Assembly: GCA_024743215.1 (NCBI GenBank)
Contig: JANSWZ010000014.1
Span: 1-64,000 of the forward strand
Length of the DNA stretch: 64,000 nt
Origin: Alphaproteobacteria bacterium
Lineage (GTDB): Bacteria; Pseudomonadota; Alphaproteobacteria; Rhizobiales; GCA-2746425
Reading direction: 5' to 3'
The notes under the pieces are model-generated. The model worked only from the letters and a program-made list of their open reading frames with translations, did not search any database and had not been told where the DNA came from. Both the position numbers and the translations under genes were made by a program. Shown one piece after another: positions 1 to 64,000 of the stretch (position 1 is its first letter; each line of letters opens with the position of its first letter).

Positions 1-10
1 ATGACTTGTG

Positions 11-2809
11 ATGTCTGACACAATCGAATTCAGCCTCAATGGCACCACTGTTACCGCCAGAGAAGGCGAGACAATCTGGCAGGTTGCCAAGCGCGAAGGC
101 GTGGCTATTCCGCATCTGTGTCATCTGGACAAGCCCGGTTATCGTGCCGATGGCAATTGCCGCGCCTGTATGGTGGATGTTGAGGGCGAGCGCACGCTGG
201 CGGCCTCCTGCATTCGCAAGCCGACCGACGGCATGGTGGTGAACACTGCCACAGAACGCGCCGAAAAAAGCAGAGCCATGGTGTTTGAACTGCTGGCCGC
301 TGATATGCCGGAGCGCGCTGACACAGCGGATAATCAAAGTGCATTCTGGAACTGGGCCGACACGTTTGGCATTTCCGGTGGCATTTCCGGTTCAGGTCGA
401 TTGCCCGGCAAATTTGATGACGACGCTGATACCCATGATATCAGCAACCCTGCCATTGCGGTGAATCTGGATGCCTGTATTGCCTGCGGCCTGTGCGTGC
501 GCGCCTGCCGCGAGGTTCAGGTGAATGATGTGATCGGCATGGCCGGGCGCGGCTCCCATTCAGTTCCGGTCTTCGATATTCATGACCCGATGGGCCTGTC
601 GACCTGTGTGACCTGCGGCGAATGCGTGCAGGCCTGCCCGACCGGTGCCCTGTTTGAAAAATCACTCATGGACGCCGCTGGCAAAAAACGGGTGATCACT
701 GAGTTTGACGCCTCCGTCGATAGCGTTTGCCCGTTCTGCGGTGTTGGCTGTCAGACCACTGTGAATGTCAAAGACAACAAGATCGTCCAGGTGGATGGAC
801 GAGATGGACCGGCCAATGAAAACCGGCTCTGCGTCAAAGGCCGTTTTGGGTTTGATTATGTGATGAGCGAAGAGCGTCTGACCAGGCCGCTGATCCGCCG
901 CGATGACGCGCCAAAACGTGGCGACATCGATATGCGCTTCATGAAGGTGTCAGACATTTTTAGAGAAGCCACATGGGAAGAAGCCATGGCCAAATCCGCC
1001 GAAGGCCTGATGGCGATTGAACAAGCCCATGGCGGCGATGCCCTGTCGGGGTTTGGCTCTGCCAAGGGCTCCAATGAAGAGGCCTATCTGTTCCAGAAAC
1101 TGGTCCGCCAGGGGTTTGGAACCAACAATGTCGATCATTGCACACGGCTTTGCCACGCCTCGTCCGTGGCCGCACTGATGGAGGGTGTTTCCTCCGGAGC
1201 CGTGTCTGCCCCCTTTACAGATGCAATGGTTGCAGACTGCATCATTGTGATTGGCGCGCGGCCCACAACCAACCATCCGGTGGCTGCCACCTATTTCAAA
1301 CAAGCGGCGAAGAATGGTGCCAAGCTTGTGGTCATAGATCCGCGCCAGCAGGATCTGATGCGCTTTGCAGAACATTCCCTGCAGTTCAAGCCCGGCACTG
1401 ATGTGGCCATGCTGAACGCTTTTCTGCATGTGATCATCGAAGAGCACCTCTACGACCAGCAATATATTCAGGCCAATGTGTCCGGCTTCAATGCGCTGAA
1501 AGACAAGGTCAGGGATTTTGCACCGGAGGCGATGGCAGAAGTCTGTGGCATACCCGCTGATACGCTGCGCGCTGTCGCACGCCTTTATGCGACGTCCAAC
1601 CGATCTCTCATCTTCTGGGGCATGGGTATTTCACAGCACACCCATGGCACGGACAATGCGCGGTGCCTGATTGCCATGGCATTGATCACAGGCCAGATTG
1701 GGCGCCAGGGCACAGGCCTGCATCCGCTGCGGGGTCAGAACAATGTGCAGGGCGCTTCGGATGCCGGGCTCATTCCCATGTTCCTGCCCGATTATCAGAG
1801 CGTTGAAAGCGCGCCCATACGCGAACAATTCGAAGATGTCTGGGGCCGCACCATTGACCAGAAGCGCGGACTGACTGTTGTTGAAATTATGGATGCGGTT
1901 CACGCCGATCAAATCCACGGCATGTATATTATGGGTGAAAACCCGGCCATGTCTGACCCCGATCAACATCACGCACGGGCGGCGCTGGCAAAGCTGACGC
2001 ATCTTGTGGTGCAGGATATCTTCCTGACCGAAACCGCATGGCATGCAGATGTGGTGCTGCCCGCGTCCGCCCATGCGGAAAAGCTCGGCACCTTTACCAA
2101 TACCAACCGTCAGGTCCAGCTTGGCCGACCAGCGCTGAACCCGCCGGGCGAGGCCCGCCAGGACTGGAAGATCATTGTCGATCTTGCTGATCGCATGGGC
2201 CTTGATTGGCACTATGCAGATGTCAGCGAGGTTTACACCGAGATGATGCGTGTGATGCCGTCCTTGACCAACATTCCGTGGTCACGCCTCATCAGGGAAG
2301 ATTGCGTCACCTACCCGGCAGACAGCGAAGATGAGCCCGGCAATGCGGTTATTTTCGTCGACGGTTTTCCAACCCCTGACGGGCGCGGCCAACTGGTGCC
2401 CGCAGATCTGCTGGCCCCGGACGAAGTGCCTGATGCAGAATATCCACTGGTGCTGACAACCGGCAGATTGCTGGAACACTGGCACACCGGAGCCATGACC
2501 CGCCGCGCCAGCGTGCTTGACGCGATTGAACCGGAGGGAATTGCGGCCATGAACCCGCGTGAGATCGAGCGCCAGGGCTTGAGCATTGGCGACAGGGTCA
2601 GCGTTGAAACCCGGCGTGGTACGGTCTCAGCCCTGTTGCGCGCGGATCGTGAAGTGGCCGACGGCATGATCTTCATGCCGTTCTGCTTCAATGAAAGCCC
2701 CGCCAATGTGTTGACCAACCCGCAGCTTGATCCCTTCGGCAAAATCCCCGAATTCAAATTCTGTGCTGCCAAGATCAAACGCAAGGACGCGCTGGAAGCG
2801 GCAGAATAG
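11..2809 (+). CDS. fdsA: NAD-dependent formate dehydrogenase, alpha (molybdenum) subunit
   Basis: Catalytic subunit of a cytoplasmic, NAD-reducing formate dehydrogenase (formate to CO2). The N-terminal about 80 residues carry a 2Fe-2S ferredoxin fold with Cys in CHLDKPG, CRAC and ASCIR. Residues about 150-215 hold two ferredoxin-type 4Fe-4S motifs (CIACGLC and CVTCGEC). A third cluster motif, CPFCGVGC, opens the bis-MGD domain. C381 in RLCHASS is the likely molybdenum ligand, a cysteine enzyme rather than a selenocysteine one. Length (932 aa) is normal. The ATG at 11 follows an in-frame GTG at 8, either could be used. A stop at 16-18 in another frame could end an upstream subunit gene (fdsB expected), outside the window. 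The usual accessory genes fdsC and fdsD do not follow. It probably oxidises formate released by the DMFase and amidase encoded downstream. Confidence 0.95.
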   Translation: MSDTIEFSLNGTTVTAREGETIWQVAKREGVAIPHLCHLDKPGYRADGNCRACMVDVEGERTLAASCIRKPTDGMVVNTATERAEKSRAMVFELLAADMPERADTADNQSAFWNWADTFGISGGISGSGRLPGKFDDDADTHDISNPAIAVNLDACIACGLCVRACREVQVNDVIGMAGRGSHSVPVFDIHDPMGLSTCVTCGECVQACPTGALFEKSLMDAAGKKRVITEFDASVDSVCPFCGVGCQTTVNVKDNKIVQVDGRDGPANENRLCVKGRFGFDYVMSEERLTRPLIRRDDAPKRGDIDMRFMKVSDIFREATWEEAMAKSAEGLMAIEQAHGGDALSGFGSAKGSNEEAYLFQKLVRQGFGTNNVDHCTRLCHASSVAALMEGVSSGAVSAPFTDAMVADCIIVIGARPTTNHPVAATYFKQAAKNGAKLVVIDPRQQDLMRFAEHSLQFKPGTDVAMLNAFLHVIIEEHLYDQQYIQANVSGFNALKDKVRDFAPEAMAEVCGIPADTLRAVARLYATSNRSLIFWGMGISQHTHGTDNARCLIAMALITGQIGRQGTGLHPLRGQNNVQGASDAGLIPMFLPDYQSVESAPIREQFEDVWGRTIDQKRGLTVVEIMDAVHADQIHGMYIMGENPAMSDPDQHHARAALAKLTHLVVQDIFLTETAWHADVVLPASAHAEKLGTFTNTNRQVQLGRPALNPPGEARQDWKIIVDLADRMGLDWHYADVSEVYTEMMRVMPSLTNIPWSRLIREDCVTYPADSEDEPGNAVIFVDGFPTPDGRGQLVPADLLAPDEVPDAEYPLVLTTGRLLEHWHTGAMTRRASVLDAIEPEGIAAMNPREIERQGLSIGDRVSVETRRGTVSALLRADREVADGMIFMPFCFNESPANVLTNPQLDPFGKIPEFKFCAAKIKRKDALEAAE

Positions 2810-2856
2810 ATGGCCTTCTTGCTCTGTTCTGGGTGTTCAAAAGTGTAACAAGAAGA

Positions 2857-2884
2857 ATAATTATTTACTTTAATGAATAATTAT
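2857..2884. promoter_or_regulatory. AT-rich inverted repeat upstream of fhs
   Basis: Two perfect 9-base arms, ATAATTATT (2857-2865) and AATAATTAT (2876-2884), flank a 10-base spacer. The repeat lies about 55 bases before the fhs start and 47 bases after fdsA. It is too AT-rich and lacks the T-run needed for a convincing terminator, so an operator or promoter element for fhs is more likely. The role is inferred. Confidence 0.35.
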
Positions 2885-2938
2885 GAGAGCTTGCGGCGAA
2901 ATTTTAAACGCATTCATCACCTCAATTCGAGACACATC

Positions 2939-4615
2939 ATGGCATTCAAGACAGACATCGAAATCGCGCGCGAAGCCCACAAACGGCCCATTCAGGAAAT
3001 CGGTGAAAGGCTGGGAATACCGTCTGCAGACCTCGTGCCCTATGGTCATGACAAGGCCAAAGTGAGCGCCGACTTCATTGCTGCACAATCTGGCAAACCG
3101 GATGGCAAGCTCATTCTGGTCACAGCCATAAACCCAACCCCTGCCGGAGAAGGCAAAACAACCACAACTGTCGGGTTGGGTGACGGATTGAATGCGATTG
3201 GTAAGAAGGCTGCGATCTGTATTCGCGAGGCGTCACTTGGTCCCTGCTTCGGCATGAAAGGTGGCGCTGCCGGGGGCGGTTACGCGCAGGTGGTACCGAT
3301 GGAGGATATGAACCTTCATTTCACCGGTGACTTCCATGCCATTACCTCTGCCCATAATCTGCTGTCTGCAATGATCGACAACCACATTTATTGGGGCAAT
3401 GAACTGGGCATTGATAATCGCCGTGTCGTCTGGAAGCGTGTCGTCGATATGAATGACCGCGCCCTCCGGGATGTCGTGACGTCTCTTGGCGGTGTTCCAA
3501 ACGGGTTCCCGCGCCAATCGGGATTCGACATCACCGTAGCCTCAGAAGTCATGGCGATCCTTTGCCTGTCCAATGATCTGGAAGATCTGCAGGCACGTCT
3601 GGGTGATATCATCGTTGCCTATACCCGTGAGCGTGAGCCAATCACCTGTCGTGAGTTGAAGGCCGATGGGGCCATGACGGTGTTGTTGAAGGATGCGATG
3701 CAGCCAAATCTCGTGCAGACATTGGAGAACAATCCGGCCTTTGTTCATGGCGGTCCCTTTGCCAATATTGCTCATGGTTGCAACTCGGTTGTTGCCACCA
3801 AGACGGCCCTTAAGCTTGCTGATTATGTGGTCACCGAAGCTGGCTTCGGCGCAGATCTGGGCGCCGAGAAATTCATGAACATCAAATGCAGAAAAGCCGG
3901 CATTGCTCCGTCCGCAGTTGTCATCGTTGCGACCATCCGCGCGATGAAGATGAATGGCGGCGTGGCCAAAGCAGATTTGGGCGTTGAAAATGTGGGGGCG
4001 GTTCAAGATGGGTGCGCAAACCTGGGTCGACACATTGAGAACATCAAGGGGTTCGGCGTGCCCGCTGTCGTGGCGATCAACCATTTTCATGGGGATACAG
4101 ACGCAGAAATCGAGGCCTGCAAGGCTTACGTGCAGGGCCTGGGATCTGAAGCCATTTTGTGCAAACACTGGGCAGAAGGGTCCAAAGGCACCGAAGAACT
4201 CGCCACCCGCATTGCGCAGATCGCCGATGCTGGCGGTGCCCAATTCCAGACACTCTACCCCGATGAGATGCCATTGATGGAGAAAATCGAAACCATCGCC
4301 AAACGTATCTACCGCGCCAATGAAGTTCTGGCTGACAAGAAAATCCGGGATCAATTGCGCATGTGGGAAAAACAGGGATTTGGCCATCTGCCAATTTGCA
4401 TGGCAAAAACCCAATACTCCTTTTCAACCGATCCCAATCTGCGGGGGGCACCAAGTGGTCACTCCGTACCAGTGCGCGAAGTGCGGCTCTCGGCAGGTGC
4501 CGGATTCATTGTCGTCGTCTGCGGTGAAATCATGACAATGCCGGGTCTGCCAAGAAAACCGAGCGCTGAAGTCATCATGATGAACGAGGATGGCCTGATC
4601 GAAGGTCTTTTCTAA
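2939..4615 (+). CDS. fhs: formate--tetrahydrofolate ligase
   Basis: ATP-dependent ligation of formate to tetrahydrofolate, giving 10-formyl-THF for one-carbon assimilation; it can run in reverse to release formate. The P-loop-like nucleotide motif [10 protein letters not shown] lies near residue 65, as in the family. I place the start at 2939 ([10 protein letters not shown]), giving 558 aa, the usual length; the frame stays open upstream to 2873 but those 22 residues do not look like family sequence. It follows fdsA on the same strand, so the two main fates of formate, oxidation and assimilation, sit side by side. The stop is 4 bases from the convergent NorD-like gene. Confidence 0.95.
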
Positions 4616-4619
4616 AACC

Positions 4620-6929
4620 TCATCCCGTCACCTTGAAGTAAAGCGCTGAAAGGCGCGATGGCAGGTCCTCAATCCTTTCCAGCGGGAAGGTATTTCTTTT
4701 GCCGAAAATGGTTGCGGCGGATTTATGGGCTGACCGGCCAAGCGGGATGCAAAACAGATCCAGACCTTTGGCGCGCGACAAAGCAATTGCCCTGCGGGCA
4801 TCTTCCATCAGATGCCTTGGGTCTTCCATATCAATATCGGAAGGTTCTCCATCGGTGAGCACGATTATGATTTTCCTGCGCGTTTTCTGCTTTTGAAGTG
4901 CGTTGGATAGAAACCTCAGGGCTGAGCCCAGCCGCGTCGACAGGCCGGGTGTCAGATCAGCCAAACGGCCCTGCACTTGCGCACCATCCTCTTCAAACGA
5001 TTTGATGGATGCCAATTGAACATCATCTTTCCCGTTTGATGAAAATGCGAAGACGCCAAAGGCGTCTCCAGCGGCAGACAGTCCCTCCACCAGCAAAGCC
5101 GTCGAAATCACGGCCATCTGGAGAATTGTCTCCTGACCACCTTGCGGAATATCTCCGGTGGATTGAGACATATCAATCAAAAGTCCCAAAGTGACATCGT
5201 TTTTCGCACGCTTTTGTCGAACATAGATCCTTGGGTCAGGGCTCGTACCCTGCTGCAAGGCGATGACAACATCATTGGCGGCATCCATATCAATGATGTC
5301 TCCCTCAAGAGCGCGGCCGGTGGTTTCATAACGCCCGAATTGTGCGTTCCTTGCCAGCACCTCAATTCGGGCAGCCGTCCCGGCATGATGCGAGAGTTTT
5401 TCGGTCAACCAGTTTGGCGACGGTCGGGGCGTCAGAGATTTTTCACGCACCGTGACAAACTCATTCTGGTCGCGCTGCAAGACTTCATTCCATTCCGGGT
5501 AGAGGCCAAGAACAACGCCCAGTTCCTCGTCCTGCGAGGTGGGTTTTTTTCGGGCACGTTCCGAGCCTTCAACATCCTGATCATCTTCGTTCTGAACCGG
5601 GTCCTCCACATCTTCCTTACGGTCCATTTTGGCAGCATCTAGAAAGATTTCCGAGGGCGGCTGATCGGGATTGTCAGCCTCGTCAAAGTCAAACAGGCCC
5701 AGCCCATCATCACGATAGTCTGGCTCGACCGCGTAGGATTTGGGATCAAATGGTATCCGCATCTGCCCCAGGTCATTACCGAGAATCCGTGCGATGCGTT
5801 CAGCCATAAACTGATCCTGAGGCGCGGAGCTGAAGGCTGCGTCAAACAGACGTTGCCCTTTCCTGATCCAACTATCCGAGCATTGGAACGCAGGATCACT
5901 CAAGCCGAGCGCCAGGGTCGTAAATAGGGAATGAATTGTGCGCGCGACCGGCGCGCCTGCTGTTGGTTCAACTGTATGAAAACGCAGCCACATTTGTGCC
6001 AAACCAGGATATTCCTGCGCTGCAAGACGCTCAACCCGTGCATCTTCAATCAGGGATGTCAGCGCAATTTGCATGGGTTTCATGCCCCGGATCGGAAACC
6101 GGTTTTTGGTAAAGCGATTGTGAGCTGCCGCATGAAGGATAGCCGCTTCAAAATAAGCTCCCTGATTGTGCTTATGGCGACGAGGAACCGTTGAGGGCAC
6201 AAGCACAATATTGCCGCGAATTTTCAGCCTCTCCGCTGATGCAGCAGTGATTTCAGCCTGCTCTTTCTGAAGGTTTACATCCGTTTTCCACAAGCAGCGA
6301 ACCAGATGTTTCAAGTGAGCCTCATGCCGGGAGAACTGCCCCCGCCCCTCATAATGCGCCAATTGGGACAGGCTTTTGGGATCACTCAGGCTGAAATAGG
6401 CCAGTCTGCTCTGCTTGCTGTCTGGATAAAGATTGATGCCGTCAATGAGCCATCTGGAAACGTCATCGGGTTCCAGCCTTTGATACAGATTGGGAGACCG
6501 CTTCACGAAGGCCGGGATGGATTCAGGGGCGTTGCGAGCGAGCGCAACAATCCCCTCCAGCAGGCAGAGCGCATGAGCGCGATGCACGTTATTCTGGAAA
6601 AAGGTTTCTCCTGCGCGAATGGCAATGATGGTGCTGCGCGTGCCAACAGACAGGCAGATTTCATGAATTGATTTTGTGATCGCCTCGATGTCGGTTTTTT
6701 GCGATGCCCTGATCGCAGTGCGGTGAAGTGCCCAAAGTGCGGTCAGAACATCAGGCCCGGCATTGGCCTCATAGAGCCTGATAATCGCTCGCTCCCAATT
6801 TTCCGATGGTCCAATTCCGGCAAGCTGTGCAAGCAATGTACGGGTTGATTTATATTCTTTGACAATGAACGATTGACTGCCAAAGCGGTCGGTTAGAAGC
6901 TCTTCCAAATCAAGTTTTCTCTGAAACAC
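4620..6929 (-). CDS. NorD/CbbO-like von Willebrand factor A domain protein
   Basis: A 769-aa protein whose C-terminal about 190 residues form a VWA domain. The metal-binding MIDAS motif DMSQS lies near residue 586, with TDGEPSD further on. An acidic linker rich in D/E precedes it. The N-terminal half looks helical and resembles NorD and CbbO, the partners of NorQ/CbbQ-type AAA+ ATPases. Such pairs remodel or load metal into a target enzyme, for example the nitric oxide reductase iron site or inhibited RuBisCO. Length is closer to CbbO than to NorD. It is the last gene of the amiE-ATPase-VWA operon, 18 bases after the ATPase. No nitric oxide reductase or RuBisCO gene is in the window, so the client is unknown. 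Confidence 0.85.
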   Translation of the reverse strand: MFQRKLDLEELLTDRFGSQSFIVKEYKSTRTLLAQLAGIGPSENWERAIIRLYEANAGPDVLTALWALHRTAIRASQKTDIEAITKSIHEICLSVGTRSTIIAIRAGETFFQNNVHRAHALCLLEGIVALARNAPESIPAFVKRSPNLYQRLEPDDVSRWLIDGINLYPDSKQSRLAYFSLSDPKSLSQLAHYEGRGQFSRHEAHLKHLVRCLWKTDVNLQKEQAEITAASAERLKIRGNIVLVPSTVPRRHKHNQGAYFEAAILHAAAHNRFTKNRFPIRGMKPMQIALTSLIEDARVERLAAQEYPGLAQMWLRFHTVEPTAGAPVARTIHSLFTTLALGLSDPAFQCSDSWIRKGQRLFDAAFSSAPQDQFMAERIARILGNDLGQMRIPFDPKSYAVEPDYRDDGLGLFDFDEADNPDQPPSEIFLDAAKMDRKEDVEDPVQNEDDQDVEGSERARKKPTSQDEELGVVLGLYPEWNEVLQRDQNEFVTVREKSLTPRPSPNWLTEKLSHHAGTAARIEVLARNAQFGRYETTGRALEGDIIDMDAANDVVIALQQGTSPDPRIYVRQKRAKNDVTLGLLIDMSQSTGDIPQGGQETILQMAVISTALLVEGLSAAGDAFGVFAFSSNGKDDVQLASIKSFEEDGAQVQGRLADLTPGLSTRLGSALRFLSNALQKQKTRRKIIIVLTDGEPSDIDMEDPRHLMEDARRAIALSRAKGLDLFCIPLGRSAHKSAATIFGKRNTFPLERIEDLPSRLSALYFKVTG

Positions 6930-6947
6930 CGTTTTGGGCCACCAGCG

Positions 6948-7745
6948 TCAGATGCAGGCGACAACAGCTGACCGCAATGCCGTCCTGACATGGGCATCGT
7001 CGGTCAACGGTACGATAATCGCCATATCACAGGCATCCGCTACCGGTATGCCCCGCGAGATCAGTTTTCCGGCTCGTATCAATGTCCGTGTTGAAGCACC
7101 TTCCTCCAGGCCATTGTTGCTGAGATTGCGAGAGGCCGTCGCAATGCGAACAAGTTGAGCGGCAATGTCGGCCGAAACACCTGCTTCCCTGACGACAATC
7201 TTTGTTTCAAGCTCCGGATCTGCATGTGCAAAATCCAAAGCAGCGAAGCGCTGCTTGGTGGATTCCTTGAGATCTTTCACGACGCTTTGATATCCCGGGT
7301 TATAGGAAATCACCAAAAAGAAGTCCGGGTGCGCGGCGACAAGTTCGTTCTTTTTCTCCAAATGCAGGGCCCGCCTGTCATCAGTGAGAGGATGAATAAC
7401 GACGGTTGTGTCCTGCCGAGCCTCGACGATTTCATCCAGATAACAAATAGCGCCTTCGCGGACGGCTTGTGTCAGCGGCCCATCTTTCCACACGGTCTCG
7501 CCACCTTCCAACAAGTAACGTCCCACCAGATCAGCAGCCGTCATATCATCATGGCAGGACACGGAAATGAGCGGTCGTTTCATCCGCCAGGCCATATGCT
7601 CAACGAAACGCGTTTTTCCACATCCTGTTGGCCCCTTCAACAAGATCGGAACCCGTTCCTCATAGGCGGCTTGAAAATAGTCCACCTCATTTGCGGCCGG
7701 AGCGTAAAATGGTTCTGCGTCAATGGTAAATTGCTGTAGGGACAT
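6948..7745 (-). CDS. NorQ/CbbQ-type MoxR AAA+ ATPase
   Basis: AAA+ ATPase of the MoxR family, NorQ/CbbQ branch, 265 aa, cytoplasmic. Walker A is GPTGCGKT (residues 38-45) and Walker B is CYLDEI. The sensor region reads VISYNPGYQ, which is typical of CbbQ/NirQ/NorQ. It is encoded between amiE and the VWA gene and should form a hexameric motor that contacts its client through the VWA partner. An 84-base gap with a strong stem-loop separates it from amiE, so it may be expressed less than the amidase. Family assignment is firm; the substrate is not known. Confidence 0.9.
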   Translation of the reverse strand: MSLQQFTIDAEPFYAPAANEVDYFQAAYEERVPILLKGPTGCGKTRFVEHMAWRMKRPLISVSCHDDMTAADLVGRYLLEGGETVWKDGPLTQAVREGAICYLDEIVEARQDTTVVIHPLTDDRRALHLEKKNELVAAHPDFFLVISYNPGYQSVVKDLKESTKQRFAALDFAHADPELETKIVVREAGVSADIAAQLVRIATASRNLSNNGLEEGASTRTLIRAGKLISRGIPVADACDMAIIVPLTDDAHVRTALRSAVVACI

Positions 7746-7769
7746 CAGATTATCTTTTGAAAATGTTGA

Positions 7770-7808
7770 ACTGCCAGCCCGACATCAGCCCGACATCAGG
7801 CTGGCAGT
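7770..7808 (-). terminator. stem-loop between amiE and the NorQ-like gene
   Basis: Arms ACTGCCAGCC (7770-7779) and GGCTGGCAGT (7799-7808) form a perfect 10-bp stem. The 19-base loop holds most of an 11-base tandem repeat (CGACATCAGCC read on the plus strand). No long T-run follows on the minus strand, so partial termination or mRNA processing that favours amiE is more likely than complete termination. Confidence 0.55.
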
Positions 7809-7829
7809 GTTAAGTGGAACGACGCTTAT

Positions 7830-8870
7830 TTATCGATGACCTGAAGAAATTTTGGTCGGGATGCCTTCGATTGGGCAATCCTCAACTCCTGGCGCATCAC
7901 GCGTAAAGCCTTCAACCATATCTCTGGTTCCTTCGGGATCCTCCACCCATTTTTTGTAGAACTCGAACGGCATGGCGCACGTGCCGCGCGGATCGTCGCC
8001 GGAGTTGGTTGTTCCGGTATATCCACGGTGCAGCAGCTTGTAGAGATGGTTTTGACTCTGACTTTTGGCCCGATGTTCTCTGATCAATGGCACCGAGAGC
8101 TGCGCATATTGAATGCCCATTTCCTCGGTTCCACATTCGCCCAGCGTACGCCCGTCAAAGCCGATGATCGATGAGTGACCGAAATAGGTGTAAACCCCAT
8201 CAAAACCAGTAGCATTTGCGACAGCCACATAAGTGTTGTTGGACCACGCCATGGCCTTTGACATAACGATCTGCTGTTCTTTAGCCGGATACATGTAGCC
8301 CTGGCAGCGAACCACTAATTCCGCGCCGCGCATGGCACAATCTCGCCAGATTTCAGGATAATTCCCATCGTCGCAAATGATAAGGCTGATCTTCAAACCC
8401 TTGGGTCCTTCGGACACGTAAGTACAGTCTCCGGGATACCAGCCCTCAATCGGTACCCATGGCATGATTTTCCGGTACTTTTGAACAATCTCACCCTGAT
8501 CGTTCATCAAGATAAGGGTGTTGTAAGGCGCTTTGTTCGGATGTTCTTCATGTTGCTCACCTGTAAGCGAAAATACACCCCAACATTTTGCCTTGCGACA
8601 GGCCTCAGCAAAAATTTCGGTCTCAGCACCCGGTATTGTTGACGCCGTCGCATACATTTCCTCTGCGTCATACATGATACCGTGGGTGGAATATTCGGGA
8701 AAGACGACCAGGTCCATACCCGGCAATCCCTGCTTCATTCCGACCAGCATATCGGCAATTTTTTTGGCATTTTCGATGACATCCGCCTTCGTGTGCAGGC
8801 GCGGCATCTTGTAGTTCACCACGGCCACCCCGACGGTGTCTTTGGTGGAGGTGATATCACCATGTTGCAT
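7830..8870 (-). CDS. amiE: aliphatic amidase
   Basis: Hydrolyses short aliphatic amides (acetamide, propionamide, formamide) to acid and ammonia. It is a cytoplasmic nitrilase-superfamily enzyme, normally a homohexamer. The 346-aa product matches AmiE along its length, and the catalytic residues fall at the canonical positions: E59, K134, E142 and C166 (in [10 protein letters not shown]). The start at 8870 (MQHGDIT) is set by homology and the AGGA just upstream; the frame is open further but those residues are not family-like. It heads the amiE-ATPase-VWA operon. Its leader carries two ANTAR-type hairpins, so AmiR antitermination is expected, as in Pseudomonas. Formamidase is a less good fit. 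Confidence 0.95.
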
Positions 8871-9085
8871 GATCGTTCCTTTCAATTGATGTAAAGCGGA
8901 ACTGAACATTGACCAGCGCACCCAGGCTCTGCAGAAACACAAGCGCAGGGCTGGACCAACGCGAAGGGTCAACGCATTTGAAGCGTTTCTTCACGTTCAG
9001 GCCGGTCGTTTTTTCAAACAGGCGCCGAAAATCGGGAAGTTCAAAAAAAACTTGTTCAGATGAATTCAATATTTGAAATATGGTG

Positions 9086-9174
9086 CCAGACAACTCTGTC
9101 GGGCAATAAATACTCAAATTCCCAATTGGAATCTGATTTCTAACTTCGGGCGCGCCCTGACTACAGTGTCAGGG
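9086..9174 (-). promoter_or_regulatory. dual-hairpin ANTAR target in the amiE leader
   Basis: Read on the minus strand, the first hairpin (9174-9155) has a perfect 7-bp stem CCCTGAC/GTCAGGG and the loop ACTGTA. The second (9102-9086) has the stem CCGAC/GTCTGG with one bulged T and the loop AGAGTT. Both loops have six bases with A at position 1 and G at position 4, the signature of RNAs bound by ANTAR antiterminators. The spacer is 52 bases. A T8 run on the same transcript follows about 35 bases later, ending about 170 bases before amiE. I see no strong terminator hairpin before it. AmiR, encoded at 21276, is the likely ligand. Confidence 0.72.
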
Positions 9175-9516
9175 TCACAGATTTTCTGCCCAATGTGCAA
9201 ATTACCGTTACAGCTTTTTTTTGAAAACGCAATATTAGAAACAGCAATCTGTCAAAATGCCTGAGTTCGATTTGTAGGCGTATTTCTCAAAAAACACGCC
9301 TCCATCGACATTTGCGTAACGAGCCTGCATTTATTGCAAATCCCGGTGATAACGAGGCTATTTTTTGTGCATTAGCCTAATGTTATAGCAAGATTCATCA
9401 GATTTCAGTCAGAATTGAATAATTCAATTTTTCCCTTGTAATGAATATTTTTTTCCTTAAAATCAAAAATAAGATGAGCTACGGTACCAATAATCCAAGC
9501 GATTTACCGGATTGTT
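9175..9516. promoter_or_regulatory. divergent promoter region between the amiE and urt/dmf leaders
   Basis: This stretch is AT-rich and has no open frame I would call a gene. A perfect palindrome, AATTGAAT-A-ATTCAATT, spans 9413-9429 and could be an operator. A candidate rightward sigma-70 promoter is TTGTAA (9436-9441), a 16-base spacer and TAAAAT (9458-9463), which would start transcription about 45 bases before the first rightward hairpin. A weaker inverted repeat AGGCGT/ACGCCT lies at 9276-9301. I see no convincing leftward promoter. The promoter calls are by eye only. Confidence 0.4.
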
Positions 9517-9612
9517 AGTGGCAAGGACAGGGTAGTTTCGCCGCTTACACGATGAAAACTCGAGCACGTGAAGGCGTTTATCGCTTCTCTGTGCCGCCGA
9601 CAGGGCCGTCGG
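9517..9612 (+). promoter_or_regulatory. dual-hairpin ANTAR target in the urt/dmf leader
   Basis: The first hairpin (9517-9545) has an outer stem AGTGGC/GCCGCT, a small internal loop, an inner stem GGAC/GTTT and the six-base loop AGGGTA. The second (9597-9612) has a perfect stem CCGAC/GTCGG and the loop AGGGCC. Both loops have A at position 1 and G at position 4. The spacer is 51 bases, nearly identical to the 52 bases in the divergent amiE leader, and the loop-closing bases are also shared. The transporter start is about 250 bases downstream. Antitermination by AmiR is inferred. Confidence 0.7.
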
Positions 9613-9652
9613 ATTTATACACTCAATCAATGATTGGAAATTTCAGCGCCAG

Positions 9653-9689
9653 ACCGCGCAGCGGTATTTATATGTCTTTTTTCAGACAT
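9653..9689 (+). terminator. candidate attenuator in the urt/dmf leader
   Basis: A short GC hairpin, ACCGC-GCA-GCGGT (9653-9665), is followed 11 bases later by six T (9677-9682). The T-run also lies in a second hairpin, ATGTCT/AGACAT (9672-9689), and overlaps a third possible stem TCAGAC/GTCTGA (9682-9700). The alternatives exclude one another, which suits a conditional terminator 40 bases after the second ANTAR hairpin. The T-run is not directly against the first stem, so this is tentative. Confidence 0.4.
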
Positions 9690-9859
9690 GAAGCGTCTGA
9701 TTATCGATGTTTGAGTTGTTCTGAACGTCCAATCACTTTTGAATATATTTTACAATCACGCCGACTACACAGTTTACACAAACAAACACCCGCATAACTC
9801 AAATAAAATCGACTGAACGAAACACATTCACAAATTATCTTTGAGGGAAAATTTCGAAA

Positions 9860-11167
9860 ATGAGTATTACCAGAAGAAAATTTCTTAAAACTGCCTCCGT
9901 TGGTGCGCTTGCTCTTGCGGCCCCGCATGTTTGGCTTCCCGGAAACCGAGAAGCCTGGGGTGCTACGCTTACAGCTGGCGAGCCCATCAAGGTCGGCCTG
10001 CTGTTCTCCCTGACCGGCGGCCTGGCAGTTCCGGAAGAAGATTCAACACTTGTCATGCAGTACGCAATTGATGAAATCAATGCTGCTGGCGGTATCAACG
10101 GCTCACCGATTGAGCCTGTGATTGTGGATGCGAAATCAGATTTCAAAGTCTACTCATCCAAGACCCGTGAACTGATCCTGCGTGACAAGGTGACATCGAT
10201 CTTTGGTTGTTACACATCGGCTAGCCGCAAAGCCATTTTGCCAATCGTCATGCAGCAGGACAATCTGCTGTTCTACCCGACTTGTTATGAAGGTGCTGAG
10301 TGCACGCAAAACACCATTTGCACCGGACCGCTTGCAAACCAGCACTCAAAGGATTTGATCCCTTACATGGTGGATCAATTTGGACCACGGGTCTTCTTTG
10401 TCGGCTCGAACTATGTATGGCCGAAAGAATCCAACAAAAACGCCAAGGTTTGGCTTGAGCAGGCCAATGGCGAACTGCTTGGCGAAGAATATATCCCGCT
10501 CGGCTCTTCCGAGTTCGGACCTGTTATTGAAAAAATCAGAGCGGCTAAACCGGACTTCATTTTCTCGACTGTCGTGGGCGCTTCCGACATCGCCTTCCAC
10601 CGCCAGTTCAAGCAAGCCGGCCTTAAAGTGGATTCAATGCCAATCGCATCATTGACCACCGGAGAGATCGAAACCAAGGCTATGGGTGCTGAGTTTGGCG
10701 CAGGTCACTTCCTGTCCGCTCCATATTTCCAGGCTCTGGAAAACCCGACCAATGAGAAGTTCGTGGAGAACTTCCTGGGCAGCCCATACGGCAAAAACGG
10801 CACAACTCACTACAATATGGAAGAGACATATACATCCGCTTATGTCTTTAAAGGCGCGCTTGAGAAAGCCATCGCTGACCACGGAATTGAAGATGTCACA
10901 CCACGCAAAATTCGTGATGCGGCTGCCGGTATCAAGCTCAGTGCAGACGTTTCTCCGGAAGGTGAAGTCTGGATTGATGGTGAGAACTTCAACACATGGC
11001 TCGTTCCAAAAATTGGTCAGTGTCAGGCAGATGGCAGCTTCAAGATCGTAAAGGAAGCTCCAGAACACGTCGCTCCGGATCCCTATTCAATCTACCCGGA
11101 CATCGGCAAGTGCACGGCTGACGGCCTGTTGGCACCTGATGGCACCCTTAGAACCGACGTCATTTAA
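9860..11167 (+). CDS. urtA: amide/urea ABC transporter substrate-binding protein (UrtA/FmdD type)
   Basis: Periplasmic binding protein of a branched-chain-type (HAAT) importer for urea or short amides, 435 aa. The N-terminus has a Tat signal with RRKFLK at residues 5-10 and a hydrophobic stretch ending near LPGNREAWGA. The mature part has the type I periplasmic fold, with the GCYTSASRKAILP segment shared by UrtA, FmdD and AmiC. It is first in the operon, behind a 250-base leader with ANTAR hairpins, and is followed by a strong stem-loop that should boost its own message. Because DMFase and amidase genes flank it, formamide or methylated formamides are as likely as urea. Substrate is inferred. 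Confidence 0.88.
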   Translation: MSITRRKFLKTASVGALALAAPHVWLPGNREAWGATLTAGEPIKVGLLFSLTGGLAVPEEDSTLVMQYAIDEINAAGGINGSPIEPVIVDAKSDFKVYSSKTRELILRDKVTSIFGCYTSASRKAILPIVMQQDNLLFYPTCYEGAECTQNTICTGPLANQHSKDLIPYMVDQFGPRVFFVGSNYVWPKESNKNAKVWLEQANGELLGEEYIPLGSSEFGPVIEKIRAAKPDFIFSTVVGASDIAFHRQFKQAGLKVDSMPIASLTTGEIETKAMGAEFGAGHFLSAPYFQALENPTNEKFVENFLGSPYGKNGTTHYNMEETYTSAYVFKGALEKAIADHGIEDVTPRKIRDAAAGIKLSADVSPEGEVWIDGENFNTWLVPKIGQCQADGSFKIVKEAPEHVAPDPYSIYPDIGKCTADGLLAPDGTLRTDVI

Positions 11168-11175
11168 GTGACTTC

Positions 11176-11217
11176 GGGTTTCGGACGCCTGAGAGCATTT
11201 CAAGGCGCCCGAAACCC
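11176..11217 (+). other. strong intercistronic stem-loop after urtA
   Basis: Arms GGGTTTCGG and CCGAAACCC (9 bp), one A/C mismatch, then CGCCT/AGGCG (5 bp) close a 12-base loop. No T-run follows. It lies directly after the binding-protein stop and is typical of elements that protect the upstream message so the binding protein outnumbers the permeases. Confidence 0.6.
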
Positions 11218-11280
11218 TCCCTGTCAAAAGGCCCGCAGGTCTTGAAGCAGACGTTTTAAACATTTGACTGAGAGTGAATT

Positions 11281-12156
11281 ATGGATCCGAGCGTCGTATT
11301 GAGTGCATTGGTGCTGGGAATCAGCATCGGCAGTATCTTTCTGGTTGCAGCTCTGGGGCTCGCCATAATTTACGGCACTGCCGGCGTTATCAACATGGCC
11401 CATGGTGAGCTGATCATGCTTGGCGCCTATACCACCTATACGCTTCAGACCTTTTTGGGCGTCCCCTTCTTTCTTTGTCTCCCGTTGTCATTTTGCATTG
11501 TGGCCCTGGTAGGCATCGCAATCGAGCGCCTTCTGATCCAACATCTTTACAATCGGCCTCTGGACACGCTTCTGGCCACCTGGGGCGTCTCCCTGGTGCT
11601 GATGCAGGGCGTCAGGCTGATCTTTGGCAGCGATCCGAAATATGTTCAGCTGCCTGCATTTCTGTCCACCAATCTTGATCTCGGCATTGTCAACGTATCG
11701 GTTTTCCGGATTTTCGTAGTCCTCGTCGCTGCCCTGCTGGTCTTTGCAACCTGGTACACATTCTACCGGACGCGGTTCGGCATCATGGTGCGCGCCGTAA
11801 CGCAGAACAAAGAGATGGCGGCATCTTTCGGCATCAATTCCGGGAAAACCTACATGCTGACATTTGCCATCGGGGCCGGCCTGGCCGGCGTTGCCGGGGC
11901 TATGTTTGGTGGACTCAACATCGTGCTTCCGACCATGGGCATGAGTTACGTCGTTGAAGCATTCCTGATGGTTGTTTCCGGAGGCGGAAGCCTTTTGGGC
12001 ACCATTCTGGCCAGCGGCTTTACCGGCCAAATGCAATCCATCTTTGCCTTCATCTTCAACGATACGTTCGCACGTTTCCTGATCTTTTTGATGGTTGTCA
12101 TCTTCCTGCGGTTCCGTCCTCAGGGCTTGATCGGCTCGGGCGATACCCGCCGATAA
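11281..12156 (+). CDS. urtB: amide/urea ABC transporter permease (UrtB type)
   Basis: Inner-membrane permease of the LivH/UrtB family, 291 aa, with about eight hydrophobic segments and the family pattern YGTAGVINMAHGE near residue 33. It pairs with the UrtC-like permease encoded 48 bases downstream. Start at the ATG at 11281, following GTGA-rich sequence without a strong ribosome binding site. It belongs to the urtABCDE-dmf operon. Family is clear; whether the cargo is urea or an amide cannot be told from sequence. Confidence 0.88.
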   Translation: MDPSVVLSALVLGISIGSIFLVAALGLAIIYGTAGVINMAHGELIMLGAYTTYTLQTFLGVPFFLCLPLSFCIVALVGIAIERLLIQHLYNRPLDTLLATWGVSLVLMQGVRLIFGSDPKYVQLPAFLSTNLDLGIVNVSVFRIFVVLVAALLVFATWYTFYRTRFGIMVRAVTQNKEMAASFGINSGKTYMLTFAIGAGLAGVAGAMFGGLNIVLPTMGMSYVVEAFLMVVSGGGSLLGTILASGFTGQMQSIFAFIFNDTFARFLIFLMVVIFLRFRPQGLIGSGDTRR

Positions 12157-12204
12157 CCAGAACAGATATCAGACATCTAGAGTAGCTTTGGAGCAGATCC
12201 GACA

Positions 12205-13320
12205 ATGACCATCAACCCCTATCACGATAAGCGTCTTCAATGGGTTGCCTATGCAATTTTCTTCGCGCTGTTGGCGCTGGTTCCAATCCTGCTCGATGAT
12301 GCTTTCCTGTTGAATCAACTTTCAACCTTTGGAGTGTATGGCATCCTGGCCCTGTCTTTGAGCTTGTGCTGGGGATTTGGCGGCATTCTGAATCTCGGTC
12401 AGGGCATTGCGTTTGGTCTTGGTGCCTATGGCATGGCCATGACCATGCAAATGCAGTCGCAGGACATCGATACCAATCCCATCCCGCCATTTATGCTCAA
12501 CAATGCACTTGAGAGCCTGCCCATGATCTGGGAGCCATTCTGGAATACCGGAACAGGCATTTTCCTCGCGGTAGCAATACCCACACTGTACTGCCTCATA
12601 TTCGGCGCGCTGATGTTTCAGGCACGCGTCTCCGGGCCGTTCTTTGCGATCATGACACTTGCAATGTTAAGTGCATTTTACACGGTTTTCATCGATCTGC
12701 AGCCCTACACAAATGGCGTGAATGGCATTTCACCACCGATGCCTTTGGAAGTGGGCTCACTGGTTGTTGATCCCTATTCCACAACATCTTACTGGATCGT
12801 TTATGCGGTCCTGTTGTTGTCCACCGTTGTTGCCAAATTGTTGACGCAAAGCAAATTCGGGCTGATCGTTCGCGCCCAGAACAATGATCCGGAGCGCGTC
12901 CGATTCCTCGGCTACAATGTCGCTGTTTATGAAACCCTGATTTACGCAATATCTGGCTGCATGGCTGCCTTGGCCGGGATGTGTTTCACATTCCTGACCC
13001 AATATGTCTCGCCAAGCCAGTTTGATGTCGGGTTCAGCATCTCAATCGTTATCTGGGCAGCCATTGGCGGGCGTGGATCCCTGTTGTGGGCCATTATGGG
13101 GGCCTTCATTGTCCAGGGCGCACAGAGCTATCTTGGTGATGAATTCCTCAACACCTGGATTTTGATCCTTGGTTTCTTCTTCATTCTGGTTGTCAGGTTC
13201 CTGCCTGGCGGTCTTGCAGGGCTGGTCGAGCTCATTCTGGGCAAGCTTCCAAACATGTCCAAGCAACAGAAAAGTCCCGGCGAAAAGCCCGTGGACAAAG
13301 CATCCCTGAAGGAGGCATGA
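12205..13320 (+). CDS. urtC: amide/urea ABC transporter permease (UrtC type)
   Basis: Second inner-membrane permease, LivM/UrtC family, 371 aa. The conserved segment GFGGILNLGQGIAFGLGAY lies near residue 57, and several transmembrane helices follow. A hydrophilic C-terminal tail ends in a lysine-rich stretch. It is encoded 48 bases after urtB, and a GGAGG just before its own stop serves the next gene, urtD. Confidence 0.88.
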   Translation: MTINPYHDKRLQWVAYAIFFALLALVPILLDDAFLLNQLSTFGVYGILALSLSLCWGFGGILNLGQGIAFGLGAYGMAMTMQMQSQDIDTNPIPPFMLNNALESLPMIWEPFWNTGTGIFLAVAIPTLYCLIFGALMFQARVSGPFFAIMTLAMLSAFYTVFIDLQPYTNGVNGISPPMPLEVGSLVVDPYSTTSYWIVYAVLLLSTVVAKLLTQSKFGLIVRAQNNDPERVRFLGYNVAVYETLIYAISGCMAALAGMCFTFLTQYVSPSQFDVGFSISIVIWAAIGGRGSLLWAIMGAFIVQGAQSYLGDEFLNTWILILGFFFILVVRFLPGGLAGLVELILGKLPNMSKQQKSPGEKPVDKASLKEA

Positions 13321-13323
13321 TTC

Positions 13324-14067
13324 ATGGCTGGTGTTCTTGAAATACAAAACCTCCAGAAGAATTTTGACGCTGTCAAAGTCATCAATGATTTCAGTATGGA
13401 CGTTATTGAGCTGACATTATGCTGCCTGGTCGGCCCCAATGGTGCTGGCAAAACCACAACCATGGATTTGATTACCGGTCGGCAAAAGCCAACCTCCGGC
13501 AGTGTGACTTTTCGCGGCCATGTGATTACGGGCGAGAATGAACAAATGATTGCACGACGCGGGCTGGGACGGAAATTCCAGATTCCCGCAGTGTTTCGTG
13601 AATTGACCGTCAGGCAAAACCTGGAAGTGGCTTACAGCCATGAGGTCAACGCGCTCAAGAATATCTTCAGCTTTTCGTCCAGGCAGTGCGACGCGCGCAT
13701 AGATGAGGTCGCCGAACAGGTTGGCTTGCAAGAGCGACTTGCAGTGATTGCCGGCACGCTCTCCCATGGCGAAACACAGTGGCTCGAAATCGGGATGGTT
13801 CTCATGCAGGACCCTGCCCTGCTGCTTCTGGATGAGCCAGTGGCGGGAATGACCGAGCAGGAAATCGAGAAGACAGCCGATATTCTGAACACGATGAAGA
13901 AAACAAAAACCCTGATCGTTGTTGAGCATGACATGGGTTTTGTGCGCGAGATTGCGGACATTGTAACCGTTATGCATATGGGATCGCTCCTTGCGCAGGG
14001 CACGATTCAGGAGATCGAAACCAATCAACAGGTCCGTGACGTTTATCTTGGAACGGAGGATCACTGA
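13324..14067 (+). CDS. urtD: amide/urea ABC transporter ATP-binding protein (UrtD type)
   Basis: LivG/UrtD-type ATPase, 247 aa, on the cytoplasmic face of the transporter. Walker A GPNGAGKTTT is near residue 38. The signature is the variant LSHGETQWLEIG, which is typical of UrtD rather than the usual LSGGQ. Walker B is LLLLDEPVAGM. A strong GGAGG ribosome binding site sits 9 bases before the ATG. The last base of its stop is the first base of the urtE start. Confidence 0.9.
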   Translation: MAGVLEIQNLQKNFDAVKVINDFSMDVIELTLCCLVGPNGAGKTTTMDLITGRQKPTSGSVTFRGHVITGENEQMIARRGLGRKFQIPAVFRELTVRQNLEVAYSHEVNALKNIFSFSSRQCDARIDEVAEQVGLQERLAVIAGTLSHGETQWLEIGMVLMQDPALLLLDEPVAGMTEQEIEKTADILNTMKKTKTLIVVEHDMGFVREIADIVTVMHMGSLLAQGTIQEIETNQQVRDVYLGTEDH

Positions 14068-14765
14068 TGCTGCTCAATCTTCAGGACGTATCATCATTTT
14101 ATGGCAACACCCGCATTCTGCGAAATGTGACAATGGGCGTGGCAAAGGGCAGCTGTCTTTGCGTTTTGGGACGAAACGGGGTTGGCAAAACCACACTCGT
14201 GAAAACCATTATGGGCCTGACCGACAAGATCGAGGGTGAAATACACCTCGATGGCGCTGATTTGAGTGCAAGCCGGACAGATGAGCGCGCCAAATGCGGT
14301 ATTGGTTACATCCCACAGGGCCGACAGATACTTGGCAAATTCACCGTTCGGGAGAACATTCTGCTCGGCACCTTTGCAAGGGCCGATGAGAGCACGACGA
14401 TTCCCGACATCTGCCTGGAGCTGTTTCCTTACCTGAAAGAGAATCTGAACCGCAGAGCGGGTCTTTTGTCAGGCGGTCAGCAACAGCAACTGGCCATTGC
14501 CCGAGCGCTGGCGGTCAACCCGCAAATTTTGCTTCTGGATGAACCGACCGAGGGTATTCAGCCGAACATCGTTGCTGAAATCGGCGAGACGCTCAAGATG
14601 CTGAACAAGGAGCTGGGCATCACGCTTGTGCTGACCGAACAGCACATCAAAGTCGCCCGCAAGCTCGGCGATGAATTTGTGATGATGGACAATGGCCGCG
14701 TCGTGGACAGCGGACCGATAGCGGAACTCACCGACGACGTTGTGGAGCGGCACATGACGGTGTGA
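14067..14765 (+). CDS. urtE: amide/urea ABC transporter ATP-binding protein (UrtE type)
   Basis: LivF/UrtE-type ATPase, 232 aa, second nucleotide-binding subunit of the importer. Walker A is GRNGVGKTTL, the signature LSGGQQQQLAIARAL and Walker B LLLDEPTEGIQPN, as expected for UrtE. Its ATG overlaps the urtD stop by one base, which suggests translational coupling. The DMFase small-subunit gene begins 60 bases downstream on the same strand. Confidence 0.9.
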   Translation: MLLNLQDVSSFYGNTRILRNVTMGVAKGSCLCVLGRNGVGKTTLVKTIMGLTDKIEGEIHLDGADLSASRTDERAKCGIGYIPQGRQILGKFTVRENILLGTFARADESTTIPDICLELFPYLKENLNRRAGLLSGGQQQQLAIARALAVNPQILLLDEPTEGIQPNIVAEIGETLKMLNKELGITLVLTEQHIKVARKLGDEFVMMDNGRVVDSGPIAELTDDVVERHMTV

Positions 14766-14825
14766 GCAACCAAAAAACAATCGTCGAAATCAGATACGTC
14801 ATTCAACAGGGAAAGGAAAACCAAG

Positions 14826-15266
14826 ATGATTAGTATACCGCCTGCTGGCTCTCCGGAGAGAGAGGCCTTGATCGCAGAACACAAAGCATGCGTCGATTCC
14901 ATGAAGGGTGTCGCTGGGTTTTCGATCTTGAAATGCGAAACACCAGGAGACACGACTGTGGTGTCCGGTGGTGTTCATGAATCGCCGCTTTTGAAACGCG
15001 TTTTGTTGCGTATGCGTGGCGAGTCTCCTGCCGGAAAGCTTATTGTTGTCTGTACCAAAGTCGAAGCCGAATGGCGCATTGCGCGCTTGTCCGGCATCCG
15101 GGGTGTTCCGCCCGAATTCATTGATGACAAAGTCTATGATTGCGAACAGGAGATTCAGCACGAGATTTTTCTGATGCGCCTTGATGAACTGCCGGAATCT
15201 GCGGGAATGCCTGAAGATTACCATGAAGGCTGGAAGCGTAGAAGTGACAATTGGCCGGTGACCTGA
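14826..15266 (+). CDS. dmfA1: N,N-dimethylformamidase small (alpha) subunit
   Basis: Small subunit of the DMFase that hydrolyses dimethylformamide to dimethylamine and formate, 146 aa, cytoplasmic. The identification rests on a recalled match to DmfA1 of Alcaligenes/Paracoccus: an HxSPxLxRV segment, then an EW...R segment, and a C-terminal block ending FLxRxxxL, in the same order and spacing. The next gene is the large subunit, as in known dmfA1A2 loci. The family subunit is about 130 aa, so this one is slightly longer. A purine-rich AGGGAAAGG precedes the ATG. It has no motif of its own that suggests catalysis. Confidence 0.82.
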   Translation: MISIPPAGSPEREALIAEHKACVDSMKGVAGFSILKCETPGDTTVVSGGVHESPLLKRVLLRMRGESPAGKLIVVCTKVEAEWRIARLSGIRGVPPEFIDDKVYDCEQEIQHEIFLMRLDELPESAGMPEDYHEGWKRRSDNWPVT

Positions 15267-15279
15267 GCAGCCTTTCCAC

Positions 15280-15370
15280 AATCGTGGATGCTGTAACCAG
15301 CTGATTAAGTGACGGAAATAATTGGAATTAAAAAACACGCTTCGGCGTGAATGGCAGCGCTTTACCTGCC
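15280..15370 (+). other. cluster of stem-loops between dmfA1 and dmfA2
   Basis: Three hairpins fill the 126-base gap: CCAC-AATC-GTGG near 15280-15291; CACGC-TTCG-GCGTG at 15336-15349, which has the extra-stable UUCG tetraloop; and GGCAG/CTGCC at 15353-15370 with an 8-base loop. The second is preceded by a run of A, so on the minus strand it would look like a terminator, but no gene lies on that strand. A role in subunit balance is inferred. Confidence 0.5.
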
Positions 15371-15392
15371 GCTATGTCTAAGGAGAACTGAA

Positions 15393-17762
15393 ATGAGTTC
15401 AATGAGGTTGACTGGATATGCCGATAAATTCGGTGTGCACCCAGGCGAGAGCATCAAGTTTTATGTCAATTGCGACGGACCTTCCCAGTACAAGGCCGAA
15501 ATTGTACAGATGATCAATGGAGACACGAACCCGCGCGGTCCCGGCTTCATTGAAAAGCCTGTCCCCGGCTCGTTGGAAGAAACCGTTTCCGGCCGCAAAC
15601 AGATCATCCATGGCGGCTCTTACGGGTTTGTTCCTGATTGTAACGCTCTCAATGTGGAGAGCTTTACCCTGCAGTGCTGGGTCTGGCCGACAACACCCAT
15701 TACCCATCCGAAATACTGGAAACATGGCGCCCAGGGTCTGGTCACAAAATGGTCGGATGACGTTGGCTATGGCCTGTTCATCAACGAGAAGGGCCATGCA
15801 GAAGTCCGCATCAATGGTGAAAAGCTGGAATCCACAACCCCGCTTCGTGACCATGCTTGGCATTTCCTGGCAGCGACCTTCGATGCCAAAACCGGCAAGC
15901 TGATACTGATCCATGAACCGCAAATCGAATATGCTCTGGATCCGGTGATTGAGCCTGTCGAAATGACGATTTCCGGCAAGCTGAAAAACACGTCCACCCC
16001 GTTGGCCATGGCAGCCTATGTGGATGGTGTGAGCGAAGATCCGCTCGCAGCTTCTTCCCTGCCAGCTGGCATCACTTTTGCCGGCAAATACAATGGCAAA
16101 CTGGATACTCCGCGTCTGTGTGCAAAAGCTTTGTCACGCGCTGAAATCGAAATGATGAAACTGGGCGCTCAGCCTGGTCTGACAGAAAGACGTAACAGTG
16201 GCCCAACTGGACCCTTGTCTGAAGTCATTGTTGGTGCTTGGGAATTTTCTGAAGGCATCAGCACACTCGTGGCTACGGATTTTGGCCCTTACCGACTGGA
16301 TGCAACACTGGTCAACTGCCCGACACGCGGTCTGACAGGTCATAACTGGTCTGGAACAACCTTTGACTGGAAACAGTCACCGGGTGAATATGGTGCCATC
16401 CATTTCCATGATGATGATGTCGACAATGCACGCTGGGATGTCGATTTTGAATGGACCGTTCCCGACGATTGCAAAAGCCGGTTCTATGCCGCAAAGCTGA
16501 CAACACCCGAAGGCGATGAAGATTACATTCCTTTCTGGGTGGTTCCGGAAATTGGCGATGAGCAGTCGAAAATCGCGGTCATGGTTCCGACAATCAGCTA
16601 CATGGCCTACGCCAATGAGCACGTCGCCTGTAATGCAGGTGGTGCCGAGTTGTTCATCTATCGTGTGCCCATCATGCAGCATCAGAACATGTTCCTTGCC
16701 GAGCACAGAGAATATGGCGGATCGATCTACGATACCCATACGGATGGTTCCGGTATCTGCCTGTCGTCAAGACTGCGCCCGATCCTGAGCATCAGACCAA
16801 AATACGATCACTTCCTGGCCCAGGCGCCATGGCAATATCCAGCCGATCTGCATCTGATCTACTGGTTGGAAACCATGGGCTATGAGTATGATGTCTTCAC
16901 CGATGAGGACCTCACCTATGATGGACTGGCACGTATTGAGAACTACAGTGTCATCATCACCGGTTCTCACCCGGAACATAATACGGGCACCCAGTTGGAT
17001 GCTCTGCACAACTATACGCAGCGCGGTGGTCGCATCATGTATATGGGTGCTGATGCCTGGTATTGGGTCCACTCGTTCCACCCCGCCTATGACGAACTTG
17101 GTCGCGGTGTGATGACTGAGATGCGCCGTTGTGAGTCAGGTATTCGGACCTGGCGTGCAGACCCAGGTGAATATTACCATCAGGGCACCGGAGAACTGGG
17201 AGGCATGTGGCGCTTCCGAGGGCGATATCTGCATTCTGTTGCAGGTGTCGGCATGTCTTCTGAAGGTTTTGACATTTCATCCTATTTCTCGCGGACGCCG
17301 GAAAGTAATGATGACCGTGTCTCATGGGCCTTTGAAGGCATTGAGTATGACGAAATGCTCGGCAATTTCGGCCTGGTCGGTGGCGGTGCTGCCGGTCTTG
17401 AGCTGGATATCGTTGACACCATGCTGGGTTCGCCCCCACACACATTAACGGTTGCAACATCCGCTGGGCGCCACACAGAAGCCTACCTTCTGGTGATGGA
17501 AGATTTCGGATTTAACCAGCAGGGTCTCGATGGCACAACGCATCCGCGTGTTCGCGGTGATATTGCCTATCACGAGACACCCAATGGTGGTGCGTGCTTC
17601 GCCTTCTCATCGATTGCCTTCTGCGGATCGCTTCCATGGAACAATTGCGACAACAACATCTCCAAACTTGTGCAGAACGTGTTGGATCGCTTTGCGGTAC
17701 CAGGACCCTTGCCTGCGGCACCTGCGGACGCGATCAAATATCGCGGACGTGCAGACTACTAA
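15393..17762 (+). CDS. dmfA2: N,N-dimethylformamidase large (beta) subunit
   Basis: Catalytic subunit of DMFase, 789 aa, cytoplasmic. The N-terminal half holds a beta-sandwich of the LamG/concanavalin type (about residues 60-260); the C-terminal half is the amidohydrolase region. Known DMFase holds a mononuclear iron through two tyrosines and one glutamate. The matching residues are present here: Y406 in AYANE, Y446 in SIYD and E528 in GSHPE. The start at 15393 (MSSMRLTGYAD) has an AAGGAGA ribosome binding site; the frame is open upstream but not family-like. It follows dmfA1 after a hairpin-rich gap. The product formate suits the fds and fhs genes, and dimethylamine feeds the methylamine pathway after one demethylation not encoded here. 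Confidence 0.92.
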   Translation: MSSMRLTGYADKFGVHPGESIKFYVNCDGPSQYKAEIVQMINGDTNPRGPGFIEKPVPGSLEETVSGRKQIIHGGSYGFVPDCNALNVESFTLQCWVWPTTPITHPKYWKHGAQGLVTKWSDDVGYGLFINEKGHAEVRINGEKLESTTPLRDHAWHFLAATFDAKTGKLILIHEPQIEYALDPVIEPVEMTISGKLKNTSTPLAMAAYVDGVSEDPLAASSLPAGITFAGKYNGKLDTPRLCAKALSRAEIEMMKLGAQPGLTERRNSGPTGPLSEVIVGAWEFSEGISTLVATDFGPYRLDATLVNCPTRGLTGHNWSGTTFDWKQSPGEYGAIHFHDDDVDNARWDVDFEWTVPDDCKSRFYAAKLTTPEGDEDYIPFWVVPEIGDEQSKIAVMVPTISYMAYANEHVACNAGGAELFIYRVPIMQHQNMFLAEHREYGGSIYDTHTDGSGICLSSRLRPILSIRPKYDHFLAQAPWQYPADLHLIYWLETMGYEYDVFTDEDLTYDGLARIENYSVIITGSHPEHNTGTQLDALHNYTQRGGRIMYMGADAWYWVHSFHPAYDELGRGVMTEMRRCESGIRTWRADPGEYYHQGTGELGGMWRFRGRYLHSVAGVGMSSEGFDISSYFSRTPESNDDRVSWAFEGIEYDEMLGNFGLVGGGAAGLELDIVDTMLGSPPHTLTVATSAGRHTEAYLLVMEDFGFNQQGLDGTTHPRVRGDIAYHETPNGGACFAFSSIAFCGSLPWNNCDNNISKLVQNVLDRFAVPGPLPAAPADAIKYRGRADY

Positions 17763-17774
17763 GCCGACAAAAAA

Positions 17775-17802
17775 GCCGTCAGCTCAATTCAGAGCTGGCG
17801 GC
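17775..17802 (+). other. stem-loop after dmfA2
   Basis: Arms GCCGTCAGCTC (17775-17785) and GAGCTGGCGGC (17792-17802) give 11 pairs, one a T/G wobble, closing the loop AATTCA. There is no T-run, so it is an intercistronic stability or processing element rather than an operon end. The loop lacks G at position 4, so it is not an ANTAR site. Confidence 0.5.
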
Positions 17803-17863
17803 ACCTGTATCAGTACCAGCGGCCTTTTACCACAAATGCCGCAAAAGTCGGAGGAAGAAGCAC

Positions 17864-18979
17864 ATGGCCAGACGCCCGGACATTGGCTATTTCGAAAGTG
17901 ATCTGGACCTTCTGGACCCGCAGACATGGGATCATGCCTATGGGGCGTTCGGAAAAGCCCAGACCATAAACCCGCTTGTCTATAAATCCCTGTCATTTGC
18001 CTATCTGGAAGATGAGGCAATCTGGACCCGAGACTGGATCTGCATCGGCACTGTGGATGATATTCCCAATGCAGGCGACATTTTGCCTTACACTGTCGGA
18101 AATCACGGCATTCATGTTCAACGGCTGGCTGATGGCGATCTTGAAGGTCGCTTCAACAATGCACAGCACGGAGGCTGCCGCTTTGTGCCGGTTCAGTGTC
18201 AGAACGGCACCAAAACCAAATGCTCTTTCACATCATGCGGCTATAGCCGGGATCGCGATGCCATCGCGGCGTCAGATGGCGGCCAGCCAGTGCCAGCCAT
18301 GCACCAATATACCGGGCTGCGACCAGAGCGATTGCTACAGATTTCAGTTGCGACCCTTCAGGGCCTGATTTTTGTCAATATTGACGGCCCTGACCACATC
18401 ATGGCGCCAGAGAAGAAGCTTGAAAGCCAAATCCACACCACCTTCCAAACTCATCCAGCAAGGATCGAAAAGGAATGGTCAGAATTCAAATGTAACTGGA
18501 AATTATTCGCCGAGACCCTGCTTCAGGAACTGAATGTGGTCCCCGAGATGGACGTGGCACCCAAAGCCAATGCATTCATCGGACATATGCTGCCCCTAAA
18601 GGGCCGGGACAGCCGTCTCACCGGCCCTGTGGTGTGGAGCTTTCCAAACATGATGCTTGTCAGAACCAAAACCGTTTCCTGCTGGATAGCATTGCAACAA
18701 ACTGCGCTGGAGAAAATGATCTGTCGTGCTCAATTCTACGGAGAGGCAACAGGCTCTCACAGCACAGATGAATTGTCAGTGTTGAAAGAAGTGCTGAAAA
18801 CTATTGGACGTACCGCAGAAACACGGCAGGCCACATTGAGTACAGATGCCGTGCCAGGCGTTCAGAATGAAGCAGCTTCGCATTGGTCACAAATGGCCCT
18901 CATCGAACGATTGTTAAAAATGCCGCGTAACGAGGTAGCTGAGCCTATGTTTCAGCCGGTCCAGCACTATCTCATTTAA
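17864..18979 (+). CDS. Rieske oxygenase-like protein lacking metal ligands
   Basis: A 371-aa protein with the layout of a ring-hydroxylating/CntA-type Rieske oxygenase alpha subunit. The Rieske motif, normally C-x-H ... C-x2-H, reads A100-x-H102, 17 residues, then C120-x2-T123, so one Cys and one His are lost. At the mononuclear iron site the NWK motif is present (211-213), but the two usual His are N224 and M229. Neither metal centre should form. The frame is intact and a strong GGAGG precedes the ATG at 17864, so this is a maintained pseudo-enzyme rather than a decayed gene. It lies between dmfA2 and a Sel1 gene. A structural, regulatory or chaperone role with DMFase is possible but unproven. 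Confidence 0.8.
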   Translation: MARRPDIGYFESDLDLLDPQTWDHAYGAFGKAQTINPLVYKSLSFAYLEDEAIWTRDWICIGTVDDIPNAGDILPYTVGNHGIHVQRLADGDLEGRFNNAQHGGCRFVPVQCQNGTKTKCSFTSCGYSRDRDAIAASDGGQPVPAMHQYTGLRPERLLQISVATLQGLIFVNIDGPDHIMAPEKKLESQIHTTFQTHPARIEKEWSEFKCNWKLFAETLLQELNVVPEMDVAPKANAFIGHMLPLKGRDSRLTGPVVWSFPNMMLVRTKTVSCWIALQQTALEKMICRAQFYGEATGSHSTDELSVLKEVLKTIGRTAETRQATLSTDAVPGVQNEAASHWSQMALIERLLKMPRNEVAEPMFQPVQHYLI

Positions 18980-18993
18980 AAAGGAGCAACGCC

Positions 18994-19680
18994 ATGAATG
19001 CACTTGCCACACGCCCGACGGTTGAAGACGGCGCTCAACTTTACATAAAAGGTGAGTTTGATGCAGCAGTTGCCATATTTTCAGATCTCGCAGAAACCGG
19101 AGATGCTGAAGCCACCATGTGGCTTGGCTCTTGCTATGCCAATGGCGATGGCGTTCCGAATTCACCCGAACAGGCCTTCGGTTATTTCATGAAGGCTGCG
19201 GAAGATGGCCTTGCGCAGGCACAAACCAATGTGGGCGCAATGCTTTTTGGCGGCCAGGGCTGCAAAAAAGACATTGATGCAGGTGTTGCCTGGTTGACCA
19301 AAGCCGCCGAGCAGGATGACACCGGCGCGCAATTCAATCTGGCCACCATTTTGTCGTCCGACAAGGAAGTTGCACTGGATTGGGAAACCGCTGCGAAATG
19401 GTATCATAGAGCAGCCGAAAAAGGGCATTATCCGTCTCAGGCGCGTCTCGGATTCTGCTATCAACATGGCAATGGTGTGCCGCAAAGCCGCGTTGACGCC
19501 TATGTCTGGTTTGCATTGGCAGCACAGCATGGCGTCGGGACAGCCCTGACAGCTGTTGAGCGTCTTGTGAATGACATGTCAGCCGAAGAAAAAAGACAAG
19601 GGGCCGGCATGGTTCAGTCCTGGCGCAACAAAACTGCGTCTGTTTCCAGCATGGCTGTCATCGATCCGGTTGCACAATAG
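18994..19680 (+). CDS. Sel1-like repeat protein
   Basis: A 228-aa protein made of four to five Sel1-like (TPR-type) repeats of about 36 residues. They are recognisable from A...W...AAE.G...AQ..LG..Y..G.GV patterns between residues 30 and 195. No signal peptide is visible, so it should be cytoplasmic. Such repeats mediate protein contacts. A clear AAGGAG lies before the ATG, and the next small gene starts within 10 bases of its stop. Its place in the DMF operon suggests a scaffold or assembly helper; that is inference. Confidence 0.85.
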   Translation: MNALATRPTVEDGAQLYIKGEFDAAVAIFSDLAETGDAEATMWLGSCYANGDGVPNSPEQAFGYFMKAAEDGLAQAQTNVGAMLFGGQGCKKDIDAGVAWLTKAAEQDDTGAQFNLATILSSDKEVALDWETAAKWYHRAAEKGHYPSQARLGFCYQHGNGVPQSRVDAYVWFALAAQHGVGTALTAVERLVNDMSAEEKRQGAGMVQSWRNKTASVSSMAVIDPVAQ

Positions 19681-19689
19681 GTGATCGTC

Positions 19690-20004
19690 ATGGATACATC
19701 CTACAGCGTTCAACAGATAAAATTTGAGTTTCTGAGTTATATCAAAGAATTTGGTGGCAATGGATCTGACTGGACCATTGGTCTGCTGAATGAAGCTCAA
19801 CAGGCAAAAATAGCTTCATCCGATAGCCCCGAAAAGGCTGATCGGATCTGGATTTGCAAACCTGCATTAAGCGCAAATGCTGCCAGACTTGTCGCAGAGT
19901 ATTTCGTAACTCGATTTGGAACAAAAAAAGCGGATGACTTTGTTGTCAGCCCGGACAAAAACTGGGTGCATATGTTCATCGAACGCAATACCGCACACAC
20001 ATAA
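19690..20004 (+). CDS. small protein of unknown function
   Basis: A 104-aa soluble protein that I do not recognise. It has no signal peptide, membrane segment or cysteine cluster. The start at 19690 has AGGTGA placed 6 bases before it; an in-frame GTG at 19681 directly after the previous stop is possible. It is rich in aromatic and charged residues and ends in an HMFIERN-type strand. Position between the Sel1 gene and amiC, in the same direction, argues that it belongs to the DMF/amide operon. Confidence 0.65.
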   Translation: MDTSYSVQQIKFEFLSYIKEFGGNGSDWTIGLLNEAQQAKIASSDSPEKADRIWICKPALSANAARLVAEYFVTRFGTKKADDFVVSPDKNWVHMFIERNTAHT

Positions 20005-20111
20005 TTGGATAGAAATTGGTAAACTTGAATCCCAAGGAGCGAAGCGTATGAGAGCAAGTTGAGAGCGTAACAAGCCTCTGCTTGCGAACACAGGTTTTGA
20101 AAGTGTTCCTT

Positions 20112-21263
20112 ATGAAACATGACAATTGGCGCATCGGCGTCCTATTTTCTCAAAGTGGCGCCACAGCAGCTGTTGAACAGACAATGATCAACGGAAGCAT
20201 CCTCGCCATGGAAGAAATCAATCAGGCTGGTGGCGTCCTGGGGCGTCCGCTCAGCTACACCCATTATGATCCTGGCTCATCACCAAAGAAGTATCAGGAT
20301 TATGCCCATCGCCTCCTGACAGAAGACAATGTCAAAATCATCTTTGGCTGTTACATGTCCTCGTGCCGGAAAGCCGTATTGCCCGAGATTGAAACGCATC
20401 ACGGCCTGCTGTTCTATCCCACCGTTTATGAGGGGTTTGAATACTCGTCACGTTGTTTTTATACTGGTGCCACCTCCAATCAGGGCGCACCGGAACTGGT
20501 TCAATACCTCACAAAAAACTATGGAAATAACCTGATCCTGGTTGGTTCCAACTACGTCTTTCCGTACCAATACAACCGTGTGATTACTGATTTGGTGATA
20601 CAGTCCAATGGGAAAATCTTGGACGAACTCTATATCCCGATCGAAGCGAAAAGCAGTGATTTCAAGCGGACGATTAAGCAGATAGCCAAATTGAAACCTG
20701 ATGCCATTATCTCCACGCTGGTTGGCGATGGGATCGGTCTGTTTTATGAGGCCTTTAAAAATGCCGGATTTGATTCCGAGCGCATGCCCATTGCTTCGGT
20801 TGCAACAAGCGAGGCAGAGCTTGCCCAAGTGGATCTTGGCGTTGCAACGGGACATCTTTCATCGACACCGTTTTTCGAAACCTTGCAGACCCCAGAAGCC
20901 ATACGCTTCGTCAAAGCCTACAAGGATCGATTTGGCCCTGACGCGCCAGTCACAGCTTGCGCTGAAGCCGCCTATTTCCAAATACACCTTTATGCAAGCG
21001 CTCTGGAAAAAGCGTCCAGCGATTCTCCCGAAAAAATTGCGTTGCAGCTGCCTCAGCTTTCATTCAACGCGCCGCAAGGTCAGATCCGGATTGATCCCCT
21101 TACGCATCATACAGAGCTGTGGCCACGCATCGGCCGCGTAAACAGCCAGAACAAATTTGACATCGTTTGGGAATCCAAAAAAAGCGTGAAGCCAGACCCG
21201 TATTTCGTAGCTCCATTATTTGATGAATGGTCTGCTGCCAACGTTCTTCTGCAGATAGAATAG
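20112..21263 (+). CDS. amiC: AmiC-type amide sensor (cytoplasmic periplasmic-binding-fold protein)
   Basis: Ligand sensor of the amidase regulon, 383 aa. It has the same type I binding-protein fold as UrtA (FGCYMSSCRKAVLPE, LLFYPTVYEGFE), but no signal peptide, which marks it as the cytoplasmic AmiC type. In Pseudomonas AmiC holds AmiR inactive until an amide binds. The start at 20112 (MKHDNWRIG) matches the family; the frame also opens 30 bases earlier. AmiR follows 12 bases downstream, the usual pair order. The inducing ligand here may be DMF, methylformamide or another amide. Confidence 0.9.
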   Translation: MKHDNWRIGVLFSQSGATAAVEQTMINGSILAMEEINQAGGVLGRPLSYTHYDPGSSPKKYQDYAHRLLTEDNVKIIFGCYMSSCRKAVLPEIETHHGLLFYPTVYEGFEYSSRCFYTGATSNQGAPELVQYLTKNYGNNLILVGSNYVFPYQYNRVITDLVIQSNGKILDELYIPIEAKSSDFKRTIKQIAKLKPDAIISTLVGDGIGLFYEAFKNAGFDSERMPIASVATSEAELAQVDLGVATGHLSSTPFFETLQTPEAIRFVKAYKDRFGPDAPVTACAEAAYFQIHLYASALEKASSDSPEKIALQLPQLSFNAPQGQIRIDPLTHHTELWPRIGRVNSQNKFDIVWESKKSVKPDPYFVAPLFDEWSAANVLLQIE

Positions 21264-21275
21264 CGGAGCATAACC

Positions 21276-21881
21276 TTGGCAATCCAACTCCTCCGCGATT
21301 TGAAAGGTCTGAAAATCCAGGTGATCCATGCACCTGATTCCGAAGGCTTGACCATTGTGGAGCATCTGGGCCGAATGGGTTGCAAGAGCGAGACAAGCTG
21401 GCCCCTGCCAAACGAACTGGACCCGGATGCCGATGTGGTTCTGATCTCAATCGAACAGGAAAACCGGGAACGCATTCTAAAGCTTTGCCGCCAGACCAAA
21501 GAAGTCCCGCCAACGATTTTGGCTGTCGCCTCCTACGAGGATCCAGGCACGCTGCAGATCATTCTGGAATGCGAGGCGCTTTCAGTTATCGAACGGCCGG
21601 TTCGTCTGTTCGGTCTGCTGACCAACCTGACCATTGCCCGTTCGCTTTGGATGGAACGGCACAAGCTGCGCAAGAAAGTCAAAAAACTTGAGCGCAGACT
21701 TGATGGAAACCACATGATTTCGCGCGCCAAAAGCATTCTTTGGGAAACTCAGGGCCTGGACGAAAAAGGCGCCCATGAAAGCATCCGAAAGCAGGCCATG
21801 GCGAAGCGGCTATCGATGGCTGATATCTCGGGCGACATCGTAAAGGCCTATGAAATACTGACCTTCAATTCTGACAAATAA
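21276..21881 (+). CDS. amiR: AmiR-type ANTAR transcription antiterminator
   Basis: RNA-binding antiterminator, 201 aa. The N-terminal about 125 residues form a pseudo-receiver domain. A coiled-coil segment (near 128-150, rich in K, R and L) follows, and the C-terminal ANTAR domain has the helical AKSILWETQGLDEKGAHE pattern. It starts with TTG at 21276, with GGAG 8 bases upstream. It sits directly after amiC, its expected inhibitor. Its likely RNA targets are the two hairpin pairs in the amiE and urtA leaders. Because amiCR lie inside the rightward operon, they would amplify their own expression. Confidence 0.9.
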   Translation: MAIQLLRDLKGLKIQVIHAPDSEGLTIVEHLGRMGCKSETSWPLPNELDPDADVVLISIEQENRERILKLCRQTKEVPPTILAVASYEDPGTLQIILECEALSVIERPVRLFGLLTNLTIARSLWMERHKLRKKVKKLERRLDGNHMISRAKSILWETQGLDEKGAHESIRKQAMAKRLSMADISGDIVKAYEILTFNSDK

Positions 21882-21896
21882 ACCGGAGTCGGCTGA

Positions 21897-22349
21897 ATGT
21901 TGCGTGTGGAAAAAATTGTAGGGGATACGTCTGATCCCGCGATCTTTGATCTGATCCACGATCTTGAGCACCATGGTGCGGTGGAGACCATCACACTGCC
22001 GACCGATGATCTGAACCGTCATAGGTTGATGGCCAGGACAGATCAGGGAAGTGATGTGGCCATTGCCATACCCCGCGACACAAAGCTCACAGATGGGGCT
22101 GTGCTGTATCTGGATAAGAGCCGGGCCGTGATTGTGCGTGCCGCCGAGCAAAAATGGCTGCGTCTGTCACCCAGAACGGCCAGCGATGCGGTCGAGTTGG
22201 GCTATTGTGCAGGCAATTTACACTGGCGCGTTCGTTTTGACGGGGCCGATCTGCTGGTTGCCCAAAATGGTTCAGCGGAAGCGTATTTGAATCGCATACC
22301 TGATCTGATCTCAACTGGCCGGGTTTCTGCGAGCGAGATTACTGAATGA
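21897..22349 (+). CDS. ureE: urease accessory protein UreE
   Basis: Nickel-binding metallochaperone that delivers Ni to the urease apoprotein, 150 aa, with the peptide-binding and metal-binding domains expected of UreE. It lacks the His-rich tail seen in some species, so nickel storage should be limited. It starts 15 bases after amiR, and its stop overlaps the ureF start (ATGA). The gene order here is E-F-AB-C-G-D, not the usual D-A-B-C-E-F-G. Confidence 0.88.
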   Translation: MLRVEKIVGDTSDPAIFDLIHDLEHHGAVETITLPTDDLNRHRLMARTDQGSDVAIAIPRDTKLTDGAVLYLDKSRAVIVRAAEQKWLRLSPRTASDAVELGYCAGNLHWRVRFDGADLLVAQNGSAEAYLNRIPDLISTGRVSASEITE

Positions 22350-23044
22350 ACATGGGCCAGACACCTCCCGATTATCATGAACTCCTGAGCGCATTTCAGT
22401 TTACCGATAGCGCATTCCCTTCAGGCGGATTTGCGTTTTCGCAAGGACTGGAAGCAGCCTCGGAACATGAAGAGCAATTAGGCCCGTTTGAACTGGAAGC
22501 CATGATGCGCTCGCAAATTCAGCACCGCTGGGCATGCTCCGATCGCGTCGCCCTCATCCGCGCCCATCGCCTGCAAGGCGAGCTGCAACAGATTATCGAG
22601 CTCGATCACGAAGTGGAGGCGAGCACGCTCATAGAAGCGCTACGGATCGGCTCCCGGCGCAATGGATCGGCAATGCTGATTGCACACGAGCGCATGGGCA
22701 TGGAGCGCGCTAAACTCTACCGCCAGCAGGTGCGGCAGCAAACCGCGCCCGGCCATCTGGCAGTCATGCAGGGCCTGATCTGGCAGCAGCTTGGACTTTC
22801 CCAGGAATCCGCGATTGCCATGAGCGGCTACCAGGCGGTGATGTCACTATCGACGGCGGCTGTCAGGCTCGGACTGATTGGTGCACTGGAAGTTCAGGCT
22901 GTTATTCGCGACGTGTTGCAACTGGTCGGGGATTTATCCTCCGCGCCCGTCAGCCATGACGACCCGCTGTCATCCTTCGTGCCGCTTTCCGAAATTGCCG
23001 TGTCCTGGAAGGACACAGGGGGCCAACGCCTCTTTTCGAATTAG
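22346..23044 (+). CDS. ureF: urease accessory protein UreF
   Basis: Helical accessory protein, 232 aa, part of the UreD-UreF-UreG complex that activates urease; UreF links UreG GTP hydrolysis to nickel insertion. The family motif FPSGGFAFSQGLE is present near residue 28. It overlaps the ureE stop by four bases, indicating coupled translation. A 57-base gap without an evident promoter separates it from the structural genes. Confidence 0.92.
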   Translation: MNMGQTPPDYHELLSAFQFTDSAFPSGGFAFSQGLEAASEHEEQLGPFELEAMMRSQIQHRWACSDRVALIRAHRLQGELQQIIELDHEVEASTLIEALRIGSRRNGSAMLIAHERMGMERAKLYRQQVRQQTAPGHLAVMQGLIWQQLGLSQESAIAMSGYQAVMSLSTAAVRLGLIGALEVQAVIRDVLQLVGDLSSAPVSHDDPLSSFVPLSEIAVSWKDTGGQRLFSN

Positions 23045-23101
23045 AGGTTTTCAAACGTGCGTGAATTCACTGTCACGAACCAACAAATGATGAGGCTGTA
23101 A

Positions 23102-23797
23102 ATGCTTTTGACACCAACTGAAATGGAACGCCTGACGATATTCATGGCAGCAGAGCTTGCGCGAAAACGGCGTGCCAAAGGTCTCAAACTGAACCATCCC
23201 GAAACGGTTGCTCTGATCGCTGATGAAATTCTGGAAGGCGCACGCGAAGGGCGTTCCGTTGCTGAAATGATGTCTTTTGGATCGCAAATTCTGACCCAGA
23301 ATGATGTGATGCCAGGTGTGGCTGCCATGATGCCCATTCTCCAAGTCGAAGGGACCTTTGCTGACGGGACCAAACTGGTCACCGTGCACGATCCAATCCG
23401 ACCTGCTGAAGGGGCTGCAATTGATGCAATTGAACCCGGCAGATTCATCTGCGAAGAGGGTGATATTGAGCTCAACAAGGGACGACCGACGGTTGACCTT
23501 GTTGTGGTCAATACCGGGGACCGGCCTGTACAGATCGGCAGCCATTATCACTTCTTTGAGGTGAACAAGGCCCTCGATTTTGACCGCGAAGCAGCCTTCG
23601 GCACGCGGCTGGACATTCCTGCCGGAACAGCCGTTCGCTTTGAGCCAGGTCAGGAAAAATCCGTCACGCTGACCGCCTTCGGTGGCGACCAGATATTGTC
23701 AGGCCTGAATGGTCTGACAGATGGTTCCGCTACAGACGAAACGGTGAAGAAACACGCTATAGAGCGCGCCCGTGAGCGCCAATTCAAGGGCCTTTGA
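23102..23797 (+). CDS. ureAB: urease gamma and beta subunits, fused
   Basis: A single 231-aa frame joins the urease gamma subunit (about residues 1-100, starting [11 protein letters not shown], with [11 protein letters not shown] near its end) to the beta subunit (from about 110, with the [23 protein letters not shown] and [11 protein letters not shown] motifs). The fusion resembles the two-chain arrangement of Helicobacter urease. It assembles with UreC in the cytoplasm and hydrolyses urea to ammonia and carbamate. No frameshift is needed, so the fusion is real. Confidence 0.93.
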
Positions 23798-23833
23798 ACC
23801 CATGGCTGTCGTATCAAGTAAAGGACGAAAAAA

Positions 23834-25546
23834 GTGACAAAAATATCTCGTCAGGAATATGCGGCCATGTATGGGCCAACAACAGGGGACGGCGTTGTTT
23901 TGGGCGACACCTCTCTCGTGGCCGTGGTTGAAAAGGACTATGCCGTTTACGGTGATGAATGTCTGCATGGCGGCGGCAAAACATTGCGCGACGGCGCCGG
24001 CATGGCAGCTGGTGTAACCAGCGAAGAAGGTGCGTTGGATTTTCTGCTTTGCAATGTGGTTGTCATAGATGCAGTACTCGGCATTGTGAAGGGCGATCTT
24101 GGCATCAAGGACGGCAAGATTGTCGGCCTCGGAAAAGCTGGAAACCCAGCCACAATGGACGGTGTTGATCCACGCCTGATCGTCTCTGCCGCAACCACTG
24201 TTCGTGATTGCGAAGGCTTGGTTGCAACAGCGGGTGCGATTGATGTTCACGTCCATTTTGACAGCGCTCAACTCTGCGATCATGCCATCTCATCGGGCAT
24301 TACCACCATGTTGGGTGGCTCATTGGGACCCATCACAGTTGGCATTGATTGCGGTGGTGCGTTCAATGTTGGAAAAATGCTGCAGGCCGCAGAGGAATGG
24401 CCGATCAATTTTGGCTTTCTGGGCCGTGGGAACTCCCACAAGCCTGCCTCTCTCATCGAGCAAATGCATGCGGGATGCCTGGGTCTGAAACTGCACGAAG
24501 ACTGGGGCACAATGCCCGCTTCGATTGACATGTGCCTGACTGTCGCGGACGAGCTGGATTTCCCGGTGCAGATACACACCGACACGCTCAATGAGTCCGG
24601 TTTTCTGGAAGATACGCTGGCGGCCATTGATGGCCGTACCATCCATATGTATCACACGGAAGGCGCGGGTGGCGGCCATGCACCCGATATCATTTCGGTC
24701 GCCGGTGTGGAATGGTGCCTTCCCTCGTCCACCAATCCAACCAACCCCTATACGGTCAATACATTTGACGAGCATCTGGATATGACGATGGTCTGTCACC
24801 ATCTCAGCCCGTCTATCCCCGAAGATGTTGCTTTTGCTGAAAGCCGCATTCGCGCGCAAACCATCGCAGCGGAAGACATTCTGCATGACATGGGCGCCAT
24901 TTCCATGCTGGGCTCCGACAGCCAGGGCATGGGGCGCATTGGTGAAGTCATCTGCCGGACCTGGCAATTGGCTGACAAGATGAAGAAGCAGCGGGGCCGG
25001 TTGCCAAGCGAAGAAACCAAAATCGGCGACAATGAGCGGATCAAGCGCTACATCGCCAAATACACCATAAATGCGGCGCGCACCTTTGGTATTCAGGATC
25101 ATGTGGGGTCCCTTGAAGACGGAAAAATGGCTGATATCGTCATATGGCGACCCGCCTTCTTTGGCATCAAGCCGGAATTGGTCATCAAGGGCGGTTTCAT
25201 TGCCTGGGGTGCCATGGGCGACAGCGCCGCGTCGCTGATGACCTGTGAGCCATTGATGCTACGTCCGCAATGGGGTGCCTTTGGCCGCGCAAAACAGGCG
25301 CTTTCAGCCTGCTTTGTCAATCCGCTCGCGCTTGACGCTGGACTGGCTGATCAGCTGGATTTGAAGAAGACACTGCTGCCATCATATGGAACCCGCTCAC
25401 TGACGAAGAAAGACATGCTGCACAATGATGTATGTCCGGATATCAGGGTCGATCCGCAGACATTTGATGTCTTTGTCGATGATGAGCTGGCGACTTGTGA
25501 GCCAGCGTCCGAATTGCCACTGGCACAACGCTACATGTTGAGATGA
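23834..25546 (+). CDS. ureC: urease alpha (catalytic) subunit
   Basis: Nickel-containing catalytic subunit, 570 aa. All ligands are visible: H139 and H141 (HVH), K219 (the residue that is carbamylated, in GLKLHEDWG), H248, H274 and D362. The active-site flap carries C321 and H322 (VCHHL). It starts with GTG at 23834 behind AAGGACG. The enzyme should be functional if activated by the neighbouring accessory proteins. It releases ammonia, in keeping with the nitrogen-scavenging theme of the operon. Confidence 0.96.
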
Positions 25547-25550
25547 TCCA

Positions 25551-26198
25551 ATGAATGTTCATGTTTCAAACGAAAAGTCTGGCATCTCCAGCGTTGGTGC
25601 TGCACGGGTGGGAATCGGCGGTCCGGTAGGATCGGGGAAAACCGCTCTCATTGAACAATTGATCCCGCTTTTTGCAGCACGTGATGTCTCGCTGGCCATC
25701 GTTACAAATGATCTGGTGACCGCAGAGGATGCCGAACGCATCCGGCGCTCGGGATTGATCGATCCTGAGCGCGTTTCGGCTGTTGAGGCCGGGGCATGTC
25801 CGCATACGGTCATACGTGAAGACCCGACCTTGAACATTGCAGCGGCAGATGATCTTGAGGCGCGGTTTCCTGATCTGGACCTGATCCTGATTGAAAGCGG
25901 CGGTGACAATCTGGCATCGACTTTCTCTCTGGATCTGGTGGATTGGTGGATCTTTGTCATTGATGTGGCCGGGGGGGATGACATTCCCCGCAAAAAAGGC
26001 CCCGGAGTCCTGAAAAGCGACCTTCTGGTGGTGAACAAATCTGATTTGGCACCCTATGTCGGCGTCAATCTGGATCAGATGTTGAAGGATGCGCAATCGT
26101 TGCGTGGCGGCAGGCCGGTAATCATCACCAATTGCAAAATCCAGCAGAACATCAGCGATGTTGTCGATCTGATCTCCAGAGAAGTTTTGTTACGGTGA
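25551..26198 (+). CDS. ureG: urease accessory GTPase UreG
   Basis: SIMIBI-class GTPase, 215 aa, that powers nickel insertion. The P-loop is [10 protein letters not shown] near residue 24, the CPH metal motif lies in EAGACPHTV, and NKSD supplies guanine specificity. It has no His-rich N-terminal extension. It lies 4 bases after ureC, and its stop overlaps the GTG start of ureD. Confidence 0.95.
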
Positions 26199-27070
26199 AT
26201 CAGCATCTGGACCCCAAGGCAACAGAAGCGGCATCTGAAGCCAGCGCCATGAATGGACGCCTTGGTTCCTTTCATTTGGAATTCAGGCGCAATGGCCATC
26301 GCACACGCATTGGCCGGCAATTCGTGTCCTACCCGTTTCACATGACCCGCCCCTTTGATCTGGACAGAGACATTCAGCACCTTCTGACCGTCTATCAACA
26401 ATCCTCTTCCGGCGGGCTGTATCGTGCAGACAATCTGTCTTCAAAATACACGATTGGAAAGCAAGCAGCAGCACATGTCACAACCCAAGCTGCAACCATG
26501 GTGCATAATTGTTATGGGGAACCGGCTCTCCAAACTCTTGAGATTGATGCAGGCGAAGACAGTTTCTTGGCTTTCACGCCAGACCCCATGGTTCTGTTTC
26601 CCGGTGCCGCCAGCCAAACCAGAACGCACATAAACATGTCGCACAAGGCCGCGGTGTTGCTGACCGAAAGCTTTGACAGACATGACCCGACAGCCAGCAA
26701 CAGGATCTTTGATCAGATCAGTTCGCACATGGACGTGCGCGATGAGACGGGGAAACTTTTGCTGCGTGACCGGTTTTCTGTGAAAGGGGTCGATTTTATC
26801 TCACGATCATCTCCTGCAGGCACATGGCGGATCGTCACCAATGGTCTGATTTTAGGAGATTTGAGCCGCCTGCCCACGCCCGCCAGTTTGAACGATATCG
26901 GCCAGACCGAGGGTGCCATCCTTGGCGTTTCCTCCTTGCCGAACGGAGCCGGCTGGGGTGTGCGATGCCTTGCCAAATCGGCGACAGCTTCGCGCAGTGT
27001 TTGCGATCAACTTTTCCGCATATGCGCAGAATCTGCCTTGGGAGCAAGTCCGGCTTTGCGGCGAAAATAA
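26195..27070 (+). CDS. ureD: urease accessory protein UreD
   Basis: Scaffold of the urease activation complex (UreD/UreH family), 291 aa. The RPFDLD and GGLYRADNL segments and a beta-rich body fit the family. I start it at the GTG at 26195, overlapping the ureG stop by four bases; an ATG at 26249 is an alternative. It is the last gene of the rightward operon and converges on the GlxA-type regulator with a 29-base gap. No clear terminator is visible between them. Confidence 0.85.
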
Positions 27071-27099
27071 ACGGAACAAAGCCAGCTTATCGTCGTTCG

Positions 27100-28077
27100 T
27101 TACGCCTTGTAGAAAGCGCGTCTTGCTTCCGTGGGAGCCATGTCAAATTTTTCTCGAAAAGCTGCCGAAAAGCGCGACAAATTTGCAAACCCAGTGGCAA
27201 CCGCAATTTCGGCGATAGACAAGGTTGATTGCTGACACAGGTTAAGCGCAATCTTCAGCCTGAGTTCACGATAAAACTGCATGGTTCCCTGTTCCAACTG
27301 GTCGCGGAACAGACGGTTGAGTTGCCTTGGCGATAGGTCACACAGCGCGGCCAATTGCGGCAGGCTCAGCGGATCAGCGACATGATTTTCCATGACTTCG
27401 ATCGTCTCGACAACGGCAGCATTTGCCGTGTTGTAGCGCTCGACAAGACCAGCACGTTGTTGACCGCCTGCGGGCCGCACCTCTGTATGCATGAACCAGT
27501 CACTGACCTGCCGCGCAAATTGGGCACCATGGTGGCTTGTGATCAGTGCATGCATCATGTCCAAAGGCGCAGTGCCACCAGCGCAGCTGACACGGTCGCG
27601 ATCCATGACATAAAGCGAGCGGGTCAGTAAAAGATCGGGCCACTTTTCCACCAAAGCGGGGGCGTGTTCCCAATGGATGGTCATGCGCCGTCCGCTCATA
27701 ACAGCGGCATTTGCCAAAATGAATGGACCACCCGACACGCCGCCCAGAATTACGCCCTTTGCAGATAGTTGGCGCAGTGCGGTGAATATCTGTGCGTTTT
27801 GAAATGAAGCAGGGTTGCCGCCGGCAATGACCAGAAGCAAATCCAGCGCGCTCGCATCCTTGATGTTGAGGTTTGCTTTCAGTTCAATTCCGCCAGAGCT
27901 GGTTGCCAGCCTGTCATCAACCGCCAAATGCCTGATGTCATAAAGGTTTTTGCCGCTTAACAGATTGGCAGCCCGCAACGGCTCGACAGTCGAGGCATAG
28001 GACATCATGGCAAAATCATCGATGAGCAGAAGGCCGACCGAATAAGGCTTGTCGTGATCTTGGTGAGTTTTGTCCAT
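27100..28077 (-). CDS. GlxA/GbdR-type AraC-family transcriptional regulator
   Basis: A 325-aa regulator with an N-terminal DJ-1/PfpI-like domain (residues about 10-180, GLLLIDDFAMMSYASTVEPLRAAN region in part) and a C-terminal AraC double helix-turn-helix (about 225-320, with LCDLSPRQLNRLFR and TGFANLSRFSAAFR). GbdR of Pseudomonas, which controls methylated-amine catabolism, has this architecture. It is divergent from mgdA across an 89-base gap, so it probably activates the N-methylglutamate dehydrogenase operon. The start at 28077 (MDKTHQ) is preferred; the frame is open to 28140. Confidence 0.85.
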   Translation of the reverse strand: MDKTHQDHDKPYSVGLLLIDDFAMMSYASTVEPLRAANLLSGKNLYDIRHLAVDDRLATSSGGIELKANLNIKDASALDLLLVIAGGNPASFQNAQIFTALRQLSAKGVILGGVSGGPFILANAAVMSGRRMTIHWEHAPALVEKWPDLLLTRSLYVMDRDRVSCAGGTAPLDMMHALITSHHGAQFARQVSDWFMHTEVRPAGGQQRAGLVERYNTANAAVVETIEVMENHVADPLSLPQLAALCDLSPRQLNRLFRDQLEQGTMQFYRELRLKIALNLCQQSTLSIAEIAVATGFANLSRFSAAFREKFDMAPTEARRAFYKA

Positions 28078-28166
28078 ATTTCGATAATTACCGTCTTTCA
28101 ACAGAAAGCACAATTGCAGGTTTACCGATATTCTGCCCACTTGGAAATTGTTAGACGGGGTCCGAA

Positions 28167-29417
28167 ATGCGTTACTCAGCCCTACGGGTGTTGAAGGAAG
28201 GCCTGACTGGAAACAAGGGCTGGAAGCCCGCTTGGCGTGATCCTGAACCTCAAAAGAATTATGATTTCATCATTGTTGGCGGCGGCGGACACGGATTGGC
28301 GACAGCCTATTATCTGGCCAAGACATTCGGACAGAGCAAAATCGCCGTTTTGGAAAAAGGCTGGATTGGCGGCGGCAATGTTGGCCGCAACACAACCATT
28401 ATCCGCTCAAATTACATGCTTCCCGAAAACCAGCCCTTCTACGAATTTTCCATGCAATTGTGGGAAGGTCTGGAACAGGAATTCAACTACAATGCAATGG
28501 TGTCCCAGCGCGGAATCCTGAACCTGTTTCACTCGGACAATCAACGAGATGCCTTTATCCGGCGCGGTAATGCGATGATCATGTCCGGTGCCGATGCTGT
28601 TTTGCTGGATCAGGACGGCGTTCGCGGGATGTATCCATTCCTCGACTTTGACAATGCGCGCTTTCCGATCAAGGGCGGGCTGGTTCAGCCGCGCGGCGGA
28701 ACGGTGCGTCATGATGCTGTCGCCTGGGGATATGCCCGTGGCGCGGACCGTAATGGTGTCGACATACTTCAAAACTGTGAAGTCACCGGCTTTCAGATTT
28801 CAGATGGCGTGTGTACTGGTGTTGAAACCAGTCGCGGGCCGATTGGTGCCAAGAAAGTGGCGGTCTGCGTGGCCGGTTCATCCAGCCGCGTCATGGCAAA
28901 AGCCGATATGCGACTGCCAATCGAAAGCCATGTATTGCAGGCCTTTGTCAGCGAAGGCCTGAAACCCGTTCTTTCAGGCGTGGTCACCTTTGGTGCCGGG
29001 CACTTCTACGTTTCCCAGTCAGACAAGGGTGGCCTGGTCTTTGGCGGTGATATCGATGGCTATAATTCCTACGCACAACGCGGCAATCTTCCGGTTGTCG
29101 AGGATGTCTGCGAAGGCGGCATGGCGCTCATGCCGATGATTGGCCGCGCCCGTCTGCTACGTATGTGGGGTGGCATCATGGACATGTCGCTGGATGGCTC
29201 ACCTTTTATCGACAAGACCCATATTGGCGGTCTCTATTTCAATGGTGGCTGGTGTTACGGCGGCTTCAAGGCGACGCCCGCCAGCGGCTATTGCTATGCC
29301 CATCTTCTGGCAACCGGCGAACCACATGAAGTTGCAACCTCCTTTCGCCTCGACCGGTTCCTGAACGGTCACATGATTGATGAAAAGGGCCAGGGCGCCC
29401 AAGCGAACCTGCACTGA
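28167..29417 (+). CDS. mgdA: N-methylglutamate dehydrogenase subunit A (sarcosine oxidase beta-like)
   Basis: FAD-dependent subunit of the SoxB family, 416 aa. The dinucleotide motif IVGGGGHGLATAY is near residue 33, and the GGTVRHDAVAWGYAR region holds the His that carries covalent flavin in sarcosine oxidase. On sequence alone it would be called sarcosine oxidase beta. The gmaS-mgsABC genes close by make N-methylglutamate dehydrogenase, which oxidises N-methylglutamate to glutamate and a formaldehyde-level carbon, the better call. Order mgdA-B-C-D parallels soxBDAG. Confidence 0.85.
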   Translation: MRYSALRVLKEGLTGNKGWKPAWRDPEPQKNYDFIIVGGGGHGLATAYYLAKTFGQSKIAVLEKGWIGGGNVGRNTTIIRSNYMLPENQPFYEFSMQLWEGLEQEFNYNAMVSQRGILNLFHSDNQRDAFIRRGNAMIMSGADAVLLDQDGVRGMYPFLDFDNARFPIKGGLVQPRGGTVRHDAVAWGYARGADRNGVDILQNCEVTGFQISDGVCTGVETSRGPIGAKKVAVCVAGSSSRVMAKADMRLPIESHVLQAFVSEGLKPVLSGVVTFGAGHFYVSQSDKGGLVFGGDIDGYNSYAQRGNLPVVEDVCEGGMALMPMIGRARLLRMWGGIMDMSLDGSPFIDKTHIGGLYFNGGWCYGGFKATPASGYCYAHLLATGEPHEVATSFRLDRFLNGHMIDEKGQGAQANLH

Positions 29418-29427
29418 GGATGAGGCA

Positions 29428-29724
29428 ATGATTATCGATCACCCACTGCTTGGCCCGCGTGATGCTGCGGAATTCGTTTATCTCGGAGACACCGCCTTGC
29501 TGAACCGTCCTGATTGGCAGGCCGACGACGCACAGCGGCAGTTTCATGATTATCTGTATATGCGTGAAAATCCTGCAGGAGAGATGCGTGAGCTTTGGTA
29601 CCACGAGCGGGGAGATCGGTCCTGGCTGGTTATCACGCGCAACACCCTGACCCACGAAATCACCAAAGTTGAATTGGCACGCGATGTCGTCCGCGCAGCG
29701 CAAAAAGGGAGGACCACAGTGTGA
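29428..29724 (+). CDS. mgdB: N-methylglutamate dehydrogenase subunit B (sarcosine oxidase delta-like), zinc site lost
   Basis: Small SoxD-family subunit, 98 aa. In sarcosine oxidase the delta subunit binds zinc through CPYC, His59 and Cys63. Here the N-terminal motif reads HPLLG, with no cysteine, and the second reads H59-E-R-G-D63. Three of the four ligands are therefore missing and only His remains. The rest (GPRDAAEF, REL/WYH region) keeps the family pattern. The start at 29428 follows a GAGG; its stop overlaps the GTG of mgdC. I do not know whether zinc loss is general in N-methylglutamate dehydrogenases. Confidence 0.85.
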   Translation: MIIDHPLLGPRDAAEFVYLGDTALLNRPDWQADDAQRQFHDYLYMRENPAGEMRELWYHERGDRSWLVITRNTLTHEITKVELARDVVRAAQKGRTTV

Positions 29725-32681
29725 GCCAGTCCCACCGGTTTGATGGCAAAGGTCTGATCGACCGCCAACGGCCTCTTACATTCACGTTTAACGGAGATAC
29801 CTATCAGGGATATGAAGGCGATACGCTGGCCTCTGCGCTTGTTGCCAATGGCGTGAAGCTTGTTGGACGTTCGTTCAAATATCATCGTCCACGGGGTATT
29901 TTGACCAGTGGTTCAGAAGAGCCGAACGCTTTGGTGACCCTGAGAAAGGGCGCTTATGCTGAGCCAAATACACGCGCCACTTCCATTGAATTGTTTGATG
30001 GGTTGGACGCGACCAGCCAGAACCACATTGGCCCGTTGAAACATGATCTGCTCGCGGTCAATGATCTCATGGCACCGTTCTTTTCTGCCGGGTTCTACTA
30101 CAAGACATTCATGTGGCCGGCGGCCTTTTGGGAAAAACTCTACGAGCCCATGATCAGGCGGGCTGCAGGCCTTGGCAAATTGTCGCTGCAGGAAGATCCA
30201 GATTGTTATGCAAAGGGCTTTCTGCATTGTGACGTGCTGATCATCGGTGCCGGTCCCTCCGGTCTGGCGGCGGCACTCACGGCAGGTCGCGCCGGTGCAA
30301 AGGTCATATTGGCCGATGAAGATTTCCGCTTTGGCGGTCGGCTGACAATGGAAACATTCGGCGTCGATGACATGCCTGGAGCCGATTGGGTTGCGAAGGC
30401 CATCGACGAGTTGGGTTCAATGCCAAATGTGCGGCTGATGCCACGCACAACGATTTATGGTGTGTTCGACAACGGTATTTTCGGCGCGCTGGAGCGAAAG
30501 ACAGACCATCTGGCCTCAAGCGATGGCAAACCACGGCAAGTGCTTTGGCGGGTCTATTCCAAACAGTCAATTCTGTGCGCAGGCGCCACCGAACGCTCAA
30601 TGGCTTTTGCCAATAACGACCGGCCCGGCATCATGATGGCAGGCGCCGTGCGTGCCTATGCCAATCGCTTTGATGCGCTTGCCGGAAAGCAAGTGGCCGT
30701 GCTGACCAACAATGATGATGGCTGGCGCACAGCGCATGATCTCTCTGTGGCTGGCGCCCGGAATGTCAGCATCATTGATACGCGGCCCAGCACTGATAAT
30801 GTGACGCCTGCAGGTGTTGACGTCTTTCATGGCAAGCATGTGGTGAATACGCGGGGCCGTCACGGCCTGACATCAATCACGCTTTCCAACCAACAGGTTT
30901 TGAACGCTGATTGTCTGGCTGTCACAGGTGGCTGGAACCCAAATGTGCATTTGACCTGCCATCAACGGTCCCGGCCAAAATGGCGCGAAGATATTGCCAG
31001 TTTTGTACCAGGCGCCGGTCTACCCATTGGCATGCGCGTCGCCGGTGCTGCCAATGGCGCATTGACATTGGCCAAGGCGCTGCAAGAGGGGCAGGAACAC
31101 GCGACAACAGCGCTTGCATATCTTGGCATTCAGGCAAAAAGCGGACCAGCACCACGCGCTGAAGATGAAGCCTGCGAAATCTCCCCATTCTGGCACACTG
31201 GCGAAACGACAAGTGCCTATAAACGGGCCTGGGTCGATTTGCAGAATGATGTGACAGTGAAGGATGTTTTCCAATCGCACATGGAAGGCTTCCGCTCGGT
31301 TGAGCATCTGAAACGCTACACAACGCTGGGAATGGCAACGGATCAGGGCAAGACGGCGAATATTCTGGGTCTGGCCGTGATGGCCGAAGCCTCTGGCAAA
31401 ACGATACCCGAAACAGGTACGACCATCTTTCGCCCGCCCTATACGCCGGTGCCGATTGGCGCTTTTGCAGGCAGCTCACGTGGCAAGGAATTCCGGCCAA
31501 CCCGCAACACGCCCAGCCATCAATGGGCGCAGGAACAAGGTGCCGTTTTTACCGAAGTTGGCAACTGGCTCCGCGCCCAATGGTACCCGAAACCGGGCGA
31601 AACGCATTGGCGGGAAAGCGTTGATCGCGAAGTTCTTCAAACGCGTGCATCAGTCGGCGTGTGCGATGTGACCACATTGGGCAAGATCGATGTGCAAGGA
31701 CGTGATGCTGCAGCGTTTCTGAACAAAATATATGCCAATGCATTCGGCAAACTTGCCGTCGGTAAGGTGCGCTACGGGTTGATGCTGCGGGAAGATGGTG
31801 TGGCCATGGATGACGGCACAGCGGCCCGGTTCACTGATACGCATTTTGTTGTGACCACGACCACCGCCAATGCCGTTACAGTCTTTCGCCATATGGAGTT
31901 TTGTCGTCAATGTCTTTGGCCAGACATGGACGTCCATCTGATATCGACCACCGAGCAATGGGCCCAATTTGCCGTTGCCGGTCCCAATGCACGCAAATTG
32001 CTGCAAAAGCTGGTCGATGAGGATACCAATATTTCCAATGAGGCATTTCCGTTCATGGCTTGTGGTGAAATCAGTGTTTGTGACGGCACACCGGCGCGGC
32101 TTTTCCGCATCTCGTTCTCTGGTGAACTGGCCTATGAAATTGCCGTGCCCACAAGGTTCGGCAACTCTTTGATGGAAGCACTCATGGCAGCGGGCGAAGA
32201 ATTCGACGCGGTGGCTTATGGCACGGAAGCCTTGAGCGTTATGCGCATTGAAAAAGGCCATGCTGCGGGCAATGAGCTGTGCGGCACAACAACGGCACGT
32301 GACCTTGGTCTTGGTCGTATGGTTTCCAAAAAGAAGGACTGCATCGGCAATACAATGTCGGAGCGAGCCGATATGAACCGCGAAGATGGCTTTGCATTGG
32401 TTGGCTTCAAACCGGTTGATGAAGAACAGGCTCTAAGCGCTGGCGCGCATTTCGTGAGCAAAGAGAGTGATGCGGTTATGGCGAATGATGAAGGCTGGAT
32501 GACGTCGGTCTGCTACTCGCCCAATCTGGGATATTCCATTGGTCTCGGCTTCATCAAAAACGGCGATACGCGCATTGGCGAAACAGTCTGCGCTGCCAAT
32601 CCATTGCAGGGGCGAACGCTGGATGTGGAGATCGTCTCACCCCATTTTATCGATCCGGAAGGGGAACGCCTTCGTGTCTAG
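29721..32681 (+). CDS. mgdC: N-methylglutamate dehydrogenase subunit C (sarcosine oxidase alpha-like)
   Basis: Large SoxA-family subunit, 986 aa. It begins with a ferredoxin-like fold (FNGDTYQGYEGDTLASAL, no cluster cysteines). A dinucleotide domain follows with IIGAGPSGLAAA near residue 175, and the C-terminal third is a GcvT/aminomethyltransferase domain that hands the methyl-derived carbon to tetrahydrofolate. Products are glutamate and methylene-THF or formaldehyde. It starts with GTG at 29721, overlapping mgdB by four bases. Confidence 0.88.
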   Translation: MSQSHRFDGKGLIDRQRPLTFTFNGDTYQGYEGDTLASALVANGVKLVGRSFKYHRPRGILTSGSEEPNALVTLRKGAYAEPNTRATSIELFDGLDATSQNHIGPLKHDLLAVNDLMAPFFSAGFYYKTFMWPAAFWEKLYEPMIRRAAGLGKLSLQEDPDCYAKGFLHCDVLIIGAGPSGLAAALTAGRAGAKVILADEDFRFGGRLTMETFGVDDMPGADWVAKAIDELGSMPNVRLMPRTTIYGVFDNGIFGALERKTDHLASSDGKPRQVLWRVYSKQSILCAGATERSMAFANNDRPGIMMAGAVRAYANRFDALAGKQVAVLTNNDDGWRTAHDLSVAGARNVSIIDTRPSTDNVTPAGVDVFHGKHVVNTRGRHGLTSITLSNQQVLNADCLAVTGGWNPNVHLTCHQRSRPKWREDIASFVPGAGLPIGMRVAGAANGALTLAKALQEGQEHATTALAYLGIQAKSGPAPRAEDEACEISPFWHTGETTSAYKRAWVDLQNDVTVKDVFQSHMEGFRSVEHLKRYTTLGMATDQGKTANILGLAVMAEASGKTIPETGTTIFRPPYTPVPIGAFAGSSRGKEFRPTRNTPSHQWAQEQGAVFTEVGNWLRAQWYPKPGETHWRESVDREVLQTRASVGVCDVTTLGKIDVQGRDAAAFLNKIYANAFGKLAVGKVRYGLMLREDGVAMDDGTAARFTDTHFVVTTTTANAVTVFRHMEFCRQCLWPDMDVHLISTTEQWAQFAVAGPNARKLLQKLVDEDTNISNEAFPFMACGEISVCDGTPARLFRISFSGELAYEIAVPTRFGNSLMEALMAAGEEFDAVAYGTEALSVMRIEKGHAAGNELCGTTTARDLGLGRMVSKKKDCIGNTMSERADMNREDGFALVGFKPVDEEQALSAGAHFVSKESDAVMANDEGWMTSVCYSPNLGYSIGLGFIKNGDTRIGETVCAANPLQGRTLDVEIVSPHFIDPEGERLRV

Positions 32682-33246
32682 TTTCAAATTCTCTCTTGAG
32701 GCCCGCTCCCCGCTTGACTTGTATCAACGAACCATTGGGTCCGTTACGCTGGAGGAAGTGTCGGATCTGGCAATTGTTTCCATTGCAGCGCCCCTGGATG
32801 GTGAAGCGGCCTTGCACAAGGTTGTTGATAAAAAACTGGGTGCGCAATGGCCCAGCATAGGCACCTCGACGCTGACGCCCCACGGCCACCGCTTGCTCGG
32901 CTTGCAGGCGGATATGATCTTTGCGGTGTTTGCCCATCCGGGCGGAAGAGCAGAAGTATCCATTCAGGATCAGTTGAGCGCCGATTGCTACGTTACCGAT
33001 CAGTCTGATGCTTTTGTCGTTCTGGCAGTGGCCGGTTCAGGTGTGACAGACGCTCTGGAACGTGTTTGCCCGCTGGATTTGTCGTCCAAGGCCTTTCCCG
33101 TTGGCTGCACATTGCAGACTTCCATGGAGCATATTGGCGTCACAATCTCGAAACAATCCGAGGACTGTTTCTGGCTGCTGGCAGCCACATCCTATGCGGG
33201 CAGCCTTTGCCACGCAATGGAGACCGCTGTCATCCAAACGCAGTGA
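32674..33246 (+). CDS. mgdD: N-methylglutamate dehydrogenase subunit D (sarcosine oxidase gamma-like)
   Basis: SoxG-family subunit, 190 aa, a GcvT-like fold without catalytic function of its own in sarcosine oxidase. It starts with GTG at 32674, overlapping the mgdC stop by eight bases, with GGAAGGGGAA about 10 bases upstream. It closes the mgd operon and converges on gmaS; the 142-base gap shows no obvious terminator. Confidence 0.82.
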   Translation: MSSFKFSLEARSPLDLYQRTIGSVTLEEVSDLAIVSIAAPLDGEAALHKVVDKKLGAQWPSIGTSTLTPHGHRLLGLQADMIFAVFAHPGGRAEVSIQDQLSADCYVTDQSDAFVVLAVAGSGVTDALERVCPLDLSSKAFPVGCTLQTSMEHIGVTISKQSEDCFWLLAATSYAGSLCHAMETAVIQTQ

Positions 33247-33388
33247 GCCAATCACAAGCTACGAATGACCGCGGACCACACTGAGCCTGCGTGTATTTGA
33301 AGATAGTGCGCTGACATCATTGTTATCGTGTCAGGAATGCCGCCCGGGGTCGCGGAATACATCCGGGAACCCAGGGGCCAGGCATGTT

Positions 33389-34720
33389 CTAGATATCCAG
33401 CGTATTATCTTTTTCCCATTGGGAAAAATGAGACGCATAGGAATTCCATTCCTGGAGCTTCATTTTCAGATAGGCCGCTGAGAATTCTTGGCCCATGGCT
33501 GATTTAAGACTTTCGTCCTTGTCATAGTCCCGCAACGCATCCAGCAGATTCAGCGGCAAGCGCGGCGCGTCGGTGATTGTGTGACCTTCGGCGTACATAT
33601 CGATGTCATGACGCTTGCCGGGGTCAGCTTTCGTGCGCACACCATCAAGGCCGGCAGCAATGATAACAGCCTGCAACAGATAAGGATTGGCTGCGCCATC
33701 GGGCAGCCGCAGTTCAAAGCGGCCGGGGCCAGGAACACGCACCATGTGGGTGCGGTTATTGCCCGTCCAGGTGACCGTATTGGGAGCCCAGGTCGCGCCT
33801 GACATGGTGCGCGGCGCATTGATGCGTTTGTAGCTGTTTACCGTAGGGTTTGTAATGGCGGCCAGAGCAGAGGCGTGCTTCATGATACCGCCCAGGAAGT
33901 GCTTTCCCTTCTCAGAAAGCCCAAGCTCGGCTGTCGGTCCTTCGCCTTTCTCTGTGGCAAAGACGTTGATCTTGGCCTTGTCACCGGGCGCGTCCCAGAC
34001 CGAGATATGGGCATGACAGCCATTGCCGGTCAGGCCTTCAATGGGCTTCGGCATGAAGGTTGCGCGGAAGCCATGCTTTTCGGCAACTGATTTGGTCATG
34101 AATTTAAAGAAGGAGTGCTTGTCTGCGGTGATCAACGCATCATCAAAGTCCCAATTCATTTCGAACTGGCCATTGGCGTCTTCATGATCGTTCTGATAGG
34201 GGCCCCAGCCCAGCTCCAGCATGTAATCACAAATCTCGCGCACGACATCATAGCGACGCATCACGGCCTGCTGATCGTAGCAGGGCTTTTCTGCCGTATC
34301 GAATGGGTCTGAAATCTGATTGCCATCCGGCGTCAGCAGAAAATACTCCGCTTCAACACCGGTTTTGACATGCATGCCCTCCGAAGCCGCCTCGGCCACC
34401 AATTTGCGCAACACATTGCGAGGGGCCTGCGCGACATCTTCATCTTCCATCACACAATTACCAGCAACCCAGGCGACCTCCTTTTTCCAGGGGAGCTGAA
34501 TAACGGAAACAGGGTCTGGCACTGCCAGCATGTCCGGATGTGCGGGTGTCATATCCAGCCATGTTGCAAAGCCAGCGAAGCCAGCACCATCTTCCTGCAT
34601 ATCTGCGATGGCTTGCGCCGGGACGAGCTTTGCCCGCTGCCCACCGAACAGATCGGTGAAGGAAATCATGAAGTATTTGATGCCATTTTCTTTGGCGTAT
34701 TTGGCCAGATCGATTGCCAT
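33389..34720 (-). CDS. gmaS: gamma-glutamylmethylamide synthetase (glutamine synthetase-like)
   Basis: Ligates methylamine to glutamate with ATP, giving gamma-glutamylmethylamide, the first step of the N-methylglutamate pathway. The 443-aa product is a short glutamine synthetase-fold (GlnT/type III-like) enzyme with EAEYFLL, NDHEDANGQFE, GNGCHAHIS and RVPGPGRFELRLPDG, the usual metal, ATP and glutamate binding segments. It lies downstream of mgsABC in one leftward operon, which decides the call over plain GlnT. The start at 34720 gives the expected length. Confidence 0.9.
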   Translation of the reverse strand: MAIDLAKYAKENGIKYFMISFTDLFGGQRAKLVPAQAIADMQEDGAGFAGFATWLDMTPAHPDMLAVPDPVSVIQLPWKKEVAWVAGNCVMEDEDVAQAPRNVLRKLVAEAASEGMHVKTGVEAEYFLLTPDGNQISDPFDTAEKPCYDQQAVMRRYDVVREICDYMLELGWGPYQNDHEDANGQFEMNWDFDDALITADKHSFFKFMTKSVAEKHGFRATFMPKPIEGLTGNGCHAHISVWDAPGDKAKINVFATEKGEGPTAELGLSEKGKHFLGGIMKHASALAAITNPTVNSYKRINAPRTMSGATWAPNTVTWTGNNRTHMVRVPGPGRFELRLPDGAANPYLLQAVIIAAGLDGVRTKADPGKRHDIDMYAEGHTITDAPRLPLNLLDALRDYDKDESLKSAMGQEFSAAYLKMKLQEWNSYASHFSQWEKDNTLDI

Positions 34721-34768
34721 TTTCAGTCCTCAACAATGTCGTGGTAGTGGATCATGTTTTTCAGAATA

Positions 34769-36118
34769 TCAGTAGTTTCCGTCGCCGCCCGGCACCCAAT
34801 TGGTGCCCGCCAAAGGAACGCCGGACATGGCCGACGCCTCGACAGTCAGGGCGCATAAATCTTCAGGTTCCAGATTGTGAACGTGGCTCTTGCCGCAGGC
34901 GCGCGCGATGGTCTGCGCTTCCAGCGTCATGACCTTCAGATAGTTGGACAGACGACGGCCGGCGGCAACAGGATCAAGCCTTGAGGCCAAATGCGGGTCC
35001 TGTGTGGTGATACCGGCAGGGTCCAGGCCCTCATGCCAGTCATCATAGGCACCAGCCGTTGTGCCAAGGGCGTTATATTCACTTTCCCATTTCGGGTCAT
35101 TGTCGCCAATGGCGACCATGGCTGCGGTTCCGATAGAAACTGCGTCTGCGCCCAGAGCCAGAGCTTTGGCAACATCGGCCCCGGTGCGAATGCCGCCCGA
35201 AACAACCAGTTGCACTTCGCGGTGCATGCCCATGTCCTGAAGCGCCTTCACCGCTGGTCTGATACAGGCAAGTGTGGGTTGCCCGACATGTTCAATAAAG
35301 ACGTCCTGCGTTGCCGCCGTACCGCCCTGCATGCCGTCCAGCACGACCACATCAGCGCCGGCTTTGATGGCCAGCGTTGTGTCAAAATAAGGTCTCGCGC
35401 CGCCGATCTTGATATAGATGGGCTTTTCCCAACCTGTGATTTCGCGCAATTCCATGATCTTGATTTCAAGATCATCCGGGCCGGTCCAATCGGGATGTCG
35501 ACAGGCTGAGCGTTGATCGATGCCTTTGGGCAAATTGCGCATTTCGGCAACCCGATCCGAAATTTTCTGCCCCAGAAGCATGCCACCGCCGCCGGGCTTT
35601 GCACCCTGCCCGACAACCACTTCAATCGCATCAGCCCGGCGCAGATCATCCGGGTTCATGCCGTAGCGCGAGGGCAGATACTGATAAACAAGTTTCTGCG
35701 AATGCCCGCGTTCTTCTTCGGTCATTCCGCCATCACCTGTGGTGGTGGACGTACCGGCCATTGTTGCCCCGCGTCCAAGCGCTTCCTTGGCCTGGCCTGA
35801 CAAAGCGCCGAAACTCATACCGGCAATGGTAATGGGGATATCCAGCTCAATTGGCTTTTTGGCAAAGCGTGTTCCAAGCGTGACCTTGGTTTCGCATTTC
35901 TCGCGGTAGCCTTCCAGCGGGTAACGTGAAATGGAGGCACCCAAAAACAACAGATCATCAAAATGCGGCAGCTTGCGTTTGGCGCCACCGCCACGAATGT
36001 CGTAAATGCCGGTTGCGGCTGCGCGCCGGATTTCCGAGTTGATTGAATCTGTAAATGTTTCGGATTTTCGCGGGTCAGTCTGCGGAATTCCGTTCCGAAC
36101 ATCGTTTATCTTGTCCAT
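34769..36118 (-). CDS. mgsC: N-methylglutamate synthase subunit C (glutamate synthase FMN domain-like)
   Basis: A 449-aa protein equivalent to the central FMN-binding domain of glutamate synthase. It has the GAKPGGGGMLLGQK flavin/substrate motif, and GGIRTGADVAKALALGADAV, the typical phosphate-binding end of the barrel. It transfers the methylamino group to 2-oxoglutarate to give N-methylglutamate. It is encoded between mgsB (13 bases upstream) and gmaS (48 bases downstream). Confidence 0.9.
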   Translation of the reverse strand: MDKINDVRNGIPQTDPRKSETFTDSINSEIRRAAATGIYDIRGGGAKRKLPHFDDLLFLGASISRYPLEGYREKCETKVTLGTRFAKKPIELDIPITIAGMSFGALSGQAKEALGRGATMAGTSTTTGDGGMTEEERGHSQKLVYQYLPSRYGMNPDDLRRADAIEVVVGQGAKPGGGGMLLGQKISDRVAEMRNLPKGIDQRSACRHPDWTGPDDLEIKIMELREITGWEKPIYIKIGGARPYFDTTLAIKAGADVVVLDGMQGGTAATQDVFIEHVGQPTLACIRPAVKALQDMGMHREVQLVVSGGIRTGADVAKALALGADAVSIGTAAMVAIGDNDPKWESEYNALGTTAGAYDDWHEGLDPAGITTQDPHLASRLDPVAAGRRLSNYLKVMTLEAQTIARACGKSHVHNLEPEDLCALTVEASAMSGVPLAGTNWVPGGDGNY

Positions 36119-36130
36119 GATCGGACTTCC

Positions 36131-36814
36131 TTAATAGGCCGACGCATTGTCGACATTGAAATTGTAAAGCTGACGGGCTGAACCATAGCGTTTGAAATCT
36201 TCGGGCTTGGCGTCTGTGCCAGAGCGCTCAAGCAGGTCGCCAAGAATTTCCAGATGCTCGGCGCGCATTTCTTTTTCAACGCAGTCAGCACCCAGACTTT
36301 TGACGGTTCCACGGATGAACAGACGCGCTTCATAAAGCGAATCGCCCAACGCTTCACCAGCATCGCCCAACACGACCAGATTTCCGGATTGCGCCATGAA
36401 AGCCGACATGTGTCCGATATTGCCATGCACGACAATATCAATGCCCTTCATGGAAATGCCGCAGCGTGACGAGGCATTGCCCTTGATGACCAGCAGACCG
36501 CCATGACCGGTTGCACCAGCATATTGGCTGGCGTCACCTTCCACGATCACCGCGCCGGACATCATGTTTTCCGCTACGCCAGGGCCAGCAGATCCCGTGA
36601 TGTGGACCGTAGCTTCCTTGTTCATCCCGGCGCAGTAATAGCCTGTTGAGCCACGCACCGCGACTTCAATGGGACCATCCAGACCAACTGCAATTGCATG
36701 GCTGCCCTTGGGGTTCACGATTTCCCAGACGGTTTGATTTGTATCAGCCTTTTGCTGCTGCAAAGTGGCATTGACCGTGCGCAGATCGAGTTCGCTCATA
36801 TCAAGTGTCTGCAT
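36131..36814 (-). CDS. mgsB: N-methylglutamate synthase subunit B (GXGXG domain)
   Basis: A 227-aa protein equal to the C-terminal GXGXG (alpha-helical solenoid-like beta) domain of glutamate synthase, shown by repeats such as GSTGYYCAGMN, GSAGPGVAENM, GATGHGGLLVI and GNIGHMSAFM. It is a structural part of the three-subunit N-methylglutamate synthase. It lies 3 bases after the mgsA stop. Confidence 0.9.
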   Translation of the reverse strand: MQTLDMSELDLRTVNATLQQQKADTNQTVWEIVNPKGSHAIAVGLDGPIEVAVRGSTGYYCAGMNKEATVHITGSAGPGVAENMMSGAVIVEGDASQYAGATGHGGLLVIKGNASSRCGISMKGIDIVVHGNIGHMSAFMAQSGNLVVLGDAGEALGDSLYEARLFIRGTVKSLGADCVEKEMRAEHLEILGDLLERSGTDAKPEDFKRYGSARQLYNFNVDNASAY

Positions 36815-36817
36815 GGC

Positions 36818-37714
36818 CTAATGCTCCCAGAAATACACGGTAGCGGGCTCTGGTTCCCAGACCCGGGCATCTTCAATGCCTGGCAGATTGACCAGCGCAC
36901 GATATTCAGACCCAAAGGCCACATATTGATCGGTTTCGGCCATAACAGCCGGTTTGCAGGCAATCGGATCGCGCACAACGCCAAACCCGTCCTTTGTACC
37001 AACAACAAATGTGAAGAAGCCATCCAGATCATCAAGACTTGACTCCAGCGCCTCACCCAGATTGCTGCCCTTGTTCATTCGGTCAGTCAGATAGGCGGCG
37101 GCCACTTCTGAATCATTCTCGGTTTCAAAGCTCATGCCTTCGCGCTTCAGGCTGCGACGCAAGCTGTTGTGGTTCGACAAAGAGCCATTGTGCACCAGAC
37201 ACTGATCAGAACCGGTGGAAAACGGGTGAGCGCCCATGGTCGTAATGGCAGATTCAGTGGCCATGCGCGTGTGGCCGATCCCATGAGACCCGCTCATGGA
37301 GGCCACATCGAAACGCTGCGCCACATCTTTTGGCAGGCCGACTTCCTTGTAGATTTCAATGATGTTGCCTGCGCTCATCACGCGAATGGAGGGTCGATGT
37401 TCAGCCAGAGCTGTGCGGATCACTTCCAGGTCTTGTGCTGAACTTTCCACAACAGCGTGTGTGTTCTTCACAGTGACTGATACAGATAATCCGGTCAGAT
37501 CCTTGAGAAAAACATCCAGATCAGCGAAGTCAGCCGCCGGGTCATGGGACTGGACAGTCAGTTTTGAACCAGCATCCCTACCGTCGCCATATATGGCGAT
37601 TCCAGCACTGTCAGGACCCCGGTCAGTCATGGTAACGAGCATGTCTGTCAACATGGCGCCAAGCTGCGGTTGCAACTTGGTGTCTTTAAGAAATAATCCA
37701 ACAATCCCGCACAC
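36818..37714 (-). CDS. mgsA: N-methylglutamate synthase subunit A (class II glutamine amidotransferase-like)
   Basis: Ntn-type amidotransferase subunit, 298 aa, expected to release methylamine from gamma-glutamylmethylamide and channel it to MgsC. The nucleophile must be the first residue after Met, so I place the start at the GTG at 37714, which gives Met-Cys-Gly-Ile-Val-Gly. AGGGAG lies 7 bases upstream and supports it; the frame is open to 37780 but a longer start would bury the cysteine. TDRGPDSAG, HTRMATES and NGSLSNH fit the family. Confidence 0.9.
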   Translation of the reverse strand: MCGIVGLFLKDTKLQPQLGAMLTDMLVTMTDRGPDSAGIAIYGDGRDAGSKLTVQSHDPAADFADLDVFLKDLTGLSVSVTVKNTHAVVESSAQDLEVIRTALAEHRPSIRVMSAGNIIEIYKEVGLPKDVAQRFDVASMSGSHGIGHTRMATESAITTMGAHPFSTGSDQCLVHNGSLSNHNSLRRSLKREGMSFETENDSEVAAAYLTDRMNKGSNLGEALESSLDDLDGFFTFVVGTKDGFGVVRDPIACKPAVMAETDQYVAFGSEYRALVNLPGIEDARVWEPEPATVYFWEH

Positions 37715-37805
37715 GGGCACACTCCCTAGATCACGCGTAATATCTAGAAAAACGCTAACACCAATAATTGGCGTATTCAACTGTGAGGAATGAAATTTTC
37801 TCCTG

Positions 37806-37824
37806 AGGCAAATTTAATTTGCCT
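37806..37824. promoter_or_regulatory. palindromic operator candidate upstream of mgsA
   Basis: Perfect 8-base arms AGGCAAAT and ATTTGCCT surround TTA. The site is 92 bases before the mgsA GTG, in the 214-base gap after the XRE-cupin regulator gene. Size and symmetry suit a helix-turn-helix dimer. Binding by the neighbouring regulator is inferred. Confidence 0.5.
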
Positions 37825-37928
37825 GTTTGGATGAGAGAAATGTGGCCGGCATAGGCAGCCCGGCAAGCGAACACCGGCTCTTCATGCGAAAAGCCTGTCT
37901 TCAATTGCAGAATTTTGACGTTTATTGC

Positions 37929-38594
37929 CTAGGAACTGGCAGAATAGGAGATGATCGACAGATAACGTGCGGGCAATTCCACGAGTTTGGTCGGGCCATG
38001 GGGCGCATCTGCATCAAAAAACAGGCTGTCTCCGGCCTCCAACTCATACACATTGTCACCATGGCAATACTGAACCTTGCCCTCCAGCATATAAATGAAC
38101 TCCGCGCCATCATGCTGAAAGTCCGGAAACGTATCGGATTCTGCGTTGAGCGTAATCAGATAGGGCTCAACAATAACGCCGGATGAATTGGCACCCAGAT
38201 GTCCCAACAGATTATACTGGTGTCCCGCCCGCGTGCCGCTTCTGTCGGCCGCAACTCCGGTGCCAGCTTTGACAAACACTGATTCCCGTTTTTCTTCAAA
38301 GCTGTGAAAGAAGGATGTGATCGGCACACTCAACGCATTGGCCAAAACCTGAAGCGTGGTCAAAGACGGCGATGTCATGCCATTTTCAATTTTGGACAGC
38401 ATGCCGATGGATAGTCCGGTGGTCTTTGCCAGATCGGCCACGGTAATACCATGCGTGCGGCGAAAGCCCCGAACCTCACGGCCAATCGCCACTTCAAGAT
38501 TTTTTTCACGAATCTCTTTTTTTTGACTATGCGGGTCCTGCGAAAGCGCGGGCCTTGCAGTCAGACCATCTGGCTCGATGTCACTCACCTGCAT
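37929..38594 (-). CDS. XRE-family regulator with C-terminal cupin domain
   Basis: A 221-aa DNA-binding protein. The helix-turn-helix at residues about 38-92 has LAKTTGLSIGMLSKIENGMTSPSL in part, and a small-molecule cupin domain at about 140-215 has HDGAEFIYMLEG and LEAGDSLFFDADAPHG. It is encoded just upstream of, and in the same direction as, mgsABC-gmaS, with a palindrome in between. The cupin probably senses a pathway metabolite. The first about 30 residues look disordered, so a later start is possible. Confidence 0.85.
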   Translation of the reverse strand: MQVSDIEPDGLTARPALSQDPHSQKKEIREKNLEVAIGREVRGFRRTHGITVADLAKTTGLSIGMLSKIENGMTSPSLTTLQVLANALSVPITSFFHSFEEKRESVFVKAGTGVAADRSGTRAGHQYNLLGHLGANSSGVIVEPYLITLNAESDTFPDFQHDGAEFIYMLEGKVQYCHGDNVYELEAGDSLFFDADAPHGPTKLVELPARYLSIISYSASS

Positions 38595-39015
38595 TCCAAT
38601 TCAGAACGGTTCAACCAACTCTCCTATAGCAAACCTCCGCTGGATTTCACAAATGAAAGAATTCGATTACCAACGCAATCTGGCAACCTCAGGCGAAGAG
38701 GAAATGCTGAAGATTCTCAACGCCGCTATGAAAATCAAAGACAATGTCAATTCGGCTGCTTTCCACGAAGCCGCGCGGACCCGGCCTGGAACCAGTTTGT
38801 TGAGAATTACGGATCGAACATCATGGATTGAATTTTGAAAGCTTTGCCAGCCAAAAACGCACAATTTCGGACAGGCGAGTTTCTGGATGTCTGACAAGGG
38901 ATTGACCGGCCCATTCTTTTATCATTTTTTGCATGCTTTATCCATCGCAGGTGTGCTCACCAATTCCTGGACAGGTTTATGCTCAGGCAGTTGATATAGC
39001 TCACTGCACTCAAGC
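38595..39015. other. intergenic stretch without a convincing gene
   Basis: The 421 bases lie between the starts or ends of two leftward genes. A short rightward frame (38654-38838, 61 codons) has no ribosome binding site or recognisable family, and I do not call it. The promoter of the XRE regulator should lie near 38600-38680. I see no repeat or RNA element. Confidence 0.5.
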
Positions 39016-39945
39016 CTATGAGATGTTGGCAACTTTGCGTATGATCTCTTTGCTTTCGATGGCAAAAGCCTCGGTCACCAAATTCAGCTGATCACCCATG
39101 ACTTTTCCATCGGCAGCAAACAATCCCCAGCTGTATGGAATGGGTTGGGCGATAGGCCGGATGGAAACGCCTGAGATAGGAACACCAAAGGCCGTGACCG
39201 GATCACAGATACCTATTCCCAATCCTGCACGTGCGGCCATCGCCGCGTTGAGAGAAGAATTCGTAACGAATTCTGACGCGGGTTTCACATTATGATCATC
39301 CAGGGAGCGGTTTATGGCCCGTCGAATCCGGTAATTATTACCGACCGTTGCAAGCCGTTCATCGGCAAAAACTGTTATAGGCAGCGGTTCCGGAGTATCG
39401 TGAGGCCCCCCCTCTTGAACAAGAGCGACCAATGTTGATTCAAAACGCTCAAGGCACTCCAATCGCTCATGTTCCAATGGAAATGCAGAGAAGCCAAGAT
39501 CGGCTGTCCTCTGTCGAAGAGCGTGAACAACCCGTTCGGCATTGGTCGTTTCGACATGAATGAAATCGGGCAGAACGCTCTTGATCCGAGACAGGATTGA
39601 AGCCACCAGCCCTGCTGACATGGTCGGTGTGGCAACAATGTCGATCGCCGCCATTCTGCCATCGCGTATTGCGTGAGCGCGATTGGTCAGATGTGTGAGA
39701 TTGGCAATAACACGCCTGGATTCCTCAAAAAATACCATTCCCTTCTCAGTGGGAGATATTTTGGGTCCGTTGCGTTCAAACAGATTGAAGCCAACCCGTT
39801 TCTCAAGATCCCGGATCATTCGCGTTACGGCTGGCTGGCTGATATCAAGCATTTGTGCAGCTCCGGTCATCGAGCCACAGCTGACGACGGCTGTGAAGGC
39901 TTCCAGCGTTCGTATATCCGGACGTTCATTATTCTTTATTGACAT
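39016..39945 (-). CDS. LysR-family transcriptional regulator
   Basis: A 309-aa regulator with an N-terminal winged helix (residues about 10-70: TGAAQMLDISQPAVTRMIRDLEKRVG) and a C-terminal periplasmic-binding-like effector domain. The start at 39945 (MSIKNNERPD) is preferred; the frame is open to 40083. It is divergent from the MFS gene, with an LysR-type box (ATAC-N7-GTAT) between them, so it probably controls the 40.1-49.3 kb operon. The effector is unknown. Confidence 0.88.
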   Translation of the reverse strand: MSIKNNERPDIRTLEAFTAVVSCGSMTGAAQMLDISQPAVTRMIRDLEKRVGFNLFERNGPKISPTEKGMVFFEESRRVIANLTHLTNRAHAIRDGRMAAIDIVATPTMSAGLVASILSRIKSVLPDFIHVETTNAERVVHALRQRTADLGFSAFPLEHERLECLERFESTLVALVQEGGPHDTPEPLPITVFADERLATVGNNYRIRRAINRSLDDHNVKPASEFVTNSSLNAAMAARAGLGIGICDPVTAFGVPISGVSIRPIAQPIPYSWGLFAADGKVMGDQLNLVTEAFAIESKEIIRKVANIS

Positions 39946-39988
39946 AGTTGCGAACCCAAAATTACAATGAGTCATTCTTAAGGCGATA

Positions 39989-40007
39989 CTATACGCAAAA
40001 CGTATAG
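39989..40007. promoter_or_regulatory. LysR-type operator ATAC-N7-GTAT
   Basis: CTATACG and CGTATAG are perfect 7-base arms around CAAAA. The core ATAC-N7-GTAT is the classic LysR-type box, as used by BenM/CatM-like regulators. It lies 44 bases upstream of the LysR start and faces the MFS-led operon, so it may serve both autoregulation and activation. Confidence 0.6.
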
Positions 40008-40145
40008 CTAACCAAGGGACGATTGATAAGGGGTAAGGACGGTGTCGTGCGAGCACGCAATTGGCGCAAAAGAGCTGAAGCATCAGACCGGCCAGACAAA
40101 CCCGGTATGCGCAGCATTCCTGCTCGCCTCAAAACCCAGGCATGT

Positions 40146-41528
40146 ATGGAATGCACAAAGTATCACAAGATTAGATCGGTGTCAGGCGTGTTGACCGGTC
40201 CGCTCGCAAACAAGACATTTCGGCGTCTGTTTGCAGCGCAAATTTGCTCATTGCTGGGCGTTGGCTTGCTGACAGTTGCACTTTCTTTGCTGGCGTTCCG
40301 TATCGGCGGCAGCGCCGCGGGTGGTCAGGTGCTTGGGCTGGTACTGGCATTGAAAATGGTCGCCTACGTATTTCTGGCACCATTGGCAGAGACACTATCA
40401 GAAGGAATATCGCGAAAACGTGTCATGGTTTCTCTCGATTTCGGCCGGATGCTATTGCTGTTGCCGATGGCGTTTGCCACCGAAATCTGGCAAATGGTGG
40501 CGCTGACCTTTGCGTTTTTTGCATTGTCAGCCGGTTTCACACCGTTGTTTCAGTCCGTGGTCCCTGAAGTGTTGCCAGAGGAAAATGACTACACTCAGGC
40601 GCTCTCCTGGTCACGCATCGCCTACACTCTGGAAGCTGTTCTAAGTCCGGTCATCGCCGCAATATTATTAAATTTGGTGACCGGTGAGGCGCTCTTCTAT
40701 GCAGCTGCACTTGCATTTTTGGGGTCAGTTTTGGCGCTGGTCTGGGCAAAGATACCCAATGTCATTTTCACAAGCCGCAAAGGAACGCTGCTGAAACGGA
40801 CAGGATACGGCCTTTGGGTGCATTGGCATACACCAAGGTTGCGCGGTCTGGTCCTTCTCAAATTTGCGCTATCGCTGGCAATGGCCTGGGTGTTGGTAAA
40901 CTCCGTCGTCTATGCCGGAGTCCGCTTGGGCGATGCAGATGAATTTTTCCCAATCCTCATGGCGTGTTATGGCGCTGGTGCTGTTTTGGGTGCGATTATT
41001 GTTCCAGGAATGGTGCGCAAAAGCAGCGAGCGCACAGCCATGTTCACAGGAACGTTTGGGTTCGCGGTTGCAGGTGCGGCATTTGCGCTATTGCCGCCTT
41101 TAAGCCTTCCGGCATTGGGTCTGATTTGGGTTGCATTTGGCACAGCCTCATCTTTGACATTGACCCCTGGAGGGCTTGTGATAACCAAATCCGCCACATC
41201 GCGCGATCGGCCAGCTGTGTTTGCTGCACAATTTTCGTTGAGCCATGCCGGATGGATGATTGCCTACCCCTTTGCCGGGTGGCTGGCAGGCTACACATCA
41301 GTTGAAATGTCTCTTCTCATATTGTCGATGATGTGTGCTTCGGTCGCCGTTGCGGCGCTTGCTGTCTGGCCCGCAAATGATCCGCAAGAACGAGCACATT
41401 CCCATCCAGGTCTGCCCAGCAATCACCCGCACCTGATATCGGTCCCCGCCATCGGCGCGCAGCACCGGCATGTCCATGCATTTCGCATTGACGATTTACA
41501 CCCGACCTGGGGCAAGGGGGCAGCCTGA
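40146..41528 (+). CDS. MFS transporter
   Basis: Major facilitator superfamily protein, about 460 aa with about twelve hydrophobic segments, resembling the EntS-type efflux branch (FRRLFAAQICSLLGVG at the first helix). The ATG at 40146 is my choice; a GTG at 40179 gives a more typical N-terminus. Neither has a good ribosome binding site. The C-terminal about 45 residues are hydrophilic. It is the first gene facing the LysR box. Export or import of an unknown compound. Confidence 0.8.
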   Translation: MECTKYHKIRSVSGVLTGPLANKTFRRLFAAQICSLLGVGLLTVALSLLAFRIGGSAAGGQVLGLVLALKMVAYVFLAPLAETLSEGISRKRVMVSLDFGRMLLLLPMAFATEIWQMVALTFAFFALSAGFTPLFQSVVPEVLPEENDYTQALSWSRIAYTLEAVLSPVIAAILLNLVTGEALFYAAALAFLGSVLALVWAKIPNVIFTSRKGTLLKRTGYGLWVHWHTPRLRGLVLLKFALSLAMAWVLVNSVVYAGVRLGDADEFFPILMACYGAGAVLGAIIVPGMVRKSSERTAMFTGTFGFAVAGAAFALLPPLSLPALGLIWVAFGTASSLTLTPGGLVITKSATSRDRPAVFAAQFSLSHAGWMIAYPFAGWLAGYTSVEMSLLILSMMCASVAVAALAVWPANDPQERAHSHPGLPSNHPHLISVPAIGAQHRHVHAFRIDDLHPTWGKGAA

Positions 41529-41567
41529 TGCTGACCTTTTCCCCGAACATTCTGTAGGATGGTTTGA

Positions 41568-43040
41568 ATGCAAGATAAGGACCTTTCACCCATTGATGCC
41601 CGGGGCCTGCCTGCTCTTGAAGAGCGGATCAAAGAGGATCTGGAATTTCTGTGTTATCCCGGTACAAATTGGGTGCCGCAGAAGGACGGTGTGACAGATG
41701 TTGTCATTATTGGCGGCGGCATGTGCGGGTTGGTTGCATGGTTGGCACTTTCCACTGGGGGCATGAAAAACATTCGCGTACTGGACCGTGCGGCCAAAGG
41801 CCGTGAAGGTCCCTGGCTCAGCTATGCGCGGATGGAGACGCTTCGGTCCCCCAAAGCGCTGACGGGCCCTGCATTTGGGCATGGCGCATTGACCTTTCAG
41901 GCCTGGTATCGCGCGCAATTTGGCACTTACGCCTGGCAGAAACTGGACAAGATTCCACGCACCATGTGGATGGATTATCTTTGCTGGTACCGTGATACGC
42001 TTGATGTACCCGTGGAAAACGGCATCTCGGTTGACCATGTGGAACCCGAAGGCGACATGTTGCGTCTGACCGTTTCCGGCGCTGAAACCGGTACGATTCT
42101 GACTCGAAAATTGGTATTTGCAACGGGGCGTGACGGAACGGGTGGCCCGAACATTCCAAAGTTCATCGAAGAATTGCCGCGCCATCTTTGGGCGCATAGC
42201 GCCGATGACATCGATTTTGCCGCGCTTCGAGGCAAACGGGTTGCAGTGATTGGCGTTGGCGCTTCTGCGGTGGACAACGCGGCCGAAGCCCTTGAGCATG
42301 GAGCCGCAGAAGTGCGTCACCTGATCCGCCGCAAGGAAATGCCCAGGATCAATAAAATGATGGGCATTGGCAGCTTTGGATTTACCGCAGGGTTTGCTGA
42401 TCTGCCGGACGAATGGCGCTGGCGGTTCATGCAGTATAGTTTTTCAACACAGACGCCTTCACCGCGCGGGTCAACGATGCGTGTCAGCCGGCATCCGAAT
42501 GCATATTTTCATTTTGGAAAGGCCACCACACGCATTGAAAAGTCCGGCGATGCTGCAATCATCCATTTTGCAGACGGCACATCCTATGAGGCTGACTACG
42601 TGATCCTTGGTACGGGCTTTGTCATCGACCCGATGGCGCGGACCGAGTTCGGAGATGTCGCCGGCGAAATCCTTCTTTGGAAAGATGTCTATACACCGCC
42701 GGAAGGCGAAGAGTCGGCGGACCTGGGACGTTTTCCCTATCTGAACACAGACTTCACATTCCAGGAGAAGCGACCCGGCACTGTCCCCTGGCTGAACAAT
42801 GTCTATTGTTTCAACTACGGAGCGTCAGCAAGTCTGGGCAAGGTCAGTGGAGATATCCCCGGAATCAGTTCAGGCGCTGCATGGTTGTCGCGTTCATTAG
42901 CTGCCAAGCTCTATGCTGAAGACGTGCAGACCCACTGGCAGCGAATGCAGGATTATGACTCCCCTGAATTATTGGGCGACGAATGGGTTGCAACCGATTT
43001 GGATGAAAGCAAACAGACTCAAGAAGGCCAGATCGCATGA
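41568..43040 (+). CDS. FAD-dependent monooxygenase-like oxidoreductase
   Basis: A 490-aa flavoprotein of the FMO/cation monooxygenase-like group. The FAD motif IIGGGMCGLVAW is near residue 45 and a second, NAD(P)-type motif VIGVGASAVDNAAE near residue 225; a segment LWAHSADDIDF before it resembles the FMO fingerprint. It likely hydroxylates or oxidises a small N-containing substrate with NADPH and O2. Its stop overlaps the next start, and it is followed by two AhpD-fold genes and an opine dehydrogenase-like gene. Confidence 0.8.
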   Translation: MQDKDLSPIDARGLPALEERIKEDLEFLCYPGTNWVPQKDGVTDVVIIGGGMCGLVAWLALSTGGMKNIRVLDRAAKGREGPWLSYARMETLRSPKALTGPAFGHGALTFQAWYRAQFGTYAWQKLDKIPRTMWMDYLCWYRDTLDVPVENGISVDHVEPEGDMLRLTVSGAETGTILTRKLVFATGRDGTGGPNIPKFIEELPRHLWAHSADDIDFAALRGKRVAVIGVGASAVDNAAEALEHGAAEVRHLIRRKEMPRINKMMGIGSFGFTAGFADLPDEWRWRFMQYSFSTQTPSPRGSTMRVSRHPNAYFHFGKATTRIEKSGDAAIIHFADGTSYEADYVILGTGFVIDPMARTEFGDVAGEILLWKDVYTPPEGEESADLGRFPYLNTDFTFQEKRPGTVPWLNNVYCFNYGASASLGKVSGDIPGISSGAAWLSRSLAAKLYAEDVQTHWQRMQDYDSPELLGDEWVATDLDESKQTQEGQIA

Positions 43041-43519
43041 CCCCAACAGAGATGACTATTCTAAGCAAAGCGGACCTTCTTCCGGACGGGGATGTTTCAG
43101 AAGCTGCAATGAGTCGCGCCAATATCATTGGCATGTCACAGGCGGCTGAAGGAGCGGTGTTGCGACCGAAGGATTTTGGAGCTTTTGAACACGATTTGCG
43201 TGCTGCTCTGGCCGCGCGCGTGGCCCGACTGGCTGCAGATGACACGCTGGCAGCGCATTATCTTTCCAGTGCAGGTGACAAGGCCATCCTGGCCGATCCG
43301 GCAGAGACAGGAAAATCCTATCAACTGGAAACAGTGTTGGCGTTCGTCGACAAGGTCGCAAATCAAACCAGAGACATTGACGCTGAGGACGTCGCGCAGT
43401 TGCAAGCTTCAGGAATGGCGGATGCAGATATTGTGCGTCTTTGCGAACTCGTTGCATTCCTGGCCTATCAGGTTCGGGTGATTGCAGGACTGCGACTTAT
43501 GCAAGGAAGTGCTGCATGA
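43037..43519 (+). CDS. CMD/AhpD-fold protein without catalytic cysteines
   Basis: A 160-aa helical protein that resembles carboxymuconolactone decarboxylase-domain proteins. It has no CxxC pair (a single Cys in VRLCELVAF), so it is unlikely to be a peroxidase itself. Its ATG overlaps the previous stop (ATGA), and its own stop overlaps the next start. I recall paired families of this kind (one CMD, one alkylhydroperoxidase) in Agrobacterium; this pair fits that pattern. Confidence 0.72.
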   Translation: MTPTEMTILSKADLLPDGDVSEAAMSRANIIGMSQAAEGAVLRPKDFGAFEHDLRAALAARVARLAADDTLAAHYLSSAGDKAILADPAETGKSYQLETVLAFVDKVANQTRDIDAEDVAQLQASGMADADIVRLCELVAFLAYQVRVIAGLRLMQGSAA

Positions 43520-44103
43520 ACCAGATCATACACAAATTTACCCGCAACGTGCCGCATTGGCAGCCCCGCGTTGAGCCAGTCAAGCTGGCAGAGGCCACGC
43601 AGGAGCAACTGGATGCACTTCAGGTCACTCCCTCCAACACCAAGGTTTCAGAATATGTGCTGACATTGGCTCACGACGTTGAAAGTCTGACCGTCAGAAC
43701 GCCTCTGTTCAATGCCATCATGTATGATCCAGGCGGGATGTCACGCGCCGAACGTGAGCTGGGTGCATTGGGCGCATCCCTGGTAAACCGCTGTATATAT
43801 TGTGCAGCTGTGCATGCGGATCGGCATGCAAAGTTGAAAAAGGATACAGCCATAACCGACCAGCTTTTTGCCTACGGCGACGAGGCAAAACTGAGCCCCA
43901 GAGATCAGGCGATTTTTGACTTTTCCCGAAAATCCGCTGAAGCTCCTCCAGCGGCTGGTCCCGAAGATATGGAGGCTTTGCGAAAAGCAGGGCTGTCGAA
44001 CGAAGAAATTCTTGATTTGATCCTTTCGTCCGCACTTTTTGGCTGGGCTAACCGGTTGATGCATGTTCTTGGCGATCCCGTGCGCCAGAAAGGCAATTCA
44101 TGA
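43516..44103 (+). CDS. AhpD-like peroxidase-related protein
   Basis: A 195-aa protein of the alkylhydroperoxidase/CMD family. The active motif is NRCIYCAAVHADRHA (CxxC plus His), as in AhpD. The start at 43516 overlaps the previous stop by four bases. It may remove peroxide formed by the flavoprotein encoded upstream, or act on a pathway intermediate. It overlaps the next gene too, so four genes in a row are translationally coupled. Confidence 0.85.
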   Translation: MNQIIHKFTRNVPHWQPRVEPVKLAEATQEQLDALQVTPSNTKVSEYVLTLAHDVESLTVRTPLFNAIMYDPGGMSRAERELGALGASLVNRCIYCAAVHADRHAKLKKDTAITDQLFAYGDEAKLSPRDQAIFDFSRKSAEAPPAAGPEDMEALRKAGLSNEEILDLILSSALFGWANRLMHVLGDPVRQKGNS

Positions 44104-45215
44104 GTGACGTCAAACGTATTGGCATAGCAGGTGCGGGTTCTATCGCATTTGGCACTGCTGCACTTTTGCACCAGCAAGGGCATACACCAATGCTCTGGTC
44201 TCCCTCGGGGGCCGGCACTGCAGGATTGCTGTCAGCACCGCTTTGTGCCGATGGCGCAATCAAAACAGAGTTCAGGGTGGGGATTGCGCCATCTGCAAAA
44301 GAACTGGCGGAGCAAAACGACGCATTGATCATTGCCCTTCCCGCCTATGGCCATAAATCGGTTATGGACGCGCTGGTGCCGCATGTGCGCAATGGGCAGC
44401 ACATTATTATTTCATCTCACGCGTCCCTGGGCGCAGTTTATCTCACTCAGGCTTTGGCAGCCCGCAATGTCCGCGCGCCAATCACCGCCTGGGGCACCAC
44501 GGCTATCACAGGGCGAAAGCAAAGCGATACGACAGTAAAGGTCAACACTGTGCGCAGCCTGATCGACCTTTGTACCGTGCAGGACGCCGCTGCCGACGTA
44601 AATGGTCTGACGTATTGCCAGCAGCTTTTCGGTAATCATTTTCAGGAACGCGACGGCCTTCTGGCAATTTCGCTATCCAACCTGAATCCACAAAACCACT
44701 TGGGGATTGCCCTGGGTAACATCACGCGAATGGAGCGTGGTGAAGTCTGGAGCCAGGGTCAAAACGTGACCCCTAAAGTCGGGCAATTGCTTGAGCAACT
44801 GGACCTGGAGCGTCTTGCTATCGCCGATGCATTGAATTTGAACGTAAGGACGATTTTCGAGCATTTTCATCTCAGTTTTCACGTTCCGGTCGCATCGATT
44901 TCAGACATGAACCAAGCGATGCATGCCCAGGGCAATGGAGGCGTCGGCCCGGCAACAGCTGACAGTCGCTATGTGACGGAAGATGTGCCCTACGGGCTGC
45001 AATTGACTGCAGTTCTGGGAAGACTGGTGGGACAACCTGCCACACTGCACGAGGCGGGAATTAAAATATTCTCTGCCATGTATGGCCGAGACTTTACCAA
45101 GGAAAACAGCATCTTGAATGCGCTAGAGCTCAACCGCTTCGGCCTAAATGACCTGCAGCAAGCAGCCCGTACCGGCTTATTGCAGGTGACACCTGAACCG
45201 GTGTTCCAAAACTGA
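44100..45215 (+). CDS. NAD/NADP-dependent opine (octopine/nopaline) dehydrogenase-like protein
   Basis: A 371-aa protein with an N-terminal Rossmann motif GIAGAGSIAFGTAALLHQQG and a C-terminal helical domain of the opine dehydrogenase type. Such enzymes join or split an amino acid and a keto acid through a secondary amine. In an operon with a polyamine-type importer, it could release an amino acid from an imported N-substituted compound, or act on an imine. It has no flanking virulence or T-DNA genes, so a Ti-plasmid link is not suggested. Substrate unknown. Confidence 0.78.
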   Translation: MSDVKRIGIAGAGSIAFGTAALLHQQGHTPMLWSPSGAGTAGLLSAPLCADGAIKTEFRVGIAPSAKELAEQNDALIIALPAYGHKSVMDALVPHVRNGQHIIISSHASLGAVYLTQALAARNVRAPITAWGTTAITGRKQSDTTVKVNTVRSLIDLCTVQDAAADVNGLTYCQQLFGNHFQERDGLLAISLSNLNPQNHLGIALGNITRMERGEVWSQGQNVTPKVGQLLEQLDLERLAIADALNLNVRTIFEHFHLSFHVPVASISDMNQAMHAQGNGGVGPATADSRYVTEDVPYGLQLTAVLGRLVGQPATLHEAGIKIFSAMYGRDFTKENSILNALELNRFGLNDLQQAARTGLLQVTPEPVFQN

Positions 45216-45256
45216 ATGATACGGAATTAACCTGACTCAACTAGGAGACACCCGAT

Positions 45257-46363
45257 ATGACCAAACTAATTCTCAACCGACGTCGCTTCTTGAGCACTGC
45301 CGCCGTGACGGGCGCCGCTCTTGCCAGCCCCGCGTATCTGCGCCGCTCCTATGCCGCAGGCGGTGAAGTGAACATCTGGACCTATAATGACTTCGTCCCG
45401 ACCGCATTCAAAGAACAGTTCGAGAGCGAAACTGGGATCAAGGTGAATGTGCGTCTGGTCGATGATCAGGGGAAACAGTTCAATTTGCTCGCTGCAGAAG
45501 CACCGAACCCCACAGTGGACATCATGACTGTCGCAGGACACCGCTTTTTACAGTTCATCGACAACAAACTTCTTGCACCATTGGATACAGACCGCTTGAG
45601 CAACTGGGGCAACATCAACCCAACATTTTCCGAAAGCGACTGGTCTACAATCAATGGAAACAAATGGGGTGCTCCAATCCTGTCGGGAATGGAAGTCCTG
45701 TCTTACAACACCGATCTGGTCGATGCAGAAGAAGCCAAGAGCTGGGATGTGCTTTTCTCTGAGAAGTACAAACAGAAAACCGCCTATATCATTCAGGATA
45801 TGATGTCGATCGTCATGCTCAAGCTTGGCTATGACGGCAACATGGTCGCCTATATGGATGATCCGGAAAAAGCGGCTGCAATTGTTGAAGAAGCCAAACA
45901 ATTCCTGATCGACAAGAAGCCGCTTGTGCGCAAATACTACGATGGCGGTGCTGAAATTCAGCAGATGTTCGTGAATCAGGATATTTCACTTGGTCACAGC
46001 TGGAACGGTCCGGCCGCTGCGCTGATCAATGATGGCTTCCCCCTTGCCATGACCATTCCGCGCGAAGGCTCGTATGGCTTTGTTTATACGTACAACATTG
46101 CCAATAACGCGCCCAACGCAGACAACGCCTATACATTCCTGGATGCAATTCTGGCCTCGCCCGAAATTGGCGCATCAATGACCAAGGCTTCAGGGTTTAT
46201 CTCGACTTACAAAGACTCCTCACAATATCTGACAGATCTTGAGAAGAAGTCGACATCGTTCTCGGATGAGGAAATAGCCAATCTTCAGTTCTTCCGCGCC
46301 GAAGCGAATGAGATGAAATACAGCCTTGTTGATCCGGCTGTAGAAGCAATCAAAGCGGCTTAA
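45257..46363 (+). CDS. spermidine/putrescine-type ABC transporter substrate-binding protein
   Basis: PotD/PotF-type type II binding protein, 368 aa. The N-terminus has a Tat-like signal, RRRFLSTAA, with cleavage near YAAGG. The mature start VNIWTYNDFVPTAF is typical of the family. AGGAGA lies 8 bases before the ATG. It follows the opine dehydrogenase-like gene and precedes two permeases and an ATPase. Cargo may be a polyamine, an opine or another cationic amine. Confidence 0.88.
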   Translation: MTKLILNRRRFLSTAAVTGAALASPAYLRRSYAAGGEVNIWTYNDFVPTAFKEQFESETGIKVNVRLVDDQGKQFNLLAAEAPNPTVDIMTVAGHRFLQFIDNKLLAPLDTDRLSNWGNINPTFSESDWSTINGNKWGAPILSGMEVLSYNTDLVDAEEAKSWDVLFSEKYKQKTAYIIQDMMSIVMLKLGYDGNMVAYMDDPEKAAAIVEEAKQFLIDKKPLVRKYYDGGAEIQQMFVNQDISLGHSWNGPAAALINDGFPLAMTIPREGSYGFVYTYNIANNAPNADNAYTFLDAILASPEIGASMTKASGFISTYKDSSQYLTDLEKKSTSFSDEEIANLQFFRAEANEMKYSLVDPAVEAIKAA

Positions 46364-46392
46364 GCCACAATACCGAAACAGCCTGAACATGT

Positions 46393-46420
46393 CCTTGTTC
46401 GCCAATCCTGGCGGACAAGG
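46393..46420 (+). other. stem-loop after the polyamine-type binding protein gene
   Basis: Arms CCTTGTTCGCCA and TGGCGGACAAGG pair over 12 positions (one T/G) around ATCC. No T-run follows. As after urtA and chvE, it lies between the binding-protein and permease or ATPase genes and probably raises binding-protein message. Confidence 0.6.
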
Positions 46421-46452
46421 CACCCCGACTTATTTGCGTAAGGAATTCCTGA

Positions 46453-47433
46453 ATGAGAAATGACGCGAGCGCGAACCGCGTTGCTGTCCCACAGAGGAAG
46501 ACAGACCGCACATTTTGGGGTCGTCTGGCGAATTGGACACCGTACCGCTCCCTCGTTCAATTGGCGACAGCTTCACCACGACGCCAGTTTTGGGTCCTTG
46601 CTTCATTACCGCTGCTGTGGGTTCTGAGCCAGCATTTGGGGCCAATGCTGCAGATGGTGCGTGTGAGCCTGACCGATGCCTATCCAGTTGCGGTGGGCGT
46701 TGAACAGCACTTCACATTTGACAACTACGTGCGTTTCTTCGGGGAACGTATTTTCTGGCAGCCATTTTTCCGAACCCTGACCTTTGCCGGGGTACTGACT
46801 TTTTGCACTTTAATCCTGACCTATCCGGTAGCCTATTTTCTGGCGCGCCATGTCAGCCGTAAGAACCAGATGTTGATGCTGCTACTTTTGCTGATCCCAT
46901 TCTGGGTCGGCGAAATCGTTCGCACCTATGCCATTATGATCCTTCTGGGAAACACAGGCGCAGTGAATCAAGCGCTGAAATGGCTTGGGCTGATCGATGA
47001 ACCCATCCCATTTATGTACACAAGTTTTTCTATGGGCATTGGCATCGTCTATCTTACCGCGCTCTATATGCTTCTTCCGCTCTATTCAGCGTTGGAAAAA
47101 CTTCCCAAGAGTTATAATGAAGCGGCAGCCGATCTTGGAGCTGGCGCTTGGACGCGGTTCCGCCGTGTCACATTGCCTTTGACACTCGAAGGAATTTCTT
47201 CGGGATGTACATTGGTCTTCCTGATATCGACGGGCTTTTACGCCACACCAGTTTTGTTGGGCGGGCCATCAACCACCGTGTTTTCCGAAACCATTGCCGG
47301 CTTCTTCCACAATGCCGGTGACGAATGGCCGACGGGTGCAGCCTTTGCGACCATCATGTTCATCGCGGCAATATTCCTGACCGGAACATTCCAAAAACTG
47401 ATGCAGGCTCTGCGTAAGGGAGACACAAAATGA
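46453..47433 (+). CDS. spermidine/putrescine-type ABC permease (PotB-like)
   Basis: Inner-membrane permease, 326 aa, with a longer hydrophilic N-terminus (about 45 residues) and six hydrophobic segments. The EAA loop motif, near residue 225, reads NEAAADLGAGAWTRFRRVTLPL. AAGGAA precedes the ATG. Its stop overlaps the next start by four bases. Confidence 0.88.
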   Translation: MRNDASANRVAVPQRKTDRTFWGRLANWTPYRSLVQLATASPRRQFWVLASLPLLWVLSQHLGPMLQMVRVSLTDAYPVAVGVEQHFTFDNYVRFFGERIFWQPFFRTLTFAGVLTFCTLILTYPVAYFLARHVSRKNQMLMLLLLLIPFWVGEIVRTYAIMILLGNTGAVNQALKWLGLIDEPIPFMYTSFSMGIGIVYLTALYMLLPLYSALEKLPKSYNEAAADLGAGAWTRFRRVTLPLTLEGISSGCTLVFLISTGFYATPVLLGGPSTTVFSETIAGFFHNAGDEWPTGAAFATIMFIAAIFLTGTFQKLMQALRKGDTK

Positions 47434-48221
47434 ATCGTGGCAACCGAATTCTGCTGGCGTGTTCCTATTGGGCATTTGTTCTGTATGTATTTGTCCCGCT
47501 GTTGTTGATGATCCTGATGGGGTTCAAGGACAGCAAATTCATCGGATTCCCGATCCGCTCCTGGACACTGGATTGGTACACCGGTGTGTTTTCTGATGGC
47601 GATGTGGTCTCGACATTAGGCTACTCTATGGCCATAGCAGTGCTGTCGACCTTGATTTCCGTGGCCGTTGGAACCTGGATTGCGGTTCTGCTCGAAGGCC
47701 GCAAATTTTTGGGGCGCACAACCGTTTTTGGGCTGACAATACTCCCTGCTCTGATTCCGGGAATTATCTCTGCTATTGCATTTCGGATTTATGCACGCTG
47801 GCTTGGGATAGAACCCGGCATGGGGGCCATTGTCTGGGCACACGCTGTGCACAATGTTCCCTTTGTGGCACTTGTGGTCATGGCCCGACTTTCAACCTTG
47901 CCTAAAAGCCAGATCGAGGCAGCGCGCGATCTGGGCGCTGATCCGTTGATCACCTTTATGCGCATCACACTGCCCTATCTGATACCGGCCATTTTGGGCG
48001 CCAGCATCTTTTGCCTTCTTCTCAGCTTTGATGATTTTGTCCGCTCGTTCTTCCTTGGCGGGTATGAGCCGACACTGCCCGTCTTGATCTTCGCCAAACT
48101 GAGATCGGGTATGTCGCCCGAAATTAACGCAATTGCGACCGTCGCATTGGTCCTGACAGCCGCATTGGGCATCTGGGCTGAAAGGTTTACGCGCCGTATG
48201 AACAAGGATTCCAAAACATGA
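47430..48221 (+). CDS. spermidine/putrescine-type ABC permease (PotC-like)
   Basis: Second inner-membrane permease, 263 aa, six hydrophobic segments. Its EAA loop is EAARDLGADPLITFMRITLP near residue 168. It overlaps both neighbours by four bases, so the permease and ATPase genes are coupled. Confidence 0.88.
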   Translation: MNRGNRILLACSYWAFVLYVFVPLLLMILMGFKDSKFIGFPIRSWTLDWYTGVFSDGDVVSTLGYSMAIAVLSTLISVAVGTWIAVLLEGRKFLGRTTVFGLTILPALIPGIISAIAFRIYARWLGIEPGMGAIVWAHAVHNVPFVALVVMARLSTLPKSQIEAARDLGADPLITFMRITLPYLIPAILGASIFCLLLSFDDFVRSFFLGGYEPTLPVLIFAKLRSGMSPEINAIATVALVLTAALGIWAERFTRRMNKDSKT

Positions 48222-49303
48222 CCGGCTCATCTGCACTTGTCCGTATCGAGGGCGTTTCAAAAAACTTCGGCGATGTATTGGCGCTGGACAATCTGACCCT
48301 GGATATTGCACGCGGCGAGTTCGTGACCTTTCTTGGTCCCTCCGGCTGCGGCAAGTCTACGACGTTGAGAATACTCGGCGGGTTTGAACGTCCATCATCA
48401 GGTCGCATCATTCTGGACGGGGAAGATGTGACCATGCAGCCGCCGGAAAAACGCCATGTAAATATGGTGTTTCAGGACTATGCATTGTTCCCTCACATGA
48501 CCGTACGGCAGAATATTTCGTTCGGGCTTGAGCTGATGGGCATGGACCGCGCGGGTATCGGGCGCCGCCTGGACGAAATCATGGCCTTTCTCGAACTCGA
48601 TACATATGGCGATCGTTATCCCGGCCAGTTGTCGGGCGGGCAACGCCAAAGGGTAGCTCTCGCACGGGCGCTGGCGCCGGACCCGGCACTGTTGTTGCTG
48701 GATGAGCCTTTGGGCGCGCTTGACGCAAAGCTGCGTGGACAAGTGCAACTGGAACTCAAATCAATCCAGCGCCGCACCAATAAGACCTTCTTCTTTGTCA
48801 CCCACGATCAGGAAGAGGCACTGACCATGTCCGATCGTATTGTTGTCATGAACAATGGTCGGGTGGAGCAAGATGGCACACCAGAAGAACTGTATTTCCA
48901 CCCTGCCACCCGGTTTGTTGCTGAATTCATTGGCGAAACCAATCTGTTATCAGGCGAAATGCGTGGCAGGGATGGCGACACGGTGATGATGGATTGGTTC
49001 GGTCAGACATTGAGCGGCCGCGCGCCCGCGGGTGTTCCAGATGTTGGAGAGGCGATTACAGCTTCAGTTCGTCTTGAAAAACTAGGCTTTTCTCACGACC
49101 GGCCCGCCTTGGCGAATGCGGTGCAGGGCAAAGTCATCGCAAAAACATTTCTCGGAAGTCGCCTGGCGGTAGATCTCGCAGTGGGGGAAGCACAGGGTGC
49201 AGTTTTGCGAGCGTTTGTCGATGCCGAAACCGGCCAGTCAATTGGCGCAGACCCTGTGTGGATCGGTTGGGACACTGACAGCATGTCGGTGCTTCGGGAC
49301 TGA
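48218..49303 (+). CDS. spermidine/putrescine-type ABC ATP-binding protein (PotA-like)
   Basis: ATPase of the importer, 361 aa. Walker A GPSGCGKSTTLR is near residue 40, signature LSGGQRQRVALARAL and Walker B LLLLDEPLGALDAK. The C-terminal about 100 residues form a TOBE domain (TASVRLEKLGF onward). Last gene of the operon. The following 181 bases show no strong terminator. Confidence 0.9.
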   Translation: MTGSSALVRIEGVSKNFGDVLALDNLTLDIARGEFVTFLGPSGCGKSTTLRILGGFERPSSGRIILDGEDVTMQPPEKRHVNMVFQDYALFPHMTVRQNISFGLELMGMDRAGIGRRLDEIMAFLELDTYGDRYPGQLSGGQRQRVALARALAPDPALLLLDEPLGALDAKLRGQVQLELKSIQRRTNKTFFFVTHDQEEALTMSDRIVVMNNGRVEQDGTPEELYFHPATRFVAEFIGETNLLSGEMRGRDGDTVMMDWFGQTLSGRAPAGVPDVGEAITASVRLEKLGFSHDRPALANAVQGKVIAKTFLGSRLAVDLAVGEAQGAVLRAFVDAETGQSIGADPVWIGWDTDSMSVLRD

Positions 49304-49484
49304 CGAACCTGTACAGACATCGACACATCGTGCCCACCGCGATTGCCCAAACGGAAATTGCGGAAGCCATTGGGTGTTGAAGAACAAAGGTCTGTTGCTT
49401 CCTTGGAGTTGCCAATAGCGCATGCCAGTGAGTTGGCCTGTGACTTGAGCAACTGCGTCTCAATTCTCAGGTTTCAGAAGTCAA

Positions 49485-49754
49485 CTATTCCTGTTTCAGC
49501 GTATTGAGAATGCTCTGCCATTCGCGCTCGAGTTCCTGGCTGACTTGCGTCTTTTCCGCTCTGCGATACCAGTAAGACGCGTTGGACGTATCGCCTTCGA
49601 TCAGGTGAACCAATCCATGAACCCAGTCATAGTCTGGAACGCCCTCGTTGGATTGGCAAAGGTCATGACATGAGTTCCAATTGGGGCCCGTTTCAAAATT
49701 GTCATCCTTAAGACCTTCCACCGCCTTTATGAGAATGTCTCTTGTTTGGTTCAT
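49485..49754 (-). CDS. small conserved-looking protein of unknown function
   Basis: An 89-aa soluble protein that I cannot assign to a family. It carries a central VPDYDWVHGLVHLIEGDTSN segment rich in aromatic residues, and a helical C-terminus. The start at 49754 (MNQTRDIL) is more likely than 49802, because the extra residues do not look coding. It stands alone on the minus strand. Confidence 0.6.
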   Translation of the reverse strand: MNQTRDILIKAVEGLKDDNFETGPNWNSCHDLCQSNEGVPDYDWVHGLVHLIEGDTSNASYWYRRAEKTQVSQELEREWQSILNTLKQE

Positions 49755-50195
49755 AACTCTGGTCCCAACTTTAATAGGTTTCAGGCAAGCCCACCATGGC
49801 ATCTCTACAACCCTGACGGATGAAGGTGTCCATCGTAACTAGATTGGCAGCAATAATGTACCCAAGATCAAATTGACACAGCAAGAAGGCGTATTTCTGA
49901 TGGATTATTCAACATCCGTTAGCCGTGGTCACGTCCAAAGAACATCTTCAGTAAATAGACCTTTCGTTGAAAAGGAAGCAAGGATCGCAACCTGAAACCC
50001 TGCTGGAGGGATTGATTGCGGGCGCACATGGGCAGTGACCACCCTCAACACACGGACCTGCCATCTGATGTGACATTCACAGTGTTGTAGTTCCGTTGAC
50101 AATTCCTCAAAACGAAGTTGATACAGAAAACCTTGTCACACTTTGGGTCTCGCGATTGTCTAATACTTATGACGACGCAAAACGGACGGTGAGAC
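49755..50195. other. intergenic stretch upstream of the sigma factor gene
   Basis: No gene is supported in these 441 bases. The right end carries the ECF-type promoter described separately. I see no repeat, RNA gene or terminator in the rest. Confidence 0.5.
50134..50166 (+). promoter_or_regulatory. ECF-type promoter candidate, TGTCACA-N16-TGTC
   Basis: TGTCACA (50134-50140), a 16-base spacer and TGTC (50157-50160), followed by TAATAC. It is close to the TGTCACA-N16-CGTC promoter reported for ECF41-type sigma factors and lies 30 bases before the sigma gene start, suggesting autoregulation. Confidence 0.5.
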
Positions 50196-51008
50196 ATGAC
50201 AGCAATTTCAACAACCACAATTGATCTGGCAAAGGATGGAGACGCACAAGCGCTGGAAACTCTTGTCCGTGCTGTTCAGGGCCATGTATATCATTTGTCG
50301 ATCCGCATGCTGGCTGATCCGATGGCAGCGCAGGACGCCACGCAAGAAATACTCATACGCATCATTACCAAGCTCTCGACATTTCAGGGTGATAGCAAAT
50401 TCGAAACCTGGACATACAGGGTCGCGACAAACTACCTGCTCACCGCCCAAAAAATAAGTGCCAGCGATCCGGGCTTGTCTTTCCAAATGTTCTCGGATGA
50501 TCTGCTGCACGGCCTCGTCGACGAGCACCATGCAGCGCCCGAAGATCACATCATGCTCAATGAGCTACGCATCCGATGCACAATGGCGATGCTTCTCTGC
50601 CTGGACCGCAATCATCGCGCAGCCTACATCCTTGGCGAAGTACTTGAGTTTGACCACAGCGAGGCGGCGCATATTCTGGAGATCTCACCAGCGAACTTTC
50701 GTAAGCGTTTGTCGCGGGCACGCCAGAGCGTTCAGGACTTCACGGCAGCGACATGCGGGCTCGGAGGTCAGTCAACTGCGTGCACCTGCCGCAAACGACT
50801 TCCCGCAGCAATGGCACAAGGTCGTATCGGCAAATTTCCAACAAAGGAACTGATGGAAGCGCCCAGTTTTGCTGACGTTCGGGCCGAAGCAAAAAGGGTG
50901 GAAACCATGTTGGTTGCTGCGAAGCTTCAACGGGCAACAGGCCCGCTAAGACCTCAAAAGGACTATGCAGAAGCTGTTTTAAAGCTCGTCACGCTTCCCG
51001 ACCCATAA
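50196..51008 (+). CDS. ECF-type RNA polymerase sigma factor with C-terminal extension
   Basis: A 270-aa sigma factor. Region 2 spans residues about 15-85 (DATQEILIRIITKLSTFQG, FETWTYRVATNYLL) and region 4 about 125-180 (AAHILEISPANFRKRLSRAR). A further 85 residues follow, with three cysteines in a GQSTACTCRKR neighbourhood, so a metal or redox switch is possible. No anti-sigma gene is adjacent; instead a secreted NTF2-like protein is encoded next. A TGTCACA promoter precedes the gene. Confidence 0.85.
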   Translation: MTAISTTTIDLAKDGDAQALETLVRAVQGHVYHLSIRMLADPMAAQDATQEILIRIITKLSTFQGDSKFETWTYRVATNYLLTAQKISASDPGLSFQMFSDDLLHGLVDEHHAAPEDHIMLNELRIRCTMAMLLCLDRNHRAAYILGEVLEFDHSEAAHILEISPANFRKRLSRARQSVQDFTAATCGLGGQSTACTCRKRLPAAMAQGRIGKFPTKELMEAPSFADVRAEAKRVETMLVAAKLQRATGPLRPQKDYAEAVLKLVTLPDP

Positions 51009-51038
51009 ACAACCACATCAACTCAAAAGGAAACTTCG

Positions 51039-51515
51039 ATGAAACACACAATCGTGTGGCTGATGGCGCTTGCCGTGATCATGCCTCAAATCTCTAACGC
51101 AACAGGAACTAAGATGTCACAAGATGAGCAGAATGCGCTCGCCGCAATCGAAACAATGACCATGGCCTTTCAAAACAAGGACCTGCCCGGTGTCATGGCC
51201 AGTTACGAAAGTCCTGCAACAATTGTATTTGAACCTGGCGTTCCGGTCACGGACCCGGTCCAGATGAAACAGATTTTTGGCAAAATGGCGCTGATTGACC
51301 CGGTTTTTGAATATCCGGCGGGCCATGAGGTGATTGTAAACGAAGACATCGCGCTGCACATCGCTCCCTGGAGCATGACCGGCAAGACACCAGACGGTCA
51401 GAATATTGCGCAATCCGGATTGTCCGTCGCGGTGCTGCGCAGACAGTCCGACGACAGTTGGAAAATGGTCATCGACAATCCCCATGGCGGGCAACTTTTG
51501 TCGCAGGGACACTAA
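51039..51515 (+). CDS. secreted NTF2/SnoaL-like protein
   Basis: A 158-aa protein with an N-terminal signal peptide (hydrophobic WLMALAVIMPQI, likely cut near NATG) and a DUF4440/SnoaL-like cone fold (AFQNKDLPGVMASY, GQNIAQSGLSVAVLRR, WKMVIDNPHGG). It lies 30 bases after the sigma gene with AAAGGAAA before its ATG, so the two are probably cotranscribed. Some ECF sigma factors carry a SnoaL domain at their C-terminus; here it is separate and exported. Function unknown. Confidence 0.78.
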   Translation: MKHTIVWLMALAVIMPQISNATGTKMSQDEQNALAAIETMTMAFQNKDLPGVMASYESPATIVFEPGVPVTDPVQMKQIFGKMALIDPVFEYPAGHEVIVNEDIALHIAPWSMTGKTPDGQNIAQSGLSVAVLRRQSDDSWKMVIDNPHGGQLLSQGH

Positions 51516-51768
51516 TCTTTGTGGGCCGTGCATTGTATCGCGGCCCACTGGAATCTCATTCTCCGACCTGTGATGCCAACGGCAATCGGGGATACGGGCA
51601 ACATCATTGCCATGTCTCAAAGCAACCACCAGCCGTAAAGAACTCCCGGCTGATTTGTTCTGCCTACCCAGCTCTTTCAGATGCCTTTGTTGCTGTGAAC
51701 ACTGGACTCTGGCGCGCCAATTCGGCAACACTCCCCTTTGAACAATCAGTCTAAATAAGGAGAGCAAA

Positions 51769-52608
51769 ATGTCGTCATTTCAGCTGAAGGCTTTTGGATT
51801 TGGTACCGTGCTGGCAGCAATTGCGGCCCTGAGCACACCAACCTATGCGATGGATGCCTGCGCAACCGGCAAAACTATTACGGAAGGCAAGCTGACAATT
51901 GCGACCGGTAATCCGGCTTACTATCCGTGGGTGCATGATGATACGCCGCAAAGTGGCAAAGGGTTTGAGGCGGCTGTCGGCTATGCGGTGGCTGACAAAA
52001 TGGGCTTTGCCAAAGATGATGTAGTCTGGGTGCGCACATCCTTTGACGAAGCAATTCAGCCCGGCGCGAAAAATTTCGATTTCAATATGCAGCAATATTC
52101 AATCACCGAAGAGCGCGAGAGAGTTGTTGATTTTTCTGATCCCTATTATGCCGCGCCCGCCGCGATTTTGGTGCGTCAAAAGACCGTAGATGCCGGATTG
52201 AAGCCGGAAATGGCGGCACTCAAAGCTCTGAAATGGGGTGTCGCCCAAGCGACCACAGCCTTGCCGGTTGTCACACAAACCATCCAGCCGGAAAGCGATC
52301 CTCTGTTTTACGATGATACCGCAAATGCGGTTGCTGCCATGCAGGCAGACCAGATTGATGCAGCAATCTTCGATTTGCCGACAGCGCTCTATCTGTCTGC
52401 AGTTGTTCTGGATGACGGTGTGGTGCTGGGCCAGTTTCCTGCAGCGCAGTCAGACAACCCTGACCAGTTCGGCATGTTGATGGCTGAAGGTAACCCAATC
52501 AAAGAATGCGTTGACGCTGCGCTGGCCGAACTGAAAACCGATGGCTCCTTGACCGAAATTGAGGCGGAATGGTTGCAGGCTGCGACTAATGTTCCGCTCG
52601 TCAAATAG
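51769..52608 (+). CDS. polar amino acid-type ABC transporter substrate-binding protein
   Basis: Family 3 (HisJ/GlnH type) periplasmic binding protein, 279 aa, with a signal peptide cut near TYAMD. The core has PAYYPWVHDD, KNFDFNMQQYSITEERERVVDFSDPYY in part, and a C-terminal lobe ending LQAATNVPLVK. A TAAGGAGAG ribosome binding site precedes the ATG. The permease gene starts 11 bases later. Cargo is an amino acid or related compound; not resolved. Confidence 0.88.
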   Translation: MSSFQLKAFGFGTVLAAIAALSTPTYAMDACATGKTITEGKLTIATGNPAYYPWVHDDTPQSGKGFEAAVGYAVADKMGFAKDDVVWVRTSFDEAIQPGAKNFDFNMQQYSITEERERVVDFSDPYYAAPAAILVRQKTVDAGLKPEMAALKALKWGVAQATTALPVVTQTIQPESDPLFYDDTANAVAAMQADQIDAAIFDLPTALYLSAVVLDDGVVLGQFPAAQSDNPDQFGMLMAEGNPIKECVDAALAELKTDGSLTEIEAEWLQAATNVPLVK

Positions 52609-52619
52609 CAGCTGCTGCT

Positions 52620-53429
52620 TTGAACAGACGTGAAGCATATGAGGCCCGCCAACGGAAGCGGGCCTTAATTCTTGCAACGATCAGCACCCTGCTTGTCGTC
52701 GCGATACTTGTTATTTTCGTACCTATGGCGCCTGGTTGGGAACAGGTGAGGAAGAGCTTCTTTTCCGGCGATGTCTTTGTCCAAAGCTTTCCGAAAATGG
52801 CGAAGGCATTTTTGCTCAATATTGCAATCTTTGCGTGGTCGGCACCGCTGGTGGCAATCGTTGGCTTGCTCATCGCACTTGCGCGATCAGTGCGGTCACC
52901 GGCTTTGTTCCCATTGCGGATATTCGGCGCAGCCTATGTGGATATCTTCCGCGGGCTTCCGGTGGTTCTTGTCATTTATCTGATCGGGTTTGGCATTCCC
53001 GGGCTTGGGCTGCCGCGTCCCTATAACAGCCCCTACATCTGGGGCACGGTAGCGCTGGTGCTGACATACTCAGCCTATGTCGCGGAGATCTTGCGCTCTG
53101 GCATTGAAAGTGTGCACGCAAGCCAACGGGCCGCGGGCCTTTCCTTAGGAATGAGCGAGCGCAGCGTCATGCGTGACATCGTGTTGCCACAGGCGATCCG
53201 CCGCGTAGTCCCGGCCAATATGAACATGCTGATCGCAATGCAAAAGGACGTGGCGCTGCTCAGCTTTATCGGGCCAGTGGAAATTTTGCGCCAGGCCGGT
53301 ATTTTCAAAAGCCTGTTTGCCAATTTTACCCCCTATGTGGTTGCTGCGGCAATCTTTCTGGTCGTAACAATTCCGGCAACGCGTTACGCGGATTACTTGA
53401 TGAACAGGCAGCGTGATGCTCGAAGCTGA
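52620..53429 (+). CDS. polar amino acid-type ABC transporter permease
   Basis: Inner-membrane permease of the HisM/GlnP family, 269 aa, with a basic N-terminus and five to six hydrophobic segments. The [14 protein letters not shown] and [24 protein letters not shown] motifs are typical. It appears to start with TTG at 52620; the next in-frame ATG is too far inside. It overlaps the ATPase gene. Only one permease is present, so it may form a homodimer. Confidence 0.85.
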
Positions 53430-54159
53430 ACCGAAATTGCGAATGCGGGGAGTGGTCAAGAACTTTGGCGATCATGCGGTGTTGCGCGGCATTGACCTCA
53501 CTGTCAGCGAGGGCGAAATGGTGTGTCTGATTGGCGCATCGGGGTCCGGGAAATCGACACTGTTACGCTGTCTCAACGGTTTGGAACCGGTGGATGATGG
53601 CGAAATTTTCCTGGATAGTCTCGACATTGCAGAACCCGGCCTTGATCTTGGCCCGGTCCGTCAACGCATCGGCATCGTGTTTCAAAGCTTCAATTTGTTT
53701 CCGCATATGAACGCATTGGAAAATGTGCTGCTCGCTCCGCGCCGGGTGCTTGGCAAAACCAGAGACCAGATGATGGGTGAAGCCGAAGCCCTGTTCACGC
53801 GCTTTGGTCTGGCTGCCCACATGCACAAATATCCCGATCAGCTTTCCGGCGGTCAACAGCAACGGGTGGCCATCATTCGCGCACTGGCAATGAAACCGGA
53901 AGTCATGCTGTTTGATGAAGTCACCTCAGCACTCGACCCGGAACTGGTAGGCGAGGTTCTGGATGTTTTGCGTGCCCTGCAAGCGGAGGGCATGACGATG
54001 ATTTTGGCAACCCACGAAATGCGCTTTGCCCGCGATGTCGCTGATCGGATCTGCTTTATGGATGCCGGCGTAATGCTGGAAGAAGGCACGCCGGATGTCA
54101 TTTTCTCCGCGCCCAAAAACGAGCGCACCAAAGCGTTTCTGAAGAGTATATTGGTTTAG
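53413..54159 (+). CDS. polar amino acid-type ABC transporter ATP-binding protein
   Basis: HisP/GlnQ-type ATPase, about 248 aa. Walker [13 protein letters not shown], signature [15 protein letters not shown] and Walker [17 protein letters not shown] at 53413 is directly followed by ATG at 53416; both lie inside the end of the permease gene, so translation is coupled. Confidence 0.9.
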
Positions 54160-54262
54160 AATGTGTGGCGGCCTTGCGAACAAAGCTGCCTTGAGCGAAT
54201 GTCAATTCCGCTTGTAATCACATGATCTTTTTCACACGTTCATTGCGCGTGTCGTTTGACCA

Positions 54263-55207
54263 ATGATGACAGGAGACAGGCATTTGAGCTTTGAAGCAAT
54301 TGGGAATCGCACTCACGCGCGGATGATTGATCATTTCGCAATTTGGGTGCGCTCTACATTCCTCCAGGGACCAGGTGGGAGAACATACACGCTCGTCGGT
54401 GGCGCTGTCGTGCTGTGGGCAAGTTGGCCTGCGCTCGCCACAATCGCCTTTCCAGCACCACCCTTTCTGGTTTTGGGCTGTTCGGCATTGGTTGGTTTCT
54501 TCTTTTCATACCTTTTGGCTGTCCGACAAAACCAGACGAAGACATTTTTCTCTGTTCGTCTCAGAACGATGGTGTTTGTTGCGGTTGGATTGATGGGGAA
54601 CAATGCGTTCTATCTTGCTGCAATATCGCGAATAGGCCCTGCCGAAGCAAATGTCGTGCACTACCTTTGGCCTGTCTTCCTTGTTGCATTGGCCTCCATT
54701 CTCCACCGCCGCTCACCGTCTCTGCTTCAGACCATCGGTATTGCGCTGGGGTTTTGTGGCGTTGCGGTTGCCCTGTCTCCACAAATGGGCACCAGCCTTG
54801 ATCTTTTTGGGGTCCTTCTTGGTGCCTCGGGCGCGCTTACATTCGCGATCTATTCTGTCGGAAGATCCTTCGCACGTGTTGAGACCAATGTCGTGGGACC
54901 TTCACTTGCTTTGGCCGGGATCGGTGCATTGATGGCTCACATCGTATTCGAACCGCTCTATTGGCCAACAAATGGTCAATGGGCAGCAATCGTGCTGATG
55001 GGCATTGGGCCTTTCACCGTCGCAAACATTTTCTGGGACAAGGCCACCCGCACGGGATCGGCTGCAACAATATCAAGTCTGGCTTTTCTGACGCCTCTGG
55101 CGGCGATAACACTGCTCGCTGTCTTGGGGCTGGGCGCGGTGACAGCGGCGACCGTTGCAGGTGCGCTTCTTGCAATCACCGGGGCGTTTTTGAGCTCCCG
55201 TTCTTAG
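54263..55207 (+). CDS. EamA/DMT-family transporter
   Basis: Drug/metabolite transporter superfamily protein, about 314 aa, with roughly ten hydrophobic segments in two EamA halves (AISRIGPAEANVVHYLWPVFL, WDKATRTGSAATISSLAFLTPL in part). It probably exports a small metabolite. The start is uncertain: ATG at 54263 has no ribosome binding site, while TTG at 54284 has AGGAGA 8 bases upstream. It stands 103 bases after the ABC operon and may be transcribed with it. Confidence 0.8.
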   Translation: MMTGDRHLSFEAIGNRTHARMIDHFAIWVRSTFLQGPGGRTYTLVGGAVVLWASWPALATIAFPAPPFLVLGCSALVGFFFSYLLAVRQNQTKTFFSVRLRTMVFVAVGLMGNNAFYLAAISRIGPAEANVVHYLWPVFLVALASILHRRSPSLLQTIGIALGFCGVAVALSPQMGTSLDLFGVLLGASGALTFAIYSVGRSFARVETNVVGPSLALAGIGALMAHIVFEPLYWPTNGQWAAIVLMGIGPFTVANIFWDKATRTGSAATISSLAFLTPLAAITLLAVLGLGAVTAATVAGALLAITGAFLSSRS

Positions 55208-55267
55208 GAAGGAACGGGAACTCAATGTAGCCCGTTAACGGAGCCAGATGTCAGTGCGCGACCGTTA

Positions 55268-56191
55268 TCAGAACTGGAAAGGCGCGACCGTCTTCCGCTT
55301 TCCAAGCGCACAGGCATCACAAACATGGATCATCGGTGCCAGATCAACATCACTTTGACCTGTTTCAAGCAGCCCGGTCATACGGCTGTATAGATTTGCA
55401 TATTCGTGGTCTAAGCCTTCCACAACCATCTGCCCATCAATAGAAACCTGCGCACCACCGGCCGAAAGCTTCATGGCGCCGTCATTCGTTTCTATATCGA
55501 TATCCCAGGTTTGAGGCCCCTCCTGCCGCCAGTCGAACACTGCATTCATCGGAGCAGCATCCGGATTTGCAAAACTCAAATCAGCGGCAATTGGCGTGTC
55601 CCGATTATCCGGATACTCCAGAACCGCGTCCGTAAGATGTACCGAATAGGGCAGAATTTCCGTCATGATCGACAGAGCGTTGATACCGGGGTCAAATACG
55701 CCCAATCCGCCCGGCTCCCAAATCCATTCCTGACCTGGGTGCCAGCGCCTGACATCCTCTTTCCAGGTAATTTGAAAACGCTTGAGGGTGCGCGTAGCGA
55801 GCCAGCTCTTGGCCGCTGGTACACCATCGGCATAGCGCGAATGCCAGGTGGCAAACAAGGTGACACCCTTTTGCTTGGCGAGACGCTCAAGCGTATAGCA
55901 TTCAGCAAGGCTCTGCCCTGGCGGCTTTTCCAGCATTACATGACGGCCGGCCTCAAGCGCCTTGCGGGCGTAATCAAAACGTGGCTGCGGCGGAATTGAA
56001 AGCGAGATAACCTCAATGTCCGGCCGTTTGGCCAGCAATTCATCAATGGTCGAAAAATGCTCTACGCCTTCTACGGATGCATTTCGGCTCACAGTTGCGG
56101 CCAGTTCCCAGGCATCATCGGCTGCTATGGACGGAATATGCTGATCTCGGGCAATCTTCCCGATCCCAACAAGGGCTACTTTGCGGCTCAT
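55268..56191 (-). CDS. Gfo/Idh/MocA-family aldose 1-dehydrogenase
   Basis: A 307-aa NAD(P)-dependent oxidoreductase. The Rossmann motif VGIGKIARDQHIP is at the N-terminus and the family EKPPGQ motif near residue 90. It resembles galactose/arabinose 1-dehydrogenase of Azospirillum and Rhizobium types. Its ATG overlaps the stop of the dehydratase gene. With that gene and the ChvE transporter it fits non-phosphorylative L-arabinose/D-galactose oxidation. Substrate is inferred. Confidence 0.82.
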   Translation of the reverse strand: MSRKVALVGIGKIARDQHIPSIAADDAWELAATVSRNASVEGVEHFSTIDELLAKRPDIEVISLSIPPQPRFDYARKALEAGRHVMLEKPPGQSLAECYTLERLAKQKGVTLFATWHSRYADGVPAAKSWLATRTLKRFQITWKEDVRRWHPGQEWIWEPGGLGVFDPGINALSIMTEILPYSVHLTDAVLEYPDNRDTPIAADLSFANPDAAPMNAVFDWRQEGPQTWDIDIETNDGAMKLSAGGAQVSIDGQMVVEGLDHEYANLYSRMTGLLETGQSDVDLAPMIHVCDACALGKRKTVAPFQF

Positions 56192-57933
56192 CAGTGTGAA
56201 TCCTTTCCAACGGCAGATCCACGACATCCCTTCAGGAAGTCAAAATCGGCTCCGGTATCTGCGCCTTCCACGTGGTCATGAAACAGTTTTGCATATCCAC
56301 TTTCCGGCAATTCATGAATGGGTGTCCATGAAGCCAGACGTTCCGTCAACTCGTCATCGCTGATATCAAGATGAATGCGGCGTGCGGCCACATCAAGTTC
56401 AATCATGTCTCCATTGCGAACAATGGCCAGCGGCCCGCCTGCGGCAGCTTCCGGTGCTGTGTGAAGCACCACCGTGCCATAGGCCGTGCCAGACATGCGC
56501 GCATCGGAAATGCGCACCATATCCGTGATGCCTTTTTTCAGAATTTTGGGCGGCAAGCCCATATTGCCAACCTCGGACATGCCGGGATAGCCTTTTGGTC
56601 CGCAATTCTTCAACACCATGACGCAGGTCTCATCAATGTCCAGCTGATCATCATCGATCTTCACCTTGTAATCATCAATGTCTTCAAAAACGACCGCTCG
56701 CCCGCGGTGCTTCAGCAAAGAAGGTGACGCCGCAGATGGTTTCAGAACAGCACCATTTGGTGCCAGATTGCCGCGCAGAACAGCAATGCCACCCTGATCA
56801 GTCAGCGCCTGCTCAACCGGGCGAATAACGTCCTCGTCCCAGTTTCTGGCACCACTGACTTCATCCCAAACGGTTTCGCCTGATACGGTCAATGCATCCT
56901 TGTGTAGCTTTCCCCCCTCACCCAGCATTTTCAGGACAACCGGCAGACCGCCTGCATAGAAGAACTCCTCCATCAGATATTCGCCCGATGGCATGAGATT
57001 GACAATCGTGGGAACATCCTTGCCGCAACGGTCCCAGTCATCAAGAGTCAGATCAATGCCGACACGTCCGGCAAGGGCCAGCAGATGCACCACAGCATTG
57101 GTTGATCCACCGATGGCACCATTGGTGCGAATGGCATTTTCAAAGGCTTCTTTGGTCATGATGTCAGACGGCTTTAAATCATCCTTGACCATTTGAACGA
57201 TGCGCCGTCCGGTGATTTGCGCCATCACACGGCGGCGGGAATCCACAGCTGGAATGGCTGCATTGCCGGAAAGCGCCATGCCAAGCGCTTCTGCCATGGA
57301 GGCCATCGTGGAAGCCGTTCCCATTGTGTTGCACGTGCCCGACGAGCGAGACATGGACTGCTCGGCTTCCAGAAATTCTTCCTGATTCATGTCACCGGCT
57401 TTCACCGCTTCAGAAAACTTCCAAAGATGCGTACCCGACCCAACACGCTCGCCGCGGAACCAACCGTTCAACATCGGGCCACCAGTCACGACAATTGAGG
57501 GAATATCTGTCGAGGCCGCGCCCATAAGAAGAGACGGTGTGGTCTTGTCGCATCCAACAAGCAGCACCGCGCCATCAATCGGCTGGCCACGCATGGCCTC
57601 CTCAACGGCCATGGCTGCCAGGTTTCGATACATCATGGCTGTTGGCCGAAATGTATTTTCAGACGCCGAGAACACAGGCACTTCAAGTGGAAATCCGCCC
57701 GCTTCCCAGACACCCGCTTTCACCTTCTCGGCCAGTTCGCGCAAATGGCCGTTGCAGGGCGTCAGATCCGACCATGTGTTCATGATGCCGATGATCGGTC
57801 GACCATCGAACAGATCGTGTGGGTAACCCTGATTTTTCAGCCAGCCACGATGGTAGATCGTGTCACGAGACGTGCCACCATACCATTCCTGCGATCGCAA
57901 TTTCCGAGGCCACTGGGCGGGTTTGAATGTCAT
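56191..57933 (-). CDS. IlvD/Edd-family sugar-acid dehydratase (L-arabonate type)
   Basis: Iron-sulfur dehydratase, 580 aa, probably converting L-arabonate to 2-keto-3-deoxy-L-arabonate. Cluster and active-site segments [15 protein letters not shown] and [12 protein letters not shown] are present. The length and N-terminus ([19 protein letters not shown] in part) match rhizobial L-arabonate dehydratase rather than IlvD dihydroxyacid dehydratase. It lies 4 bases after gguC. Confidence 0.87.
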
Positions 57934-57937
57934 GAAC

Positions 57938-58933
57938 CTAAAGTGCTTTCACTTGGAATGCTGCATCGCTTTTTTCGGCCACAGCAAGCGGATTGCGCAA
58001 TGGCAAGCCAAAGCCAGGCGCTTTGATTTCGAATTCATCGCCTGCTTCACAACGAATATTATCTGCGAAGGACAGGGTTGCCGTCCCAAACATGTGAACG
58101 TGAATATCGCCCGGATGACGGAAAAGCTCGTATTTGAAGTGATGATGCTCAAGGTTCGCAATGGTGTGAGACATGTTGGTCTCCCCCGACAGGAAAGGCT
58201 TGGACCACATGACCTGGCCGTTGCGCAAAATGGAACTTGTGCCCTGAATATCATTCGGCAGATCATCGACCAGTACTTCAGGACCAAAGGATGCATCCCG
58301 CAATTTGGAATGGGCAAGATACAGATAATTGACCCGCTCCATCACATGATCTGAAAATTCATTGGAAAGTGCAAAGCCGACCCGGTAGGGCGTTCCGGTA
58401 TCGCCGACAACATAGATGCCGGCTATCTCTGGTTCTTCGCCCCCATCATCAGCAAACGGAAGCGCTTTCAGCGCTCCGCCCGGCGCAATCGCCGTGGTCC
58501 CGTTGCCCTTGTAGAACCATTCCGGTTGCACGCCAGCTTGTCCGGCTTGCGGCTTTCCAGCTTCCAGACCCATTTTGAACATCTTCATGGAATCGGTCAC
58601 TTTCTCTGCTTCCACAGTATTGGCCGCATGCATGGCATCGCGTGTGGAGGCTGACCCAAGATGCGTCAGGCCGGTTCCGGTCAAAATCATATGGGCCGGA
58701 TCATCATGATGGATTGGCAGCAGCACTCTACCTTCTGCAGCCAGCGCTTCAAGATCAACGGACGGCCCCAAAGAGTGCGAGCGAACACAATTGGAAAGCG
58801 ACATGCCCTCGCGAATCGCCTTTTGAGCCAGCGCATATGTGCTGGCGACATTTTCAACAATCGACGCCTCGGTCCCATTTCGCACCACAACACTGACGCC
58901 GCCTGAACTGTTTTGAATCTGTGAAAGAAGCAT
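57938..58933 (-). CDS. gguC: GguC/AraD1-family FAH-fold protein
   Basis: A 331-aa fumarylacetoacetate hydrolase-fold protein of the GguC (AraD1) family, named in Agrobacterium beside chvE-gguAB. The PHDDPAHMILTGTGLTHLGS-type centre, GVQPEWFYKGNG and an EPEIAGIYVVGDTG segment fit. It may dehydrate 2-keto-3-deoxy sugar acid to the semialdehyde, completing the pathway with the two enzymes downstream; the reaction is inferred. It starts 3 bases after gguB. Confidence 0.85.
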   Translation of the reverse strand: MLLSQIQNSSGGVSVVVRNGTEASIVENVASTYALAQKAIREGMSLSNCVRSHSLGPSVDLEALAAEGRVLLPIHHDDPAHMILTGTGLTHLGSASTRDAMHAANTVEAEKVTDSMKMFKMGLEAGKPQAGQAGVQPEWFYKGNGTTAIAPGGALKALPFADDGGEEPEIAGIYVVGDTGTPYRVGFALSNEFSDHVMERVNYLYLAHSKLRDASFGPEVLVDDLPNDIQGTSSILRNGQVMWSKPFLSGETNMSHTIANLEHHHFKYELFRHPGDIHVHMFGTATLSFADNIRCEAGDEFEIKAPGFGLPLRNPLAVAEKSDAAFQVKAL

Positions 58934-58936
58934 GCG

Positions 58937-60181
58937 TCACCCTTGCTTGTTTTTATTGTAAACGTCGAAAATGACCGCTGCCAACAACACCAGACCCTTG
59001 ATCATCTGCTGATAATCAATACCGATTCCCATGATGGACATGCCGTTGTTCAAGACGCCCATCAAAAATGCGCCGACAACCGCGCCAATGATTGTGCCAA
59101 CACCGCCGGACATGGAAGCGCCGCCAATGAAGACCGCGGCAATCACATCAAGTTCCAGAGCAAAGCCCGCTTTGGGCGTTGCGGTGTTCAGACGCGCAGC
59201 AAAAACCAGACCGGCGGCGGCCGCCAGAAAGCCCATATTCATGAACGCCAGAAATGTCAGGCGCTCGGTTTTGATACCGGACAGTTTCGCCGCTTTCACA
59301 TTGCCACCAAGCGCGTAGATCCTGCGGCCGATAATAGTGCTTTCTGTCAGGAACGTGTAGATAACGGTCAGCACGCCCATGGTCAGAAGAACATTCGGCA
59401 AACCGCGAAATTGAGCCAGCTTGTAGGTAACGAACACAAGAGCCGCCGCAACAATAAAGGTACGGGCAACAAAGATGATTTGCGGTTCTTCATTCATGCC
59501 ATAGGACTGGTTCAGCGCACGCGTGCGAACCCCCATCCAGACAATCAACCCAGCCGCAATAACACCGGAGGCAACCGCCAATGTATTGATCTGGCGGACG
59601 TCGAAGAACTCAGCAATGCTGGTTCCGATACCGGCAGGAAAGATATCAGGCAGAAAGCCCGTCGCAATGATCTGAAATTCACGCGGAAACGGACCAACCG
59701 ATTGTCCCTCCAGGAGCAATAGAGAAAGCCCCCTGAACACCAGCATACCGGCAAGGGTCACGATGAAGGATGGTATTCTCCAATAGGCAACCCAATACCC
59801 CTGTGCAGCGCCAATGGCGGCACCCGTTGCAAGACAAATCACCGTCGTCAAATAGATATTGACGTCGTAATTGACGATCAAAACCGCCGCAAGGGCCCCG
59901 ACAAATCCCATCACTGAGCCAACCGACAGATCGATATGGCCGGCAACAATGACAATCAACATGCCAAGCGCCATGATGATGATGTAGGAATTCTGCAGCA
60001 GCAGATTGGTGACATTGATCGCACGCAGCAACGTGCCTTCTGTGACGATCTGGAAGAACACCATCACGGCAATCAGCGCCAGCAACAATCCATACTGCCT
60101 CAAATTGGCAGACAGATAATGGCTGATGCTTTTTTCATTTGCCGAAGATGGAGCGGTTGGCTCGCTATTTGCCACGTTCAT
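58937..60181 (-). CDS. gguB: multiple-monosaccharide ABC transporter permease
   Basis: Inner-membrane permease of the RbsC/XylH class, GguB/MmsB type, 414 aa with about ten hydrophobic segments. The VIVAGHIDLSVGSVMGF and DVIAAVFIGGASMSGGVGTI segments are family marks. It is encoded 11 bases after gguA. It imports the sugars bound by ChvE. Confidence 0.92.
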   Translation of the reverse strand: MNVANSEPTAPSSANEKSISHYLSANLRQYGLLLALIAVMVFFQIVTEGTLLRAINVTNLLLQNSYIIIMALGMLIVIVAGHIDLSVGSVMGFVGALAAVLIVNYDVNIYLTTVICLATGAAIGAAQGYWVAYWRIPSFIVTLAGMLVFRGLSLLLLEGQSVGPFPREFQIIATGFLPDIFPAGIGTSIAEFFDVRQINTLAVASGVIAAGLIVWMGVRTRALNQSYGMNEEPQIIFVARTFIVAAALVFVTYKLAQFRGLPNVLLTMGVLTVIYTFLTESTIIGRRIYALGGNVKAAKLSGIKTERLTFLAFMNMGFLAAAAGLVFAARLNTATPKAGFALELDVIAAVFIGGASMSGGVGTIIGAVVGAFLMGVLNNGMSIMGIGIDYQQMIKGLVLLAAVIFDVYNKNKQG

Positions 60182-60192
60182 TCTGGGTCTTT

Positions 60193-61710
60193 CTATTCGT
60201 TGACAATGAGCGACATGATGCGCTCCTGGCTTGCTTCTGCGGCCGACAGCTGGCCAACAAGAGCGCCTTCGTTCATGACATAAATCCGGTCACACATACC
60301 AAGCAGTTCCGGCATCTCCGATGAAATCATCACAACGCCTTTCCCCTGCTCCGCCAATTCGTTGATGATCGTGTAGATTTCGTATTTTGCGCCCACATCG
60401 ATACCGCGCGTTGGTTCATCCAGAATCAGCACTTCAGGCTCTGTGAACAGCCATTTCGCCAGAACGACTTTCTGCTGATTGCCACCAGACAGATTCACCG
60501 TTTTCTGGAACACTGAAGGTGTCCGGATAGCCAGCGCTTCGCGGTACTTCTCAGCGACTTTCGTTTCTTCGTTCTTTTTCAAGATTGACCCGACCGCAAC
60601 AGCTTCAAGATTTGCCAGCGTCGTGTTGAACTGAATGGTCTCATCCAGCACAAGACCAAGGGATTTTCGATCTTCGGTAACGTAAGAAATTCCAGCTTCA
60701 ATGGCGCGGTCCACGGAACTCACGTCAACTTCTGTTCCATTCAATTTGACGCTGCCCGAAATTTTCCGTCCATAGGATCGGCCGAAGATGGACATGGCCA
60801 GTTCAGTGCGACCCGACCCCATCAATCCGGCAATACCGACGACTTCTCCGGCTCTGACGTTAAACGCAGCGTTCGTAATGACCTGGCGCTCAACGTGCTC
60901 GGGATGCCACACGTCCCAGTTTTCCACCTCCAGAAGCATTTTTCCAGGGGCGCGTTCATGCTCAGGAAACCGGTGTGTCATATCCCGGCCGACCATATCA
61001 CGCACAATGTCGTCTTCACTGAAACCGGCTTTTGCATTCAGCTTGGAAACCGTCGTTCCATCACGAATGACCGTCACCGTGTCGGCCACGTAGCGCACTT
61101 CGCCCAGCTTGTGGGAAATGATGATGCTGGTGACCCCCTGGGTCTTCAACTCAAGCATCAGGTCCAGAAGTTTGCGACTGTCGTTTTCCTGCAAGGCTGC
61201 TGTTGGCTCATCCAGAATGAGCAGCTTCACATCCTTGGAAAGCGCCTTTGCGATTTCCACAAGCTGCTGCTTGCCAACGCCAATACCATCCACTTTGGTT
61301 GTTGGCGCTTCCACAAGGCCAACCTTGGCCAGAAGTTCTTCGGTGCGTCTGTTTGTTTCGTGCCAGTTTATGACACCGTGTTTTGCACGCTCATTGCCCA
61401 GAAAAATGTTTTCGGCGATTGAGAGCTGTGGAACCAGAGCAAGTTCCTGATGAATGATGATAACGCCGTGATCTTCTGAATCACGGATATCCCGGAACTG
61501 AGCGGGCTTGCCATCATAGATGATCTCCCCCTCATACTGGCCGTGCGGATAGACACCGGACAGCACTTTCATAAGGGTAGACTTACCAGCACCATTCTCA
61601 CCGACAACGGCGTGAATTTCGCCCTTCGACACTGTCAGATTGACCTGATCAAGAGCCTTCACGCCCGGAAACGTCTTGGTAATGTCACGCATTTCAAGAA
61701 GCGAAGACAT
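60193..61710 (-). CDS. gguA: multiple-monosaccharide ABC transporter ATP-binding protein
   Basis: Tandem ATPase of the RbsA/XylG/MmsA class, 505 aa. The first domain has Walker [13 protein letters not shown] (residues about 35-46); the second is degenerate at its Walker A ([11 protein letters not shown]), as is usual, and retains [15 protein letters not shown] and [13 protein letters not shown]. It lies between chvE and gguB, 78 bases after chvE with a strong stem-loop in that gap. Confidence 0.93.
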
Positions 61711-61743
61711 GGTTGGCCCACATGTTTGGTTAAAGGCAGAGAT

Positions 61744-61775
61744 ACGCCCGACTACGATGATCGCAGCCGGGCGCA
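61744..61775 (-). other. long intercistronic stem-loop after chvE
   Basis: On the minus strand the arms, with cores CCCGGCTGCG and CGTAGTCGGG, extend outward through GCG/CGT and pair for about 14 bp with some G/T wobbles around the loop ATCAT. There is no T-run. It sits 14 bases after the chvE stop and should protect the binding-protein message. Confidence 0.6.
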
Positions 61776-61788
61776 GGGAGGAAACAGA

Positions 61789-62865
61789 TTACTTGATCTG
61801 GTCCATTGTGTAGTAACCGCTGCCAATCAGGATTTCTTCCCAATTGGAACCATCGACTGAAACAGGCTCCAGCAGATAGGACGGGACGACCTTCACACCA
61901 TTATCGTATGTGGAGGTGTCGTTGATCTCAGGCTCGCCGCCACCAAGCAGCGCATCAACCATGCCGACAGTGACACGGGCAAGTTCGCGGGTATCTTTGA
62001 AAACCGTTGAATATTGCTCGCCTGCAAGAATTGATTTGACGGAAGGCACTTCCGCATCCTGGCCGGATACGATTGGCATCTTCAGATCACCGGAGCCGTA
62101 GCCAACACCCTTCAGGGAAGACAGAATACCAATGGAAAGACCATCATAAGGGGACAGAACACCATGGATTTCCATGTCAGTGTAGTGAGCTGACAGAAGA
62201 TTATCCATCCGGGACTGAGCAACAGCACCATCCCAACGCAGCGTACCAACTGTATCCATGCCCATCTGGCCGGAAACGATATTGACAGTGCCTGCATCGA
62301 TCAAAGGCTGGAGTACACTCATGCCGCCATCATAGAAGAAATAGGCGTTGTTATCATCTGGCGATCCGCCAAACAGTTCCACATTATAAGGCCCGTCGCC
62401 GAAGCGTGCTTTCAGACCGTCAACCAGTGATGTTGCCTGCTGAACGCCAACCTTGAAATTATCGAAAGTCGCGTAATAATCAACATTGCCACTGTCCCGG
62501 ATCAGTCGGTCATAAGCAATGACCTTAATGCCAGCAGCTGCAGCGTTTTCAAGCGCATTTGAAAGGGTCGTGCCGTCAATGGCAGCAATCACGAGCACAT
62601 CGGCGCCCTTGGTGATCATGTTTTCAATTTGAGCAAGCTGATTTGGAATATCGTCTTCTGCATATTGAAGATCGGTTCCGTAACCGGCGGCCTCAAACTG
62701 CTCGACCATTGAATTGCCGTCGGAAATCCAACGCGCTGAAGACTTGGTTGGCATCGCAATGCCGATTGTGCCTTTGTCCTGAGCAAATGCTGACCCGACC
62801 ACAGGTCCGGAAACAGCGGTTGCCACGGCGGCGACAGCCACCAGGCTTTTTGTAAATAGGTTCAT
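61789..62865 (-). CDS. chvE: multiple-sugar-binding periplasmic protein
   Basis: Type I periplasmic sugar-binding protein, 358 aa, ChvE/MmsE family, with a signal peptide cut near GSAFAQD. Family segments include [16 protein letters not shown] at the mature start, [12 protein letters not shown] and [19 protein letters not shown]. In Agrobacterium, ChvE also signals sugar to a sensor kinase; I see no such kinase here. A CAGGAGG ribosome binding site lies just upstream. The divergent gene is a GbpR-like regulator. Confidence 0.92.
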
Positions 62866-62876
62866 TTTTTCCTCCT

Positions 62877-62898
62877 GTGGTCAGCGCAACGCGACCAC
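62877..62898. promoter_or_regulatory. inverted repeat in the chvE-gbpR gap
   Basis: GTGGTC (62877-62882) and GACCAC (62893-62898) flank a 10-base spacer, immediately upstream of the chvE ribosome binding site. It could be an operator for the divergent LysR regulator or a leader hairpin. There is no ATAC-N7-GTAT box here. Confidence 0.4.
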
Positions 62899-63018
62899 AT
62901 AATTGCTAATTTCAGCATCTGGCAACGCTCTGCGGCGCGTCCGGATGGGGGGAGAGTGACCGCGCTTTACATACCGGTCAAATCATTTAAAACTATACAT
63001 ACATACCAAAAAAGAAAT

Positions 63019-63990
63019 GTGAAAGAGCCGCACTTGCCCATAGATTTGTTGCGACAAGGATTGAAGCTGTCACATCTGCGCTTAGCTGCCGCTTTGGGTG
63101 AAGGCGTTGGAATTTCCGCTGCGGCCAACAAATTGGGCATCACACAACCGGCCGCATCAAGACTTGCCTCCGAGCTGGAGCGCCTGTGCGGCACAAATAT
63201 CTACACACGCACCGGTCGCGGGATTGAACTCACCGAAGCCGGCAGAAGCTTTGCCCATCGCAGTGCGCGCGTCCTGCGCGAAATTGGAGATGCAGGCCGA
63301 GAGATCACCGAAATCGGCCAGGGTCTGAGCGGACATGTCACATTTGGCTCGGTCACCGGGCCGTCCATTGACTACGCAATTCCCTCAATTCGGCGCCTCA
63401 GGCTCAGCTATCCGAACATCTCGATCGGAATTGAGGTCGCGGCCAGCGATGTCCTGGTCTCCCTGCTACAGGAAGGCCGTCTTGATTTTGCCTTGTGCCG
63501 CATTCCACCAGACGTGGATGCGAGTCGTTTCAGGCAAATACCGAAACTGGATGAACCAATCAGTTTTGTCGCCCGCAGAGGCCATCCATTGGCCAAGCCA
63601 GATTTTGCAGCCCCAACCGAGGCTCTGCTGCTATATGACTGGATTGTACCGAAACCGGGGACCATATTGCGCACCACGGTGGAGCGCGCATTGCGCCATG
63701 AAAAAAGAGACCTGCCCCAACGTACTCTGACCACATCATCCTATCTGTTTACGCTGGCGCTGGTGCGCCAGACAAACGGAATTGCACCCATTGCCAGCAG
63801 TGTGGCCCGAAGCTTTGCCGGTGAGATTGGACAGGAAGCCGACATTGTCATTCTGGCAACTGATTTGTCTGTATCCGTGGAACCATATGCGCTTGTTATG
63901 AGCGCAGACACCGAACTGACGCCTGCAGCGGAAACCGTCCTCGGTGAAATCAACAGAACCTTTCAGAACGAACGAAAATCTGTGACCTAG
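63019..63990 (+). CDS. gbpR: LysR-family regulator, GbpR-like
   Basis: A 323-aa regulator with a winged helix at residues about 15-75 (GISAAANKLGITQPAASRLASELERL) and a C-terminal effector domain. Position divergent from chvE matches gbpR, the galactose/arabinose regulator of chvE in Agrobacterium. I prefer the GTG at 63019 because the residues after it fit the family; a GTG at 62956 has a better purine-rich leader (GGGGGAGA) and would add 21 residues. The stop at 63988 lies 10 bases before the window end. Confidence 0.82.
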   Translation: MKEPHLPIDLLRQGLKLSHLRLAAALGEGVGISAAANKLGITQPAASRLASELERLCGTNIYTRTGRGIELTEAGRSFAHRSARVLREIGDAGREITEIGQGLSGHVTFGSVTGPSIDYAIPSIRRLRLSYPNISIGIEVAASDVLVSLLQEGRLDFALCRIPPDVDASRFRQIPKLDEPISFVARRGHPLAKPDFAAPTEALLLYDWIVPKPGTILRTTVERALRHEKRDLPQRTLTTSSYLFTLALVRQTNGIAPIASSVARSFAGEIGQEADIVILATDLSVSVEPYALVMSADTELTPAAETVLGEINRTFQNERKSVT

Positions 63991-64000
63991 TCAGATTTTC

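Follow-up and report, generated by a model that had tools for sequence, protein, structure and literature searches.

In the 64,000-nucleotide stretch of DNA that we analyzed (the window), the region between amiE and urtA probably encodes two diverging leader RNAs of the ANTAR type that respond to AmiR. The best reading of the comparative sequence data is that these leaders have relatives in the AmiC-AmiR attenuators for amides and urea that occur on Hyphomicrobiales plasmids and in genomes from the window's own order. The observations behind this are the hairpins themselves, the conserved and covarying leaders that are associated with amiR in relatives, the homology of the regulator, and the order of the genes. 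The comparison supports ANTAR targeting of the window leaders; we are less sure about intrinsic antitermination in the window than about AmiR binding.

In the mechanism that we propose, AmiC would bind DMF or another amide as the signal and AmiR would be released. The released AmiR would bind hexaloops with A in the first position and G in the fourth (A1/G4) on both nascent leaders, and read-through would be the controlled step. RNA polymerase could then continue into amiE-norQ-norD on the left and, on the right, into urtABCDE and dmfA1A2 and on through amiC and amiR to the urease genes. If each operon is transcribed as a unit, then amidase, uptake, dimethylformamidase (DMFase), urease, and the sensor would rise together. 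If this is true, a single amide sensor governs amidase, uptake, DMFase, and urease by means of a divergent pair of RNA leaders. Switches of this kind are already known; the assignment of DMFase to one of them, an additional hairpin (P3), and the altered middle of the leaders are variants.

The intergenic region (8871-9859) separates amiE, which runs leftward from its start codon at 8870, from the urtA-like gene, which runs rightward from 9860. On the minus strand, amiE (7830-8870) encodes an aliphatic amidase (NF009802, 693 bits, cut-off 427), and beyond it lie genes for a CbbQ/NorQ-type ATPase (6948-7745) and a VWA-domain, NorD-like protein (4620-6929). On the plus strand, the urtA-like gene (9860-11167) encodes a substrate-binding protein with a Tat signal. 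It is followed by ABC transporter genes resembling urtB, urtC, urtD, and urtE (11281-14765; the homologues are annotated as urtBCDE), by a dmfA1-like ORF (14826-15266), and by dmfA2 (15351-17762), which encodes the large subunit of N,N-dimethylformamidase (PF20254). The dmfA1-like ORF matches nothing in Pfam or NCBIfam at E 0.001; it resembles the small subunit of DMFase, lies beside dmfA2, and is conserved with it. After three further ORFs come amiC (20112-21263), amiR (21276-21881), and the urease genes ureE, ureF, ureAB, ureC, ureG, and a probable ureD (21897-27070; ureD is assigned by position only). The gene order agrees with the first-pass annotation of this DNA, in which AmiC/AmiR belonged to the rightward operon and the two leaders preceded the genes for amidase, ABC uptake, DMFase, and urease. 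The rightward genes all point the same way; none of the 17 gaps between them exceeds 113 nt or has a run of five T, and the genes may form one transcript. Because two of the gaps contain strong hairpins (-41.0 kcal/mol after urtA and -39.3 after dmfA2), a single full-length transcript is not assured.

The regulators are homologous to the sensor and the RNA-binding protein of Pseudomonas aeruginosa, both of which have been crystallized: the best PDB match of AmiC is 1PEA (E 9.9e-89) and that of AmiR is 1QO0 chain D (E 1.3e-23). The two genes adjoin, and AmiR has an AmiR_N and a C-terminal ANTAR domain (PF21332, 1.1e-30; PF03861, 2.1e-13). The ANTAR domain aligns with those of relatives and with known ones. 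At its 'A-aromatic' position there is a histidine, which is common to the AmiRs of P. aeruginosa PA7, P. piscis, and Alcanivorax.

Reading the sequence directly, we found all four of the hairpins that had been reported, two per strand, each with an A1/G4 hexaloop. In the amiE leader (minus strand), P1 (CCCTGAC-ACTGTA-GTCAGGG, 9155-9174) has seven perfect pairs, and P3 (CCCGAC-AGAGTT-GTCTGG, 9086-9103) has a GAC/GTC closing, then one C.U mismatch, then two more pairs. In the urtA leader (plus strand), P1 (GGAC-AGGGTA-GTTT, 9525-9538) has a weak stem of C-G, A-U, and two G.U pairs, and P3 (CCGAC-AGGGCC-GTCGG, 9597-9612) has five perfect pairs and is identical, letter for letter, to the P3 of Ancylobacter. 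Three hairpins are closed by GAC/GTC and one by GAC/GTT, as had been claimed. The claimed spacers of 52 and 51 nt hold for the amiE leader (51-52 nt); in the urtA leader the spacer is 58 nt from the short P1, and becomes 51-52 nt if an enclosing GTGGC/GCCGC stem is counted. This outer stem (9518-9544, plus strand) appears in the fold with -7.7 kcal/mol, and in the amiE leader the minimum-energy fold likewise surrounds P1 with an outer stem, TTGGGC/GCCCGAA (9145-9193, minus strand). The fold of the amiE leader beats 100 of 100 shuffles (z -3.29), and that of the urtA leader is no better than shuffles (z -0.48).

Searching for relatives of AmiR gave matches in 38 of the 397 genomes from the window's order at E<=1e-20, the window's own among them, and, at E<=1e-5, in 199 records of plasmids. 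We initially compared 20 genome loci (19 among the best-scoring, plus G004) and 4 plasmid loci, and later more. In the close group, a leader lies between amiR and urtA, amiE, or another operon gene. Twenty-three of these leaders follow one plan: P1, a short linker, P2, a strong terminator, a T-run, and then, in most of them, P3. P2 reads GGC-NNNGNN-GCC, and its 3' arm forms the base of the terminator; P3, typically CCGAC-ARGGNN-GTCGG, lies past the U-tract. We identify P1 with less certainty in Agrobacterium and Rhizobium. Judged by eye, P1 might pair with P3 in G132, where the stems match. Some relatives have more than one leader, such as Shinella (before urtA and ureE) and Ancylobacter (before urtA and norQ). 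A scan showed no such common plan in the leaders of two distant AmiR loci (G395 and G004) or of the closer G159. We found no AmiR relative in the viral contigs scanned.

We aligned 18 of the 23 leaders (17 distinct rows), omitting G363, G351, G143, G374, and G210; G143 also has P3 and is a near-repeat of G170. By alignment columns, the linker between P1 and P2 is 9-12 nt, and it is shorter where the P1 stem is longer. In these 18 rows, the P1 loop has A1 in 16 and G4 in all 18, and the P2 loop has A1 in 6 and G4 in all 18. G4 is also kept in P3 in 18/18 rows, on the transcribed strand, but A1/G4 in P3 is partly by construction because the rows were chosen for having P3. With this structure (P1, terminator, and P3), 88.7% of cells are paired across the 18 leaders, versus 75.6% when shuffled and at most 47.9% when slid. 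Changes on both sides occur in 12 of 21 pairs, and the covariation score is 0.397, versus 0.173 for shuffled and at most 0.127 for slid alignments. In P3 alone, 97.6% of cells are paired and 3 of 5 pairs have changes on both sides; the three pairs of P2 are invariant and so say nothing about covariation. The first-pass annotation had offered a lack of covariation or conservation in related loci as grounds for giving up its idea. This check did not go against the idea: in the relatives the leaders are conserved and have compensatory changes, across 18 leaders (17 distinct) that were chosen for P3.

The layout in relatives changes how the hairpins of the window should be read. The pair in each window leader had been taken for the known ANTAR target pair, and this is not borne out: the canonical pair in relatives is P1 and P2, with a 9-12-nt linker and with P2 overlapping the terminator. 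Since P3 lies past the terminator in that layout, the reported pairs are P1 and P3. The textbook ANTAR target, as set out in the available part of Ramesh et al. 2012 (PMC3369931), also consists of P1 and of a P2 that overlaps a terminator. In the eut system, linkers are 5-12 nt, and linkers of 3 nt, 14 nt, or 20 additional nt impair EutV action (PMC3369931 and PMC8934654, from partial texts of both). The relatives are like eut in these respects, with linkers of 9-12 nt and overlap of P2 with the terminator. They differ in having a third hexaloop past the terminator and in a P2 that has G4 in 18/18 rows but A1 in just 6/18. The window also differs from eut: the distance from P1 to the next hexaloop is 51-58 nt, beyond the range in which EutV works, and P2 is not recognizable. 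P3 does not overlap a terminator; in the urtA leader, the stem that encloses P1 overlaps the middle hairpin, which is a weak terminator at best. Shared by the dual-hexaloop eut target, the window, and the relatives are A1/G4 hexaloops, AC/GU closing pairs (in P1 and P3), and the presence of two hexaloops per leader, going by the accessible portion of PMC3369931. In the EutV structure, as far as the available text of PMC8934654 describes it, G4 makes the only base-specific contact and A1 makes none, so the loops of P1 and P2 in relatives, with an invariant G4 and a variable A1, fit that structure. The same text argues that the ANTAR dimer meets the loops one after the other.

The leader of P. 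aeruginosa PA7 is another useful comparison. As in the window, amiE lies behind a leader whose P1 has an A1/G4 hexaloop (GCATC-AGCGTC-GATGT), and the PA7 leader also has a terminator. Its P2, as we read it (AGAGC-AAATGG-GCTCT), has A1 but not G4. The linker is about 28 nt by eye, so the eut range is not universal. Unlike in the window, the PA7 leader stands directly before amiE, with 34 nt from the U-tract to the ATG and no A1/G4 hairpin there. Conversely, the window has two diverging leaders, with P3 in both and no recognizable P2, and with Urt uptake, DMFase, and urease genes also behind them. Also comparable are the amiC-amiR-leader clusters of Shinella, Aminobacter, Ancylobacter, Agrobacterium, and further genomes, with urt, amiE, or urease genes behind the leader. 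They contain the window's gene set in various orders, share the leader elements, and have the leader beside amiR. In the window, amiC and amiR instead lie inside the operon, and amiE and urtA each follow one of two leaders that face each other. Also, a DMFase match is absent from the stretches that we examined around those clusters.

To search for such leaders, we used a covariance model (R1) that was built from the 18 aligned leaders without any window sequence; its E-values are rough. In the 64 kb, the two best matches of R1 are the two leaders: the urtA leader (9520-9613, plus strand, 26.4 bits, E 2e-5) and the amiE leader (9086-9176, minus strand, 18.7 bits, E 0.0021). These coordinates span the whole matches, with the two P1 hairpins aligned to P1 of the model, and the next match has E 0.27. 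The strength of this test lies in the position of the two best matches. The scores alone are modest, above all for the amiE leader, because an ordinary terminator reaches 27.4 bits and an antisense stretch of pAMI2 reaches 18.6 bits. In the genome-wide search, the urtA leader came second (E 0.0016), and the amiE leader was absent from the list of 10 matches, for which 150 of 1,731 first-look candidates were scored, though its score would rank fourth. The best genomic match (27.4 bits, C5:197778) reads as an ordinary terminator, and from its sequence another match (C3:399552) looks like one as well. We take the pAMI2 match (L253:5012-5110, 18.6 bits), which lies on the antisense strand where a DMFase gene ends and scores about as high as the amiE leader, to be due to chance. 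Rfam has no match in the window at gathering score and two irrelevant ones at E<=10 in 8860-9870, and searching plasmids with the intergenic DNA gave no match.

Across the order, R1 matches 19 of 397 genomes at E<=1e-5, once in each, with scores of 34 to 87 bits. Eighteen of these matches are on the same strand as an amiR match and just downstream of it (within 170 nt). Twelve of the 19 genomes are training rows; of the seven others, six have the match beside amiR (G143, G374, G351, G210, G363, and G061) and one does not (G318). Viewed from the regulator, 17 of the 18 genomes with a close AmiR (>170 bits, leaving out the window's own) have an R1 match, and G159 does not. In a sample from the class, 3 of 385 genomes have a match, all from one genus and all between amiR and urtA; these were found by a model that includes P3.

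How often would such hairpins arise by chance? The window has no excess of hairpins with an ANNGNN loop and 5 or more pairs (27, versus 26.6 expected as the mean over 30 first-order Markov sequences). If a GAC/GTC closing is also required, then both strands of the 64 kb contain 3 hairpins with at least 4 pairs, versus 0.6 expected by the same method, and 2 with at least 5 pairs, both of which are in these leaders. Genome-wide, the single P3 motif SSGACANNGNNGTCSS is not enriched (15 matches, versus 31 for a reversed-pattern control). The spaced pair GACANNGNNGT-N45-75-GACANNGNNGTC has three matches in the 5.09-Mb genome, two of which are these back-to-back leaders, and a control pattern has two; these counts are descriptive because the pattern was framed after the leaders were seen. 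We attribute the third copy (C12:311250) to chance, as tblastn of 18 window proteins against its locus gave no match.

The weak point of our argument is the middle of the window leaders. We did not find a canonical P2 (GGC-NNNGNN-GCC) in either leader by eye, nor a strong terminator. At the terminator position, the amiE leader has an AT-rich 9-bp hairpin (9114-9136, minus strand, -9.3 kcal/mol, with the tail GTATTTATTG) and the urtA leader has a hairpin (9539-9576, plus strand, -9.6 kcal/mol) that is followed by TTTATCGCTTCT. Each is a weak terminator at best, with a poor U-tract and no T-run. In three relatives, the same scan found terminators of -23.0 to -24.2 kcal/mol, and across the 23 leaders of relatives, 45-nt folds before the T-run range from -17.7 to -30.5 kcal/mol. 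With neither P2 nor a strong terminator recognizable, control by the switch could be leaky, or the switch could rely on the weak hairpins that separate P1 from P3. The folds also suggest that the outer stems of the window may be P1 and P2 fused: the 3' arm GCCCG of the amiE outer stem would take the position of the GCCCG at the base of P2 and the terminator in relatives, and the 3' arm of the urtA outer stem overlaps the 5' arm of the next hairpin, as P2 does in relatives. In the first published search, overlapping terminators accompanied only about 30% of the matches within ANTAR-encoding genomes (PMC3369931, available part).

The missing P2 and terminator are what one would expect of remnants of ancestral ANTAR attenuators, with the operons now constitutive or controlled only at their promoters. 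The urtA P1 is also weak, and R1 matches relatives far more strongly than it matches the window (34 to 87 bits versus 26.4 and 18.7). Still, we consider such decay unlikely: the two leaders, on opposite strands, are similarly spaced and have each kept P3, the GAC closing, and hexaloops with A1 and G4, and AmiR retains an ANTAR domain that aligns with known ones. A different way of working, compatible with our best explanation, is that a second attenuator, in tandem with the first, begins with P3 and has a further stop downstream of it. In Rhizobium etli the order is indeed P1, P2, terminator, A1/G4 hairpin, and second terminator, and so P3 may have begun in this way. Ciceribacter is similar, except that its later stem is not an A1/G4 hairpin in our scan. 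In the window, the urtA leader has a terminator-like site 40 nt past P3 (ACCGCGCAGCGGT, then ATTTATATGTCTTTTTT) and other candidates past P3 of -10.6 to -12.1 kcal/mol. Two of three scanned relatives also have candidates past P3, with broken T-tails (Aminobacter, -14.2; G031, -21.1). But none of these later candidates has an unbroken T-run right after the stem, the only one in the amiE leader is weak (-6.1 kcal/mol, 72 nt before the start), and the terminator scan found 2 sites versus 1.1 expected in shuffles. We find a tandem arrangement in the window possible but doubtful.

Two other readings seem to us far less probable than these. Rho-dependent termination in a C-rich stretch past P3 could be the controlled step, with AmiR on P3 blocking it. 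Past P3 of the urtA leader, the best 78-nt stretch has 23 C and 6 G, and this excess of 17 is above the 95th percentile (15) of random stretches from the window, though below the 99th (19). The amiE leader has nothing comparable (6, with a median of 8). With a hint on the urtA side only, we did not adopt this reading, which is very improbable. Short palindromes are common near promoters, and P3 is palindromic except for its loop, so the inverted repeats might be operators for a DNA-binding regulator rather than RNA hairpins. We give this hardly any credence: G4 is present on the transcribed strand in 18/18 rows of P1, P2, and P3 (rows chosen for P3), an intrinsic terminator sits between P2 and P3 in relatives, and the neighboring gene is amiR, whose product has a domain of an RNA-binding type.

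Returning to AmiR-responsive leaders, P3 looks new, as does the use of such a switch here, although a third hairpin may stand in the supplements of PMC3369931. We scored P3 as any ANNGNN hairpin with at least 4 pairs within 70 nt past the terminator's T-run. Such a hairpin occurs in 22 of the 25 leaders scored, versus 202 of 4,600 random 70-mers from the same loci (4.4%); the hairpin of G374 lies 54 nt off and probably arose by chance, which makes 21 of 25 the safer count. In these 21 leaders, P3 starts 4-26 nt past the T-run. Outside the 25 are G654, which has P3, and G061. The leaders of G363, G351, and G210 have P1, P2, and the terminator, and no A1/G4 hairpin in the next 70 nt. P3 is missing from all seven amiE leaders that we checked in gammaproteobacteria (PA7, four other Pseudomonas, Alcanivorax, and Alloalcanivorax) over the stretch examined, which was the 33-64 nt between the U-tract and the start codon rather than 70 nt. 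With its conserved third hexaloop, this plan departs from the ANTAR target of two hairpins in a way that can be tested. Tentatively, the AmiR attenuators of this alphaproteobacterial group might be three-hexaloop switches, with P3 as a third AmiR site that acts after read-through. P3 may, for example, hold AmiR on the transcript or serve a second stop. The window might then have given up the canonical P2 and terminator and kept P1 and P3 on both strands, which would make it a two-way switch that governs DMF catabolism without the textbook overlap.

The first-pass annotation also suggested that such control had not been described for DMF catabolism. In the literature that we searched, we found neither dimethylformamidase linked with antitermination nor ANTAR together with amidase, urease, and a leader. 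Control of amidase genes by ANTAR proteins is known, and control of urea-transporter genes has been predicted, already in the available part of PMC3369931. Also, a 2026 paper (PMC13209695, available part) describes amiE, amiC, and amiR together with genes for an ABC transporter in one operon of a plasmid.

A DMFase-like large subunit is present in 58 of 385 genomes of the class sample at E<=1e-100, counting the window's own. We examined 24 of the other 57 genomes (20 with flanks that reach about 10 kb at most, some on short contigs, and four from the family f132, with five stretches) and 6 of the 77 plasmid records with a match. None of these 31 stretches, from 30 records, has an amiR match at E<=1e-3, and AmiC matches occur only where UrtA matches better. 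R1 has no match at E<=0.1 in the first 26 stretches, and in the last five its best match is the 18.6-bit one on pAMI2, with the rest at E >=0.1. The urtABCDE-dmfA1A2 operons of the four f132 genomes have the same order of transporter and DMFase genes as the window, and their DMFase is 74-76% identical to the window's. Similarly, plasmid pAMI5 of Paracoccus aminophilus has dmf with a urtA-like gene (DMFase 68% identical). Unlike the window, the f132 and pAMI5 stretches have no amiR or R1 match. On pAMI5, dmf lies beside a histidine kinase and a response regulator, and the regulator on pAMI2 is of the LuxR type. Of the four f132 contigs, three start inside or after urtA, so their leaders are not visible; the complete one (G682) has no GAC-closed A1/G4 hairpin in the 736 nt before urtA. 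On some plasmids of Agrobacterium and Rhizobium, a relative of AmiR and a distant DMFase occur together, separated by tens of kilobases or more.

In the alignment of leaders from 18 relatives, the G at position 4 of the P2 hexaloop is kept in all 18 rows, while position 1 is divided evenly among A, T, and G (6 rows each). This pattern of a constant G4 and a variable position 1 fits with the structural finding that the protein reads only G4. As for P3, which lies beyond the terminator, the leaders of Rhizobium etli (L222, 6985-7201) and Ciceribacter (L224, from 6980) have two terminators in tandem. The R. etli leader also has an A1/G4 hexaloop (AAAGAA) between its two terminators, and P3 may thus have started out in a second attenuator, as that attenuator's first hairpin.

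In Ancylobacter polymorphus, plasmid pB has a second match to R1, our covariance model of the relatives' leaders (L062, 25311-25409, minus strand; 34.1 bits). This match has an AGCGTC hexaloop and a terminator and is immediately 5' of norQ-norD, giving the amidase's NorQ/NorD-like partners a separate AmiR-type leader in that plasmid.

The window's own genome encodes another AmiC-like/AmiR-like pair (31.6% and 26.5% identity; C4:397077-397607 and its neighbourhood, L196) and a third ANTAR protein (C10, 205709-205870). Cross-talk between these proteins and the window's leaders is possible. Another DMFase-like gene, only distantly similar at 39% identity, lies elsewhere in the genome (C5:64022-65455).

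Within the rightward operon, the gaps after urtA (11168-11280; -41.0 kcal/mol) and after dmfA2 (17763-17863; -39.3 kcal/mol) can each form strong hairpin structure and have no run of five T, and these hairpins may trim or protect the transcript.

Adjoining the amidase operon are two ORFs (window 8-4615) that, judged by their sequence, are probably formate-dehydrogenase-like and formate-tetrahydrofolate-ligase-like, which would be consistent with DMF breakdown yielding formate. In Shinella (L035, 5297-16562), genes annotated as sarcosine oxidase, glutamine-synthetase-type, and glutamate synthase adjoin amiC; going by size and order, the window's ORFs past urease (28167-36814) may be their counterparts.
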